This document shows, in pieces, positions 1-52,371 of a DNA stretch of 52,371 nt; the stretch's first letter is position 1; each line of letters starts with the position of its first letter. Below the pieces are notes generated by a model that saw only the letters and a program-made list of their open reading frames with translations, ran no database searches and was not told the DNA's origin. This DNA is from Rikenellaceae bacterium. GTDB taxonomy: Bacteria > Bacteroidota > Bacteroidia > Bacteroidales > Rikenellaceae. The stretch lies in the NCBI GenBank assembly GCA_030529085.1, contig JAUMXM010000010.1, positions 1-52,371 on the forward strand, in the 5' to 3' direction. Made by a program: the position numbers and the translations under genes.

Positions 1-36
1 GGCAAGGTTGTGCTCTACCAACTGAGCTATTTCCGC
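1..36 (-). tRNA. tRNA-Gly(GCC), 5' half only
   Basis: Read on the minus strand, positions 36 to 1 give an acceptor start GCGGAAA, a D-arm TAGCTCAGTTGGTAGAGC, and then an anticodon stem that ends at the anticodon GCC exactly at the window edge. Residues 34-36 of this tRNA are the last bases available, so the 3' half lies outside. A Bacteroidota-type promoter lies immediately upstream (48-77). Confidence 0.9.
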
Positions 37-47
37 AATTGCGAGTG

Positions 48-77
48 CAAATATAGGGCAAAAATCCCATTCTCCAA
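48..77 (-). promoter_or_regulatory. Promoter of tRNA-Gly
   Basis: On the minus strand there is a TATATTTG -7 box (48-55) and a TTG -33 element (75-77) separated by 19 nt. This matches the Bacteroidota consensus TTG-N19-21-TAnnTTTG. The box ends 11 nt before the tRNA 5' end. Confidence 0.75.
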
Positions 78-116
78 AATTTTTCGCAAAAAAAATCGAA
101 AATGGGGTAGTGTGCT

Positions 117-461
117 CTACGCTTCGACTTTCGCTACGGGGCGTACAAAGTGGGGCATATCGCTCGGCAGAACAGTCGAATACTCGATGAGGCCCGCCAC
201 ATTTCCCTCCGCATCGTACCAGGGTGTTTGGTAGATGAGTTTCTTCGTTGCACCCTTCTCGATCGTATAGGCGTTGGTCGTTCCCTCGCGGAGCATTGCC
301 GTAATCTTGGCCCACGATTCGGGCTTGTGGCAGTCGCGGAGATTTTGACCGCGTGCATCACCCAGCGCCTCGATAGCGCGGCGATTCTGGTAGATGACCT
401 TGCCCTCGATATCGCAAACCGTAGTGGCTACGGCTGAATGGTCGAAATAGTCGAAAATCAT
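117..461 (-). CDS. Small stand-alone PAS-domain protein
   Basis: A 114-residue protein that is essentially one PAS fold: an N-terminal helix, then VCDIEGKVIYQNRRAIEAL, a connector ending near MLREG, and C-terminal strands (IYQTPWYDAEGNVAGLIEYS). No kinase, HTH or cyclase output domain follows, so it is a sensor or partner module rather than a complete signalling protein. The start at 461 was chosen because the PAS fold begins there; an upstream in-frame ATG at 590 would run back into the transporter gene. It follows the formate/nitrite-type transporter by 26 nt on the same strand, so the two are probably co-transcribed. The ligand cannot be read from sequence. Confidence 0.75.
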   Translation of the reverse strand: MIFDYFDHSAVATTVCDIEGKVIYQNRRAIEALGDARGQNLRDCHKPESWAKITAMLREGTTNAYTIEKGATKKLIYQTPWYDAEGNVAGLIEYSTVLPSDMPHFVRPVAKVEA

Positions 462-487
462 AGCTTTAAGCGGCTTAATATAATGTA

Positions 488-1093
488 TTACTCGATGCGC
501 TCGAAGTTCGCTTTGCCCATCAAAATTCGGGGCAGGTTGCAACCAATGTAGTTGCCAATGATGGCGGGCCACCAGGCGCCGAGCATCCACCAGCCGAAGC
601 CGTCGTTAAGGCCTTTGGCTGCGTAGTAGAAGGCGTCGGCTACGCAGTGAGGGAGGCCGCAGAGGATGAAGACGGGGACACCCAACAACAGCGGAATGAA
701 GTTCTTGCGCAGGGCACCAAAGACGGCGATGGTCATAATCGCACCCGTGCCGATGGCGGTGACCAGAATAGCGTGCCACGAGGCGGTTTGACGCGCCAGG
801 ATAATCTTGTCGAGGTTCGTGAAGAGCTGCTCGTTGGTGCTATAGAGGGTCAGCGTCGCCAGCAGAAGACAACCAACGGCGTTGAAGGCGATGATGGCGA
901 TCAGGCGCGGCCAATCGCGGTAGGGGAGGTAACCCGCCTTGCCGGTGAAGAGTTGTGCGCGACAGATGATGACGGCTGCCAGGCCAAAGGCAAAGAGTGC
1001 GGCTCCGGCCAGACCACCGAGGTTGAGATAGATCAGTCCTCCGATGCCGATCAGTGCGCCGGCAAAAATTGCGAGACGAGCGAGTTCCTTCAT
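488..1093 (-). CDS. Formate/nitrite transporter family protein (FocA/NirC-like)
   Basis: A 201-residue polytopic membrane protein of glycine- and alanine-rich helices, including GALIGIGGLIYLNLGG near the N-terminus and a CRAQLFTGKAGYL segment that resembles the family's loop. The FNT family makes pentameric channels for formate, nitrite or hydrosulfide. At 201 residues it is shorter than FocA (about 285), so it is a compact relative and its substrate is open. The start MKELARLAIF at 1093 was preferred over an upstream in-frame ATG (1183), whose extra 30 residues are charged, non-conserved-looking and cover the promoter. The PAS protein follows on the same strand. Confidence 0.75.
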   Translation of the reverse strand: MKELARLAIFAGALIGIGGLIYLNLGGLAGAALFAFGLAAVIICRAQLFTGKAGYLPYRDWPRLIAIIAFNAVGCLLLATLTLYSTNEQLFTNLDKIILARQTASWHAILVTAIGTGAIMTIAVFGALRKNFIPLLLGVPVFILCGLPHCVADAFYYAAKGLNDGFGWWMLGAWWPAIIGNYIGCNLPRILMGKANFERIE

Positions 1094-1464
1094 ACTTTTT
1101 TGTGCTATTTTTCGTTCTATGTTTGTTCGTTTTCGTGTGCAAAGATAACGAAATAATCGACGGTTTGAAAACCTGATCTCCAATTCGTCGTTTTCGGAAT
1201 AAAATTCCTCGAAAAAAGTATTGTCAAAATATGCAATTTAGTGCTAAAAACGAGCAAGGAACCACCTCTGTACCTATCTTTGGGGCTGAAAATATCCTCT
1301 CGATTGGGACAAATCGGCATAAAGTCGGACAATATGTAATAAATGTTCCTAAAATGCGCTTTTTAGAGTTGATATTTTTGTATTTTTGTTGTTCCTTTGT
1401 GCGAAATTTATGCGAGAAAAAATGATCCTCGCCGGAAAGTGAAATTTAACTTTAATGTGATAAG
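1094..1464. promoter_or_regulatory. Divergent intergenic region between the FNT gene and the efflux operon
   Basis: 371 bases without a convincing gene. On the minus strand a TATCTTTG box (1140-1147) fits a start for the transporter. On the plus strand there are a TATCTTTG (1275-1282) and two adjacent TATTTTTG boxes (1373-1380 and 1381-1388) upstream of the tolC-like gene. None of these has a clean TTG at the expected -33 distance, so the active start cannot be chosen. No strong hairpin was seen. Confidence 0.45.
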
Positions 1465-2817
1465 ATGAAAAGCAAGATGTTTTTGATGACGCTCGTTGCT
1501 GCACTCGGGTTGGCTTCGACTCCCGTGATGGCACAAGAGCAGGTAGAGGCAATTGCCGTGGCTCCCGAATCGCAGCCGCTGGTTTTGACCCTCGAGGAGG
1601 CGTTGCGAATCGCCTTGAATGAGAATCTGTCGGTACAGATCGCTGATCAGACCATCGAGATTAAGAAGTACGCGAAGAAGGGTACCTACGCATCGCTGTG
1701 GCCCGAGATCTCGGCTTCGGCTACGTGGCAGCGCTACGTGAAGAAGCAGCAGTTCCACATCATGGGCGAGACGATGGAGGTAGGTACAACCAATAACTAC
1801 TCGGCCGGTGTATCGGCTGCTATGCCCCTGGTGAATGTTCAGCTCTGGAAGTCGCTCAAGCTCTCGGCTATGGATGTAGAGTTGGCAGTCGAGCAGGCGC
1901 GCTCGTCGCGTATCGATATGGTCGAGCAGGTGTCGACGGCCTTCTACCAGGTGTTGCTGGCCAAGGATTCGTATAACGTATATAAGCGCGTGTATGACAA
2001 TGCTGTCGAGAACCACGCAATCGTAGAGAAGAAGTATAAGGTTGGTGCCGTTTCGGAGTACGATTTCATCCGCTCGCAGGTGACCGTTTCGAATGCCGAG
2101 CCGAGTGTGTTCCAGTCCGAGAATGCCATTGTGCTTGCCCTGTGGCAGCTCAAGGCGCTGCTGGGTGTCGATCTGGAGATGGATATCGACGTGGCCGGCT
2201 CGTTGGCCGACTATGAGCAGATGATGATGGCGGGCTACAACCTCAAGACCGATCTGAGCGATAACTCGTCGCTCAAGCAACTCGAGATTCAGGAGCAGAT
2301 GCTGGAGCAGACGCTCAAGATGCAGCGCGCTACGAATCTGCCTACGCTTTCGCTCTCGGCCAACTACAACTATACGGCCATGGACGAGACGATGGAGATT
2401 CAGCACTATCGTTGGAATCCCTACTCGGTGGCTATCTTGAGCCTCGATATTCCGATCTTCGCCGGTGGTAAGCGTCGTGCGAATATCAAGCAGGCCAAGC
2501 TCAATTTGGCCAACATGCAGCTCCAGCGCGAGAATGCCGAGCGTCAGCTGCGCACAGCGCTGATGTCGTACCAGAACAATCTCCAGACCAACGTCAAGGA
2601 GTACTACGCCTCGTCGCAGAATATCTCGCAGGCCAAGCGTGGTTATGATATCGCTGTGAAGCGTTACGAGGTCGGCGGTGGTACGCTGGTCGATGTCGAC
2701 AACTCGCAGTTGGCCTATACGCAGGCCGAGCTGTCGCGCTCGACGGCAATCTACAACTACCTGGTGAACAGCGTTGCTATCGACAAGTTGGTAGGCGAGC
2801 AGAATTTCGCAGAATAA
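1465..2817 (+). CDS. TolC-family outer membrane efflux protein
   Basis: 450 residues with a Sec signal peptide (cleavage near VMA-QEQ, residue 23) and the internal two-fold repeat of outer membrane efflux proteins. The first half starts with the typical LTLEEALRIALNENLSVQ, and the second half has a second helical repeat followed by LDIPIFAGGKRRANIKQAK. The C-terminus keeps the pattern YEVGGGTLVDVDNSQLAYTQ. It would form the trimeric outer membrane and periplasmic duct of the efflux system. It is the first gene of a four-gene operon with the adaptor (33 bp downstream) and the pump. Confidence 0.93.
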   Translation: MKSKMFLMTLVAALGLASTPVMAQEQVEAIAVAPESQPLVLTLEEALRIALNENLSVQIADQTIEIKKYAKKGTYASLWPEISASATWQRYVKKQQFHIMGETMEVGTTNNYSAGVSAAMPLVNVQLWKSLKLSAMDVELAVEQARSSRIDMVEQVSTAFYQVLLAKDSYNVYKRVYDNAVENHAIVEKKYKVGAVSEYDFIRSQVTVSNAEPSVFQSENAIVLALWQLKALLGVDLEMDIDVAGSLADYEQMMMAGYNLKTDLSDNSSLKQLEIQEQMLEQTLKMQRATNLPTLSLSANYNYTAMDETMEIQHYRWNPYSVAILSLDIPIFAGGKRRANIKQAKLNLANMQLQRENAERQLRTALMSYQNNLQTNVKEYYASSQNISQAKRGYDIAVKRYEVGGGTLVDVDNSQLAYTQAELSRSTAIYNYLVNSVAIDKLVGEQNFAE

Positions 2818-2849
2818 ACACGGACAACTAAAAAAGAGAATAATATATT

Positions 2850-3881
2850 ATGACTATGAATCGAATCATTTGCACGCTGCTCGTAGGCGGTGTATGTTTG
2901 GCAAGTGTGGCCTGCGGCTCGAAGAAGAGCGCCGAGGCTGAGGCCGTAGCCGAGGTGGTTACCGCGCCCAAAGTAACGACCCAGGTAGTACACCTGGAGG
3001 ATGTGGTGATGCAGAGCACCTTTACGGGTAATGTAGAGGGTTTCGCAATCAACAATATCACCCCGCAGCAGCCGCGTCGTATTACGCGTCTGTTGGTTGA
3101 TGTGGGTGACCGTGTTTATGCCGGCCAGAAGGTTGCCGAGTTGGATAACTCGAGCTTGGCACAGGCCAAGGCCCAGTACGAGAATAACAAGGCCGCTTTC
3201 GAGCGTGCCGACGAGCTCTATAAGTTCGGTGGTGAGTCGAAGGCCAACTGGGAGGCTTCGAAGACCGCCTATGAGGTGTCGAAGCTCTCGTATGAGAATC
3301 TCTTGGAGAATACTACACTGAAGACCCCCGTATCGGGTGTGGTTACTGCCCGTAACTACGACAACGGCGATATGGTAAGCGGCCTGCCCATTTTTGTGGT
3401 ACAGAAGATCAACCCCGTGAAGGTGCTGATTCCCGTTTCGGAGTCGCTCTACTCCTACATCAAGAAGGGTATGAAGGTCGATGTTGAGCTCGATGCACTG
3501 CCCGACACGAAGTTCAAGGGTACGATTTCGCGCCTGACCCCTTCGATCGATCAGGCTACGCGCACCTTCGAGGTCGAGGTGACTGTAAGCAACCCCGCCG
3601 AGAAGATCAAGCCGGGTATGTTTGCCCGCGTAACGGTGAACTATGGCGAGCGTAAGAATGTCGTTGTGCCCGATCAGTCGGTAGTGAAGATGCTTGGCTC
3701 GGGTGATCGTTTCATCTATGTGCTGCAGGCCGATGGTACGGTGAAGTATCAGAAGGTAGAGCTGGGTCGTCGTATGGAGGAGAAGTACGAGATCCTGGGC
3801 GGTATCCAGGATGGCGACGAGGTTGTCGTTACGGGTCAGGTTGCCCTGAAGGATGGTGTGGCTGTCGAGGTTGTCGAGTAG
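2850..3881 (+). CDS. RND efflux periplasmic adaptor (MFP/HlyD family) lipoprotein
   Basis: 343 residues. The N-terminus carries a lipoprotein signal with the lipobox LASVAC (Cys22), so the protein is probably anchored to the inner membrane on its periplasmic side. It then has a biotinyl-lipoyl-like half (RITRLLVDVGDRVYAGQKVAEL), a helical hairpin of about 60 residues, the second lipoyl half (TLKTPVSGVVTARNYDNGDMV), a beta-barrel and a membrane-proximal domain. An alternative ATG lies two codons downstream (2856). It links the TolC-like duct to the RND pump encoded next. Confidence 0.93.
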   Translation: MTMNRIICTLLVGGVCLASVACGSKKSAEAEAVAEVVTAPKVTTQVVHLEDVVMQSTFTGNVEGFAINNITPQQPRRITRLLVDVGDRVYAGQKVAELDNSSLAQAKAQYENNKAAFERADELYKFGGESKANWEASKTAYEVSKLSYENLLENTTLKTPVSGVVTARNYDNGDMVSGLPIFVVQKINPVKVLIPVSESLYSYIKKGMKVDVELDALPDTKFKGTISRLTPSIDQATRTFEVEVTVSNPAEKIKPGMFARVTVNYGERKNVVVPDQSVVKMLGSGDRFIYVLQADGTVKYQKVELGRRMEEKYEILGGIQDGDEVVVTGQVALKDGVAVEVVE

Positions 3882-3920
3882 TCAGTGAAAAGAAAATCAC
3901 GAAAATTAAGCGAATAAACG

Positions 3921-6900
3921 ATGAATATCTATAAAACATCGGTTCATAATCCGATCACGACCATCATTTTGTTTGTGGCCGTGGCTATTATGGGCTGTGT
4001 CTCGTTCACGCGACTGGGTATCGACCTTTTCCCCGATATCGAGTCGAACGCGATGATGGTGATGACCACCTACCAGGGTGCGAGTGCCGAGGATATCGAG
4101 AATAACGTGACGCGCCCGATCGAGAATGTGCTCAATGGTGTGGACCACCTGAAGCATATGAGCTCGCAGTCGAAGGAGAATATCTCGATCGTAACGCTCG
4201 AGTTTGAGTATGGCTACGATCTGGATATTTTGGCCAACGACGTACGCGATAAGTTGGACATGTTGAGTACGATGCCCGATGGCGTCAGTCAGCCGATTAT
4301 CTTTAAGTTCTCGGCTGATATGATCCCCATCCTGATGATGGGTGTGACGGCCAACGAGAGTATGAATGGTCTGTACAAGATTCTTGACGACCAGATTGTA
4401 ACTCCGCTGGCACGTGTAAGCGGTGTGGGTACGGTGTCGATTGCCGGTATTCCCGAGCGCGAGATTCAGGTCTATTGCGACCCGAATAAGCTCGAGGCCT
4501 ACAACCTCTCGATTGAGGCCATTTCCTCGACCATTGCTGCTGCTAACCGCAACACGCCGGCCGGCTCGTTCGACTTGGGTTCGAACGCCTACTCGTTGCG
4601 TGTAGACCACGAGTTCGAGGATCCGAACGAGATGCTCGACCTGGTTGTCGGCTATCGCAATGGTGCTCCGATTCTCCTGCGCGAGGTTGCCACGATCAAG
4701 GACTCGGTACAGGAGCGTATCCAGGAGACCTACAACAACGGTGCTGTCGGTGGTATGATCATTGTGCAGAAGAAGTCGGGTGCCAACGCCGTGGAGATTG
4801 CACGCGGTGTGCGCGAGCATATCGACCGCATCAAGCATACGCTGCCCGCCGACGTTGAGCTCTTTACGATTGTCGATACGTCGGATAACATCGTCTCGAC
4901 CGTGAATTCGCTGCGCGACACGATTCTGACGACCCTCGTGCTTGTGATGTTCGTCGTCTTCATCTTCCTGGGGCGCTGGCGTGCTACGATTATCGTCGTG
5001 CTGACAATTCCTATCTCGCTGTTGGCCGCCGTTATCTACATCCTGGCTACGGGTGAGACGCTCAACATCATCACCATGTCGTCGCTCTCGATTGCTATCG
5101 GTATGGTGGTCGATAACGCGATTGTGGTGTTGGAGAATATCACTTCGCACATCGACCGTGGTGCTATGCCCAAGCAGGCTGCCATCTTCGCTACGAAAGA
5201 GGTGGGTATCTCGGTTATGGGTGGTACGATGACGACTATTGCCGTGTTCCTGCCGCTGACGATGGTGACCGGTATGGCCGGTATCCTCTTCAACTCGATG
5301 GGTTGGATGGTGACCATTACGCTGGTGGTTTCGACCATTGCCGCCGTTACCTTTACGCCGGTGCTCTGCTCCTTGATGATGAAGAAGAACCCCAAGAAGG
5401 CTTGGTTCCAGGGCAAGATCGATGCCGTGATGGAGCGTTTCAACAACTTCTACGGCGGTATTCTGGCCTACTGCGTAACGCACCGCAAGCGTGTGCTGCT
5501 TGGTGCACTTGTGCTCTTTGTCGGCGTGTTGGGTCTCTTGGGCCCGCAGCTCAAGTCGGAGTTCTTCCCCGTACAGGATAGTGCCCGTATCAGCGCCGAG
5601 ATCGAACTTCCGGCAGGTACGCGTCAGGATATTACCCGTGAGTTGGCACTCGAGCTCTCGGAGCGCATCAAGAATGCCTATCCCGAGGAGATCACGATGG
5701 TGAACCTGCGCGAGGGTCAGGCCGACACGGACAACGTCTTCGCTTCGCTGCAGGACAACGGTACGCACCTCATTTCGATGAACATTTCGCTCGTGAAGAA
5801 GACCGAGCGTGATTTGTCGCTCCCCGAGATTGGTGACGGTATCCGTGCCATTTTGGATGACTATACGGTAATTCGTACCTACACCGTTACCGAGGGTGGT
5901 GGTGGCGGTATGGCCGGTAAGTCGAGTGTCGATGTCGAGCTCTACGGTTACGATTTCGATACTTCGGATGCCCTTGCCGCACAGATTGCCCAGATGTTCC
6001 GCAATATGGAGGGTTGTACCGAGGTGACCATCTCGCGTAACGAGTATACGCCCGAGTATCATGTCGATTTCGACCTCGAGAAGTTGGCTCGTGCCGGTCT
6101 GGATGTGACGACCGCCTCGACCTACCTGCGCAACCGTATCAACGGCTCGGTGATGTCCTACTACCGCGAGGATGGTGACGAGTACGATATCCGCGTGCGT
6201 TACGACCGTCAGTTCCGCGAGTCGCTCGAGAATATCGAGAACATCACGATCTACAACGCCGCCGGTCAGGGTATCAAGATCCGCGACGTGGGTGTTGTGA
6301 AGGAGGCTTCGACGCCGCCGGCCATCGACCGCAAGGACCGCGAGCGTTTTGTGACCATTTCGGGTACCGTGGGTGCCGGTTATGCAATGAGCGACCTGGT
6401 TGCCAACGTGCAGGCCGAGATGAAGAAGATCAACCTGCCGCAGGGCTTCGATTGGAAGATCGGTGGTACCTACGAGGATCAGCAGGAGACCTTCGGTGAT
6501 ATGGCTCTGCTGATGATGCTGATGGTGATCCTGGTATTCGTGATTATGGCCGCCCAGTTCGAGTCGCTGACCTATCCCTTTGTAATTATGTTCTCGCTGC
6601 CCTTTGCCGTGCTGGGTGTGGTTATCGGTTTGGCCATTACGGGTACGCCGCTTAACATTATGTCGCTGCTCGGTGTCCTGATGCTTATCGGTATTGTGGT
6701 GAACAACGGTATTGTGCTTGTGGACTACACGCTGCTTTGCCGCGAGCGCGGTATGAACATCCTCGATGCAGTCGTTACGGCCGGCCGTAGCCGTCTGCGC
6801 CCGATCTTGATGACCACGCTGACCACCGTGTTGGGTATGATCCCGATGGCTGTTGGTAATGGTGTCGGCTCGGAGATGTGGAACTCGCTCGGTATGTCGG

Positions 6901-7016
6901 TGGCTTGGGGTCTTTCGTTCTCGACGCTCATTACGCTGATCCTGATTCCGACCCTCTTCTCGGCATTTGCCATGTTCGGTGAGAAGCGCAAGGCCAAGAA
7001 GGCGTTAAACAAATAA
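3921..7016 (+). CDS. RND efflux pump, inner membrane subunit (HAE-1/AcrB-like)
   Basis: 1031 residues, the normal size for an RND pump, with TM1 at the N-terminus, a large periplasmic porter domain, TM2-6, a second porter domain and TM8-12. The TM4 motif reads GMVVDNAIVVLENI. AcrB has two adjacent Asp residues here, whereas this protein has Asp-Asn. The second half has the matching GIVVNNGIVLVDY. It uses the proton gradient to expel compounds through the adaptor and TolC-like partners. The substrate cannot be predicted. Confidence 0.93.
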   Translation: MNIYKTSVHNPITTIILFVAVAIMGCVSFTRLGIDLFPDIESNAMMVMTTYQGASAEDIENNVTRPIENVLNGVDHLKHMSSQSKENISIVTLEFEYGYDLDILANDVRDKLDMLSTMPDGVSQPIIFKFSADMIPILMMGVTANESMNGLYKILDDQIVTPLARVSGVGTVSIAGIPEREIQVYCDPNKLEAYNLSIEAISSTIAAANRNTPAGSFDLGSNAYSLRVDHEFEDPNEMLDLVVGYRNGAPILLREVATIKDSVQERIQETYNNGAVGGMIIVQKKSGANAVEIARGVREHIDRIKHTLPADVELFTIVDTSDNIVSTVNSLRDTILTTLVLVMFVVFIFLGRWRATIIVVLTIPISLLAAVIYILATGETLNIITMSSLSIAIGMVVDNAIVVLENITSHIDRGAMPKQAAIFATKEVGISVMGGTMTTIAVFLPLTMVTGMAGILFNSMGWMVTITLVVSTIAAVTFTPVLCSLMMKKNPKKAWFQGKIDAVMERFNNFYGGILAYCVTHRKRVLLGALVLFVGVLGLLGPQLKSEFFPVQDSARISAEIELPAGTRQDITRELALELSERIKNAYPEEITMVNLREGQADTDNVFASLQDNGTHLISMNISLVKKTERDLSLPEIGDGIRAILDDYTVIRTYTVTEGGGGGMAGKSSVDVELYGYDFDTSDALAAQIAQMFRNMEGCTEVTISRNEYTPEYHVDFDLEKLARAGLDVTTASTYLRNRINGSVMSYYREDGDEYDIRVRYDRQFRESLENIENITIYNAAGQGIKIRDVGVVKEASTPPAIDRKDRERFVTISGTVGAGYAMSDLVANVQAEMKKINLPQGFDWKIGGTYEDQQETFGDMALLMMLMVILVFVIMAAQFESLTYPFVIMFSLPFAVLGVVIGLAITGTPLNIMSLLGVLMLIGIVVNNGIVLVDYTLLCRERGMNILDAVVTAGRSRLRPILMTTLTTVLGMIPMAVGNGVGSEMWNSLGMSVAWGLSFSTLITLILIPTLFSAFAMFGEKRKAKKALNK

Positions 7017-7028
7017 AACAGAAAAACT

Positions 7029-7322
7029 ATGAAAGCGATATTTTTGGCCTGCGATCAGGCTATGTACGACGCAGTAATGGAACTGATGAACGAACTCGAG
7101 GTGCGTGGTTTCACGGGCTGGGAGGAGTTGATCGGTCGTGGCTCGAAGACGGGTGATCCGCACCTGGGTAACCACGCTTGGCCTGCGATGAATTCGGCGC
7201 TGATTGCCATTACGGAGGACGAGAAGGCTGCCGAGTTTTTGAAGCGTCTGCGCGAGCTCGATGCCGAGAACGAGCGCCAGGGCTTGCGTGCCTTTGCATG
7301 GAATGTCTCGGATGCCATGTAA
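7029..7322 (+). CDS. PG0541-family transporter-associated small protein
   Basis: A 97-residue soluble protein without a signal peptide, encoded 12 bp after the pump. Its sequence (KAIFLACDQAMYDAVMELMN, then ELEVRGFTGWEELIGRGSKTG and HAWPAMNSALIAI) resembles the small conserved proteins placed after RND operons in Bacteroidales, and its size and predicted ferredoxin-like alternation resemble PII-like proteins. The function is unknown; position suggests a regulator or cytoplasmic partner of the pump. A terminator follows. Confidence 0.8.
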   Translation: MKAIFLACDQAMYDAVMELMNELEVRGFTGWEELIGRGSKTGDPHLGNHAWPAMNSALIAITEDEKAAEFLKRLRELDAENERQGLRAFAWNVSDAM

Positions 7323-7344
7323 GCAAATCAAAAACCAAGAAAGA

Positions 7345-7377
7345 AGGGTTGCCCACGCCGGGTGACCCTTTTTTTGT
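7345..7377 (+). terminator. Terminator of the RND efflux operon
   Basis: Stem AAGGGTTGCCC (7345-7355) pairs with GGGTGACCCTT (7361-7371) through two G-U wobbles around the loop ACGCC, and is followed by a run of T. Confidence 0.85.
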
Positions 7378-7396
7378 TGCTGTTTCTGCTTGGAAG

Positions 7397-7427
7397 TTGC
7401 AAATGCGTGTATTGGGTTGTATATTTG
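7397..7427 (+). promoter_or_regulatory. Promoter of the carboxypeptidase-regulatory-like gene
   Basis: TTG (7397-7399), 20 nt, TATATTTG (7420-7427): a full match to the Bacteroidota vegetative promoter. Confidence 0.8.
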
Positions 7428-7459
7428 TAGAGGTACCCAATTTTTAAATGGAGATCGCT

Positions 7460-8710
7460 ATGAAACGAGTACTTCTATTTCTGCTTTTAATACTCCCCGT
7501 AACCACGCTTTATGCCCAGTCGACGACCTCGCTACATCGAATGGTGTCGGGTGTTGTCTATGATGCTGATAGCGGCGAGGCGCTCCATAATGTAGCCGTT
7601 GCGGTGCTTGGTACGAATATCGGTACGGTGACCAATGCGGATGGTTTTTTTACGTTGAAGGTCACGGCCGACGAATTGCAGCAGGGACTTAAACTGACCC
7701 ATGTCGGATATGCCAATAAACTCCTCTCGGCCGCGGAGATCGTGCAGCACGATGGAGCTCTGCGTATTCGGATGAAGCAGCTCTCGCTGATGATGCACGA
7801 GGTGACGATCTATGGCGGTACGGCACGCGAATTGGTCGAGGCTGCTATTCGCTCCATCGAGACCAATTATGCCCCCAATGAGTCGCTTTTCGAGGCTTTC
7901 CACCGCGAGACGGTCCAGAAGCGTCGCAGTTATATTGCCGTCTCGGAGGCGGTGATGGATGTCTACAAGACCGGCTATGAAAATCGAACAACTTGGCGCG
8001 ATAAGGTCCGCCTGCGTCGTGGTCGCCGCTTGGTGAACCACCAGGCGAGCGATACGTTGGCTGTGAAGATCTCCGGAGGTCCTTCGCTGACCCTCTATAT
8101 GGATTTGGTGAAGAATGGTGATGAGTTGCTCAACGAGAAGGAGCTCGATAAGTATAAATTTACGCTCCAGGCCCCCGTTATATTGGACAATCGCCCGCAA
8201 TATGTGATTGCCATCGAACCGCAAGTCGAGACTTCGTATGCGCTCTTCTATGGCCGAATTTTCATCGATCAGGCCCGCTTATCCTTTACGCGCATTGAGC
8301 TGGACCTCGATTTGAGCGATCGCATTAAGGCTACAAATGCCATGCTCCAACGTCGTCCTGCCGGCCTTCGTTTCCGCCCGCTCGGCTTGTCGTTTTTGGT
8401 CACCTATCGCCATCAAGATGGGTGCCACTACCTGAACTACGTGCGCAGCTCGTTCCGTTTCCGCTGTGAATGGAAGCGCCGCCTCTTTGCCGCCCCCTAT
8501 ACGGCCGTTTCCGAGTCGGTGATGGTCGATCGCGAGGAGCATCCCGAGATTATCCGCAATCGCGATATCTTCCGCAAGTCGCAAATCTTCTACGACGAAG
8601 TGGATGCCTATGCCGATCCCGACTATTGGCGCGACTTCAATATCATCGAGCCGACTGAGTCGCTCGAGCATGCGGTCGAACGTCTACGCCGCCACAACAA
8701 TAAGGAATAA
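7460..8710 (+). CDS. Secreted protein with N-terminal carboxypeptidase-regulatory-like domain
   Basis: 416 residues: a Sec signal peptide (MKRVLLFLLLILPVTTLYAQ), then a CarboxypepD_reg-like Ig fold (VSGVVYDADSGEALHNVAVAVLGTNIGTVTNADGFFTL), then about 310 residues of the type often found after this domain in Bacteroidota periplasmic or outer membrane proteins. No TonB-dependent barrel follows, so it is not a SusC. I prefer the ATG at 7460 because GGAG at 7450-7453 is well placed for it; an ATG at 7448 would add four residues. The function of the C-terminal part is unknown. Confidence 0.75.
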   Translation: MKRVLLFLLLILPVTTLYAQSTTSLHRMVSGVVYDADSGEALHNVAVAVLGTNIGTVTNADGFFTLKVTADELQQGLKLTHVGYANKLLSAAEIVQHDGALRIRMKQLSLMMHEVTIYGGTARELVEAAIRSIETNYAPNESLFEAFHRETVQKRRSYIAVSEAVMDVYKTGYENRTTWRDKVRLRRGRRLVNHQASDTLAVKISGGPSLTLYMDLVKNGDELLNEKELDKYKFTLQAPVILDNRPQYVIAIEPQVETSYALFYGRIFIDQARLSFTRIELDLDLSDRIKATNAMLQRRPAGLRFRPLGLSFLVTYRHQDGCHYLNYVRSSFRFRCEWKRRLFAAPYTAVSESVMVDREEHPEIIRNRDIFRKSQIFYDEVDAYADPDYWRDFNIIEPTESLEHAVERLRRHNNKE

Positions 8711-8744
8711 AAAACGAGGCTCCGATTTGCGGAGCCTCGTTTTT
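8710..8744. terminator. Bidirectional terminator
   Basis: A perfect 15-bp stem (AAAAACGAGGCTCCG with its complement) around the loop ATTTG. T-runs form on both strands, so it serves the two convergent genes that flank it. Confidence 0.9.
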
Positions 8745-8762
8745 GTTAGGGATGGCAGCCTC

Positions 8763-10475
8763 TTACTGGCGTGCCTCCGAAATGTTGATCATAAAGTCGC
8801 CCATGCGCTCGATCTCGGAGATGATATCCATGTAGTAGACCGAACTCTGGTAGTCGACCTCGTTCTTCTCGATGCGCAGGATCTTCTCCTCGCGCAGCGT
8901 GTTGCGCATCTCGTTGATCTCGATCTCGCAATCTACGGCCATGCGCAGGTTCTCCTGCGTAAACTCCTTGACCGAGAGGTTGTCGATCATGATCTTGTAG
9001 GCTTTGTCGATCAGGTCAAGCATGCGGCCGATCTTCTCGATATTCTTATCCGTGAAGCTCTTGCCGTGGCTGTTGCGGCGCGAAAGGATGCGGCTGATAG
9101 CCTCGCCCGAATCGCCCAGCGACTCCAGCTCGCCAATGATCTTGTAGATGCGCTTGGTCTCGGTGCGGGTCTCCTCGCTCAGATTCTCCTGCGGCAGGGC
9201 ATTGAGGAAGGCGCTAATCTCATACTCGATGCGGTCGGCAATCTCCTCATACTTGACGAGCTTCTTGCGGTAGATCTCAAACTCCTCTTCCTTCTTGGCT
9301 TCTACGGCCGAGCGGATGTAGGCTAGACCCTGGTGCGAAATCTGGGCAAAGTGGATAATCTCCTTGCGAGCCTGCGCCAACGAGAGCTCTGCCGTGCCCA
9401 TGTGACCTGCGCTGATGAACTTGAGCTTCACCTTGTCCTCCTTCTCCTCGGGCTTCTGCTTGATGATGGCCGTCACCGTTCTGACGATCAGCGGCGTGAA
9501 GCCTACGAGCAGCAACGTGTTGAAGGTGTTGAAGAGGGTGTGGAGCATCGAAACACCGTAGAGGGCTGCGGTCGACTCGGTCGAGCCGCTCTCGATACCG
9601 GCCGAGTAGATGATCTCGGTGGGGTTGGGGTAGCCCATCCAACTGATAACCTGACCTACGAGCGAGAGGAAGGGGCTGAAGAATACCAATGCCCAGGTTA
9701 CGCCGAAGAGGTTGAAAATCGTGTGGGCAAGGGCGGCACGACGTGCGTTGGCATTACCAATCGAGGCTGCGATGTTGGCCGTGATCGTGGTGCCGATATT
9801 CTCACCCAATACCATGGCTGCGGCTGCCGAGAAGGGGATCCAGCCCATGCTGAGCATGATGAGCGTCAGAGCCATCGTAGCACTCGAGGACTGAAGTACG
9901 AGTGTCAGAATCGTACCAAAGAGCAGGAAGATCAGCACCGAGCCGAAGCCGTAGTCGGTCCACTGGGTGATGAATTGCAGCACTTCGGGTGTTGAGCGCA
10001 GATCGGGCGTCGACTCCTTCATCAGCGAAAGGCCGAGGAAGAGCAGCGAAAAACCGATAACACACTCGCTGATGTTGCGCATCTTCTCCTTCTTGGCCAT
10101 GCTCATGACGAAACCTACCGCCATCAGGGGTACGGCCAAAATGGAAATATCGGCCTTGAATCCAAGCACAGCAATAATCCACGCCGTGATGGTCGTACCG
10201 ATATTGGCACCCATGATAACGCCGACAGCCTGGGTCAGGGTCAAAAGTCCGGCGTTTACGAAGCCTACAACCATGACGGTCGTGGCGCTCGACGACTGGA
10301 TGATGGCCGTGATGCCCAAGCCCGTTGTGACACGCTTGAAGGGGTTCGAGGTCATCGCAGCCAGGAAACTGCGCAGGCGATTACCCGCCGCTTTCTGCAG
10401 GCCGGCACTCATCATGTTCATTCCGAAGAGGAACATGCCGAGCGCGCCCAAAAGTGTGAAAATCTGTAATAACAT
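8763..10475 (-). CDS. Na+/phosphate cotransporter family protein (NptA/PhoU-like)
   Basis: 570 residues. The N-terminal ~330 form the duplicated Na/Pi-cotransport membrane domain with the two diagnostic QSSSAT motifs (IIQSSSATTVMVVGF and VLQSSSATMALTL). The C-terminal ~200 residues form a PhoU-like helical cytoplasmic domain. Family members import inorganic phosphate with sodium, and the PhoU-like tail is thought to regulate this. It is transcribed alone from a consensus promoter and ends at the bidirectional hairpin. Confidence 0.92.
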   Translation of the reverse strand: MLLQIFTLLGALGMFLFGMNMMSAGLQKAAGNRLRSFLAAMTSNPFKRVTTGLGITAIIQSSSATTVMVVGFVNAGLLTLTQAVGVIMGANIGTTITAWIIAVLGFKADISILAVPLMAVGFVMSMAKKEKMRNISECVIGFSLLFLGLSLMKESTPDLRSTPEVLQFITQWTDYGFGSVLIFLLFGTILTLVLQSSSATMALTLIMLSMGWIPFSAAAAMVLGENIGTTITANIAASIGNANARRAALAHTIFNLFGVTWALVFFSPFLSLVGQVISWMGYPNPTEIIYSAGIESGSTESTAALYGVSMLHTLFNTFNTLLLVGFTPLIVRTVTAIIKQKPEEKEDKVKLKFISAGHMGTAELSLAQARKEIIHFAQISHQGLAYIRSAVEAKKEEEFEIYRKKLVKYEEIADRIEYEISAFLNALPQENLSEETRTETKRIYKIIGELESLGDSGEAISRILSRRNSHGKSFTDKNIEKIGRMLDLIDKAYKIMIDNLSVKEFTQENLRMAVDCEIEINEMRNTLREEKILRIEKNEVDYQSSVYYMDIISEIERMGDFMINISEARQ

Positions 10476-10523
10476 ACTTATTTGAATTAGTTAGTTTTCT
10501 CGATTTTTAACATTTTCGTGCAA

Positions 10524-10553
10524 CAAAATTATAGCTTAAATTTGCTTTTGCAA
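10524..10553 (-). promoter_or_regulatory. Promoter of the Na/Pi cotransporter gene
   Basis: On the minus strand, TTG (10551-10553), 19 nt, TAATTTTG (10524-10531), about 50 nt upstream of the start codon. Confidence 0.75.
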
Positions 10554-10612
10554 CCCATCCTGTTGAATTGTAATGATTTTGTAACTTTTCGGAAACCTTT
10601 TCTTAACATGTG

Positions 10613-11173
10613 TTAGGAAAGCGTATGTTCGGCAAGAATTTTTACACCTATTAATATAAGGATAATGCCGCCTGCTACCTCCGCCTTTGATTTGTATCGT
10701 GCCCCAAAATGGTGTCCGATGCGAATTCCGACCATCGAGAAGATGCAGGTGGTTAATCCGATGATGGCTGCCGACGATGCAATGTCGATGCCGAGAAATG
10801 CAAACGAAATGCCAACGGCCATGGCGTCGATCGAGGTGGCAACAGCCATAAGGAGCATTGTGCGTGTGGTAAAATCGTTGGTCGGGCACTCCTCCCGGTC
10901 GTCAGAGCAGGCCTCGCGGATCATTTTTGCGCCGATGAAGGCCAACAACAGAAAGGCTATCCAGTGGTCGAACGATGCCACGATTCCGGCGAAGGAGCTC
11001 GCTACGGCGTAACCGAGTAGTGGCATGAGAGCCTGAAATCCTCCAAACCAAAGCCCTACGGAGAGGGTGTGACGCGGCTTCAGGTGCTGCACCGAAAGTC
11101 CCTTGCCGATCGATACGGCAAAGGCGTCCATCGATAATCCGATGGCGATTAGGAGCAGCTCGGCAAAGGTCAT
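10613..11173 (-). CDS. mntP: Manganese efflux pump MntP
   Basis: 186 residues with six membrane helices arranged as an internal repeat. Both halves carry the family's Asp motif: GLSMDAFAVSIGKG near residue 13 and ATSIDAMAVGISFAF in the second half. A conserved pair of Gly/Asp-rich helices and a short polar loop (CSDDREECPTND) separate the halves. MntP exports Mn(II) and protects against manganese overload. No manganese riboswitch is apparent. The leader appears to be extremely short because a -7 box abuts the start codon. Confidence 0.9.
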   Translation of the reverse strand: MTFAELLLIAIGLSMDAFAVSIGKGLSVQHLKPRHTLSVGLWFGGFQALMPLLGYAVASSFAGIVASFDHWIAFLLLAFIGAKMIREACSDDREECPTNDFTTRTMLLMAVATSIDAMAVGISFAFLGIDIASSAAIIGLTTCIFSMVGIRIGHHFGARYKSKAEVAGGIILILIGVKILAEHTLS

Positions 11174-11177
11174 AGTG

Positions 11178-11185
11178 CAAAGATA
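11178..11185 (-). promoter_or_regulatory. -7 box abutting the mntP start codon
   Basis: TATCTTTG on the minus strand ends only 4 nt before the mntP ATG. If it is used, the mRNA would be nearly leaderless. No TTG is found at the usual -33 distance, so this is tentative. Confidence 0.45.
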
Positions 11186-11275
11186 ACTTTTTGGCGCAAA
11201 AAATCACTCTTTTTGCCCCTTAAAGTGACAAAAAATCTGTACTTTTATTCCCGAAAAACAATAAAACGGAAGAGG

Positions 11276-11743
11276 ATGGCCGAAGAATTGAAAATTACAG
11301 CCGGAACAAAGGAGGAGCAGTATGCGCAACTTTTGCCTCAGATTGAGCAGTTGCTGCAGGGTGAAGAGGATGAGGTGGCCCGTATGGCCAACCTTGTTGC
11401 CATGCTTCACCATACCTTCTCGTTTTTTTGGACGGGTTTCTATCGGGTGGTAGGCGAGCAGCTGATTTTAGGTCCCTTTCAGGGTCCCTTGGCCTGCATG
11501 CGCATTGGCTATGGGAGGGGTGTCTGTGGTACGGCCTGGAAGGAGCAACGAACGCTCGTGGTGCCCGATGTCGAGCTCTTTCCCGGGCATATTGCCTGCA
11601 GCTCTTTGTCGCGGAGCGAGATTGTGGTGCCGATCCTGCGCGAGGGGGTTGTGCAGGCTGTTCTGGATATTGACAGCAAGGAGTTGGCCGCCTTCGATGA
11701 GGTTGATCGTGTCTGGCTCGAACGAATCGTTGCAATACTTTGA
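11276..11743 (+). CDS. msrC: Free methionine-(R)-sulfoxide reductase (GAF-domain fRMsr)
   Basis: 155 residues forming a single GAF domain (FFWTGFYRV, LGPFQGPLACMRIGYGRGVCG). Three cysteines lie at 74, 84 and 108; their spacing (10 and 24) matches the catalytic cysteines of fRMsr enzymes such as E. coli YebR (84, 94, 118). The enzyme reduces free methionine-R-sulfoxide to methionine in the cytoplasm. Start ATG 11276 matches the family N-terminus; an in-frame ATG at 11213 would add 21 basic residues without support. It has its own terminator and is not in an operon. Confidence 0.92.
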   Translation: MAEELKITAGTKEEQYAQLLPQIEQLLQGEEDEVARMANLVAMLHHTFSFFWTGFYRVVGEQLILGPFQGPLACMRIGYGRGVCGTAWKEQRTLVVPDVELFPGHIACSSLSRSEIVVPILREGVVQAVLDIDSKELAAFDEVDRVWLERIVAIL

Positions 11744-11748
11744 AAATA

Positions 11749-11774
11749 AAAGAGGTGCCAATTGGCACCTCTTT
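11749..11774. terminator. Bidirectional terminator
   Basis: A 26-nt perfect palindrome (AAAGAGGTGCCAA and complement), T-rich on both strands, between the convergent msrC and dehydrogenase genes. Confidence 0.85.
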
Positions 11775-11776
11775 CT

Positions 11777-12703
11777 TTACTTGATGGATTTTATGTTCTC
11801 GGCAATCCCTGCTACGAGGCGTGCTCGTGCTTCGGCCGAGGCCCATGCAGTATGGGGTGTGAGCGAAATGCGTTCCGGCTCCTTGATGCGCAGCAGGGGC
11901 GATGTTGCAGGCAGTGGTTCTTGGCAGTAGACGTCCAATCCGGCGCCGGCAATCTCTCCACGGTTGAGCGCTTCTGCAAGTGCCGCTTCATCGACAATGC
12001 CGCCGCGACCGGCATTGAGCAGAATGGCCGAGGGCCTCATCTGCTGCAGCTCCTTCGCGGCAATCAAACCGGCGGTGCGCTCGTTGAGTGGTGCGTGGAT
12101 CGAAACCACATCCGAAGTCGATAGCAGCTCCTCCAATGAAACGGCGCGGAAATGGTCATCGTGCGGACGTCCCGAGGTGGCGTAGTAGACCACCTCCATG
12201 CCGAAGGCTTCTGATAGTTCGGCTACACGGCGGCCAATCGTACCCAGGCCGATGATACCCATGCGTTTGCCGTTTAGCTCCCAAAACGAGCGCCCCATAT
12301 CGGTAAAGAGGCTGCCTTGGCTATATTCGCCACTCTTGACGCGTTGGTCGAAATAGGGGAGTCGTCCGACGAGGGTCAACAGGTGGGCAAAGGTGGTTTG
12401 CACAACACTCTCGGTCGAGTAGCCCGCTACATTTTTGACTTCAATACCTCGCTCGCGCGCCGCCTCCAGATCGACGTTATTCATTCCCGTGGCCGCAATG
12501 CAGATCAACTTCAGGTGGGGCGCAGCCTCCATTTCGGGGCGGAAGATGCGCACCTTGTTGGTGATGATCACCTCGGCATCGGCTATGCGCGCAACGCACG
12601 CTTCGGGTGAAGTGGTGTCATAGCAGACCAATTCACCCAATGCCTCAATGGGTTTTAGCGATGCGTCACCCAGCGAAGCACGGTCCAGAAAGACGATCTT
12701 CAT
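11777..12703 (-). CDS. D-2-hydroxyacid dehydrogenase (NAD-dependent)
   Basis: 308 residues. It has the Rossmann motif GIIGLGTIGRRVAELSEAFG in the middle and the catalytic triad of the family: Arg in LNAGRGGIVDEAAL, Glu in DVYCQEPLP and His in LTPHTAWAS. Relatives reduce glyoxylate, hydroxypyruvate or other 2-keto acids. It starts 3 bp after the AraC-type regulator on the same strand, so it should share that transcript. This suggests, without proving, a link to rhamnose metabolism, for example handling 2-hydroxy or keto acids derived from lactaldehyde. Substrate not determined. Confidence 0.88.
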   Translation of the reverse strand: MKIVFLDRASLGDASLKPIEALGELVCYDTTSPEACVARIADAEVIITNKVRIFRPEMEAAPHLKLICIAATGMNNVDLEAARERGIEVKNVAGYSTESVVQTTFAHLLTLVGRLPYFDQRVKSGEYSQGSLFTDMGRSFWELNGKRMGIIGLGTIGRRVAELSEAFGMEVVYYATSGRPHDDHFRAVSLEELLSTSDVVSIHAPLNERTAGLIAAKELQQMRPSAILLNAGRGGIVDEAALAEALNRGEIAGAGLDVYCQEPLPATSPLLRIKEPERISLTPHTAWASAEARARLVAGIAENIKSIK

Positions 12704-12706
12704 TTT

Positions 12707-13606
12707 TTAGCGATTCGGCTTGTGCAGAATGCCGTGCTGGGCGCGGAAATCCGAAGCGGTGATCTTCATGTGCTGTTTGAAGAAGCAGCAGAAACGGCTC
12801 ACCGATTCGAAGCCCGTCTCGTAGGCGATCTCCGAAATGTTCTTGGTCGACGTGGTGAGTAGCTCCTTGGCCAGGTTCAGCTTGAGTTGCTGCTGGTAGC
12901 TCGACATCGAGACTCCGGTGATCTGCTTGAAGAGGCTGCGAAGCAGCGAGTAACTCATGCTCAGGCGGGCTGCGATGTCGGCCGGCGAGAGGTGGGTGTT
13001 GATGTTCTCACGAAGCAGCATCTGCGCCTGGTTGATCTTGTCGGTGTTTTTGTTGCCTCGATTCGAGAAGTTTACGTGCTCGTAATATACACGACCAAGC
13101 AGGTAGGAGATAACGCCTGCAATGGCCTGTTGTGAACCGCGTACGCCGCTGTCCGAGTAGGAGATGATCTTGTGGTAGAGGGTGACAAGCGATTCGCGCA
13201 CACCTACACGCAACAACGGATCCTCTTTCGAGAAGTAGTTGCTGATAATCGTCTCGGCATGTGCACCGCGGAATCCGACCCACATTTCACGCCAGCCCGT
13301 TTCGATGTTGGGGTAGTAGAAGTGACGCTCACCCGGGGTGATCAGGATGACCGTACCTGCCTCGACGGGACGCAACGAGCATGAGTCGGATTGAAAGAAT
13401 CCGCTACCTTCGGTAACGTACACCAATTGATACTCATCCAAGATGCGACCCTGATTCGTGAAGTTGTAGTCGGTGGGGTGGTCCGATATTGGATACTGCT
13501 CATGAGGGCTCACATTCTGATAGCCGACCGTAGTGCAGATTACGCCCCACATCTCGTCGTTCTCGGAGGAGGAAAGGTATTTAAGAAAATCACTCTGGTG
13601 TGTCAT
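12707..13606 (-). CDS. rhaR: AraC-family regulator, probable rhamnose activator
   Basis: 299 residues. The N-terminal half is an AraC-type cupin sensor (YQLVYVTEGSGFFQSD, then VILITPGERHFYYPN). The C-terminal ~100 residues hold two HTH motifs (LSPADIAARLSMSYSLLRSLFKQITG and ISEIAYETGFESVSRFCCFFKQHM). It is divergent from the rhamnose operon across a 274-bp region, as for RhaR of B. thetaiotaomicron, so activation by L-rhamnose is the natural assignment. The name is by context and family, not by a specific binding motif. Confidence 0.85.
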   Translation of the reverse strand: MTHQSDFLKYLSSSENDEMWGVICTTVGYQNVSPHEQYPISDHPTDYNFTNQGRILDEYQLVYVTEGSGFFQSDSCSLRPVEAGTVILITPGERHFYYPNIETGWREMWVGFRGAHAETIISNYFSKEDPLLRVGVRESLVTLYHKIISYSDSGVRGSQQAIAGVISYLLGRVYYEHVNFSNRGNKNTDKINQAQMLLRENINTHLSPADIAARLSMSYSLLRSLFKQITGVSMSSYQQQLKLNLAKELLTTSTKNISEIAYETGFESVSRFCCFFKQHMKITASDFRAQHGILHKPNR

Positions 13607-13695
13607 GGGAGTCTGTTTTAAAAATTTATTTTGTTTGGCAAAAATAATAATAATTTATAAAATTACTACTAGTTTTTTATACATTTGACACCCGA

Positions 13696-13862
13696 TTTTT
13701 GTCATTTCACCCCTCCTTGCTGTTTGCGACACCTTGTGTTGGCAGGAATTGTAATTGTTTTGTCAAAAATATAAAGTCTTATCCTCCTTTTATTGCTAAA
13801 TTTGTTAATGCATTGTGCCCGTATAATAATGTACGTGCGTGCGTATGCGTTTTTTGTCATTT
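13696..13862 (+). promoter_or_regulatory. Rhamnose operon control region with repeated TTTTGTCA motif
   Basis: The 12-mer TTTTTGTCATTT occurs twice (13696-13707 and 13851-13862), and the core TTTTGTCA occurs again at 13758-13765. A -7 box TAAATTTG (13797-13804) lies between them, but no TTG is at the -33 distance, as expected for an activator-dependent promoter. The repeats are candidate sites for the divergent AraC-type regulator; one of them lies downstream of the putative transcription start. Confidence 0.45.
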
Positions 13863-13880
13863 ACCGACCTAAATATAATT

Positions 13881-15305
13881 ATGAACAAACAACATTTCGT
13901 GGCGGTCGATCTGGGTGCAACCAGCGGTCGCGTGATCTTGGCTACTCTCGACGACGAGAAGCTCGATTTGGAGGTGCTTCATCGTTTTCCCAACCGCTTG
14001 ATCGAGGTTGGAGGTAAGTATTTTTGGAACATCTTTGCCCTCTATGAGGATATTTTGCAGGGTTTGACCGAGGCCGGCAAGCGTAAGGTCGAGGTGCGCT
14101 CGATCGGTATCGACACCTGGGGTGTCGATTTTGTGGCCGTTGCTGAGGATGGTACGCTCTGCGGTCTGCCGCGTGCCTACCGCGACCCCTACACGAACGG
14201 TATCCCCGAGGAGTACTTCGAGAAGTGCTCGCGCAAGGAGGTCTACGAGCGTACGGGTATCCAGATTATGAACTTCAACTCGCTCTTCCAGCTCTATGCC
14301 CAGCATAAGGAGCAGTCGTCGGCTCTCAAGGCTGCCGATCAGATCCTCTTCATGCCCGACGCCCTGTCCTATCTCTTGACGGGCGAGAAGGTGTGCGAGT
14401 ATACGATTCTCTCGACTTCGCAGTTTATGAATCCCCGCACGAAGCAGGTGGATGAGAAACTCCTGGAGGTAGCCGGCGTGGATAAGGCTCGCTTCCCCGA
14501 GGTGGTGATGCCGGGTCACAAGATCGGCACGCTGACCGAGTCGATTGCCAAGGCTACTGGCTTGGGAGCTGTTCCTGTTGTTGCCGTTGCAGGCCACGAT
14601 ACGGGTTCGGCTGTAGCGGCTGTTCCGGCCGAGGATGAGGGCTTCGCCTACCTCTCGTCGGGCACCTGGTCGCTGATGGGTGTCGAGCTTAAGGAGCCGG
14701 AGATCACCGAGGAGTCCTATGCGATGAACTTCACGAACGAGGGTGGTGTCGATGGTACGACCCGCTTCCTGAAGAACATTACCGGTATGTGGCTCCTGGA
14801 GCAGTGCCGCGCAACGTGGAAGAAGCAGGGTAAGGATTACTCCTATCCCGAGATTATGCAGATGATGAAGACCACCTCGCCTTCGGTCGATCTGCTCGAT
14901 CCCGATGCTGCCGAGTTCGCTGCCCCGACCAATATGCCCGAGGCAATCAAGGCCTACTGCGAGAAGAATGGCAAGGCCGTGCCGCAGGACGATGCACAGA
15001 TGATCCGCTTGATCTTCGATTCGCTGGCTGCCAAGTATGCCGACGTGCTGGGTAAGCTGCAGCAGGTGTCGCCCTTTACGATCAAGACCCTCCACGTAAT
15101 CGGTGGTGGTGCACAGAACGATCTGCTGAACCAGATGACGGCCGATGCGTGCGGTATTCCCGTTGTGGCAGGCCCCTCGGAGGCTACGGCCCTGGGTAAT
15201 GTGATGGTGCAGGCGCGTGCTGCGGGTCTTGTAGGCTCGCTGCAGGAGATGCGCAGCTATATCCGTCGCTCGATCGAGACCAAAACTTTTACCCCGAACA
15301 AATAA
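13881..15305 (+). CDS. rhaB: Rhamnulokinase (FGGY family)
   Basis: 474 residues. It begins with the FGGY phosphate-binding loop (VAVDLGATSGRVILATL) and has the rhamnulokinase-type AGHDTGSAVAAVPA and SSGTWSLMGVE segments and the C-terminal IGGGAQNDLLNQMTADA adenosine motif. It phosphorylates L-rhamnulose to rhamnulose 1-phosphate. The start at 13881 aligns with the family; an in-frame upstream ATG (13839) adds 14 residues that overlap a repeat motif. It is the first gene of the operon, the position of rhaK in B. thetaiotaomicron. Confidence 0.93.
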   Translation: MNKQHFVAVDLGATSGRVILATLDDEKLDLEVLHRFPNRLIEVGGKYFWNIFALYEDILQGLTEAGKRKVEVRSIGIDTWGVDFVAVAEDGTLCGLPRAYRDPYTNGIPEEYFEKCSRKEVYERTGIQIMNFNSLFQLYAQHKEQSSALKAADQILFMPDALSYLLTGEKVCEYTILSTSQFMNPRTKQVDEKLLEVAGVDKARFPEVVMPGHKIGTLTESIAKATGLGAVPVVAVAGHDTGSAVAAVPAEDEGFAYLSSGTWSLMGVELKEPEITEESYAMNFTNEGGVDGTTRFLKNITGMWLLEQCRATWKKQGKDYSYPEIMQMMKTTSPSVDLLDPDAAEFAAPTNMPEAIKAYCEKNGKAVPQDDAQMIRLIFDSLAAKYADVLGKLQQVSPFTIKTLHVIGGGAQNDLLNQMTADACGIPVVAGPSEATALGNVMVQARAAGLVGSLQEMRSYIRRSIETKTFTPNK

Positions 15306-15334
15306 TTTTTAACCAATAACACATAAATTGACCT

Positions 15335-16588
15335 ATGAAAACAGAACTGATTCAAAAGGCTTACGAAGTAGCCAAGGAGCGTTACGCTGCTATCGGCATC
15401 GATACGGATGCTGCACTCGAGAAACTGCAAAAGATTTCGCTGTCGCTGCACTGCTGGCAGGCTGACGACGTGGTTGGCTTTGAGCCGAAGGCCGGCTCGC
15501 TGACGGGCGGTATCCAGGCTACGGGTAACTATCCCGGTCGTGCTCGCAACATCGACGAGCTGCGCCAGGATGTGCTGAAGGCCGCTTCGCTGATCCCCGG
15601 TAAGCACCGCCTGAACCTCCACGAGATCTATGGCGACTTCGGTGATAAGTTTGTTGATCGCAATGAGGTGGAGCCCTGCCACTTCCAGAGCTGGATCGAT
15701 TGGGCGAAGGCCAACGATATGAAGCTCGACTTCAACTCGACGTCGTTCTCGCACCCCAAGTCGGGTGATCTGTCGCTCTCGAACCCCAACCCCGAGATCC
15801 GCAACTTCTGGATCGAGCACACGAAGCGCTGCCGCGCCGTTGCCGAGGCTATGGGTGTTGCTCAGAACGACCCCTGTATCATGAACGTATGGGTACACGA
15901 CGGTTCGAAGGACCTCACGGTAAATCGTATGTACTACCGCGAGCTGCTGAAGGATTCGCTGGATCAGATCTTCGCTACCGAGTATAAGAACATGAAGGAT
16001 TGCATCGAGTCGAAGGTGTTCGGTATCGGTCTGGAGAGCTACACGGTAGGTTCGAACGACTTCTACATCGGCTACGGTGCTTCGCGCGGTAAGATGGTAA
16101 CGCTCGATACGGGCCACTTCCATCCGACGGAGAGCATCGCCGACAAGATTTCGTCGCTGCTGCTCTACACCCCTGAGGTGATGCTGCACGTTTCGCGCCC
16201 CGTACGTTGGGACTCGGACCACGTGACGATTATCAACGACGAGACGCTGGAGCTCTGCAAGGAGATTACGCGTTGCGATGCGCTGGATAAGGTACACATC
16301 GGTCTCGATTACTTCGATGCTTCGATCAACCGCATCGGTGCTTACGTTGTAGGTTCGCGCGCTACGCAGAAGTGTATGTTGCAGGCCCTCTTGGAGCCCA
16401 TCGCAACGCTGCGTGAGTACGAGGCTGCCGGTAAGGGCTTCGAGCGTCTGGCTCTCTTGGAGGAGTGCAAGTCGCTGCCTTGGACCGCTGTTTGGGATAT
16501 GTTCTGCTTGAAGAACGATGTACCCGTAGGTGAGGAGTTTATCGCCGATGTACAGAAGTACGAGCAGGAGGTAACCTCGAAGCGTTAA
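15335..16588 (+). CDS. rhaA: L-rhamnose isomerase
   Basis: 417 residues, the normal length. The sequence is typical: LSLHCWQADDVVGFE near the N-terminus, KLDFNSTSFSHPKSGDLSLSNP, and the metal-site stretch GLDYFDASINRIGAYVVGSRA in the C-terminal third. It converts L-rhamnose to L-rhamnulose. It lies 29 bp after the kinase. In Bacteroides the same gene is called rhaI. Confidence 0.95.
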   Translation: MKTELIQKAYEVAKERYAAIGIDTDAALEKLQKISLSLHCWQADDVVGFEPKAGSLTGGIQATGNYPGRARNIDELRQDVLKAASLIPGKHRLNLHEIYGDFGDKFVDRNEVEPCHFQSWIDWAKANDMKLDFNSTSFSHPKSGDLSLSNPNPEIRNFWIEHTKRCRAVAEAMGVAQNDPCIMNVWVHDGSKDLTVNRMYYRELLKDSLDQIFATEYKNMKDCIESKVFGIGLESYTVGSNDFYIGYGASRGKMVTLDTGHFHPTESIADKISSLLLYTPEVMLHVSRPVRWDSDHVTIINDETLELCKEITRCDALDKVHIGLDYFDASINRIGAYVVGSRATQKCMLQALLEPIATLREYEAAGKGFERLALLEECKSLPWTAVWDMFCLKNDVPVGEEFIADVQKYEQEVTSKR

Positions 16589-16628
16589 TCCCGATTCATT
16601 GCGTTTTTAACCTAAAAGAACAAAGATT

Positions 16629-17783
16629 ATGTATCGTATAGTTTTGAACGAGACCTCTTACTACGGTGCCGGTTGCCGCTCGGTGATTGCCGACGAGGTG
16701 AAGAAGCGTGGTTTTAAGAAGGTGATGCTCATCACGGATAAGGACCTGGTGAAGTTTGGCGTAGCTGCCAAGGTGGAGGAGGTGCTCAAGGGTGCCGACA
16801 TTCCCTACGAGATCTTCTCGGACATCAAGCCCAACCCGACGATTAAGAATGTACTCGACGCGCTGGCCGCATTCCAGGCTTCGGGTGCCGACTGCATCGT
16901 GGCGCTGGGTGGTGGTTCGTCGATCGACACGGCTAAGGCTGTGGGTGTGATCAACAACAACCCCGAGTTTGCCGACGTACGCTCGCTGGAGGGTGTAGCC
17001 CCCACGAAGAATCGCGCCGTTCCCACCTTTGCACTCCCCACGACGGCCGGTACGGCTGCCGAGGTGACGATCAACTACGTGATCACCGACGAGGAGAATA
17101 AGAAGAAGATGGTTTGCGTCGATCCGAACGATATTCCGATGTGCTCGGTTATCGACTGCGAGCTGATGATGTCGATGCCCAAGGGTCTGACGGCCGCTAC
17201 GGGTATGGATGCCCTGACGCACGCTATCGAGAGCTACATCACGCCGGGTGCCTGGACGATGAGCGATATGTTCGAGGAGAAGGCCATCGAGCTGATCCAC
17301 GAGCACCTCTACAACGCTGTTCAGAACGGTCAGGATGTGGTTGCCCGCGAGGGTATGGCCAACGCGCAGTATATCGCCGGTATGGGCTTCTCGAACGTAG
17401 GTCTGGGTATCGTGCACTCGATGGCTCACCCGCTGGGTGCCTTCTACGACACGCCGCACGGTGTGGCTAACGCACTGCTGCTGCCCTACGTGATGGAGTA
17501 CAACGCCGAGTCGCCTGCCAAGCCCAAGTACCTCGGCATTGCCAAGGCGATGGGTGTCGATACGACGGGTATGAGCGTCGAGGAGGGTGTAAAGGCCGCT
17601 ATCGAGGCTGTGAAGGCTCTTTCGGTAAGCATCAACATCCCGCAGCGCCTGTCGGAGATTGGTGTGAAGAAGGAGGATCTGCACGACCTGGCTGTTGCCG
17701 CCTTCAACGATGTCTGCACGGGTGGTAACCCCCGTCCGACGTCGGTCGAGGAGATCGAGGCCATCTATAACATCGCCTACTAA
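16629..17783 (+). CDS. fucO: Lactaldehyde reductase (iron-containing alcohol dehydrogenase)
   Basis: 384 residues. The NAD-binding motif ALGGGSSIDTAKAVG is in the first third, and the Fe-ligand region follows: MDALTHAIESY (Asp, His), GIVHSMAHPLGAFYDTPHGVANALLLP (two His). It reduces L-lactaldehyde, the product of the aldolase, to L-1,2-propanediol and regenerates NAD+ under anaerobic conditions. It corresponds to rhaO of the Bacteroides rhamnose operon and sits between isomerase and symporter. Confidence 0.93.
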   Translation: MYRIVLNETSYYGAGCRSVIADEVKKRGFKKVMLITDKDLVKFGVAAKVEEVLKGADIPYEIFSDIKPNPTIKNVLDALAAFQASGADCIVALGGGSSIDTAKAVGVINNNPEFADVRSLEGVAPTKNRAVPTFALPTTAGTAAEVTINYVITDEENKKKMVCVDPNDIPMCSVIDCELMMSMPKGLTAATGMDALTHAIESYITPGAWTMSDMFEEKAIELIHEHLYNAVQNGQDVVAREGMANAQYIAGMGFSNVGLGIVHSMAHPLGAFYDTPHGVANALLLPYVMEYNAESPAKPKYLGIAKAMGVDTTGMSVEEGVKAAIEAVKALSVSINIPQRLSEIGVKKEDLHDLAVAAFNDVCTGGNPRPTSVEEIEAIYNIAY

Positions 17784-17795
17784 TAGCCCTCTAAG

Positions 17796-18833
17796 ATGGA
17801 GATTCTTATCGGTCTATTGATTATTGCAATCGGCAGCTTCTGCCAGTCGAGCTCGTATGTACCTATTAATAAGGTACGCGCGTGGTCGTGGGAGAGCTTC
17901 TGGTTGACACAGGGTCTCTTCGCTTGGTTGGTGTTCCCCTTCCTGGGAGCACTCCTGGCGGTGCCCGAGGGTCACTCGCTGACCGAGCTGATTACGGGTG
18001 GGGATTCGTTCCGCATCGCGATGACGATTCTCTTCGGTGTATTGTGGGGTGTCGGCGGTCTTACCTTCGGCCTCTCGATGCGCTACCTGGGTGTGGCTCT
18101 TGGTCAGTCGATCTCGCTCGGTACGTGTGCCGGTCTGGGTACGATTATGGGCCCCGTGCTGCTCAACATCTTCTTCCCCGAGCTCAACGCCCTCCAGTCG
18201 CTGACGGCTGCCGTGATTATCGGCGTTGTGGTAACGCTGCTCGGTATCGCCATTATCGGCATTGCCGGTTCGATGAAGGCTGCGTCGCTTTCGGAGGAGG
18301 AGAAACAGGCTGCTGTGAAGGATTTCAACTTCCCGAAGGGTATCCTGATTGCGCTCTTGGCCGGTTTTATGAGCGGCTGCTTCAATGTGGGTTTGGAGTT
18401 CGGCAAGGATATCAACTTCGGTGAGCTGACCGATCCGATGTTCCGCACGCTGCCCGCCACGCTGCTCATCACACTGGGCGGTTTCGTGACGAACGCCTGC
18501 TACTGCTTGTGGCAGAATTGGAAGAATAAGAGCTTCGCCGACTACGGCAAGAAGGAGCTGTGGGCCAACAACGTTTTGTTCTGCGCCCTGGCCGGTGGTC
18601 TGTGGTATTCACAGTTCTTCGGTCTTTCGCTCGGTCGCAGCTTCTTCGAGACGGGTGGCGTGATGGATACGCTTTCGTTCTGCATCCTGATGTCGCTCAA
18701 TGTGACCTTCTCGAATGTGTGGGGTATTATCCTCAAGGAGTGGAAGGGTTGCTCGAAGAAGACGATTGCTGTGCTGCTGGTAGGTATCCTGGTGCTGATT
18801 GCATCGACCTTTATTCCCGAACTATTAAAGTAA
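17796..18833 (+). CDS. rhaT: L-rhamnose/proton symporter RhaT
   Basis: 345 residues with ten predicted membrane helices and RhaT hallmarks: the N-terminal GSFCQSSSYVPINKVRAWSWE, GVLWGVGGLTFGLSMRYLGVALGQSI, and ISLGTCAGLGTIMGP. It imports L-rhamnose across the inner membrane with H+ (or Na+). It starts 12 bp after the reductase gene, so it is tightly co-transcribed. Confidence 0.95.
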   Translation: MEILIGLLIIAIGSFCQSSSYVPINKVRAWSWESFWLTQGLFAWLVFPFLGALLAVPEGHSLTELITGGDSFRIAMTILFGVLWGVGGLTFGLSMRYLGVALGQSISLGTCAGLGTIMGPVLLNIFFPELNALQSLTAAVIIGVVVTLLGIAIIGIAGSMKAASLSEEEKQAAVKDFNFPKGILIALLAGFMSGCFNVGLEFGKDINFGELTDPMFRTLPATLLITLGGFVTNACYCLWQNWKNKSFADYGKKELWANNVLFCALAGGLWYSQFFGLSLGRSFFETGGVMDTLSFCILMSLNVTFSNVWGIILKEWKGCSKKTIAVLLVGILVLIASTFIPELLK

Positions 18834-18851
18834 ACTAAACGTATAAAAAAG

Positions 18852-19655
18852 ATGAAATCTATTTTGGAAAACCGCCCTCAGCTGAAGGCCGAAATCGAGA
18901 AGGTTGCCGAGGTGGCAGGTTATCTCTGGACGAAGGGCTGGGCCGAGCGTAATGGCGGTAACATTACGGTCAATGTAACGGAGTATGTAGACGATGAGAT
19001 TCGTCAGATGCCGGCCATTTCGGAGGCCTATCCCATTGGTACGACCGTTCCGGCACTGAAGGGTTGCTACTTCTACTGCAAGGGCACGAACCGTCGCATG
19101 CGCGATCTGGCTCGCTGGCCGATGGAGAATGGTTCGATTGTCCGCATTCTGGACGACTGCGCTTCGTATGTCATCATCGCCGATAATCCGGTGAAGCCGA
19201 CCTCGGAGATCGCTGCCCACCTCTCGATGCACAACCAGATGGTTGAGAAGGGTAAGGGCTACAAGGCTGCCGTTCATACCCACCCGATCGACCTGGTGGC
19301 AATGACCCACAAGCCCGAGTTCCTCGAGAAGGATGTACTGACGAACCTGCTGTGGAGTATGATTCCCGAGACGCGCGCCTTCTGCCCGAAGGGTCTGGGT
19401 ATCGTTCCCTACAAGATGCCGTCGTCGGTAGAGCTGGCCGATGCTACGATCGAGCAGCTGGAGGAGTACGACGTAGTAATGTGGGAGAAGCACGGTGTAT
19501 GCGCCGTGGGTCCCGATATCATGGAGGCTTTCGACCAGGTTGATGTCCTGTCGAAGGCTGCCCAGATCTACCTCACGGCCAAGTCGATGGGCTTTGAGCC
19601 GACGGGTACGACCCAGGAGCAGATGTTGGAGCTGCAGCGTGCCTTCAACCTCTAA
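18852..19655 (+). CDS. rhaD: Rhamnulose-1-phosphate aldolase
   Basis: 267 residues, a class II zinc aldolase. Zinc ligands are visible in VHTHPIDLVAM (two His) and MWEKHGVCAVG (third His), and GWAERNGGNITVNVTEY near the N-terminus resembles the substrate phosphate loop. It cleaves rhamnulose 1-phosphate to DHAP and L-lactaldehyde. It is the last gene of the operon, followed by a terminator. Confidence 0.94.
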   Translation: MKSILENRPQLKAEIEKVAEVAGYLWTKGWAERNGGNITVNVTEYVDDEIRQMPAISEAYPIGTTVPALKGCYFYCKGTNRRMRDLARWPMENGSIVRILDDCASYVIIADNPVKPTSEIAAHLSMHNQMVEKGKGYKAAVHTHPIDLVAMTHKPEFLEKDVLTNLLWSMIPETRAFCPKGLGIVPYKMPSSVELADATIEQLEEYDVVMWEKHGVCAVGPDIMEAFDQVDVLSKAAQIYLTAKSMGFEPTGTTQEQMLELQRAFNL

Positions 19656-19679
19656 ACCGAGATTTTTCTCATGAACGAT

Positions 19680-19710
19680 GAGCCGTCCGTTTTCGGGCGG
19701 CTCTTCTCTT
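19680..19710 (+). terminator. Terminator of the rhamnose operon
   Basis: Stem GAGCCGTCCG (19680-19689) with CGGGCGGCTC (19694-19703), one G-U pair, TTTT loop, then a T-rich tail. Confidence 0.8.
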
Positions 19711-19744
19711 TGTGCTTGCAGGAGTGGGTGTGGGGGTAAAAGCA

Positions 19745-19772
19745 AAAAGAGAAGGTTGAAACCTTCTCTTTT
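19745..19772 (-). terminator. Terminator of the first CAU tRNA (bidirectional)
   Basis: A 13-bp perfect stem AAAAGAGAAGGTT with its complement lies just beyond the tRNA 3' end on the minus strand and supplies a T-run in both directions. Confidence 0.75.
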
Positions 19773-19773
19773 G

Positions 19774-19847
19774 TGGGCCCAGAGGGGCATGATCCCACGA
19801 CCTTCGGATTATGAGTCCGCTGCTCTGACCAACTGAGCTATGGGCCC
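19774..19847 (-). tRNA. tRNA with CAU anticodon (Met or Ile2), atypical T-loop
   Basis: 74 nt with acceptor GGGCCCA/TGGGCCC and discriminator A; CCA is not encoded. The D-arm is AGCTCAGTTGGTCAGAGC and the anticodon loop CTCATAA reads CAU, flanked by GGA/TCC. The T-arm is unusual: stem GTGGG/CCCTC has a T-T mismatch and the loop reads ATCATGC instead of TTCRANN. Whether it is elongator Met or lysidine-modified Ile2 cannot be decided here; the GACTCATAATC core resembles Ile2. Confidence 0.85.
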
Positions 19848-19866
19848 TGCTTCAATTAAGCGTCTG

Positions 19867-19897
19867 CAAAGATAACACACCGATGGGGAAATTTCAA
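19867..19897 (-). promoter_or_regulatory. Promoter of the first CAU tRNA
   Basis: Minus-strand TTG (19895-19897), 20 nt, TATCTTTG (19867-19874), ending about 20 nt before the tRNA. Confidence 0.75.
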
Positions 19898-19996
19898 AAT
19901 TTAGGATTTAAAATTCAAAAATTATTTTTTTTGAAGAAGTTTCGTTTCCGACGTCAGTTGCCGTCGTTGCTGTGGTTGCCGTTGATCTGCGCAGAC

Positions 19997-20028
19997 AAAA
20001 AAAAGCGGTCACCTTTCGATGACCGCTT
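19997..20028 (-). terminator. Terminator of the second CAU tRNA
   Basis: Stem AAGCGGTCA/TGACCGCTT (20003-20011 and 20020-20028), followed on the minus strand by a run of eight T. Confidence 0.8.
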
Positions 20029-20030
20029 CG

Positions 20031-20104
20031 TAGCGAGAGAGAGACTTGAACTCTCGACCTTCGGATTATGAATCCGACGCTCTAACCAGCTGAGCTATCT
20101 CGCC
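20031..20104 (-). tRNA. tRNA-Met(CAU)
   Basis: 74 nt with acceptor GGCGAGA/TCTCGCT (terminal G-U), D-arm AGCTCAGCTGGTTAGAGC, anticodon loop TTCATAA (CAU) and a normal T-arm GAGAG-TTCAAGT-CTCTC. The absence of initiator features argues for the elongator, although Ile2 cannot be excluded from sequence alone. Confidence 0.88.
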
Positions 20105-20123
20105 ATTGCTCTTAAAGCGAGTG

Positions 20124-20153
20124 CAAATATAAGCCAAAAATCCGGTTGTGCAA
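20124..20153 (-). promoter_or_regulatory. Promoter of the second CAU tRNA
   Basis: Minus-strand TTG (20151-20153), 19 nt, TATATTTG (20124-20131), about 20 nt before the tRNA. Confidence 0.75.
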
Positions 20154-20242
20154 AATCTTTCGACGAAAAAAATTAAAAATATTCCTCTCCAATTCGCTTC
20201 GGCATTGATTTTGACCTCAATAGCGCGGTATCTTTTTTTGCG

Positions 20243-20905
20243 ATGAATAGCTCAATTCGACAAATTCTGTTGCGCGCGAGCCATCTGCTGCGGTTGGTGG
20301 CAGGTCTGTGGCTGCTCGCGGCCTTTTCGTGGGAGATTCTCCATGGGGAGCATCCGCGCCTGTCGCCCGCCTATCTTTCGATGCAGTTGGTCGTCTGTCT
20401 GCTCTTTATGGGCGATTTTATGATCCGATGGCTCTTTGCCGAGAGACGTGATGCCTTCCTGCGCGCCAATTGGCTCTATTTACTCTTGTCGATTCCCTGG
20501 CTCAATCTGATCGACTGGAGTGGGGTAGCACTCACCCGTCCCTGGGCAATGGTTGTGGGGCTGCTGCCCATCCTTGTTCTGGTTCTTGCGGTGCATATTT
20601 TGTTGTCGTGGATCGACGAACGCAAGATACATCGCCTTTTCATCACCTACTTGGTAGGTGCGATGCTCTTTACCTACCTCTCGGCACTTATCTTCTACGA
20701 TTTCGAAGGGGCACATAGCGGCCTGCCGGATAACTTCGGCGATGCCCTTTGGTGGGCCGGAATGAGCCTCTCGACGGCCGGAGCTCCCATTACACCCGCT
20801 ACGGCTGTCGGTAAGGTCTTATCCGTGCTGCTCCCCATGGCCGGGATGTTGTTCCTGCCCATCTTTACCACCTATATTATGGAGCGTTACAACCATCGAA
20901 AATAG
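20243..20905 (+). CDS. Ion-channel-like membrane protein with non-canonical pore filter
   Basis: 220 residues with about six membrane segments, laid out like a voltage-gated-type K+ channel subunit. There is a four-helix front part and then two helices (YLVGAMLFTYLSALIFYDFEG and VLSVLLPMAGMLFLPIFTTYIMERY) around a pore loop. The loop WWAGMSLSTAGAPITPAT (about residues 170-187) aligns with the K+ channel pore, but the TVGYGD filter is replaced by TAGAPI, one residue shorter. No S4-like arginine ladder is obvious. Conduction and selectivity are therefore unknown. It has its own terminator. Confidence 0.65.
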   Translation: MNSSIRQILLRASHLLRLVAGLWLLAAFSWEILHGEHPRLSPAYLSMQLVVCLLFMGDFMIRWLFAERRDAFLRANWLYLLLSIPWLNLIDWSGVALTRPWAMVVGLLPILVLVLAVHILLSWIDERKIHRLFITYLVGAMLFTYLSALIFYDFEGAHSGLPDNFGDALWWAGMSLSTAGAPITPATAVGKVLSVLLPMAGMLFLPIFTTYIMERYNHRK

Positions 20906-20932
20906 GTGTGAGGCTCTATCTGTAAGCAATAA

Positions 20933-20961
20933 AAAAACCGCCATGGTCTATGGCGGTTTTT
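20933..20961. terminator. Bidirectional terminator
   Basis: Stem AAAAACCGCCAT with complement (20933-20944 and 20950-20961) around GGTCT, between convergent genes. Confidence 0.88.
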
Positions 20962-20981
20962 CTTGTGGTGAACCCTATGGC

Positions 20982-21413
20982 CTACTTCTTGGCCTTCAGC
21001 AGGTCGCGGATCTCGGTCAGGAGCTCCTGATCGAGCGTCGGCTTCGGCTCCTCGGGTGCGGGTGCCGGAGCGGGCTCCTCCTTCTTCTTGAGCGAGTTGA
21101 TCGCCTTGACCATCATGAATACACAGAAGGCCAAAATTGCGAAGTCAACGCACTGCTGGATGAAGGCGCCATACTTCCATACGATCTCTGCCACAGCGGG
21201 AGTCGTCTCGGTTGCCTCTACACCCTTCTTGATAACGAGCGTGAGATCGGCGAAGTTCGTGTTACCCATCACAGCTGCGATAGGGGGCATCAGGATGTCG
21301 TTTACGAGCGAGGTGACAATCTTACCGAAAGCACCGCCGATGATTACACCGACAGCCATATCCATCACGTTGCCCTTCAATGCAAACTCCTTAAATTCTT
21401 TCAAAAAAGCCAT
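20982..21413 (-). CDS. mscL: Large-conductance mechanosensitive channel MscL
   Basis: 143 residues. The N-terminus FLKEFKEFALKGNVMDMAVGVIIGGAFGKIVTSLVNDILMPP is the classic MscL N-helix and TM1 pore. TM2 (FAILAFCVFMMVKAINSL) follows, then a charged C-terminal bundle with an alanine/proline-rich linker. It releases solutes upon osmotic downshift. It lies 37 bp downstream of the carboxyltransferase gene on the same strand and may be read through from it. Confidence 0.95.
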   Translation of the reverse strand: MAFLKEFKEFALKGNVMDMAVGVIIGGAFGKIVTSLVNDILMPPIAAVMGNTNFADLTLVIKKGVEATETTPAVAEIVWKYGAFIQQCVDFAILAFCVFMMVKAINSLKKKEEPAPAPAPEEPKPTLDQELLTEIRDLLKAKK

Positions 21414-21450
21414 TGTTCTTCAGTTATTAAATGTTTGTATAAAAGTTGCT

Positions 21451-23313
21451 TTACTCGATCTCAATCAGAATGCCGTTGGTCTGAACATTCTCGCCAACCG
21501 CAACCAGAACCTGCTTAACGGTACCGGCGTAGTCAGTCTCGATCGTGTTCTCCATCTTCATGGCCTCGAGGATCATCACCTCCTGGCCGACCTTAACCTT
21601 GTCGCCAACCTGTACCTTGATCTCAACAACACGACCCGGCAGGGGAGCCAGTACTGTGTTGCCCGTGATGGGCTGTACCTGCTTCTCCTCGACTGCAGGA
21701 GCAGCAGCCTCTGCGGGCTTCGGCTCGGCAGCCTTCTTGGCCTCGTAGGCCTGCTTCTTGATCATCGTGAGGTAGTTCTTCGCAACGAGCGGGAAGAGCT
21801 CAAGGAGCAATACCTCCTTCTCGTTCTCGGCCAGCTTCACGCCACCGGCCTCTGTCAGCTCGGGGTTGGGCTGCATCTGATACTTCGACGTGTCGTAGGG
21901 GGTCTCCTCGCGAATGCCGCAAATCTTAAAGCGGAATTCGGGATCGATCTCTACGGGGGTCTTGCCGTACTCGCCCTTCACGAGGCCCACAAACTGCGAG
22001 CTCTTGTTCGAGTACATCGGGCGACCGGCCTTCTCGTCCATGGCGCAGTTTACAGCCTGAGCGCCTACAATCTGCGAGGTGGGGGTTACCAGGGGCGGCA
22101 GACCGGCAGCAAGACGTACCGAGGGAATCAGCTCCATAGCGCGGGGCAGAATCTCTTCGGCCTTGAGCTGCTTGAGCTGGGCCACCATGTTCGAATACAT
22201 ACCACCCGGAATCTCGGCCTTCTGTACGAGCTCGTTGGGAGCGGGGAAGCCGAAGTGGGCCTCAATCTTGCGACAAGCGTCGATGCAACCCTGCTCGTCA
22301 TCCTCCTGGGCAGCCTTGATGGCCTTATCGAAGAGGGCGTCGATCTCGGCGGGGAGCTTGTCGGTTACGGGGTTGAAGTAGGTGGGTTCGGGTTTCTCGG
22401 TGCCAAATACCGACTGGTTGAGCTCCTTGCGGATCTCGCGCAGCTCGGTGTTGATCTTGGCAACAGCCTCCATGTTTACTCCGTGGTCGATGCCGAGCTT
22501 CTTGCAGACTACGTCGATGAGCTCGATTGCCGGAGCACCCGTACCGCCGGCAAAGTACCAGCAGTTGGTGTCCACAACATCCACGCCTGCTACGATGGCG
22601 GCCAAAACCGAAGCCAGACCGAAACCGGGCGTACAGTGGGTGTGGAAATCAACGGGGATTGCGATGTTCTGCTTGAGCAGCTTGACAAGCGTAGCAACAC
22701 GACGCGGCGGAATCAGACCCGACATATCCTTGATCGTGATCATATCGGCGCCGAGGGCAGCCATCTGCTTGGCCTTGTCGAGGAAGTAGGCGTCGGTGAA
22801 GACCTGCTGGGGCTTCTTCTTGCCCAGCAGCTTCTGGAGGAACGAGGGCTCGGGGTACTTCGGATCGACCGTGTAGCACACTGCGCAGTCGGCGATACCG
22901 CCATACTGTTTAACGTATTTGATGGTTGATTTCACGTTGTTCACGTCGTTCAGTGCGTCGAAGATGCGCATGATGCCCAGACCGCTCTCGATGGCGTTGC
23001 GGCAGAAGCCGTCGATGATCTCATCCGTGTAGGGGGCGTAACCGAAGAGGTTGCGACCACGCGAAAGAGCCGTGAGCTTCGATACCTCGCCTACAGCTTC
23101 GTGGATCGACTCGAGGCGAGTCCAGGGATTCTCATTCAGGTAGCGCATCACCGAGTCGGGTACGGCGCCACCCCAAACCTCCATTGCGAAGAAGTTTGCG
23201 TCTTTGTAGTAGGGCAGGCAGCGGTTGATTTGCTCCTGCTTCATGCGCGTTGCGAACGAGGACTGCTGTCCGTCGCGGAGCGTTAGATCTCTGATTTTAA
23301 GAGTTCTTGCCAT
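21451..23313 (-). CDS. Biotin-dependent carboxyltransferase (OadA / pyruvate carboxylase subunit B type)
   Basis: 620 residues. An HMGL-like TIM barrel starts at once (LKIRDLTLRDGQQSSFATRM) with the metal site PVDFHTHCTPGFG. A PYC/OADA conserved domain follows (to about residue 470). After a proline/alanine linker comes a C-terminal biotinyl domain with the biotin-lysine motif EAMKMENTIE. It transfers a carboxyl group from biotin to or from pyruvate. No oadB/oadG membrane subunits or biotin carboxylase are adjacent, so it could serve oxaloacetate decarboxylation, pyruvate carboxylation or transcarboxylation with distant partners. Confidence 0.9.
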   Translation of the reverse strand: MARTLKIRDLTLRDGQQSSFATRMKQEQINRCLPYYKDANFFAMEVWGGAVPDSVMRYLNENPWTRLESIHEAVGEVSKLTALSRGRNLFGYAPYTDEIIDGFCRNAIESGLGIMRIFDALNDVNNVKSTIKYVKQYGGIADCAVCYTVDPKYPEPSFLQKLLGKKKPQQVFTDAYFLDKAKQMAALGADMITIKDMSGLIPPRRVATLVKLLKQNIAIPVDFHTHCTPGFGLASVLAAIVAGVDVVDTNCWYFAGGTGAPAIELIDVVCKKLGIDHGVNMEAVAKINTELREIRKELNQSVFGTEKPEPTYFNPVTDKLPAEIDALFDKAIKAAQEDDEQGCIDACRKIEAHFGFPAPNELVQKAEIPGGMYSNMVAQLKQLKAEEILPRAMELIPSVRLAAGLPPLVTPTSQIVGAQAVNCAMDEKAGRPMYSNKSSQFVGLVKGEYGKTPVEIDPEFRFKICGIREETPYDTSKYQMQPNPELTEAGGVKLAENEKEVLLLELFPLVAKNYLTMIKKQAYEAKKAAEPKPAEAAAPAVEEKQVQPITGNTVLAPLPGRVVEIKVQVGDKVKVGQEVMILEAMKMENTIETDYAGTVKQVLVAVGENVQTNGILIEIE

Positions 23314-23496
23314 AGGTGTTTAATTTGAAAGTTATATTTTTTTAGTTTTTTCTCCTTATATTGTCTAATTAGGAATTCAAAGATAGCAAATAAATGCGAA
23401 ATAGCAATTTAATTTTGAAAAAATCGCTTCTCAATCCCGATTTTCATTCAATCTTTGTACCTTTGGGGCTCCAACCCGACTAAAAACAACGCGAGA

Positions 23497-24948
23497 ATGG
23501 CCTTGACGATAATCCTGCTTACGCTTGTTGCTTACGCTTCGCTGCTATTGGCAGTGGGGTGGTTTTCTGCACGCCGAGGTGGCAATGCAACCTTCTTTGC
23601 GGCCGATCGGCGCATGGCGTGGTATGTGGTTTGGCCGGCGATGATCTCGGCGGCAATGTCGGGCATTACCTTCGTCTCGGTCCCCGGCTCGGTGGCCGAG
23701 GATGGTTTCTCGTATCTGCAAATGGTGCTGGGTTTCACGGTCGGTCAGTTGCTGATTGCCTTTTGGTTGGTGCCCCTTTTCTACCGTTGGCGCTACACGT
23801 CGCTCTATGAGTATTTTGGCGACCGTTTTGGCCCCGCTACCCATCGTACCGGTACGTGGTGTTTCTTTGTTTCGAAGTTGGTGACAGCGTCGCTTAAGCT
23901 CTATATCGTGGCTGCCGTCTTGCAGGTGCTGCTCTTCGATGAACTTTCGATTCCCTTTTGGCTCAATGCCTTGGTGACGATGGTTGTGGTGTGGGGTTAT
24001 ACCCTGCGTGGCGGTGTGCGTTCGCTCCTGGCGACCGATTTGCTGAAAACGGCCCTGATGGTCACGGCGCTTCTTGCAACGATGGTGGCTCTGTGTGGTG
24101 CGATGGGGTGGAGCCTCCCCGAATTGACGCACGAGGTAGCCGTTTCGCCCTTCTCGCAGCTCTTCTTCTTCGATGACCCCGCTTCGGATCGCTATTTTTG
24201 GAAGATGTTCCTCTCGGGTATCCTCCTGCTGGTGGCCATGACGGGGTTGGATCAGGAGCTGATGCAGCGCAATTTGGCCTGCCCGACACCGCGTGAGGCG
24301 CAACGCAATATTCTGCTTACGGCTCTTTGTCAGGCCGTTGTGATAGCGCTGTTTTTGGTGTTGGGAGTTTTGCTCTATCGTTATGCCCTGTCGGTTGGTT
24401 TGGAGCTCCCTGAGAAGAGCGACGAACTCTTTGCGTGCGTAGCCATGCGTGGCGGACTCGGAACGTGGGTCGGAGTCCTTTTTGTGGCCGGGTTTGCCTC
24501 GGCAAGTTTTTCGGCGGCAGGTGGCTCTCTGACAGCACTTACCACCTCGTGTGCCATCGACCTTTTGGAGGGAAATCGGCGTTTCGATGAACAGGGGTTG
24601 CGCAAGGTGCGCTACGGGTTGCACACGCTCCTTTCGGGGGTGATGTTCGGCTTGGTTTGTCTGTTTGGTTATGTGGCCGATGAGAGTACGATTAACCTGA
24701 TCTATAAGGTCGCCGGCTACACCTATGGCCCTGTGTTGGGATTCTTCCTCTTCGGCCTTTGGACCCGCCGCGAGGTGCGCGACAAGTGGACTTGGTTAGC
24801 GGCTGTTGCTGGGCCTATTACGGTGGCTTTGTTGCAGCTTTACTTGAGTCGATGCGGTCTGCAGCTCGGCTTCGAGATTTTGCTCTACAACGCCGGTGTT
24901 GTGATGGCGATCTTGGGACTTTTGAGCCGTCCGAAGGCTACTTCTTGA
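23497..24948 (+). CDS. Sodium:solute symporter (SSS family)
   Basis: 483 residues with about 13 membrane helices. The N-terminal part shows the SSS layout: SARRGGNATFFAADRRMAWYV, then MISAAMSGITFVSVPG (helix-breaking sodium site), and later AGFASASFSAAGGSLTALTTS, the second sodium-site helix. It imports a solute with Na+; the substrate is not evident. The start at 23497 was chosen over an upstream in-frame ATG (23455) because the extra residues include the -7 box TACCTTTG (23458-23465). The 3' end overlaps the convergent DUF486 gene by 11 bp. Confidence 0.9.
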   Translation: MALTIILLTLVAYASLLLAVGWFSARRGGNATFFAADRRMAWYVVWPAMISAAMSGITFVSVPGSVAEDGFSYLQMVLGFTVGQLLIAFWLVPLFYRWRYTSLYEYFGDRFGPATHRTGTWCFFVSKLVTASLKLYIVAAVLQVLLFDELSIPFWLNALVTMVVVWGYTLRGGVRSLLATDLLKTALMVTALLATMVALCGAMGWSLPELTHEVAVSPFSQLFFFDDPASDRYFWKMFLSGILLLVAMTGLDQELMQRNLACPTPREAQRNILLTALCQAVVIALFLVLGVLLYRYALSVGLELPEKSDELFACVAMRGGLGTWVGVLFVAGFASASFSAAGGSLTALTTSCAIDLLEGNRRFDEQGLRKVRYGLHTLLSGVMFGLVCLFGYVADESTINLIYKVAGYTYGPVLGFFLFGLWTRREVRDKWTWLAAVAGPITVALLQLYLSRCGLQLGFEILLYNAGVVMAILGLLSRPKATS

Positions 24949-25303
24949 AGATGAAATAGACGGCCAAAATCAAGCAGAAGAATCCCGCAATGTGGTTCCA
25001 TCGCAGCGCCTCGTTGCGCATGCAGACGAGCATGAAGATTGTGAAGACCGAGAGTGAAATGACCTCTTGGATCACCTTCAGCTGCCAGAGCGTAAAGGGG
25101 CCTCCGAAGGCTGCCGATCCGATGCGGTTCGCCGGAATCATGAAGCTGTATTCGGCCAATGCCACACCCCACGAGATAAGGATGATGGCGATGATACTCA
25201 ATCGCTCAAATTTCGATTTGAAGGCGATTTGACCATACCAGGCAAGCGTCATAAAGGTATTCGAGATGACCAACAGGCCGATTGTTGCAAACCATTTAAA
25301 CAT
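24938..25303 (-). CDS. DMT-family small membrane protein (DUF486)
   Basis: 121 residues with four membrane helices, the size of DUF486 proteins, which are distant relatives of half-size drug/metabolite transporters. Typical stretches are ISNTFMTLAWYGQI near the N-terminus and WGVALAEYSFMIPANRIG in the middle. It may act as a dimer; the substrate is unknown. A TACTTTTG box on the minus strand (25326-25333) is a probable -7 element. Its end overlaps the convergent symporter gene. Confidence 0.85.
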   Translation of the reverse strand: MFKWFATIGLLVISNTFMTLAWYGQIAFKSKFERLSIIAIILISWGVALAEYSFMIPANRIGSAAFGGPFTLWQLKVIQEVISLSVFTIFMLVCMRNEALRWNHIAGFFCLILAVYFIFKK

Positions 25304-25350
25304 AACAGGCTTATTTTTAGCGCTGCAAAAGTAGAAAATAAAATCGAATT

Positions 25351-26151
25351 ATGTGTGAATCGAGTCAGAAATATGCATTGGTGACGGGTGGCTCGTCGGG
25401 TTTGGGACGCGCTTTGAGCCTACGGTTGGCTGCATTGGGCTACGGTGTTGTGGTGGTGAGCCACCAACAGGAGGCCAACGACGAGGTGTTGGATGCCTTG
25501 CAAAAGCGCACCTCGATGCCCTGTTATGCGTTGACCATCGACCTGACCACAGCGGGGGCAGCGGATGAGGTTGTCGCCTATACCGATTCGCTCGGCTTGG
25601 AGCTCTCGCTCGTGGCGCTGAATGCCGGTGGCTTGCTCTTTGGTGGTTTTGCCACCCATCCATTGCTGCAAGTCGATCGCCTTGTAGCTCTGCATGTGTC
25701 GGTAAATACGCGCCTCTGCTATCTCTATGGAAAGCGGATGGTGGCACGCCGAGCAGGATATATTCTGATTACCTCTTCGGCCTCGGCCTCGATGCATTAC
25801 CCCTCGATAGCCCTCTATGCGGCGTCAAAGAGCTACCTGGGCGCTTTGGCCGATGCTCTGCACGATGAGTGGCAAGGGTATGGGGTGGTGGTCACGGGGC
25901 TCTATCCCGGTGCGGTGGATACCTCCTTCTATTCGCTCGATAATCGCCTTCGCCGCTGGTGTCGAAGGCTACGCTTGATGCACTCGGCGGAGCAGATTGC
26001 CGAGCGCGCATTGCGCGGATTGTTTCGTGGAAAACGGCGTGTCGTACCGGGTGTGATGACGCGTCTTATGGTGCTGTTGACGCGCCTTTGCCCGGCTTGG
26101 ACGATTCGTCGAATTGTTGCCCTGAAAGGCGTGAGGAAACTCCTCGAGTAA
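25351..26151 (+). CDS. Short-chain dehydrogenase/reductase
   Basis: 266 residues. The nucleotide-binding motif TGGSSGLGRAL is at residues 11-21, the LNAGG motif near 89, and the catalytic set follows: Ser in ITSSASASM and Tyr-x3-Lys in LYAASKSYL. The C-terminal 70 residues are basic and hydrophobic (RRWCRRLRLM, later MTRLMVLLTRLCPAW), as in SDRs attached to membranes or acting on lipids. NAD(P)-dependent reduction of a ketone or alcohol is expected; the substrate is unknown. Confidence 0.85.
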   Translation: MCESSQKYALVTGGSSGLGRALSLRLAALGYGVVVVSHQQEANDEVLDALQKRTSMPCYALTIDLTTAGAADEVVAYTDSLGLELSLVALNAGGLLFGGFATHPLLQVDRLVALHVSVNTRLCYLYGKRMVARRAGYILITSSASASMHYPSIALYAASKSYLGALADALHDEWQGYGVVVTGLYPGAVDTSFYSLDNRLRRWCRRLRLMHSAEQIAERALRGLFRGKRRVVPGVMTRLMVLLTRLCPAWTIRRIVALKGVRKLLE

Positions 26152-26155
26152 GTAT

Positions 26156-26830
26156 TTAGATGATTTTGCTCAAATCTTTGATTTCTGCAAAATTATCAAA
26201 AATGTAATCAGCTAGATTTTCGTGCTCGATAACTCCTCTTTCGAGCGTCGTCGTAAGGCCTACGACAATCCCGGCTCCGGCGGTTCTTGCGGCCTGAAAA
26301 CCGGCTCTTGCATCCTCGAAAATAACGCACTCTTCCGGCTTGACGCCTAGCTGTTCTGCGGCCGTGAGATAGATTTCGGGATTGGGTTTGCAGTGGGCAA
26401 CGCTGTCGCCCGAAATCTTCAGCTCGAAGTACTCGTCGATGTTGCACTTTTCGAGCACAAACTCCACATTCTCGCGGCAACCCGATGATCCGACGGCACA
26501 GCGGATTCCCGCCTTGCGCAGCTGCTCCAACAGCGCGTGCAACCCCTCGACGGGGCGAATTTCGGGTGCGTAGATCTCGCGGTAGATTGCCTCCTTTTCA
26601 TCCGAAAGCGCTTGCAAACCCTTTTCGCGGATAATCTCATCGGGAAACATCATGCGCATAATGTCGTCGCTGCCCATGCCGAAGGCGTTGTTGAGCTTCT
26701 CGCGCCAATCCTCGATGCCGTAGCGATCGCAGAAGATCTCAAAAGCGCGTACGTGGACCATCGAATTGTCGACCAGCGTGCCGTCCATGTCGAACAGGGC
26801 TGCTCGAATCGGGGTATGTTCTCTCTTCAT
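26156..26830 (-). CDS. HAD-superfamily phosphatase (beta-phosphoglucomutase-like)
   Basis: 224 residues with all four HAD motifs: ALFDMDGTLVDNS (nucleophile and acid), VGSSGCRENVEFV (Ser), CKPNPEIYLTAA (Lys) and CVIFEDARAGFQAARTAGAG (acidic pair). The helical cap between motifs I and II is of the phosphoglycolate-phosphatase/pgmB type. It probably dephosphorylates or isomerises a small sugar phosphate. It is divergent from the transketolase operon and might supply or salvage a sugar phosphate for it; that link is positional only. Confidence 0.85.
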   Translation of the reverse strand: MKREHTPIRAALFDMDGTLVDNSMVHVRAFEIFCDRYGIEDWREKLNNAFGMGSDDIMRMMFPDEIIREKGLQALSDEKEAIYREIYAPEIRPVEGLHALLEQLRKAGIRCAVGSSGCRENVEFVLEKCNIDEYFELKISGDSVAHCKPNPEIYLTAAEQLGVKPEECVIFEDARAGFQAARTAGAGIVVGLTTTLERGVIEHENLADYIFDNFAEIKDLSKII

Positions 26831-26896
26831 TGGATGCAGATTTTACGATTTCTGCGCAAAAGTAATGAAAAAATGACAAAATCAAGCTCTGAGATT

Positions 26897-26926
26897 TTGC
26901 ACTTCGCCATTTTCTGACTATCTTTA
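26897..26926 (+). promoter_or_regulatory. Promoter of the transketolase-kinase-isomerase operon
   Basis: TTG (26897-26899), 19 nt, TATCTTTA (26919-26926), one mismatch from TAnnTTTG, about 40 nt before the first gene. Confidence 0.65.
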
Positions 26927-26964
26927 TACGATTAAAACAAAAACTCATAATAAATCCAATCTAT

Positions 26965-27795
26965 ATGCAAACAAAAGAACTGATGTTGCAGGCCGAGAAG
27001 AACCGCAAGCGTCTGGTCGAGATTGTCCAGATCGCCAAGGCCGGCCATATCGGCGGTGGTCTCTCGTCGATGAACATGCTGACGGCGCTCTATTTTCATG
27101 TGATGAACGTCGATCCGAAGAATCCTAAATGGGAGGAGCGCGACCGCTTCGTGATGAGTAAGGGTCACTGTGTGGAGGCGCTTTACAGCGTTTTGGAGCA
27201 CAAGGGCTTCATTACGAAGGAGCTGACCGACACCTACGGCGAGTTTGATACCCCTCTGGCCGGTCACCCGACGATCGAGGTGGCAGGTATCGAGGTCAAC
27301 AGCGGTGCCCTGGGTCACGGTCTTCCGATTGGTGTGGGTATGGCCATTGCCGCCAAGATGGACAAGAAGGCCTGGCGCACGTATGTCCTGATGGGCGACG
27401 GTGAGCAGGGTGAGGGCTCGATCTACGAGGCCGCCATGGCCGGCAGCCACTACAAGCTCGACAACCTGGTGGCCATCATCGACCGCAACGGTTTGCAGAT
27501 TAGCGATACGACCGAGAATGTGATGGCTCTGGAGTCGATCGAGGCTCGCTGGAGCGCCTTCGGTTGGGATGTGCAGGAGATCAACGGTGACTCGATGGAG
27601 GAGATTGTTGCCGCCTTCGAGAAGATCGACTATAACTGTGGCAAGCCCCACCTGATTGTTTCGCGCACGACGAAGGGTAAGGGTGTTTCGCTGATGGAGA
27701 ACATCCTCAAGTGGCACCACGGTGTTCCGACGGCCGACGAGTATAAGGAGGCCATCGCCGAGATTGATGCGCGCATCGAGTCATTAACGAAATAA
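26965..27795 (+). CDS. Transketolase, N-terminal (TPP-binding) subunit
   Basis: 276 residues corresponding to the pyrophosphate half of a transketolase. It begins with GHIGGGLSSMNMLTALY, continues with FVMSKGHCVEALYSVL, and has the TPP/Mg motif GDGEQGEGSIYEAAMAG followed by IIDRNGLQ. Split transketolases are common in anaerobes and in sugar-specific variants such as AptA of the apulose pathway. It is the first gene of a four-gene operon. With a kinase and isomerase in the operon, a dedicated substrate is more likely than the general pentose phosphate pathway. Confidence 0.9.
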   Translation: MQTKELMLQAEKNRKRLVEIVQIAKAGHIGGGLSSMNMLTALYFHVMNVDPKNPKWEERDRFVMSKGHCVEALYSVLEHKGFITKELTDTYGEFDTPLAGHPTIEVAGIEVNSGALGHGLPIGVGMAIAAKMDKKAWRTYVLMGDGEQGEGSIYEAAMAGSHYKLDNLVAIIDRNGLQISDTTENVMALESIEARWSAFGWDVQEINGDSMEEIVAAFEKIDYNCGKPHLIVSRTTKGKGVSLMENILKWHHGVPTADEYKEAIAEIDARIESLTK

Positions 27796-27809
27796 GGAGT
27801 AAAAAAGCT

Positions 27810-28748
27810 ATGGAGATTAAGAGTGTACCTTGCCGCCAGAGTTTTACCGATACGCTCGTTGAGCTGGCAAAAGAGGATAAGAACATTGTAGCCGTTACGA
27901 CCGATGCCCGTGGCTCGGTGACGCTGACCAAATTTTTCAAGGAGCTGCCCGAGCAGGCCGTTGAGTGCGGTATCGCCGAGCAGGATGCTGTCGGCATCGC
28001 AGCCGGTCTGGCCCAGTCGGGTAAGAACACCTTCGTTTGCGGCCCCGCCTGCTTCTATGTGGCTCGCTCGCTGGAGCAGGTGAAAGTCGATGTGGCCTAC
28101 TCGCAGAACCCCGTCAAGATTTTGGGTGTTTCGGGTGGTGTAGCCTATGGCGCATTGGGTGCCACGCACCACAGCCTGCACGATATTGCAGCCCTGCGCA
28201 CCTTCCCCGGTATGAATGTCTTCCTGCCCTGCGACGCTCGTCAGACGCGCAAGCTGGTGCAGGCGTTGGTGAAGTTCCCCGAGGCTGGCTATGTTCGCGT
28301 GGGTCGCAACGCCGTTCCCGATGTTTATGAGAACGACGACTTCGCGTTCGAAATTGGCAAGGCCAATACGCTGCTCGAGGGTGACGATTTGACGATCATC
28401 GGTTGCGGTGAGACGGTCTACCACTGCTTGGAGGCCGGTAAGAAGCTCCACGCCGAGGGTGTCAAGGCGCGCGTGATCGACATGCACACCCTGAAGCCGA
28501 TCGACAAGGAGGCTATCCTGAAGGCTGCTCGTGAGACGGGTAAGATTCTGACCGTCGAGGAGCACAGCATGTATGGAGGTCTGGGCGGTATCGTGGCCGA
28601 AATTACGGCGCAGGAGTGCCCCGTGAAGATGCGCATCCTGGGTATCCCCGACGAGAATGCCGTGCACGGCAAGCCGCTGGAGATATTCCACCACTACAAG
28701 CTTGATGCCGAGGGCGTTTACGAGACGGCTAAGGAGTTGCTGAAGTAA
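27810..28748 (+). CDS. Transketolase, C-terminal subunit
   Basis: 312 residues: the PYR half with the catalytic Glu motif ECGIAEQDAVGIAAGLA and then the C-terminal transketolase domain (IIGCGETVYHCLEAGKKL, ILTVEEHSMYGGLGG). It starts 14 bp after the N-terminal subunit. The two together form one active transketolase, with TPP bound at the interface. Confidence 0.92.
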   Translation: MEIKSVPCRQSFTDTLVELAKEDKNIVAVTTDARGSVTLTKFFKELPEQAVECGIAEQDAVGIAAGLAQSGKNTFVCGPACFYVARSLEQVKVDVAYSQNPVKILGVSGGVAYGALGATHHSLHDIAALRTFPGMNVFLPCDARQTRKLVQALVKFPEAGYVRVGRNAVPDVYENDDFAFEIGKANTLLEGDDLTIIGCGETVYHCLEAGKKLHAEGVKARVIDMHTLKPIDKEAILKAARETGKILTVEEHSMYGGLGGIVAEITAQECPVKMRILGIPDENAVHGKPLEIFHHYKLDAEGVYETAKELLK

Positions 28749-28773
28749 GTCGAAACCTACTTTAATAAAGTCT

Positions 28774-30261
28774 ATGAATCGTTATATTATAGCTATTGAC
28801 CAGAGTACGTCGGCCACCAAGGCGATCCTCTTCGACGAGAAGTGCCGACTGTTGCACCGCGTCAATATCGAGCATACGCAATACTACCCCCAGGCGGGTT
28901 GGGTCGAGCACGATGCCGAGGAGATCTACGCCAATGCGGTCGAGGCGATCCGTCGCCTGATGGAGGCCTATCCGACCGAAGAGGGTTCGACCTTTTCGCT
29001 CGCCATCACCAACCAGCGCGAGACGGTGGTGGTGTGGGATGCTGCTACGTCGAAGCCCGTGATGCACGCCGTGGTATGGCAGTGCCAGCGCGGTGCCGAG
29101 ATCTGCCGACAGCTCAAGGAGGCGGGCCACGAGCAGACCTTCTTCAAAAAGAGTGGTCTTCTGATCGATCCCTACTTCTCGGCCAGCGGTGCCCGTTGGA
29201 TTTTGGACAACGTGGAGGGTGCCCGCGAGGCTGCCGAGCGCGGCGAGCTGCGTATGGGTACGATGGATGCGTGGCTCATCTGGAAGCTCACCGAGGGCAA
29301 GGTGCACGCTACGGACTATACGAACGCTTCGCGCACGCTGCTCTTCAACATCCACACGCTCGATTGGGATGATGAGCTGCTTTCGCTCTTCGCCATTCCC
29401 CGCTCGATGATGCCCGAGGCGTTGCCTTGCGACGCTGTCTTTGGTCGCACGACCATCGAGGGACTCTTCCCCGAGGGTATCGAGATTGCCGGTGTGCTGG
29501 GCGACTCGCACGGCGCTCTGGCCGGTCAGATGTGCTTCGAGGCGGGTATGGGTAAGGCTACCTATGGCACCGGCTCGTCGGTGATGGTCAATATCGGCGA
29601 GGAGGCTGTTGCCGCCCCCGAGGGGTTGGTTACCTCGGTTGGCTTTGCCGCCTGCGGTAAGACCTTCTACGCCTTCGAGGGTAACATCCACTGCACGGGT
29701 GCTACGCTGCGTTGGCTCACCGATCAGCTGCAACTCATCGGCTCGCCCGCCGAGACCGAGGCCCTCGCTACGAGTGTCGAATCGACGGGTGGTGTCTATC
29801 TGGTGCCCGCCTTTGCAGGCTTGGGTGCACCCTGGTGGAACTCCGAGGCGAAGGCGATCATTGCCGGTATGAGCCTCGCTACGACCAAGGCGCACGTCGT
29901 GCGTGCCGCTCTGGAGGCCATTCCCTACCAGATCAAGGATTTGGTCGATCTGATGACGGGCAAGGCCGGTGTGGCTCTCAAGGAGCTTCGCGTGGATGGT
30001 GGCCCGACCAAGAACCGCTTCCTGATGCAATTCCAGGCCGATATGCTCAATGCTACGATCAACCGCGCCGATATTGAGGAGGCTTCGGCAATGGGTGCTG
30101 TGGTGATGAATGGCTTGGCGCGCAAGGTGTGGGCTACGCTCGATGAGGTGGCTGCGCTGCGCACGTCAGACAACCGCATCGAGCCGCAGATGGCTGCCGA
30201 GGAGCGTGAGAAGCTCTACGGTGGTTGGATCGAGGCTGTGAAATTGGTAAATCGCAAATAA
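28774..30261 (+). CDS. FGGY-family carbohydrate kinase of the glycerol kinase clade
   Basis: 495 residues, GlpK-like over its whole length (IAIDQSTSATKAILFDE, AITNQRETVVVWD, DYTNASRTLLFNI). Against E. coli GlpK the alignment is offset by one residue, and the glycerol contacts Arg82, Glu83, Trp102, Tyr134 and Asp244 are all present. The next residue is different: GlpK has Gln246 (GDQQ) and this protein has Ser245 (GDSH). It lies between a split transketolase and a sugar isomerase, which suggests that it phosphorylates a ketose at its glycerol-like end rather than glycerol. Calling it plain GlpK would be the alternative. Confidence 0.85.
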   Translation: MNRYIIAIDQSTSATKAILFDEKCRLLHRVNIEHTQYYPQAGWVEHDAEEIYANAVEAIRRLMEAYPTEEGSTFSLAITNQRETVVVWDAATSKPVMHAVVWQCQRGAEICRQLKEAGHEQTFFKKSGLLIDPYFSASGARWILDNVEGAREAAERGELRMGTMDAWLIWKLTEGKVHATDYTNASRTLLFNIHTLDWDDELLSLFAIPRSMMPEALPCDAVFGRTTIEGLFPEGIEIAGVLGDSHGALAGQMCFEAGMGKATYGTGSSVMVNIGEEAVAAPEGLVTSVGFAACGKTFYAFEGNIHCTGATLRWLTDQLQLIGSPAETEALATSVESTGGVYLVPAFAGLGAPWWNSEAKAIIAGMSLATTKAHVVRAALEAIPYQIKDLVDLMTGKAGVALKELRVDGGPTKNRFLMQFQADMLNATINRADIEEASAMGAVVMNGLARKVWATLDEVAALRTSDNRIEPQMAAEEREKLYGGWIEAVKLVNRK

Positions 30262-30295
30262 TTTACAAACAATAATAACTAAAACAACTACTACT

Positions 30296-31726
30296 ATGTA
30301 TGTATCTGCAAAAGCCGGTAAGGAGACCTTTGGTCTGATTATTGGTACGCGCGCCTACTTCAACTCGGCGCTGGCCATTGATGTTCGCAAGACCCTCTGC
30401 GAGGAGCTGGAGAAGGCGGGCTACGGCTATGTGATTCTGGATGTTGCCGACACGCTGACCGACGGCGCCATGGAGACCGTGGAGGATGGTCGCAAGTGTG
30501 CCAAGCTCTTCCGCGAGTACCGCGACGTGATCGACGGTATCATCGTGTCGCTGCCCAACTTCGGTTTCGAGGTGGGTATCATCAACGCCATTGCACGCGC
30601 CGAGCTGAATGTACCCGTCCTGGTGCAGGCTTGCGATGATGAGAACGACAAGGTCGATCTCGACAACCGCCGCGATGCCTTCTGTGGTAAGATTTCGGTT
30701 TGCAACAACCTCTACCAGTATGGCATCCCCTTCACCGACACCGAGCTGCACACCTATTCAATCCACTCGGAGTACCTGATGAAGGATATCAACAAGTTCG
30801 CTGCCACCTGCCGCACGGTGAAGGGTCTGACCCACGCCCGTATCGGTCAGATTGGTACGCGCCCCCTGGGCTTCAACACCTGCCGTGTGAGCGAGAAGCT
30901 GCTGCAGGCTACCGGTATCACGGTGGTTCCTGTCGATCTCTCGGAGATCCTCTTCAACGCTCAGCGTTACGACGAGTCGGCTGCCGCCATCAAGACCAAG
31001 ATGGAGGAGATTGCCGCCTATGCCAAGGTGCCCGCTGCTCATAGCGACAAGGTGATCCGCATGGCCAAGTTGAGCTGCGCTGTCGAGGATTGGCTGCAGG
31101 TGAACGAGTGCAACGCTGCCGCTATCCAGTGCTGGGATTCGTTGGAGCAGAACTATGGCTGCGCCGCTTGTACGACGATGAGTATGCTCAGCGACAAGCT
31201 CTTCCCCTGCGCTTGCGAGACCGATATCGCCGGTGCCGTTTCGATGTACGCCCTGACGCTCGCTTCGGGCAAGGCTGCTACGCTGCTTGATTGGAACAAC
31301 AACTTCGCCGAGGATCGCAACAAGTGCGTCTGCACCCACTGCGGTAATGCCCCCAAGAGCTTCGTGCAGAACGAGATTTCGCTCGACACGCTGGGTGTGC
31401 TGGGTCGCACGCTGGGTAAGGTCAATACCTTCGGTGCCGTGCAGGGTAAGTGCACGGAGGGTGAGTTCACCTTCTTCCGCATCTCGACCGACGACACGCT
31501 GGGCTGCATCAAGAGCTACCTGGGTAAGGGCCGCATGACGAACGATCCCTATCCGATGGCGGGTTGTATCGCTGTTACGGAGGTCGACAACCTCCAGCAG
31601 CTCCTGAAGTTCATCTGCAAGAACGGCTTCGAACACCACGTGGCTATGTGCCGCACCGATGTAGTCGATATCCTGACCGACGCTGTAGATAACTATCTGG
31701 GTTGGGATCTCTACCTGCACGAGTAA
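30296..31726 (+). CDS. L-fucose/L-arabinose isomerase-family sugar isomerase
   Basis: 476 residues of the FucI/AraA-like superfamily (COG2407 type). The metal site is recognisable: Glu308 in ACETDIAGA, Asp332 in LLDWNNNF (24 residues on, the same spacing as E. coli FucI Glu337/Asp361), and a C-terminal His pair in GFEHHVAM (about 447-448). A cysteine cluster CVCTHCG is at 344-350. It should convert an aldose to a ketose, which the preceding kinase would phosphorylate. Shorter than FucI (about 590), so the substrate is not assumed to be fucose. Confidence 0.85.
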   Translation: MYVSAKAGKETFGLIIGTRAYFNSALAIDVRKTLCEELEKAGYGYVILDVADTLTDGAMETVEDGRKCAKLFREYRDVIDGIIVSLPNFGFEVGIINAIARAELNVPVLVQACDDENDKVDLDNRRDAFCGKISVCNNLYQYGIPFTDTELHTYSIHSEYLMKDINKFAATCRTVKGLTHARIGQIGTRPLGFNTCRVSEKLLQATGITVVPVDLSEILFNAQRYDESAAAIKTKMEEIAAYAKVPAAHSDKVIRMAKLSCAVEDWLQVNECNAAAIQCWDSLEQNYGCAACTTMSMLSDKLFPCACETDIAGAVSMYALTLASGKAATLLDWNNNFAEDRNKCVCTHCGNAPKSFVQNEISLDTLGVLGRTLGKVNTFGAVQGKCTEGEFTFFRISTDDTLGCIKSYLGKGRMTNDPYPMAGCIAVTEVDNLQQLLKFICKNGFEHHVAMCRTDVVDILTDAVDNYLGWDLYLHE

Positions 31727-31734
31727 AAAATTGC

Positions 31735-31854
31735 GAAAGGATTTAAGCGGGTATTTTCGGCGTTACGCTTCTGGTGCGAAATCGCAGCATACCGAGCGTA
31801 TGTGAGGCTTCCGCACCAAAACCAAGCCTTGAAAAAAGCCCCTTAAATCCTTTC
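31735..31854. repeat. Nested inverted-repeat element after the isomerase gene
   Basis: A 13-bp perfect inverted repeat, GAAAGGATTTAAG (31735-31747) and its complement (31842-31854), encloses about 94 nt with further hairpins: GGTGCG/CGCACC (31773-31778 and 31812-31817) around CATAC/GTATG (31788-31792 and 31798-31802). No protein is supported here. It could be a structured RNA at the operon end or a small palindromic mobile element; no target-site duplication is clear. Confidence 0.6.
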
Positions 31855-31875
31855 TTACATATTTTAATATTGCCT

Positions 31876-32442
31876 ATGAAACTACTCTGGATTTTTTTTG
31901 TGGCTCTGCTGACTTATGTTGGCGCGCAAGCCCAGCAACCCGTCTATGTGTATGGTGTCGATTATGCACAGGTGAAGGTTTTTGGTGCCGATGAGTCTCC
32001 GAACGATTTTGCGAAGGCTTTTGTCGGTATCAACGATCTGCTTTATGGCGAGATCGATAAATACGACTTCAGCGCGGTATTCGGCTCGGGAAATTACGAG
32101 GTCCATCACGAGGTGATGGCGAATCGTATTCTGCAAGCCGATCTCTCCGAGCTGCGAGCTCGCGGCCAAGCACTTCCCATTCTGAACGTGCCGCAAATTC
32201 TGGCTGCGTATGAGCTGCCCCATACCGAGGGCGTCGGCTTTGTATTGATTGCGCGCTTGCTCAATAAGACAAAGAGTCAGGGCTCGTATTATGCGGTGAT
32301 GTTTGATGTGGCTTCGCGTCGCGTCCTGCTGCAAACGGAGATTACGACCCGAAGTCGTGGCTTTGGTTTGCGTAATTATTGGGCCTATACCGTCTATAAC
32401 GCAATCAAGCAGTTGCGTATGGAGGTACCTGCCAACAAGTAA
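31876..32442 (+). CDS. Secreted protein of unknown function
   Basis: 188 residues with a Sec signal peptide (MKLLWIFFVALLTYVGAQAQ). The mature part is about 168 residues with an alternating pattern suggestive of alpha/beta structure (VYVYGVDYAQVKVFGADE, ILNVPQILAAYELPHTEGVGFVLIARLL, YYAVMFDVASRRVLLQTE). I do not recognise the family. An in-frame ATG at 31774 lies inside the hairpin element and lacks support. It precedes the GH43-like lipoprotein by 21 bp and may be co-transcribed with it. Confidence 0.7.
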   Translation: MKLLWIFFVALLTYVGAQAQQPVYVYGVDYAQVKVFGADESPNDFAKAFVGINDLLYGEIDKYDFSAVFGSGNYEVHHEVMANRILQADLSELRARGQALPILNVPQILAAYELPHTEGVGFVLIARLLNKTKSQGSYYAVMFDVASRRVLLQTEITTRSRGFGLRNYWAYTVYNAIKQLRMEVPANK

Positions 32443-32463
32443 CAAATGCTAACACAAATTTCT

Positions 32464-33483
32464 ATGAAACTGAAAACTTTGATTTTGGGTCTGGTGCTAG
32501 CTGCGATGGCTGCCTGCACGGCTCCCGTCGAGAACGAGCGTGAGGTCTATATCTTCACGGGCCACCGTGAGCCCGCCTTGGATGGTCTTCATCTGCTCTA
32601 CAGCTACGACGGCTACCATTGGGACAGCCTCCAGGGTTCGTGGCTCGTGCCGATGATCGGCAACAAGGCTCCCGAGTACTTCAACTACCACTCGAACAAG
32701 ATGGAGCAGGGTAAGTATGTTCCCAACTCGATGATGCGCGACCCCTCGATTGTGCAGGGTCCCGATGGTACGTTCCACCTGGTCTGGACACTTGCCTGGT
32801 CGGGTGAGCTGGGCTTCGGTTACGCCTCGTCGAAGGATCTCATTAATTGGAGCGAGCAGCGCATTATCCCCGTGATGGAGGGTGAGAAGACCAACAACGT
32901 ATGGGCTCCCGAGATCTTCTACGATGATGTAAAAGCGCAGTATATAATCGTTTGGTCCTCGTCGATTTTGCCCGAGAACTACACCGAGGCCGACAAACTC
33001 GGTCAGAACGGTTGCCACCGTGCCTACTACACCACGACGAAGGATTTCGTGGAGTTTGCCCCCAAGAAGCCCTTCTACGATCCGGGCTTCAACTCGATCG
33101 ACGGCTTTGTCGTCAAGAAGGGCGAGGGTGACTACCGCCTTATCATCAAGGATAACCGCAAGCCGGGCTACAGCGACCTCTTCTGTGTCGAGGCTACGGA
33201 TGCCGAGGGCCCCTATACGAATCCGACCGAGAAGTTTGCTCCGACCTATTCCGAGGGTGCTTGCGCTATCCAGGTAGGCGAGGAGTGGCTCATCTACTTC
33301 GATGTCTATCGTGAGTACCGCTTCGGTGCTGTCAAGACGACCGATTTTAAGACCTTCACGCCGATCGACGACCAGATTTCGCTCCCCGTAGGCCACAAGC
33401 ACGGCACGATTATCAAGGTCAAGGAGTCGATCTTGGAGGCTCTGCTGGCCGAGGAGGCGAATCGTTATGGAGTAGAACAATAA
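32464..33483 (+). CDS. GH43-like glycosidase lipoprotein
   Basis: 339 residues. The lipoprotein signal has the lipobox AMAAC (Cys18), so it is membrane-anchored. The rest is a five-bladed propeller of the GH43 clan. Candidate active-site acids are Asp93 (MMRDPSI, base), Asp213 (NSIDGFVV, pKa modulator) and Glu264 (YSEGACAI, acid), with NVWAPEIFY at the expected place. Family members remove arabinose, xylose or galactose residues. It is followed 10 bp on by a GH2 enzyme. Start 32464 was chosen for the signal peptide. Confidence 0.8.
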   Translation: MKLKTLILGLVLAAMAACTAPVENEREVYIFTGHREPALDGLHLLYSYDGYHWDSLQGSWLVPMIGNKAPEYFNYHSNKMEQGKYVPNSMMRDPSIVQGPDGTFHLVWTLAWSGELGFGYASSKDLINWSEQRIIPVMEGEKTNNVWAPEIFYDDVKAQYIIVWSSSILPENYTEADKLGQNGCHRAYYTTTKDFVEFAPKKPFYDPGFNSIDGFVVKKGEGDYRLIIKDNRKPGYSDLFCVEATDAEGPYTNPTEKFAPTYSEGACAIQVGEEWLIYFDVYREYRFGAVKTTDFKTFTPIDDQISLPVGHKHGTIIKVKESILEALLAEEANRYGVEQ

Positions 33484-33493
33484 CGGATCGACT

Positions 33494-35914
33494 ATGAAAC
33501 GATTTCTCTTAACAGCGTGCGCCTCTATGGCCACGCTGTTGCTTTTTGCACAGACCCCTCGCACCGAGCAACTCATCGTTGATTGGGAGTTTCGCCGCGA
33601 CCACGCAGCCGAAGCTACTGAGGGTTGGCAGCGTGTCACCGTGCCCCACGATTGGGCAATCTATGGCCCCTTCTCGCGCGAAAACGACCTCCAAACGGTT
33701 GCTGTGGTGCAGAATGGCGAAACGGTCGCTACTGAAAAGACGGGGCGCACGGGCGGCCTTCCCTATGTGGGCAAGGGGTGCTACCGCACCACCGTTGCGG
33801 TCGATAAGAAGTCCGATGCCCGCTACCGACTCCTCTTCGACGGTGCGATGAGTGAGGCGCAGATTTTTGTCAATGGCCAACAGGTCTGCTTCTGGCCCTA
33901 TGGCTACAACTCCTTCTCGTGCGATGTAACCGAGTCGCTCCGCGCGGGCGAGAACGAGGTGGTTGTTCTGCTCGAAAACCGCCCCCAATCCTCGCGTTGG
34001 TACCCGGGTGCAGGTCTCTACCGCAAGGTGCGCCTGCTGACCCTGCCTGCGGTCCATGTGCCAGTGTGGGGTACGCAGATTACGACCCCCTATGTGGGCG
34101 AAGACTATGCCTCGGTGACCCTCAAGACCGAGATCGAGGGGCTGGCCGAGAAGAGCGCCATTACCCTCCGTACGGTGATCCGCAATGCCGAGGGGCGCAA
34201 GGTGGCCGTAAAGTGTGATACGCGCAAACTCTACTACGGCATGCCCTTCGAGCAGCACCTCACGATCGATCGCCCGGCTCTTTGGTCACCCGAGGAGCCA
34301 AACCTCTACACCGCAACGACGACCCTCATTTCCGAGGGTGTGGAGGTCGATCACTACACAACCCGCTTTGGTGTGCGCACCATCGAGTTGCGCGCCGACA
34401 AGGGCTTCTTCCTCAATGGCAAGCTGCGCAATATCAAGGGCGTCTGCCTCCACCACGACCTCGGCCCTCTGGGTGCGGCGGTTAATAAGGCGGCGATTCG
34501 TCGTCAGCTCACGTTGCTCAAGGAGATGGGTTGCGATGCCATCCGCACGGCCCACAATATGCCTGCCGAAGAGCTGGTCGAGTTGTGCGACGAGATGGGC
34601 TTTATGATGCAGCTCGAGCCCTTCGACGAGTGGGATGTGGCCAAGTGTGAGAATGGCTACCACCGCTATTTCGAGGAGTGGGCCGAGAAGGATATGGTCA
34701 ATATGTTGCGCCACTACCGCAACAACGCCTCGGTGGTGATGTGGTCGGTGGGCAACGAGGTGCCGACCCAATGGAAGGAGAGCGGCTATCGTGTGGCGCG
34801 CTGGCTGCAGGATATCTGCCACCGCGAGGATCCCACCCGCCCCGTAACCTGCGGTATGGATCAGTTTCCGACCGTCTTGGAGAATGGCTTCGCGGCGCAG
34901 TTCGATATTGCGGGCTTCAACTACCGTGTCCACTTCTACGAGCAGGGCTATAAGACGCTGCCTCAAAATCTGATTCTCGGTTCTGAAACCACCTCCACGG
35001 TCAGCTCGCGCGGTGTCTATCACTTCCCCGCCGAGCCGCTGAAGGGGGCGATTCACCCCGACCACCACTCCACGTCCTACGATTTGGAGTGCTGCTGGTG
35101 GTCGAATCTGCCCGACGAGGATTTTGCGGCCAACGAGGACTATCCCTGGCTTATCGGCCAGTTTGTCTGGACGGGCTTCGACTACCTGGGTGAGCCTTCG
35201 CCCTACGATACGGATGCCTGGCCCAACCACTCCTCGATGTTCGGCATCATCGACCTGGCCTCGATTCCCAAGGATCGCTATTGGCTCTATCGCTCGATAT
35301 GGAACACCGAGGCTGAGACGCTGCACATCCTGCCGCATTGGAATTGGTTGGGGCGCGAGGGTGAGATAACACCCATCTTTGTCTATACGTCGTATCCCGA
35401 AGCCGAGCTGTTTATTAATGGTAAGAGCCAGGGTCGTCGCGCCAAGAGCAAGGCGAGCAACATCGAACGCTACCGCTTGATGTGGAACGAGGTGCGCTAT
35501 GAGCCGGGCGAGGTGCGCGTAGTGGCCTACGACAAGGAGGGTAAGGTGGCTGCCGAGAAGCGTATGGTGACGGCCGGCAAGGGGTATCAGCTCCGCATCG
35601 AAGCCGACCGCACGCTGTTGGATGCCTCGGGTGAGGATTTGGCCTACCTCACGGTGAGCGTGGTGGATCGAGCCGGCAATCCCGTGCCGACCGAGAGCCG
35701 CGAGGTGAGGGTCGAGGTCGAGGGGGCAGGTGCGTTCCGCGCCATGGCCAACGGCGACCCCACGTCGCTCGAACTCTTCCACGAAAATGCGATGCACCTC
35801 TTTAGCGGCAAGCTCACAGCCATCGTTCAGAGCGCCGACGAGGCGGGCGAAATCACTGTCACGGTACGTGCCAAGGGGTTGAAACCTGCCACGCTGACCT
35901 TGCAGACAAAATAA
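33494..35914 (+). CDS. GH2 glycosidase (beta-galactosidase type)
   Basis: 806 residues with a signal peptide (cut near residue 20). Domain order: GH2 sugar-binding (WQRVTVPHDWAIYGPF, SSRWYPGAGLYR), immunoglobulin-like domain, catalytic TIM barrel with acid/base Glu422 (WSVGNEVP) and nucleophile Glu498 (ILGSETTS), then DUF4982-like (YPEAELFINGKSQGR) and a C-terminal Ig-like domain. Beta-galactosidase is the default activity; beta-glucuronidase or arabinosidase activity cannot be excluded. With the preceding GH43-like protein it could trim plant polysaccharide side chains. Confidence 0.9.
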   Translation: MKRFLLTACASMATLLLFAQTPRTEQLIVDWEFRRDHAAEATEGWQRVTVPHDWAIYGPFSRENDLQTVAVVQNGETVATEKTGRTGGLPYVGKGCYRTTVAVDKKSDARYRLLFDGAMSEAQIFVNGQQVCFWPYGYNSFSCDVTESLRAGENEVVVLLENRPQSSRWYPGAGLYRKVRLLTLPAVHVPVWGTQITTPYVGEDYASVTLKTEIEGLAEKSAITLRTVIRNAEGRKVAVKCDTRKLYYGMPFEQHLTIDRPALWSPEEPNLYTATTTLISEGVEVDHYTTRFGVRTIELRADKGFFLNGKLRNIKGVCLHHDLGPLGAAVNKAAIRRQLTLLKEMGCDAIRTAHNMPAEELVELCDEMGFMMQLEPFDEWDVAKCENGYHRYFEEWAEKDMVNMLRHYRNNASVVMWSVGNEVPTQWKESGYRVARWLQDICHREDPTRPVTCGMDQFPTVLENGFAAQFDIAGFNYRVHFYEQGYKTLPQNLILGSETTSTVSSRGVYHFPAEPLKGAIHPDHHSTSYDLECCWWSNLPDEDFAANEDYPWLIGQFVWTGFDYLGEPSPYDTDAWPNHSSMFGIIDLASIPKDRYWLYRSIWNTEAETLHILPHWNWLGREGEITPIFVYTSYPEAELFINGKSQGRRAKSKASNIERYRLMWNEVRYEPGEVRVVAYDKEGKVAAEKRMVTAGKGYQLRIEADRTLLDASGEDLAYLTVSVVDRAGNPVPTESREVRVEVEGAGAFRAMANGDPTSLELFHENAMHLFSGKLTAIVQSADEAGEITVTVRAKGLKPATLTLQTK

Positions 35915-35918
35915 TCGA

Positions 35919-35947
35919 AAAGGGGAGGTTGCGACCTCCCTTTTTTT
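35919..35947 (+). terminator. Terminator after the GH2 gene
   Basis: Stem GGGAGGT (35923-35929) with ACCTCCC (35934-35940), loop TGCG, then seven or more T. Confidence 0.88.
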
Positions 35948-35958
35948 CGCTATCTTTG
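35929..35958 (+). promoter_or_regulatory. Promoter embedded in the preceding terminator
   Basis: TTG (35929-35931), 19 nt, TATCTTTG (35951-35958). The -33 element lies in the terminator loop, so terminator and promoter overlap. Confidence 0.7.
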
Positions 35959-35975
35959 CGACAAAATAAAATGCT

Positions 35976-36545
35976 ATGGAGGAGAAGGAATTTTACGATA
36001 AGTTTGAGGAGAACCTCATTGTCGAGCTTTTGAAGCGTTGCACGCAGCAGGGACTCCTGGAGGGTACGTTGCTTTCGTCGGAGGATATCGACGAGCGTTG
36101 GAAGGAGTATGCGCCCCACTATATGGCCGATGCAATGAGCCAGCTCAACGACTATCCCGCCGCTGCAATGGCCTGGGCCGCCTATGTGGGTATGGCTGTG
36201 GCACACCGCTGGGATGAGGATTGGGTGCGCTACCACAACGAGCCTTACGAACAGCTGCACGGCAAGGAGGGCTTCGACGATATGGACGAGCACATCGTGC
36301 AGTCGATCCTGGGCCTCTCGCTCGAGTCGGAGACCAATCAGAAGATCGAGGAGCTACTTCGCAGTTGTGCCCAGCTCTGCATCACGCTCATCCGCCGTGA
36401 GCAGATCGAGGCGCAGACCACCAAAGCCTTCTATGTCTTTGCGCGCACGACACGCTGCATGTTCCGTATCGGAGCAGCGCTCGAACTCAAGCGCCTCGGC
36501 TACAAATTCGAGAAGGCCAATTTGAGCGAGCTGCCCCAAGCCTAA
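35976..36545 (+). CDS. Conserved cytoplasmic helical protein, unknown function
   Basis: 189 residues, acidic and almost entirely helical, without signal peptide. Recognisable features are a charged N-terminus (MEEKEFYDKFEENLIVELLKRC), an aromatic/alanine helix (YPAAAMAWAAYVGMAVAHRWD) and a C-terminal CMFRIGAALELKRLGYKF. I cannot assign a family. It is a single-gene unit with its own promoter and terminator, which argues that it is a real and independently expressed gene. Confidence 0.7.
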   Translation: MEEKEFYDKFEENLIVELLKRCTQQGLLEGTLLSSEDIDERWKEYAPHYMADAMSQLNDYPAAAMAWAAYVGMAVAHRWDEDWVRYHNEPYEQLHGKEGFDDMDEHIVQSILGLSLESETNQKIEELLRSCAQLCITLIRREQIEAQTTKAFYVFARTTRCMFRIGAALELKRLGYKFEKANLSELPQA

Positions 36546-36547
36546 AT

Positions 36548-36579
36548 AAAAAAGCTATCCGATTGCGGATAGCTTTTTT
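36548..36579. terminator. Bidirectional terminator
   Basis: Perfect 14-bp stem AAAAAAGCTATCCG and complement around ATTG, between convergent genes. Confidence 0.9.
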
Positions 36580-36583
36580 GTTG

Positions 36584-37432
36584 CTATTTGGTCCACTGTT
36601 CGAGCCAGCGCTCCAGCTCGGCGGTCCATTCGCGTTTGTAGGGCATCCACTCCTCGTAGCCCCAGCCGTGGCCACCCGTGGGGTAGATGAAGAGTGCCGC
36701 CTGAATCCCCTTGGCACGCAGAGCCGTGAAGTATTCGATGCTGTTCTGGCAGGGGACGGTTCTATCGTCGGCCGAGCAGAGCAGGAAGGCGGGCGGGGTA
36801 TTCTCCTTGACCTGCTTCGAGGCCCAGTAACGATCGACAGCCTCGTCGCTCTCGTCGCCCATCAGGAGCGACTTTGCAAACCACTTGTTCATCATCACAA
36901 AGGGGTAGAAGAGAATCTGGAAATCGGGGCGATCCTCTTCGGAGGTGAACTGCGTGGCGGCCTGGGCTGCGAGGTTACCTCCGGCCGAGGCTCCCATGAT
37001 GCCTACCTTCGCCGGATCGACGTTCCACTCCGCACAGCGCTCACGCATCGTGCGGATGGCTTGCAGGGCGTCGCTGATCGGAATCCCGATGTCGCCATTC
37101 GGCATACGGTATTTCAACACGGCGTAGGTGATTCCCTGCTTGTTGAACCAGGTGGCCATATCGTGCCCCTCGTGGTTCATCGCCAGGCGACGGTAGCCGC
37201 CACCCGGGCAGGAGATGATAGCCGGTGCGTTGGGTACGGAGGCAGGGTAGACATAGAGCGTGGCGCGCGAGATGTTGGCCACGCGGCCATTCTCGAGGGG
37301 TTGCTCGGGGCCCGTCAAACCATTCTCTTTTGGAGCGCCATTGGGCCATATATCCACTACAATAGGCTTGGGTTGTGCCTGCGCATAGCCGATGGCCAGC
37401 AGCAGCACGGCGAGTGTGAGGAGTCGTTTCAT
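36584..37432 (-). CDS. Secreted alpha/beta-hydrolase (carbohydrate esterase-like)
   Basis: 282 residues with a Sec signal peptide (MKRLLTLAVLLLAIGYAQAQ). The alpha/beta-hydrolase core has the oxyanion segment CPGGGYRRLAMNHEGHDMA, nucleophile elbow GASAGGNLAAQ, acid in CSADDRTVP and His in PTGGHGWGY. This is the pattern of acetylxylan- or other carbohydrate esterases found in the periplasm of glycan-degrading Bacteroidota. The substrate is not certain; a general short-chain esterase is the alternative. Confidence 0.82.
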   Translation of the reverse strand: MKRLLTLAVLLLAIGYAQAQPKPIVVDIWPNGAPKENGLTGPEQPLENGRVANISRATLYVYPASVPNAPAIISCPGGGYRRLAMNHEGHDMATWFNKQGITYAVLKYRMPNGDIGIPISDALQAIRTMRERCAEWNVDPAKVGIMGASAGGNLAAQAATQFTSEEDRPDFQILFYPFVMMNKWFAKSLLMGDESDEAVDRYWASKQVKENTPPAFLLCSADDRTVPCQNSIEYFTALRAKGIQAALFIYPTGGHGWGYEEWMPYKREWTAELERWLEQWTK

Positions 37433-37549
37433 CGTAGAAGTTGTGTTAAAAGGTTGCTTAATGAGGTCGTTTCGACAAATTTAGTGATTTTAAAGCAAAG
37501 AATCAACCAAAAAATGGCTATCTTTGTTTATCCCCTAATCGAATTACAG

Positions 37550-38551
37550 ATGAAAAGAAAGGTAGCTTTGGTTCTATCGAGCGGTGGCCCTCGAGGTTTT
37601 GCCTATATCGGTGCCCTCGAGGAGTTGGAGGCGCGCGGCTATGAGGTGACATCGGTGGCCGGCACCTCGATCGGCTCACTGGTGGGCGGTATCTATGCGG
37701 CCGGAAAGCTTCCCGAATTCAAGGAGTGGCTCTATCGACTCGATGCCTGGAAGGTCTTCTCGTTGCTCGATCTCTCGATCGGCTTGAACCATGTTGTCAA
37801 GGGTGAGAAGATTATCGAGGCGATGCGACAGGTGGTGCCCGACGTCGATATTGAGGCGTTGAAGATCCCCTTTGTGGCTGTTGCTGCCGACCTCTATACG
37901 GGCGAGGAGGTGCTCTTCCGCGAGGGAAAACTCTTTACGGCGATCCGTGCTTCGATTTCGATTCCTTCGTTGTTCCGCCCCGTGCCACATGGGCTGACGA
38001 AACTCATTGACGGCTGTGTCGCCAACTGCCTTCCGCTGAGCCGTGTGCAACGCACGGAGGGCGATTTGCTGGTGGCCTTCGATGTGAATGATATCAATGT
38101 GGGAGAGATTCGCGCCATTTTGGAGCAAGAGCATGCAGCACGGGAGGTGGATAATGCCTTCGGACGTCAGAAACGGTTGGAGTTGCGTGAGGCGATCTCA
38201 ACGGCGACATCGATCGAATCGGTGAGCTTGGTCGATAAGCTGAAGTATGTTGGCTCGCGAGCCGTATCGGTATTGAAGGAGGTGATCAGCTACGAGGAGA
38301 ATTACAACGCCGATACGGCGATGATCTATGGCGAAAATTACTACAATCTGATTGATCGCTCCTTCAGCCTGATGAACCATCGTCAATCGGAGCTCTCGAT
38401 AGCCCTGCATCGTCCCGACATTGTGGTACGCATGCCCTTTGATGCCTATGGTCAGATGTCGGACTATGCCAAGGCGCAAGAGATTGCCGATGAGGGCCGT
38501 CGCTTGATGGCAGAGGCGCTGGACCGCTACGAATCCAGCCAGGAGTGTTGA
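37550..38551 (+). CDS. Patatin-like phospholipase
   Basis: 333 residues. Oxyanion loop SSGGPRGFAYIGAL is at residues 10-23, nucleophile elbow AGTSIGSLVGG has Ser40, and the dyad Asp is in KLIDGCVANCLP, where the usual DGG reads DGC. The front ~200 residues are the patatin domain, and the rest is helical. It acts as a serine lipid acyl hydrolase in the cytoplasm or at the inner membrane. The start at 37550 follows a TATCTTTG box (37519-37526); the reading frame is open for 329 more codons upstream but that part is antisense to the esterase and not coding. Confidence 0.85.
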   Translation: MKRKVALVLSSGGPRGFAYIGALEELEARGYEVTSVAGTSIGSLVGGIYAAGKLPEFKEWLYRLDAWKVFSLLDLSIGLNHVVKGEKIIEAMRQVVPDVDIEALKIPFVAVAADLYTGEEVLFREGKLFTAIRASISIPSLFRPVPHGLTKLIDGCVANCLPLSRVQRTEGDLLVAFDVNDINVGEIRAILEQEHAAREVDNAFGRQKRLELREAISTATSIESVSLVDKLKYVGSRAVSVLKEVISYEENYNADTAMIYGENYYNLIDRSFSLMNHRQSELSIALHRPDIVVRMPFDAYGQMSDYAKAQEIADEGRRLMAEALDRYESSQEC

Positions 38552-38570
38552 ACAAATAACGACTGAAGTG

Positions 38571-39125
38571 ATGACCGAAAAGGAGAAGATGCTGCGCGGT
38601 GAACTCTACGATGCCAATTACAACGAAGCCCTCATTGCCGAGCGTACCCAATGCAAAATTAAATGCCAACGGTATAATACGATGCCCTACGATGCCGAGG
38701 GGCGGAAAGAGTTGCTGTCCTCGATTATTGGCAGCCACGGTGAGAATTTTATCATCGAGCCGGCGTTTTGGTGCGACTACGGTTATAATATCCACTTGGG
38801 CGAGAACTTCTATGCCAACCACAATCTGGTGATTTTAGATGGCGCTCCGGTGCGTTTTGGTCGCAATGTCTTTATTGCTCCCAACTGCGGATTCCACACC
38901 GCAGGTCATCCCCTCGATGCAGCACGACGCAATGCAGGCTTGGAGTACGCCCGACCGATTACCGTGGGCGACGATGTGTGGTTTGGAGCCGGCGTACAGG
39001 TGATGCCGGGTGTGACGATCGGCAGCAATGTGGTGATCGGTGGCGGTAGCGTGGTGACACGTGATATTCCCGCTGATTCGGTGGCTGTTGGTAACCCTTG
39101 TCGGGTGATCAAAAAGTTGGAGTAG
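38571..39125 (+). CDS. Sugar O-acetyltransferase (maltose acetyltransferase/NodL-like)
   Basis: 184 residues. The N-terminal Mac helical domain (MTEKEKMLRGELYDANYNEAL) is followed by a left-handed parallel beta-helix of hexapeptide repeats. The catalytic His lies in CGFHTAGHPLD, and the C-terminal VGNPCRVIKKL is typical. It acetylates a sugar hydroxyl with acetyl-CoA as a trimer. It starts 19 bp after the patatin gene, probably as a bicistron. ATG 38571 is preceded directly by an in-frame GTG that could extend it by one codon. Confidence 0.9.
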   Translation: MTEKEKMLRGELYDANYNEALIAERTQCKIKCQRYNTMPYDAEGRKELLSSIIGSHGENFIIEPAFWCDYGYNIHLGENFYANHNLVILDGAPVRFGRNVFIAPNCGFHTAGHPLDAARRNAGLEYARPITVGDDVWFGAGVQVMPGVTIGSNVVIGGGSVVTRDIPADSVAVGNPCRVIKKLE

Positions 39126-39128
39126 CGA

Positions 39129-39623
39129 TCAGAGAATTTTGAGCGCAATGGCGGCACACGCCTCGGCATCGGCCAGGGCGTGGTGATGCTGCTCGAGGTG
39201 GTAGCCGCAGGCTGCTGCTGTGGTGTGGAGCTGGTGGTTGGGCAGCGTGCGACCAAAAGTGCGTCGCGAGGCTGCTAACGTATCGTAGAAACAATATCCG
39301 GGATAAGGGAGTGCGTAGGCTTCGTGTACGGCCTTCAGACACCCCTCGTCAAAACGGGCGTTGTGGGCAACCAGCGTAAGCCCCTCGATCATCGGTTCGA
39401 TCTCTTCCCATACTTCGGGAAAGCGTCGCGCTGTGTTGGTGTCGCGATCCGAAAGGCCATGCACCTGCTGGCAAAACCAGGCGTAATAGTTGGGCGTGGG
39501 GCGAATCAGGCTGTAGTAGGAGTCGACCACCTTACCACCGCGTACAACAACCACACCGACCGAGCAAACACTCGATCGCGTCCCGTTGGCTGTCTCGAAA
39601 TCTATGGCTGCAAAGTCCTGCAT
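39129..39623 (-). CDS. DEDDh 3'-5' exonuclease (DNA polymerase III epsilon-like)
   Basis: 164 residues with all three exonuclease motifs: Exo I AAIDFETA (Asp8, Glu10), Exo II LVAHNARFDEGCL, and Exo III HHALADAEACA (His and Asp). It is only a catalytic domain, as in epsilon-like exonucleases, RNase T and orphan exonucleases of Bacteroidota. It is convergent with the acetyltransferase gene, with three bases between their stop codons. Confidence 0.9.
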   Translation of the reverse strand: MQDFAAIDFETANGTRSSVCSVGVVVVRGGKVVDSYYSLIRPTPNYYAWFCQQVHGLSDRDTNTARRFPEVWEEIEPMIEGLTLVAHNARFDEGCLKAVHEAYALPYPGYCFYDTLAASRRTFGRTLPNHQLHTTAAACGYHLEQHHHALADAEACAAIALKIL

Positions 39624-39685
39624 ACGGTGACAAAGATACTACTTTTTGGCGTATGGTTGCGAAAATCGACCTATAATTGAATAGA

Positions 39686-39721
39686 AAAAGCAGGAGCAGT
39701 TGTGAGGCTGCTCCTGCTTTT
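39686..39721. terminator. Hairpin terminator upstream of the exonuclease gene
   Basis: Perfect 14-bp stem AAAAGCAGGAGCAG and complement, loop TTGTGAGG. On the minus strand it ends the OB-fold lipoprotein gene. Confidence 0.88.
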
Positions 39722-39736
39722 GTTGTGAGCGGTTGA

Positions 39737-40303
39737 TTACTCCTCGACAATCTCGTACGAGGTGGCATCTACGTGGTAGAAGGCGAGGTACTCCTTGCCC
39801 GTAGCCTCCTTCTCGGCGGCAATCTTGGCGCGGAAATCGGCGATGCGCTCAGCTACCGAGTTGCCCGTTTCGCCACGAGCAGCCTTCTCGGTGCTGCAAC
39901 CGCCTTCACCCTCTTCGCCATGCTCCTTTTCGGTGGCCGATCTGGCCTCCCAGGCTTGGAGGTAGGCCTCGTCGATGCGATCCTCGACGAGCTTCCCCGT
40001 TACACGTACGATGCTGTTCACACACTCCTGCTTGAAGGCGCCCAGCTCGCAAGCCTCGACGCGGATGGTCTTCGTCTCGTTGCTCCCCATCAGGAAGATC
40101 TTCGTGGCGCCGTGCTGGCATGCGTGGGTGCAGAGACCTTCGATTACAACCTCCTGGCCCGTCATCGTGGCTGCATCAGCCAGCAGAGCATCGATCTCGA
40201 TGGCCGGCACAGCCTCTTCTGCAGCCTTGTTTTTCGTTGTGTTGCCACCGCAAGCGACAAGCATCGTCGCAGCAGCAAAAAGCATCATCAGTTTCGTTTT
40301 CAT
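39737..40303 (-). CDS. OB-fold-like lipoprotein, unknown function
   Basis: 188 residues with lipoprotein signal MKTKLMMLFAAATMLVACGG (Cys18). A middle domain of about 70 residues (TGQEVVIEGLCTHACQHGATKIFLM through SIVRVTGKLVEDRID) looks like a tRNA_anti/OB-fold of the kind seen in Bacteroidota periplasmic lipoproteins. It contains the cysteine/histidine patch CTHACQHG, a possible metal or redox site. The C-terminus is a charged helix. The start 40303 fits the signal; an ATG 33 nt upstream does not. Confidence 0.75.
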   Translation of the reverse strand: MKTKLMMLFAAATMLVACGGNTTKNKAAEEAVPAIEIDALLADAATMTGQEVVIEGLCTHACQHGATKIFLMGSNETKTIRVEACELGAFKQECVNSIVRVTGKLVEDRIDEAYLQAWEARSATEKEHGEEGEGGCSTEKAARGETGNSVAERIADFRAKIAAEKEATGKEYLAFYHVDATSYEIVEE

Positions 40304-40784
40304 TTTGTAGTTGATTGATATGTTATATTTCTGCATTTTTTTTGCTTTACAAATATAACGAAAACTATTAATATTACCGCGTAGAATGTGAGTTAATTGT
40401 GCGAAAAGATCTCTGACCCGTATCGAATCTCTCTTATTTGGCCGTCTGGGTCGATGGGCTGCTTACTATTATTTTTTTTGTACGAATCGTCGCGATATCC
40501 GATTTATTTTTATAAATTTGTATTACTATCTACGTGATAGCAGAACATATTTTAGTGAAAGTGTTTCGCTAATCCTTGAGAGAAAATGTGGAAGTTTTCA
40601 ATGCACAGGGATAACGCAACGCTCATCACCGCATATAGGCACGTATTCTGCGTGTGCTATTCGGTGTGGAGTATTGTTTATTTGTGCATGGGTATTTCCA
40701 CAACCTTCTCTCAGATAGACGAATGGCTCCACACTTTCTGTTGTGTAAAAGCTCTTGTCCGGAGCCAAAGAGTAAAGCGTTGTT
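40304..40784. other. 481-bp AT-rich intergenic region with inverted repeats
   Basis: No supported gene. A TAAATTTG -7-like box is at 40513-40520. Two inverted repeats could fold in RNA: GTGTGGAG (40664-40671) with CTCCACAC (40727-40734), and GAGAGAAAATGTGGAA (40578-40593) with an imperfect complement at 40696-40712. The right end leads into the 206-residue secreted protein. It may be a long structured leader, or foreign DNA at the edge of the tRNA-Asp locus. Confidence 0.4.
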
Positions 40785-41405
40785 ATGAAAAACTATTTCT
40801 TGGCTTTAATCGTATCCGTTTTGTTGCCGATGGGGCTGCAAGCGAAGGTCAAAGGGTATTACCGCGTATCGCTGAGTACGGTTGATGTTGTCGGTGAAAA
40901 AGGTGTGATTTCAAATCCGGAGAACGCGCAAGGGTTTACAACTCCTGTTTATGAGGATGATGTTATGGCCATTGCCTTTAACTTTGAGCCCACCCATATC
41001 GATTTCACCCTCTCGAACAAAAGCGACCAAACATTGAAGATTCTTTGGGATGAGGCGATTTATGTGGGTGGCCCGTCGGGTGTCAGTGTCGGAGTTTTCC
41101 ATAGCGGAGTGAAGCTCATCGACAGATCTGCACCTCAAACTCCGACTGTAGTTGTGCGAGGAAGTAAAATCAATGATCTGTTGGTGACAAAGGATGGTGT
41201 CTCGTTCAATGGGACCTTTGGCCGATGGGTATACTCCTATATTCTCTATTGGGAAGATGCGCTTAAGCAGGTAAAAGTGTTGCTCCCCATTGAGGTGAAT
41301 GGCGAAAAGCGCGAATATCTGTTTGATTTTGCTGTTAATTGGGAAAACATCAAAGTCAAGACGCGTATATACGATGGCAGAGAATACTATATCGAGAAAA
41401 AATAA
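40785..41405 (+). CDS. Secreted protein of unknown function next to the tRNA-Asp array
   Basis: 206 residues with a signal peptide (MKNYFLALIVSVLLPMGLQA). The mature protein is beta-rich (FNFEPTHIDFTLSNKSDQTLKILWDEAIYV, VKVLLPIEVNGEKREYLFDF) and resembles an Ig-like or lipocalin-like secreted domain without an assigned family. Codon use is more AT-rich than that of its neighbours, and the gene lies between a long intergenic region and a repeat locus at a tRNA. Both suggest acquisition by transfer. It has its own terminator. Confidence 0.7.
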   Translation: MKNYFLALIVSVLLPMGLQAKVKGYYRVSLSTVDVVGEKGVISNPENAQGFTTPVYEDDVMAIAFNFEPTHIDFTLSNKSDQTLKILWDEAIYVGGPSGVSVGVFHSGVKLIDRSAPQTPTVVVRGSKINDLLVTKDGVSFNGTFGRWVYSYILYWEDALKQVKVLLPIEVNGEKREYLFDFAVNWENIKVKTRIYDGREYYIEKK

Positions 41406-41418
41406 GATATGATTCTAG

Positions 41419-41443
41419 AGGCGACATGATAGTCGCCTTTTTT
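41419..41443 (+). terminator. Terminator of the unknown secreted protein gene
   Basis: Stem AGGCGAC (41419-41425) with GTCGCCT (41432-41438), loop ATGATA, followed by TTTTT. Confidence 0.85.
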
Positions 41444-41532
41444 ATTGCTTTTCGCTTAACGGATGTTGTAAACGAGTAAGCACGAAAAAAAGACGACTGA
41501 ATCACTTCAGTCGTCTGCGCTCTATAAATTGG

Positions 41533-41552
41533 CGGTGCGTAGGGGACTCGAA
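41533..41552 (-). repeat. tRNA-Asp 3'-end fragment with terminator
   Basis: 20 nt identical to the last 20 nt of the tRNA-Asp gene (T-loop to discriminator), preceded on the plus strand by a copy of the terminator found behind the real tRNA. About 68 bp are repeated in all, with one base of difference. This is the form of an attachment-site duplication at a tRNA 3' end. Confidence 0.85.
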
Positions 41553-41682
41553 GTGCGATAGCACTCGCGCGATTGCCGCTGAAGATAAAAAAATAACTAA
41601 TCGCGCAACCCCTTATTTTGTGAGTAGTGCCCACACAGCGACACGGAGCGCAGGACACGCAATGCGTGTTGTGCTTTTTTGT

Positions 41683-41721
41683 GTGCTACTCGTGCAACGA
41701 ATGTTGCAAACGAGTAAGCAC
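41683..41721. repeat. Long hairpin downstream of tRNA-Asp copy 1
   Basis: GTGCTACTCGT pairs with ACGAGTAAGCAC (one bulge), and inside it GCAAC pairs with GTTGC around GAAT. It occurs unchanged in the second unit (42204-42242), and degenerate forms lie near 41460 and 41974-42005. Confidence 0.75.
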
Positions 41722-41754
41722 AAAAAAAAGACGACTGAATCACTTCAGTCGTCT
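41722..41754 (-). terminator. Terminator of tRNA-Asp copy 1
   Basis: 11-bp stem AGACGACTGAA/TTCAGTCGTCT around TCAC, followed on the minus strand by eight T. The same hairpin appears at 41491-41516, 42012-42037 and 42250-42275. Confidence 0.9.
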
Positions 41755-41769
41755 GCGCTCTTAAATTGG

Positions 41770-41843
41770 CGGTGCGTAGGGGACTCGAACCCCTGACCCC
41801 GTGCGTGACAGGCACGTATTCTAACCAGCTGAACTAACGCACC
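41770..41843 (-). tRNA. tRNA-Asp(GUC), copy 1
   Basis: 74 nt with acceptor GGTGCGT/ACGCACC, discriminator G (typical of tRNA-Asp), D-arm AGTTCAGCTGGTTAGAAT, anticodon loop CTGTCAC (GUC), and T-arm AGGGG-TTCGAGT-CCCCT. It is identical to copy 2. CCA is not encoded. Confidence 0.96.
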
Positions 41844-41884
41844 AATTTTAGAACCTTGCAACCGGTGTTCCCTAATTGCGAGTG

Positions 41885-41914
41885 CAAATATACGACAAAT
41901 TTTCAAACCTGCAA
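41885..41914 (-). promoter_or_regulatory. Promoter of tRNA-Asp copy 1
   Basis: Minus-strand TTG (41912-41914), 19 nt, TATATTTG (41885-41892). This differs from the copy 2 promoter at the -7 box. Confidence 0.75.
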
Positions 41915-41961
41915 GCGTGTGAGGTGAAAAAAGAGCATAAATTTCTTTGTCGAAATGATCG

Positions 41962-41974
41962 GTAGGGGACTCGA
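41962..41974 (-). repeat. Shorter tRNA-Asp T-arm fragment
   Basis: 13 nt (GTAGGGGACTCGA on the plus strand) match the T-arm of tRNA-Asp and join directly to a variant of the GCAAC/GTTGC hairpin, followed by a further terminator copy (42012-42037). It looks like a recombined or decayed repeat. Confidence 0.6.
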
Positions 41975-42053
41975 CGTGCAACGAAAGTTGCGAACGTGTA
42001 AGCACAAAAAAAGACGACTGAATCACTTCAGTCGTCTGCGCTCTATAAATTGG

Positions 42054-42073
42054 CGGTGCGTAGGGGACTCGAA
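42054..42073 (-). repeat. tRNA-Asp 3'-end fragment, second unit
   Basis: Same 20-nt tRNA end plus terminator as at 41533-41552, at the equivalent place in repeat B. Confidence 0.85.
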
Positions 42074-42242
42074 GTGCGATAGCACTCGCGCGATTGCCGC
42101 TGAAGATAAAAAAATAACTAATCGCGCAACCCCTTATTTTGTGAGTAGTGCCCACACAGCGACACGGAGCGCAGGACACGCAATGCGTGTTGTGCTTTTT
42201 TGTGTGCTACTCGTGCAACGAATGTTGCAAACGAGTAAGCAC

Positions 42243-42275
42243 AAAAAAAAGACGACTGAATCACTTCAGTCGTCT
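42243..42275 (-). terminator. Terminator of tRNA-Asp copy 2
   Basis: Same 11-bp stem and T-run as for copy 1. Confidence 0.9.
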
Positions 42276-42290
42276 GCGCTCTTAAATTGG

Positions 42291-42364
42291 CGGTGCGTAG
42301 GGGACTCGAACCCCTGACCCCGTGCGTGACAGGCACGTATTCTAACCAGCTGAACTAACGCACC
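42291..42364 (-). tRNA. tRNA-Asp(GUC), copy 2
   Basis: 74 nt, identical to copy 1, with the same discriminator and anticodon. Confidence 0.96.
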
Positions 42365-42410
42365 AATTTTAGAACCTTGCAACCGAGGTTTTACCCCCTG
42401 ATTGCGTTTG

Positions 42411-42440
42411 CAAAGGTACTACAAATTTTCAAACCTGCAA
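42411..42440 (-). promoter_or_regulatory. Promoter of tRNA-Asp copy 2
   Basis: Minus-strand TTG (42438-42440), 19 nt, TACCTTTG (42411-42418). The -33 side (AAATTTTCAAACCTGCAAGCG region) is shared with copy 1, while the -7 side is not. Confidence 0.75.
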
Positions 42441-42460
42441 GCGTTTTGGCCACTTTTTTC

Positions 42461-42994
42461 TTATTTTTTGAAGAAAGAGAATTGCACGCTGCCGTAACTC
42501 CTTAATTGCCAAAAGTAAGGGTGATTTTCGAAATTCTTCTCCTTCGAGTGTTCGAAGATGAAAATGCCCCCCTCGCGCAGTATGTCGCCCTCCAATACGA
42601 GCGGGATGATCTCCTCGCTGTGCTCCAAATCGTAGGGAGCATCCGAGAAGACGATGTCGAACTGCTTGGGGCAGCTCTTTAGGTAGAGGAAGGCATTAGC
42701 CTTGACGGGGTAGAGGGTGCGGATACCCAGCTCGCGTGCCGTTTGGCGAATAAAGTTGTGGTGCACGGCATTGATCTCGACCGAGGTGATCGACTTTGCG
42801 CCGCGTGAGGCGAACTCATAGCTGATCGACCCCGTGCCGGCAAAGAGATCCAACACGTCGCACTCCTCGATATCGACAAGGTTTTGGAGCACGTTGAAGA
42901 GGTTCTCCTTGGCAAAGTCGGTCGTGGGACGGGCACGGAGATTCTTGGGCGGGTTGATCGCGCGCCCCTTCAGGCTTCCGCTGATTATTCGCAT
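42461..42994 (-). CDS. rsmD: 16S rRNA (guanine966-N2)-methyltransferase RsmD
   Basis: 177 residues. The N-terminal MRIISGSLKGRAINPP and RPTTDFAKENLFNVL are diagnostic of RsmD. The SAM motif VLDLFAGTGSISYEFASRGAK follows, and the catalytic motif IV reads SDAPYDL instead of the usual DPPY. It methylates G966 of 16S rRNA on the assembled 30S subunit. Its start overlaps the preceding DUF3822 gene by 10 bp, a common Bacteroidota arrangement. Confidence 0.92.
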   Translation of the reverse strand: MRIISGSLKGRAINPPKNLRARPTTDFAKENLFNVLQNLVDIEECDVLDLFAGTGSISYEFASRGAKSITSVEINAVHHNFIRQTARELGIRTLYPVKANAFLYLKSCPKQFDIVFSDAPYDLEHSEEIIPLVLEGDILREGGIFIFEHSKEKNFENHPYFWQLRSYGSVQFSFFKK

Positions 42995-43566
42995 ACGGTC
43001 TTTTTGAAATAGGATTTGTAGAACTTCGTGCGGCGTTTGTCGCTCTTCTCAAGCTCCAGGCGCAGGGTATATCGTTTCGGGTCACAGGCATCGACTAAGC
43101 GCTCCATCAGCAACTCGCGATCGGCCTCGTCGGCAACACGAATCACTTCGGCCATCTGCAACTTCGGATCATATACCTTAATATATATAAGATCTTCGGC
43201 GTCGAATATCCAGATCGTCGGCTCGATGTTGCCCACTGCGCGAAGCAGTGGGGTGGTATAGCGCATCTTCTCGCCAAAGTGCTCTGTAAGGCGTTTCATC
43301 TCGTCGCGTTCGAGGGCAATGAGGGCCATGATGCCGCGATTGGTGTGGATGGCCAACACCTGATCATCGCCGGTCAGCGGCATGCCTGCAGCGGCAAACG
43401 AGGAGGCAGTGCCTTCGGTTGTGTACATCAATTCGGGCACAAGCAGCGTGCGGTGGGTGAGCAGTTCCACCTCCTCGGCCTTAGCCTCGATCGCTGTCCA
43501 TGAAAAAGAGTGTCCACCCGTAAGTCGGATGGACACCTTTTTTTCTACCATGTTGGTCGTAGCCAT
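42985..43566 (-). CDS. DUF3822 family protein
   Basis: 193 residues, of the family that regularly precedes rsmD in Bacteroidota. The fold resembles the actin/hexokinase-like type of pilus-assembly ATPase relatives, seen in repeated strands such as KVSIRLTGGHSFSWTAI, VLAIHTNRGIMALIALER and TIWIFDAEDLIYIKVYD. The function is unknown. Its start codon shares a base with the stop codon of the upstream gene (TAATG), which implies translational coupling. Confidence 0.85.
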   Translation of the reverse strand: MATTNMVEKKVSIRLTGGHSFSWTAIEAKAEEVELLTHRTLLVPELMYTTEGTASSFAAAGMPLTGDDQVLAIHTNRGIMALIALERDEMKRLTEHFGEKMRYTTPLLRAVGNIEPTIWIFDAEDLIYIKVYDPKLQMAEVIRVADEADRELLMERLVDACDPKRYTLRLELEKSDKRRTKFYKSYFKKTVCE

Positions 43567-44204
43567 TAGTCCTCCCAGTTACCGGCCTCGTTGTTACCGG
43601 TCTCCATCGAACCAAACTTGATACCGGGGTAGCGGTTGAAGTTGTTCACGTCGTCGTCGATCTTGTTAACGATCTCCTGACGGAAGGTAACCGTATCCAG
43701 GAACATGATATAGGGTGCACGGCACTCAACCACGGGGATTACGATCTTCGACTCGGTCGTGATCTGACCGGCCTCGAGGATGAACTCGGCCTTGTTATCC
43801 GTCGTGGGGATGTAGCGCAGGTTCATGATCTCCTCTTTGGTGAGCTTCTTGGGCGAGAAGATGGTGTCGATAACGGAAACCTGGAACTTCTCGACATTCT
43901 TCTTACCCTGACGCTTCAGCAAAGCCAAACCTACCGAGTCATCCTCATCGACGAGCTTGCGCTCCATCTCGATGGTCTCGTTGAGAATGAAGTTGGCCAG
44001 CGAGTCGAAGTCGGCGGTGAAACGCTGATACTTCGATTTGAAGGCGCGCTCTGCGGTGCGGATGTCCTTGATGCGCTCGATAACCTGGGCGCTCTTCGAC
44101 TTAAGTTCGTTCTCGAAGCGGATAGGCGTCGAGATCTGCTGGTAGATCACATAGACGAAGCCAATGATCACCAAGGCCAGAAGAATTTGTGCGATTTTTT
44201 TCAT
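43566..44204 (-). CDS. Membrane-anchored coiled-coil protein, unknown function
   Basis: 212 residues: a single N-terminal membrane helix (IAQILLALVIIGFVYVIY), then a charged helix of about 60 residues with coiled-coil character (FENELKSKSAQVIERIKDIRTAERAFKSKYQRF), then a small mixed domain. The arrangement recalls type IV pilin-like or periplasmic scaffold proteins, but no prepilin cleavage site is seen. It is the first gene of the rsmD operon. Confidence 0.75.
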   Translation of the reverse strand: MKKIAQILLALVIIGFVYVIYQQISTPIRFENELKSKSAQVIERIKDIRTAERAFKSKYQRFTADFDSLANFILNETIEMERKLVDEDDSVGLALLKRQGKKNVEKFQVSVIDTIFSPKKLTKEEIMNLRYIPTTDNKAEFILEAGQITTESKIVIPVVECRAPYIMFLDTVTFRQEIVNKIDDDVNNFNRYPGIKFGSMETGNNEAGNWED

Positions 44205-44253
44205 TTTTATTTAGGTTTTGTTTATTAATTTTGTCCTATAAAACGAGCATTCA

Positions 44254-45666
44254 ATGGAAAGTACCCGTATTGCGACTCAAATTTACACCAAAATTTGTTT
44301 TCAAACAACCTTTGGACAAAAAAAAATCATAGAAAAGTTGTCAAATTGGCTTATTTCCGATGATTTTAACCGAATTTTTGTCTTGAACGGCTATGCAGGT
44401 ACCGGAAAAACAACGCTCATAGCCGCCACGGTAGCCGCTCTGAAGGAGTCGGGCATGCGTACCGTGTTGTTGGCTCCGACGGGTCGCGCTGCGAAGGTCT
44501 TGGCGCGCTATTCGGGCGAGAAGGCGCTCACCGTTCATAAACATATCTACCGCGAAAAGACCAATGCCGACTACGAATCGAAGTTCACGTTGAACTTGAA
44601 TCGCGAACAGAACACCCTATTTATAGTAGACGAGGCTTCGATGCTCTCGGTGACCTCCTCCGACACAACCTTTGGCAGCGGCTCGTTGCTCGACGATTTG
44701 GTGCGCTTTGTGCGTAGTGGTAGAGCCTGTCGCCTGATGTTGGTTGGCGATAGTGCCCAGCTGCCGCCCGTTGGGTGCGATTTCAGCCCTGCGCTCGACC
44801 CCGACACCTTGTCGCGTTACGGCGAGGTGGAGTACTGCACCTTGGACGAGGTGGTGCGCCAGGAGGCTGAGTCGGGTATTCTGTTCAACGCTACGATGGT
44901 GCGCTGCATGTTGGAGCGCGGCATCGTGGCTGTACCGCGTTTTGAGCTGGATTTCCCCGATATCGAGGCAGTCGAGGGGGGTGAGTTCCTAGAGCTTTTG
45001 GGCGATGCTTATGCCAAATATGACCGTGATGAGGTGATTGTCATCACCCGCTCGAACAAGCACGCGAACCGCTACAACGAGGGTATCCGTCGCTACGTCT
45101 TGGGCGCCGAGGAGGAGATAGAGAGCGGCGACATGTTGATGGTGGTCAAGAACAACTATTATTATACGGAGCGCATGGAGGAGTGCCCGATGCACTTTGT
45201 GGCCAACGGCGATATCGTGCGCCTGAAGCGTCTGCGCCGCTTTGAGGATTTCTATGGTTTCCGCTTTGCGAATGCCGTGTTGGAGTTCCCGGACTACGAC
45301 GATACGCAGCTCGAGTGCAAAATCCTGCTCGACACGATCGCCTCGGAGTCTCCGTCGCTTACGCGCGAGGAGCAGACGCGACTCTTCTATGAGGTGGAGA
45401 AGGATTACCTCGACATTAAGAGTAAAATCAAGCGTTTCAAGGAGATTCGTGAGAATCCCCACTTCAACGCGCTGCAGGTGAAGTTCTCCTATGCTGTCAC
45501 CTGCCATAAGGCGCAGGGTGGTCAGTGGCGCGCGGTTTTTGTTGATCGCTGCCTCTTTGGTGACGAGCAGATCACGACCGATTTGATGCGCTGGCTCTAT
45601 ACGGCCTTGACCCGTGCCACCGATAAACTCTACCTGGTCAACTTCGACGAGCGTTTCTACGAATAA
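44254..45666 (+). CDS. SF1 DNA helicase (RecD/Dda-like)
   Basis: 470 residues. The Walker A motif NGYAGTGKTT is near residues 45-54, motif Ia LLAPTGRAAKVLARYSG follows, Walker B is LFIVDEASMLS, and motif III is MLVGDSAQLPPVG. The C-terminal half carries VTCHKAQGGQWRAVFVD and YTALTRATDKLYLVNF (motifs V-VI). This is the core of a 5'-3' helicase of the RecD2/Dda type without RecBCD partners or extra domains. Expected role: replication or repair. A TAATTTTG box (44226-44233) lies upstream. Confidence 0.9.
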   Translation: MESTRIATQIYTKICFQTTFGQKKIIEKLSNWLISDDFNRIFVLNGYAGTGKTTLIAATVAALKESGMRTVLLAPTGRAAKVLARYSGEKALTVHKHIYREKTNADYESKFTLNLNREQNTLFIVDEASMLSVTSSDTTFGSGSLLDDLVRFVRSGRACRLMLVGDSAQLPPVGCDFSPALDPDTLSRYGEVEYCTLDEVVRQEAESGILFNATMVRCMLERGIVAVPRFELDFPDIEAVEGGEFLELLGDAYAKYDRDEVIVITRSNKHANRYNEGIRRYVLGAEEEIESGDMLMVVKNNYYYTERMEECPMHFVANGDIVRLKRLRRFEDFYGFRFANAVLEFPDYDDTQLECKILLDTIASESPSLTREEQTRLFYEVEKDYLDIKSKIKRFKEIRENPHFNALQVKFSYAVTCHKAQGGQWRAVFVDRCLFGDEQITTDLMRWLYTALTRATDKLYLVNFDERFYE

Positions 45667-45669
45667 AAG

Positions 45670-46284
45670 CTATCCGCCGATCATGCCGAGTGATTCGAAG
45701 AGCAGCCTGTATTGGGCTGCTTTTTCGATTAGGGGGAGGGGATAGGCGCGCGACGTGGAGGGCATGCGGTAGAATTTCAGAGTCCGAAATTCGGCTTGCT
45801 TGTCGTTGTCAAAAATCGAAACTCTCACTTCGCAGAATGACCCAATCGCGGGTGTATCGCAGCCCAAAATTTCGGCAACTGTTTCGGTCGCCTTTTGTCC
45901 CGTGGTGACAATCGCACGGCATGCGGGGAGCTCTTTGAGCAGCTGCCCGATTGGTGCACATTCGACAATTTCGAGATACTTATCCGAGGCGTTATCCTTC
46001 GCTCTTCGCACCTTTGTGGCAGCATCGTAGAGGGCAATTCCGTGCGATTGACAAAAATCGACGATTCGCTCGTAATCGAATTGTTTTCTTCCATTTACGA
46101 GCAGGTGGTTGCGATCCGAATACCAGATATGTCCCATGATATACCAGAAATCGTTGGTAATATTCGGGTAGTAGAATTTCATGTTCCATCGGTGGGGTTG
46201 TGGTGGGAAGCTGCCCAGGAAGAGAACCTTTGCCTCGTGGGGCAGAAATGGTGTGAAGGGGTGTGTCTCGATGGGTTGTGTCAT
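45670..46284 (-). CDS. Uracil-DNA glycosylase superfamily protein
   Basis: 204 residues. It has the glycosylase-type motif VLFLGSFPPQ (residues about 20-29), a middle segment AIVTTGQKATETVAEIL and the C-terminal loop MPSTSRAYP that corresponds to the DNA-intercalation motif of the superfamily. It should remove uracil or mismatched thymine from DNA; the specificity within the superfamily is not clear. It is convergent with the helicase gene, with a gap of three bases. Confidence 0.82.
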   Translation of the reverse strand: MTQPIETHPFTPFLPHEAKVLFLGSFPPQPHRWNMKFYYPNITNDFWYIMGHIWYSDRNHLLVNGRKQFDYERIVDFCQSHGIALYDAATKVRRAKDNASDKYLEIVECAPIGQLLKELPACRAIVTTGQKATETVAEILGCDTPAIGSFCEVRVSIFDNDKQAEFRTLKFYRMPSTSRAYPLPLIEKAAQYRLLFESLGMIGG

Positions 46285-46516
46285 GGCTGTGCGACTCTTT
46301 TTTCAAGACAAAAGTACTACTTTTTTGCGAATCTCCTTTCCGCACGTGGCAATAACATAAACTTTTTCATTCTGCGCCTCGGAGGAGGTGTTTAATATAA
46401 TATTGGCACTAATTTCTTCGTACGCAATAAATACTACAAATTCTCGATTTGGCAATTTTATAGAATCTGAAAGCGCTATCATAAAATCCTATATGTTGAT
46501 AAATTTAGGCGTTTGG

Positions 46517-46549
46517 TTGATGTTTTTGACGTAAAAAATGATAATTTTG
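46517..46549 (+). promoter_or_regulatory. Candidate promoter of the fimbrial operon
   Basis: TTG (46517-46519), 22 nt (slightly long), TAATTTTG (46542-46549), about 80 nt before the first gene. Confidence 0.5.
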
Positions 46550-46554
46550 TATAA

Positions 46555-46589
46555 ATAAGTAGTATAAAACATCTGTTTTAGCTACTTAT
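46555..46589 (+). promoter_or_regulatory. 5' leader hairpin of the fimbrial mRNA
   Basis: ATAAGTAG (46555-46562) pairs with CTACTTAT (46582-46589), and inside it AAAAC (46566-46570) pairs with GTTTT (46575-46579) around ATCT. The element starts a few bases after the -7 box, so it would form the very 5' end of the mRNA. A third strand ATAAGT (46593-46598) could compete for pairing with ACTTAT (46584-46589). Confidence 0.55.
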
Positions 46590-46630
46590 ATGATAAGTGA
46601 AACAAACGAAAATTGCTCTAAAATAGATTT

Positions 46631-47230
46631 ATGAAGCGTTTTTTAGCTATCCTTGTATTGGTGGGCTTTGCAACCTTGTTGCCCATCGATCGAGCACATG
46701 GTCAGGATGTTGCAGTCAAGACCAATCTGCTGTATGATGCCACACGTACGATCAACCTCGGCCTGGAGGTTGGGTTGGCGCCTCGTTGGACCATCGACAT
46801 CTCCGGAAACTACAACGCATGGAAGATCAACGAGTCGGCCGACGTCTTCTGGAAGCACTACATGGTGCAGCCTGAGTTGCGTTACTGGTTCTGCGACCGT
46901 TTCTCGGGTCACTTCCTCGGCCTTCATGGGTTGGGTGGCAAGTACAACTTCAGCAATATGGACAACGATATCGAGTTCCTCGGCACCGATTTTTCGAAGT
47001 TGAGCGACTATCGCTACCAGGGTTGGGCCGTGGGAGCCGGTATCGGTTATGGTTATCAGTTTGTGCTGGGTCGCCACTGGAACCTCGAGTTGGAGATCGG
47101 TGCGGGTTACATCTACACCGAGTACGATAAGTTCGAGTGTCCCGAGTGTGGTGCTCGCCTCGAGGAGGATGTTCCCTACCACTATTGGGGTATCACCAAG
47201 GCGGCTGTTTCTATTGTCTTCCTCTTCTAA
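46631..47230 (+). CDS. DUF3575 outer membrane-type protein of the fimbrial operon
   Basis: 199 residues with a signal peptide (cut near AHGQ, residue 24). It continues as an eight-strand barrel-like protein of the DUF3575 family (VAVKTNLLYDATRTINLGLEVGLAPRWTID, ending AAVSIVFLF with the C-terminal Phe of outer membrane barrels). A CPECGAR pair of cysteines lies near the end. DUF3575 genes open many Mfa/Fim-type operons in Bacteroidales, where they may help fimbrial export or anchoring. Confidence 0.85.
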   Translation: MKRFLAILVLVGFATLLPIDRAHGQDVAVKTNLLYDATRTINLGLEVGLAPRWTIDISGNYNAWKINESADVFWKHYMVQPELRYWFCDRFSGHFLGLHGLGGKYNFSNMDNDIEFLGTDFSKLSDYRYQGWAVGAGIGYGYQFVLGRHWNLELEIGAGYIYTEYDKFECPECGARLEEDVPYHYWGITKAAVSIVFLF

Positions 47231-47238
47231 ATTTTTGC

Positions 47239-48678
47239 ATGATGAAATACACATTCACGATACTCGCTGCTCTCCTCGCTTTTGTGGAGGTTGGCGCCCA
47301 AGAATTGCAGGCTGTAAAATCGCAGCCGATCTTTGATGGTGAGGTTACGGTACACGATTTTTCGTTTACGCGAAACGGTGACTATATGTTTGTGAATATG
47401 GACATTGACCTCTCCGAGCTCAACGTTCACAACAACCGCGCAACGGTCCTTTCACCCGTCATTGTCAACCAGAACAATCAGATCGACCTGAATGGGGTCG
47501 GAATCTATGGCCGTCGTCGCTATTTTACCTATGTCCGCAACGGTTGGTCTACGTTGGGTAATGAGGGCGATATGCTCTTCAAGGAGAGCGAGAAGCCCGA
47601 GATTATAAACTTTAGCCAGTCAGTGCCTTACGAGGACTGGATGAATGGTGCCAAGGTGGTTGTCGGCAACCGCACCTATGGTTGTTGCAACAAGGTGCTC
47701 GACGAGCGTTTTGCCGAGCTTGGCTCCTATCGCCATTGGGTCTATGCGCCCCATTTCGCATTTGTACGTCCGCAGGCCGAGGCTGTCAAGACGCGTGAAT
47801 TGTCGGGTTCAGCCTTTGTCGACTTCCCCGTATCGCAGACGGTGATCTATCCCGAGTATCGCAACAACGTCGTCGAGCTGGCCAAGATTACCGGCACGAT
47901 CGACTCGGTGCGCAACGACAGCGACATTACGGTGACCGCGATTTCGATCAAGGGTTTCGCCTCGCCCGAGAGCCCCTACGACAACAATACCCGCCTGGCC
48001 AAGGGGCGTACCGAGGCGTTGCGCGTCTACGTGAATAAGTTGTACAACTTCCCCGAAAACTTTATTGCCACCGATTATGAGCCCGAGAACTGGGAGGGTC
48101 TGCGTGCCTTCGTCGAGCAGTCGTCGTTGCCGCACCGCCGCGAGATCATCGCGCTGATCGATGGCGATCGCGAGCCCGATAACAAGGAGTGGAAGCTCAA
48201 GTCGACCTACCCCGAGGAGTATCGCTACCTGCTTAAGACCTGCTATCCGGCACTGCGCCGCTCGGACTATCGCATCGAGTACATCGTGCGTGGTTTCAGC
48301 GATGTGGAGGAGATTCGCCGCCTGGTGAAGGAGCGTCCTCAGAAGTTGAGCCTCGAGGAGTTCTACCTCGCTGCCCAGGGTCTGGAGTCGGGTAGTGATG
48401 AGTTCTGCGAGATCTTCGATGTGGCTGTCCGCATGTATCCCAAGGATGAGGTCGCCAACCTCAATGCGGCCAATTCGGCGATGATGTCGGGCAACATGAA
48501 GGGTGCCGAGCGCTTCCTGGAGAAGGCCGGCAAGAGCGACGAGGCGATTTATGCGCGCGGTGTCTTTGCCGCCTTGGAGGGCGATTACGATGCTGCCGAG
48601 GATTACTTCCGCCTGGTCGAGAATGCGATTCCCGAGGCGAAGGATGGCCTGGAGCAGCTTGCCAAACTACGCGAGTAA
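47239..48678 (+). CDS. DUF3868 protein with OmpA-like and TPR regions
   Basis: 479 residues with a signal peptide (MMKYTFTILAALLAFVEVGAQ). The first ~190 residues match the DUF3868 type found in fimbrial operons. A middle segment (TVTAISIKGFASPESPYDNNTRLAKGRTEALRVYV) resembles the OmpA-type peptidoglycan-binding fold. The C-terminal ~120 residues look like TPR helices (LNAANSAMMSGNMKGAERFLEKAGK, then YARGVFAALEGDYDAAEDYF). It probably anchors the fimbrial apparatus to the cell wall. The start at 47239 overlaps no gene; the longer frame from 47137 lies in the previous gene. Confidence 0.82.
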   Translation: MMKYTFTILAALLAFVEVGAQELQAVKSQPIFDGEVTVHDFSFTRNGDYMFVNMDIDLSELNVHNNRATVLSPVIVNQNNQIDLNGVGIYGRRRYFTYVRNGWSTLGNEGDMLFKESEKPEIINFSQSVPYEDWMNGAKVVVGNRTYGCCNKVLDERFAELGSYRHWVYAPHFAFVRPQAEAVKTRELSGSAFVDFPVSQTVIYPEYRNNVVELAKITGTIDSVRNDSDITVTAISIKGFASPESPYDNNTRLAKGRTEALRVYVNKLYNFPENFIATDYEPENWEGLRAFVEQSSLPHRREIIALIDGDREPDNKEWKLKSTYPEEYRYLLKTCYPALRRSDYRIEYIVRGFSDVEEIRRLVKERPQKLSLEEFYLAAQGLESGSDEFCEIFDVAVRMYPKDEVANLNAANSAMMSGNMKGAERFLEKAGKSDEAIYARGVFAALEGDYDAAEDYFRLVENAIPEAKDGLEQLAKLRE

Positions 48679-48743
48679 ACCATTTAACAAAAAAAACAAT
48701 AAACTCAATTAATCTATTTTATTCACTTCAAAACTTTCACATT

Positions 48744-50318
48744 ATGAAGAAGCTTTTAATTTGCGCTTTTGCGCTTGCAGGCCTTTGGGCTTGTACATCG
48801 AGCGATTCGGAAGAGGTGAAGCCGTCGCAGGCAGGTGATGTCTACATGAAGTTCTCCGTGAAGATGGAGACGACGCGTAGCCAGACTGACGAAAGCGGTG
48901 ACACCAATTCGAACGCTGATCCCGACTATGAGGTCGGTAAGGACGTGGAGAACAAGATTTCGTCGGTTGACATTGTGCTGGTTGGCACTGATGGCGAAAT
49001 TAAGGCTGAGGGAGTGGCATTGACTGCTGCAGCAACGGACACTTATGTGGCTTCGTTTGAATCAACCGCATTGGTTGGTGGACAGACCTATACTGTGTAC
49101 ATTGTTGCCAATGGCACTTTTGTAGATGTGGAGAATGTTACGGAAGTTGGCGCGGATGTTACGACTACGATCGCCAAGCCTAACTACTTCTTGATGACCA
49201 ATGCAAATGAGGCACAATACAATGTTGCAAAGTTGCCTGACGATTTGACCATTTATAACACGCCGCAGAACCCCTACAACCTGGGTGCCTACGAGGTGGA
49301 GCGTGCTGCTGCCCGTTTCGACTATAAGGCGGCTAAGACTGACAACATCTATACATTGTGCGAGGATGCTGATGAAAACGCAACGGTAAACATTCAACTT
49401 ACGGAGGCCGCGCTGATTAACATGAGTAAGAAATTCTATGATTTCCGTCGTGTGTCGGCTGATGGTACGGCTACCAATGCTGTTATCGGTGGTGTTGAAA
49501 CCCCGAACAACTTTGTGGTCGATACGGACCATGCAGCAAAGGCTGCTGGCTATACTGATGCTCAAGCTGCAAACTTCCACAATCACATGTCAACGAACAC
49601 GTGGTCTTCGTGGAAATCGTTTGCGAATCTTGAGGACGACAATTGGAAGGGTAATGCCGCTGAGGGTGAAACCGCATTGGACGGCTATCAGATTTGGCAG
49701 TATGCTTCGGAGAATACGATCCCCAATATTAATGCTCAGCAGCATGGTATTACGACGGGTATTGTTTTCAAGGGCAAGCTGATCGCTACCGATAAGGCTC
49801 CTCAAGCTGTTCAGAGCGCTTTCTCGGCCGAAAATAAAGAGATGATTTACGTCTTCAAGGAGGTGCTCTACGGTACGTGGGCCGATGTGAAGGCTGCGGC
49901 TGAAGCAAAGAACAATGATGCTACCGTATCTCCCGTTAATCCCGAGTTGGCTGCTGCTTACAACGCTGTAGTAGCTGCAGGTGAGACCGTTGCTGCTAAG
50001 GCTGCTAATGGCTTCACGGGTTATGCTCCCGCTACTGATGGTAACTACTACGCTTACTACTACTACTGGAACCGTCACAACGACAACGGCGAGCCTTACG
50101 AAATGGGTAAAATGGAGTTTGCTGTAGTACGCAACAACGTTTACAAGCTCTGTGTTGAGAATATCACCAAGTTCGGTCACCCGACGCCGGGCGATCCCAA
50201 CAGTCCCGATCCGGATCCCGAGGATCCGACTGATCCCGACGAGTCTGAGAACTACTACTTCACCGTGACGGTTAAGGTACTGCCTTGGGTAGTTCGTATC
50301 AATAACATCGAGTTCTAG
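48744..50318 (+). CDS. Major fimbrial subunit, Mfa1/FimA-like lipoprotein
   Basis: 524 residues. Lipoprotein signal MKKLLICAFALAGLWAC (Cys17). The mature region begins with METTRSQTDE; Arg45 resembles the site where a trypsin-like protease trims the donor strand of P. gingivalis Mfa1/FimA. Two beta-sandwich domains follow. Near the C-terminus an Asp/Pro-rich linker (PDPDPEDPTDPDESE) leads to the strand YYFTVTVKVLPWVVRINNIEF, as in Mfa1. Subunits are expected to polymerise by strand exchange. It is codon-adapted and preceded by a 65-bp AT-rich gap. Confidence 0.88.
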   Translation: MKKLLICAFALAGLWACTSSDSEEVKPSQAGDVYMKFSVKMETTRSQTDESGDTNSNADPDYEVGKDVENKISSVDIVLVGTDGEIKAEGVALTAAATDTYVASFESTALVGGQTYTVYIVANGTFVDVENVTEVGADVTTTIAKPNYFLMTNANEAQYNVAKLPDDLTIYNTPQNPYNLGAYEVERAAARFDYKAAKTDNIYTLCEDADENATVNIQLTEAALINMSKKFYDFRRVSADGTATNAVIGGVETPNNFVVDTDHAAKAAGYTDAQAANFHNHMSTNTWSSWKSFANLEDDNWKGNAAEGETALDGYQIWQYASENTIPNINAQQHGITTGIVFKGKLIATDKAPQAVQSAFSAENKEMIYVFKEVLYGTWADVKAAAEAKNNDATVSPVNPELAAAYNAVVAAGETVAAKAANGFTGYAPATDGNYYAYYYYWNRHNDNGEPYEMGKMEFAVVRNNVYKLCVENITKFGHPTPGDPNSPDPDPEDPTDPDESENYYFTVTVKVLPWVVRINNIEF

Positions 50319-50343
50319 TTTAAGAATCGAAACCAAAAACAAA

Positions 50344-51363
50344 ATGAAACTTACAAGTATAGTTTCACCTTGTTGTGCTGTTAGCAAGAGGCTTTTGTGC
50401 CTCTTGCTGGCGGCCCTCGGGTGCATTTCGTGCGAAACTATCTACACCGACCAAAGCGACTGTCCGCGTGGACTCTCGTTGCGTTTCGTGTATGATTACA
50501 ACATGGAGTATGCAAACGCATTCCCCGCAAAGGTAGATTGTGTCACCCTCTACGTCTTCGACGAGGCCGGCAACTATGTCGACCAATATGTCGAGACAAG
50601 CGACGTGTTGGCCGACGAGAACTACCGCATGCAGGTTGCCCTCGACCAGGGAAGCTATACACTCGTGGCCTATGGCGGCATGGCATGTGGCAAGCAATCC
50701 TTCACAATGCCCACCTTCAGCCGTGCAACGGCTTCGCGCTTCGAGGAGCTCTACACGGAGCTCAACCACACCAATTTCGTCTCCAAAAAGTCGCTCCACC
50801 CCCTCTTCTACGGTCGCCTGAATGTGACCCTGGGTGTCGATGACTTTATCGAGGAGACGCTCTACCTGATGAAGGATACGAACAACGTGCGCATCGCGCT
50901 GCAGCAGATCAACGGCGAGACGATCGCCGCATCGCAGTTCGAATTCAAAATCACGGATGACAATTCCTACTTGAACTACATGAACGAGGTGGTACCGAAG
51001 GGTACAATCACCTACACCCCTTGGGCTCAGGGCGAGCAGATTGTGGGCAGCTGGGAGGATAACGAGACCCCCGTATCGGTAGCCTATGCCGAGTTCTCGA
51101 CCTCGCGTCTGGTAGCCGGCAACAACCCGCGACTCACGATTACGAACAAGAAGGACGGAAAACAGGTCTTCTCGATTCCGCTCATCACCTATCTCATGCT
51201 CCTGCGCAGCGACCTCTATGCCGATATGGGCAAGCAGGAGTACCTGGACCGCGAAAGCGAGTGGTCGATGGTCTTCTTCCTCGACGACGGCTTCCGTTGG
51301 ATTCAGACCCACATCATCATCAACGACTGGACGGTACGTTTGAACAATGCCGACCTCAATTAA
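50344..51363 (+). CDS. FimB/Mfa2-family fimbrial anchor lipoprotein
   Basis: 339 residues. After a basic N-terminus, a hydrophobic helix and the lipobox LGCISC (Cys30 region) comes the FimB/Mfa2 family signature DCPRGLSLRFVYDYNMEYANAFP, then two beta-sandwich domains and the C-terminal INDWTVRLNNADL. Mfa2 caps and anchors the fimbria in the outer membrane and limits its length. It lies 25 bp after the major subunit. Confidence 0.9.
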   Translation: MKLTSIVSPCCAVSKRLLCLLLAALGCISCETIYTDQSDCPRGLSLRFVYDYNMEYANAFPAKVDCVTLYVFDEAGNYVDQYVETSDVLADENYRMQVALDQGSYTLVAYGGMACGKQSFTMPTFSRATASRFEELYTELNHTNFVSKKSLHPLFYGRLNVTLGVDDFIEETLYLMKDTNNVRIALQQINGETIAASQFEFKITDDNSYLNYMNEVVPKGTITYTPWAQGEQIVGSWEDNETPVSVAYAEFSTSRLVAGNNPRLTITNKKDGKQVFSIPLITYLMLLRSDLYADMGKQEYLDRESEWSMVFFLDDGFRWIQTHIIINDWTVRLNNADLN

Positions 51364-51390
51364 TTGAAAACAACAGGGTAACATTTGGCG

Positions 51391-52371
51391 ATGATACTGA
51401 CACAAAAATATAGTGCAACGAGGCTGTTGGCAATGCTCATGAGTGCATGGCTGATGGTGGGATGTGCTATCTACTCTTCGGAGGATGAGTTGGTGGAGCC
51501 GAACAAGGACAACACGTCCGACAAGGTGACCCTGAATCTGAATGTAGCGGTTACCGATGGTGCTGCCTTCCTGGGACAGAGTACCCGTGCAGACTATTCG
51601 GAGGCTGTGAGTGATGGCGAGAAGATGCAGACCCTGCGTCTGATTATCGTACGTCCCGACGGCACGGTGGAGCACAACCGCTACTATGACTTCCACCAAG
51701 CACCCTCCACCACGTTCACCTCGGCAAAATTCGAGGTTGTGGGCGGTGAAACCAAAAATGTCTATCTCTTTGCCAACGAGAATACCACCTTCAGCACCAA
51801 CCACAAGGTCTTCGACTACGACTTTGAGGCACTCGAGGCGGGTGATCAGTTCCCGGCCGAGGAGCTCGCGGCAGTTACCATAAACCTCAGCGACAACCAA
51901 ACCTGCCTCCCCTTACCGCTCTTCATGAGTGAGCAGCACGAGGTGGTTGTCCCCGCCAAGCAGGATACGCATGTCGAGCTGATTATTGTCCGCGCTGCCA
52001 CGAAGTTCACCTTCCGACTGATCAACAACAGCGCACTGCCGCTCCTGCTCTCCAAGCTGACCATCGAGAAGTTGGCACGCGCCGAATATATGCTCCCGAA
52101 TGGGGTAGTCTATGGTTTTGAGAACAATGTGCAATACATCGAGTCGTACAACGTACCGATGGTGGGCAATAACGAACACTACGAATTTGTTTCAAACTTT
52201 GCCGATATCGAAATCCCGGCATCGAACAGCTCGTCGCCCCTGATTCTCGATCCCTTCTACCTGCTCGAGAGTAAATACGATGATACGCCCGACGAGGATA
52301 AGCGCAACTACAAGATTTCGCTTACCGCCGACGGCCACACCTATACCGACGGCTTCTTCGACAACCTCGAA
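51391..52371 (+). CDS. Accessory fimbrial lipoprotein (Mfa3/4-like), 3' end outside window
   Basis: At least 327 residues; the frame is open to the window edge. It begins MILTQKYSATRLLAMLMSAW and has the lipobox LMVGC (Cys25). It continues as a fimbrial-subunit-like sequence with VTLNLNVAVTDGAAFLGQSTRADY and ETKNVYLFANENTTF, like accessory or tip proteins of Mfa fimbriae. It lies 27 bp after the anchor gene, so the operon goes on. Confidence 0.75.
   Translation, partial: MILTQKYSATRLLAMLMSAWLMVGCAIYSSEDELVEPNKDNTSDKVTLNLNVAVTDGAAFLGQSTRADYSEAVSDGEKMQTLRLIIVRPDGTVEHNRYYDFHQAPSTTFTSAKFEVVGGETKNVYLFANENTTFSTNHKVFDYDFEALEAGDQFPAEELAAVTINLSDNQTCLPLPLFMSEQHEVVVPAKQDTHVELIIVRAATKFTFRLINNSALPLLLSKLTIEKLARAEYMLPNGVVYGFENNVQYIESYNVPMVGNNEHYEFVSNFADIEIPASNSSSPLILDPFYLLESKYDDTPDEDKRNYKISLTADGHTYTDGFFDNLE

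Follow-up and report, generated by a model that had tools for sequence, protein, structure and literature searches.

Within the Rikenellaceae contig stretch analyzed here, 52,371 nt in all and referred to below as the window, four open reading frames were confirmed on the forward strand, separated by gaps of only 14, 25, and 34 nt, as an earlier sequence-only reading of this DNA had described. The four genes, and a promoter-like site that precedes them, are as follows.

26896-26926, forward strand: promoter-like site, TTTG-N19-TATCTTTA, 38 nt 5' of the first start codon
26965-27795, forward strand: TktA, AptA-like (ThDP-binding subunit A), 276 aa; Pfam Transketolase_N
27810-28748, forward strand: TktB, AptB-like (pyrimidine and C-terminal domains), 312 aa; Transket_pyr and Transketolase_C
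28774-30261, forward strand: FGGY ketose kinase (GlpK/AplK group), probably acting on apulose, 495 aa; FGGY_N and FGGY_C
30296-31726, forward strand: aldose isomerase of the FucI/AraA superfamily, probable D-apiose isomerase, 476 aa; Fucose_iso_C

The single promoter proposed for these genes has a Bacteroidetes-type candidate in the site upstream of TktA, which is one of the matches (two on the forward strand and four on the reverse strand of the window) to TTTG-N18-21-TANNTTT[AG], the Bacteroidetes promoter consensus. A scan of the window for sigma-70 sites returned five, compared with 4.9 in shuffled sequence, and hence no excess.

Analysis of 80 homologous loci revealed that the four genes form one cluster that is kept in relatives: they are contiguous and in the order tktA-tktB-kinase-isomerase in 56 of these loci, which argues that the arrangement is non-random, and in six others all four are present with the kinase inverted or an insertion between genes. 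At least one gene is missing from the remaining 18 loci (contig ends cut six of these), and 12 of the 80 are without the kinase or transketolase despite room for them; kinase and isomerase occur without transketolase in L054, L059, and L064, and in nine loci the isomerase has no adjoining kinase. The neighbors of the cassette vary by genus. The possibility that the kinase is phase-variable in Prevotella was judged weak. In L037, L040, L041, and L044, the minus strand encodes the kinase; a single short self-overlapping palindrome was all that was found in each of the first three, and in L079 one 24-nt repeat pair surrounds the isomerase rather than the kinase. In L044, among the five of nine repeat pairs listed, two AT-rich pairs, one of 39 nt (82% complementary) and one of 36 nt (86%), do bracket the region spanning tktB to the kinase, although the insertions in L040, L044, and L079 consist of metabolic genes, and no recombinase was found in a scan of L079.

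The transketolase is indeed encoded in two pieces, with the Pfam domains divided between the subunits, the ThDP motif GDG..N present in TktA, and the GIAE motif in TktB. The pair is therefore of the AptA/AptB kind in being split and in having its catalytic motifs. TktA is 41% identical to AptA of E. coli SE15, and 51 and 47% identical to the cassette subunits of Listeria and Monoglobus, respectively, while the corresponding values for TktB are 35% for SE15 AptB and 48% for both Monoglobus and Listeria. A separate, full-length Tkt gene is located elsewhere in the same genome.

When the isomerase is aligned with the FucI encoded by the same genome, its residues E308 and D332 fall on the Glu and Asp of the latter, with a spacing of 24 in both proteins, and are followed by H447/H448; the metal pair with FucI spacing noted previously is thus borne out. 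Pfam matches only the C-terminal domain model (Fucose_iso_C), and the genome's own FucI is a distinct protein of 590 aa. Neither the single sequence nor a profile found a sequence match among solved structures; the predicted structure has a mean pLDDT of 79.6 and a pTM of 0.85. The sole NCBIfam match is SftI (NF048012), and this match, together with the split transketolase, brings to mind a sulfoquinovose route of the sulfo-TK type. Such a route is scarcely credible here: the SftI score of 121.5 bits falls far short of the cut-off of 700, SftI is likewise the sole NCBIfam match of isomerases from the apiose clusters of Rahnella and Sodalis (117 and 119 bits), and the neighboring genes that were scanned in relatives comprise some of pectin type but none recognized as a sulfonate gene. 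Sulfo-TK routes are not known to involve a sugar kinase.

The enzyme set instead recalls the non-oxidative D-apiose pathway, reportedly described by Carter et al. in 2018 and said to employ an isomerase (ApsI), a kinase (AplK), and a transketolase (AptA/AptB). The two systems are alike in their four enzyme families, in the two-subunit transketolase, and in the clustering of isomerase and kinase. Three enterobacterial loci (L085, L086, and L087) encode an ABC transporter, a regulator, AptA, AptB, an isomerase, and AplK, of which AptA, AptB, and AplK are 78–79, 73–77, and 70–72% identical, respectively, to those of E. coli SE15, the bearer of the reference apiose cluster (PMC13001218). D-apiose as sole carbon source supported growth of three other cluster-bearing E. 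coli strains (PMC13001218). The E. coli cluster (SE15, ST131/ST14) shares homologs of AptA, AptB, and AplK with the Rikenellaceae cassette, but contains two SDR genes where the latter has its isomerase. Relative to the enterobacterial counterparts, identity amounts to 44% for the isomerase (over 98% of its length), 41–42% for the kinase, 41–44% for TktA, and 32–35% for TktB. The Rikenellaceae isomerase is thus homologous to the FucI-superfamily isomerase of apiose-type clusters and retains the metal residues; from its position, the enterobacterial isomerase gene would be apsI. Gene order differs, being tktA-tktB-kinase-isomerase in Rikenellaceae and aptA-aptB-isomerase-kinase in the enterobacteria, as does transport: the ABC transporter adjoins the enterobacterial cluster and not the Rikenellaceae cassette, relatives of which are accompanied by SusCD, permeases, or symporters. 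A firmicute version, found in Monoglobus and Listeria, combines an isomerase (only 28–30% identical to that of Rikenellaceae), two transketolase subunits, and a kinase with a DUF5060 or DUF4038 protein akin to apiosidase-like proteins. A transketolase tree does not separate AptAB from other split transketolases as nearest kin of the Bacteroidal subunits and carries no information on substrate. What does not stand is the suggestion that a fucose/arabinose-superfamily isomerase sets this cassette apart, given that the apiose-type clusters of Rahnella, Sodalis, and Klebsiella carry the same family between aptB and aplK. Because the enterobacterial clusters possess this kind of isomerase, the pathway itself is not new, and the Rikenellaceae cassette appears to be an additional member with predicted substrates and reactions.

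Of the proteins in the cassette, the kinase is nearer to GlpK than is the case in the known apiose pathway, raising the question of whether it is simply the glycerol kinase of the cell, placed in this operon by chance. It scores 597.6 bits against the glycerol-kinase equivalog model TIGR01311, narrowly exceeding the cut-off of 590.35 that AplK of E. coli (495) and Rahnella (476) do not reach, and it is 44–47% identical to three GlpKs as opposed to 41–42% identical to AplK. Of 45 alignment columns dividing these three GlpKs from four AplKs, it is GlpK-like in 19, AplK-like in 11, and like neither in 15. Moreover, the three other FGGY matches of this genome, which is 85% complete, are only 24–29% identical to E. 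coli GlpK, and hence no second GlpK was found among them. The residues themselves are less accommodating. Of the glycerol-pocket residues of GlpK, the kinase keeps R, E, W, Y, and D and has lost Q, so that the earlier count of five contacts in six is correct for that list; a seventh residue, F, is gone as well (Q247 to S245 and F271 to S269, numbered from Met). Both the Gln and the Phe are replaced by Ser in all 69 aligned cassette kinases and in four AplKs, and the pocket Tyr is Asn in 28 of the 69. In addition, in a kinase tree a branch with 100/99 support divides the three GlpKs from the 22 other members, and the place of the gene between transketolase and isomerase is the one conserved in 56 of the 80 loci. 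A glycerol kinase present by accident is accordingly very improbable. Since the best matches of AplK are themselves GlpK models, likeness to GlpK is no argument against apulose as substrate, and naming by such models would mislabel cassette kinases as glycerol kinases.

The order of the genes, their homology, the residues of the active sites, and the linkage and co-occurrence seen across genomes indicate that the cassette probably encodes the non-oxidative D-apiose pathway. In the reaction scheme reported for this route by Carter et al. in 2018, the isomerase would convert D-apiose to apulose, the FGGY kinase would phosphorylate apulose to apulose 4-phosphate, and the two-subunit transketolase would transfer a two-carbon unit from apulose 4-phosphate to glyceraldehyde 3-phosphate, such that dihydroxyacetone phosphate and xylulose 5-phosphate would enter central metabolism. 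Readings centered on L-arabinose or L-fucose were set aside, as AraA and FucI are encoded by separate genes elsewhere in this genome; the remark that a route for L-arabinose alone would further require a ribulose-phosphate epimerase, missing here, proves sound, AraA being found elsewhere together with an FGGY kinase.

The region downstream of the cassette was previously proposed to encode the glycosidases that free the sugar, and comprises the following features.

31727-31875, forward strand: structured gap of 149 nt between cassette and glycosidase genes (-48.8 kcal/mol, z -4.84)
31876-32442, forward strand: probably secreted protein; start codon reassigned from GTG 31774 to an ATG that precedes a putative signal peptide
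32446-33483, forward strand: GH43/BT_3657-like protein, possible RG-II chain-F arabinofuranosidase
33494-35914, forward strand: GH2 (GalB-like), labeled in four of the six closest loci (L002-L007)

The gap may mark the boundary between two transcription units. The product of 31876-32442 has no match in Pfam or NCBIfam, and the GH43 protein, which has no sequence match among solved structures, scores 29.0 bits against GH43 (below the cut-off of 32.2) and 28.8 bits against BT_3657-like_N (above the cut-off of 27). The proposal finds support only in part. In its favor, other genomes encode GH43 proteins of this type next to GH140 apiosidases or as fusions with them; against it, the GH140 of this genome lies on a different contig and nothing links the GH2 to apiose. 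That GH140 (719 bits to 3kzs/5msy) adjoins a homolog of 6goc (800 bits), which is BT1017, described as an RG-II methylesterase (PMC7939467). In the same source, RG-II degradation by Bacteroides thetaiotaomicron involves the BT1012 apiosidase, BT1017 methylesterase, and BT1021 arabinofuranosidase (PMC7939467), a system that the present genome resembles in its BT1017 homolog, GH140 homolog, and two rhamnosidase (GH78-type) genes. This RG-II-type locus is on another contig; the cassette would act after sugar release, and its D-apiose probably derives mainly from pectin RG-II through GH140 encoded elsewhere in the genome.

Linkage of cassette and apiosidase is direct in some relatives. A single locus (L052) contains the cassette, a permease, a binding protein, SusC-like and SusD proteins, a GH43, and a GH140 of full length (PF13204, 375 bits), and in Phocaeicola vulgatus ATCC 8482 (L045, 72–73% identical) an apiosidase-like protein (PDB 4n0r) is encoded upstream of the cassette; an apiosidase-type gene was found nearby in only two of the 80 loci. 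Across Bacteroidales genomes, leaving out that of the cassette itself, GH140 is present in seven of 15 isomerase-positive genomes versus 16 of 376 isomerase-negative genomes.

These data also bear on whether the same chemistry might serve another pentose or tetrose, such as D-arabinose, L-lyxose, or some uncommon sugar of plants. Homology cannot settle specificity at the isomerase identities given above for the enterobacterial and firmicute proteins, the kinase is close to GlpK, a strong GH140 is missing from eight of 16 isomerase-positive genomes, and nine loci lack a kinase beside the isomerase. On the other hand, the set of enzyme families is that of clusters tied to growth on apiose, apiosidase linkage and co-occurrence point the same way, FucI and AraA have their own genes, and a plain pentulose phosphate would presumably need no dedicated transketolase beside the full-length Tkt. 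We consider a different sugar unlikely, and D-apiose, as originally put forward, remains the reading best supported by the enterobacterial clusters and by GH140 linkage and co-occurrence.

In rumen-type Prevotella, the cassette could conceivably be part of a larger kit for sugars nearly exclusive to RG-II, a rather doubtful proposal for which the stereochemistry was derived by hand. Dha is one sugar of RG-II (PMC7939467). The Prevotella module includes a DHDPS-family aldolase and a DUF1537 kinase, which are candidates for acting on Dha and D-threonate, respectively. Against the kit, the dehydrogenase gene occurs in five of eight loci, and scores against the D-threonate models fall below cut-off (339 against 583 for the dehydrogenase and 97 against 450 for the kinase). 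No route for Dha is known to have been described, and a single literature search for heptulosaric acid in combination with threonate retrieved nothing.

Collectively, these comparisons extend the known D-apiose pathway, by homology, to relatives in Alistipes, Phocaeicola, and Prevotella, identify a FucI-type isomerase as common to enterobacterial and Bacteroidal apiose-type clusters, and tie the cassette to RG-II-degrading enzymes. If apiose use holds true, the cassette would provide a simple genomic marker of gut and rumen consumers of apiose, a pectin sugar.

The cassette consists of four genes separated by intergenic gaps of 14, 25 and 34 nt:

26965-27795, + strand, TktA, split-transketolase subunit (Pfam Transketolase_N)
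27810-28748, + strand, TktB, split-transketolase subunit (Pfam Transket_pyr with Transketolase_C)
28774-30261, + strand, kinase (Pfam FGGY_N with FGGY_C)
30296-31726, + strand, isomerase (Pfam Fucose_iso_C)

TktA carries a ThDP motif and TktB a GIAE motif, so the pair supplies both halves of a working enzyme. A promoter-like element, TTTG-N19-TATCTTTA, one of two such sites on the window's + strand, terminates 38 nt upstream of the first start codon, and the 149-nt gap directly 3' of the isomerase gene (31727-31875) is predicted to form a strong fold closed by a long stem (z -4.84) and returned no Rfam match; beyond it lie, in order, a gene whose product matches no named family and those for a GH43 and a GH2. 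The predicted isomerase model has a mean pLDDT of 79.6 and a pTM of 0.85. As the genome (1.9 Mb, 74 contigs, completeness 85.3%) also encodes FucI, AraA adjoined by an FGGY kinase, and a full-length transketolase (contigs C8, C37 and C17, respectively), the cassette is distinct from its basic pentose or fucose machinery.

One report (PMC13001218) describes the apiose cluster of E. coli SE15 (aplK, ECSF_RS02700; aptA, 02710; aptB, 02715), the ability of three further E. coli strains bearing the apiose cluster to grow on D-apiose, and an isomerase gene, apsI, present in the Pectobacterium cluster and absent from E. coli; it cites Carter et al. 2018 for the demonstration of apiose degradation in Bacteroides and Clostridia. 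Relative to the SE15 proteins, TktA is 41% identical to AptA, TktB 35% to AptB and the kinase 41% to AplK. A plasmid search with the window isomerase returned 14 records, including Rahnella, Sodalis and Klebsiella at 44% identity over 98%. In all three clusters the isomerase gene lies between aptB and aplK, accompanied by a sugar ABC transporter and a regulator, and AptA, AptB and AplK are 78-79%, 73-77% and 70-72% identical to their E. coli counterparts. From this position we infer that the gene is apsI, and thus that the isomerase of the known pathway belongs, judging by sequence, to the fucose-isomerase superfamily. The sequence-only reading had proposed a similar route for D-apiose or another pentose, made novel by an isomerase of the fucose/arabinose superfamily; homology and linkage make D-apiose probable, while the novelty is lost, the same family being already present in these clusters. 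The transketolase tree has a backbone without resolution and does not decide the substrate. A S. meliloti Rm41 plasmid locus (L095:1424-11139), encoding a split transketolase, FGGY kinase, SDRs and sugar ABC transporter, resembles the E. coli cluster in having no isomerase in the stretch shown, and possibly uses the same oxidoreductase detour.

The kinase scores 597.6, above the glycerol kinase equivalog cut-off of 590.35, is 44-47% identical to GlpK and 41-42% to AplK, and, of 45 columns separating three GlpKs from four AplKs, shares 19 with GlpK, 11 with AplK and 15 with neither. The window's genome yielded no further GlpK, its three remaining FGGY kinases showing 24-29% identity to GlpK of E. 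coli. GlpK models are also the best matches for the E. coli and Rahnella AplKs and the Monoglobus and Listeria kinases. Of the Gln, Phe and Tyr residues of the GlpK substrate pocket, the first two are each replaced by Ser in all 69 aligned cassette kinases (window included), and the four AplKs and the kinases of Monoglobus, Listeria and S. meliloti show the same two changes; the window kinase retains Tyr, whereas 28 of the 69 have Asn at that position. A tree rooted by choice on GlpK, and containing long branches, splits three GlpKs from 22 other kinases (support 100/99). Our reading is that the kinase would be a GlpK relative recruited for apulose.

Among 277 relatives found by contig search with the window isomerase, 80 loci were kept (all 70-92% identity), nearly all from Bacteroidales judging by record title; the label is Bacillota in one case and no more than "uncultured bacterium" in two. 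By our own ORF calls, tktA, tktB, kinase and isomerase genes are contiguous (one strand, gaps <400 nt) in 56/80, the kinase is inverted in four (two also with an insertion), an insertion precedes the isomerase in two, and at least one cassette gene is absent in 18, all checked by tblastn. Six of these 18 end at contig ends (L019, L039, L042, L043, L073, L077); three (L054, L059, L064) have kinase and isomerase with no transketolase in ~8 kb upstream by tblastn; and nine (L028, L034, L047, L058, L062, L065, L067, L074, L078) have an isomerase without an adjoining kinase by tblastn. The cassette is therefore common, though not universal, among these relatives. The nine isomerases with no kinase beside them show 71-76% identity. 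One genome (G284) holds four isomerase copies, of which three are 57-61% and one is 37% identical to that of the window; the 36-37% type, of which genomes G007 and G018 have examples too, could act on a different substrate.

An additional module occurs in eight of the 80 loci, labelled Prevotella, where a DHDPS-family aldolase gene lies after that of the isomerase (L037:11444-17468; also L040, L041, L047, L055, L059, L069, L079), with a sodium symporter (8/8), PdxA-type dehydrogenase (7/8), DUF1537 kinase (7/8) and Fe-alcohol dehydrogenase (5/8); it could possibly serve to break down Dha, an acid sugar of RG-II, via D-threonate. In L079 (5935-9983), the kinase-isomerase interval encodes Asp/Glu racemase family, MFS transporter, DUF1537 kinase and BKACE proteins (Pfam, L079 copies). 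This second acid-sugar-like module recurs in L040 and L044, where the kinase and three module genes are inverted relative to L079; AT-rich inverted repeats flank the stretch in L044.

No apiosidase gene was found beside the window's cassette, and among the 80 loci an apiosidase-type gene is nearby in only two (five seed proteins; ORF search and again tblastn). In the Bacteroides locus L052, the cassette, a permease, a binding protein, SusC-like, SusD, GH43 and GH140 genes lie in a row, and in P. vulgatus (L045) the gene for the apiosidase-like protein 4n0r, a candidate apiosidase, lies upstream of the cassette. Monoglobus and Listeria clusters combine isomerase, both transketolase subunits and kinase with, respectively, a DUF5060 protein 45% identical to 4n0r and a DUF4038 protein encoded downstream of a PTS gene and 24% identical to the GH140 of the window's genome. 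Across 392 Bacteroidales genomes (a smaller set of 198 genomes is contained within this survey; the window's own genome was left out of counts), strong GH140 occurs in 7/15 isomerase-positive and 16/376 other genomes, with a Fisher p of 4.5e-6 that treats related genomes as independent, the seven double-positive genomes falling in four families.

The window's genome itself encodes a full-length GH140 (719 bits to 3kzs/5msy), adjoining a 6goc homologue (800 bits) and a pair of GH78-type rhamnosidase genes, of which one includes a BNR_2 domain. According to PMC7939467, 6goc is BT1017, an RG-II methylesterase, and in B. thetaiotaomicron the apiosidase BT1012 and the arabinofuranosidase BT1021 release apiose and arabinofuranose from the same galacturonic acid; together with the GH140-BT1017 homologue adjacency, this makes RG-II the likely apiose source. 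The window's GH43 is a candidate for the BT1021 role. Its type occurs in 7/15 isomerase-positive vs 25/376 other genomes, and in 17/23 GH140-positive genomes, so the association with the isomerase may be an indirect one by way of GH140; by coordinates it lies beside GH140 in four genomes (G057, G193, G328, G336), and in G200 a 755-aa ORF fuses the two. Elsewhere in the window, 12707-19655 encodes an FGGY kinase, RhaA (593 bits) and class II aldolase by Pfam, and, read from translations, an AraC-type regulator, Fe-alcohol dehydrogenase and RhaT-like permease, a likely L-rhamnose operon that would fit pectin use. Taken together, the cassette probably serves D-apiose catabolism downstream of RG-II breakdown, by a pathway of known kind.
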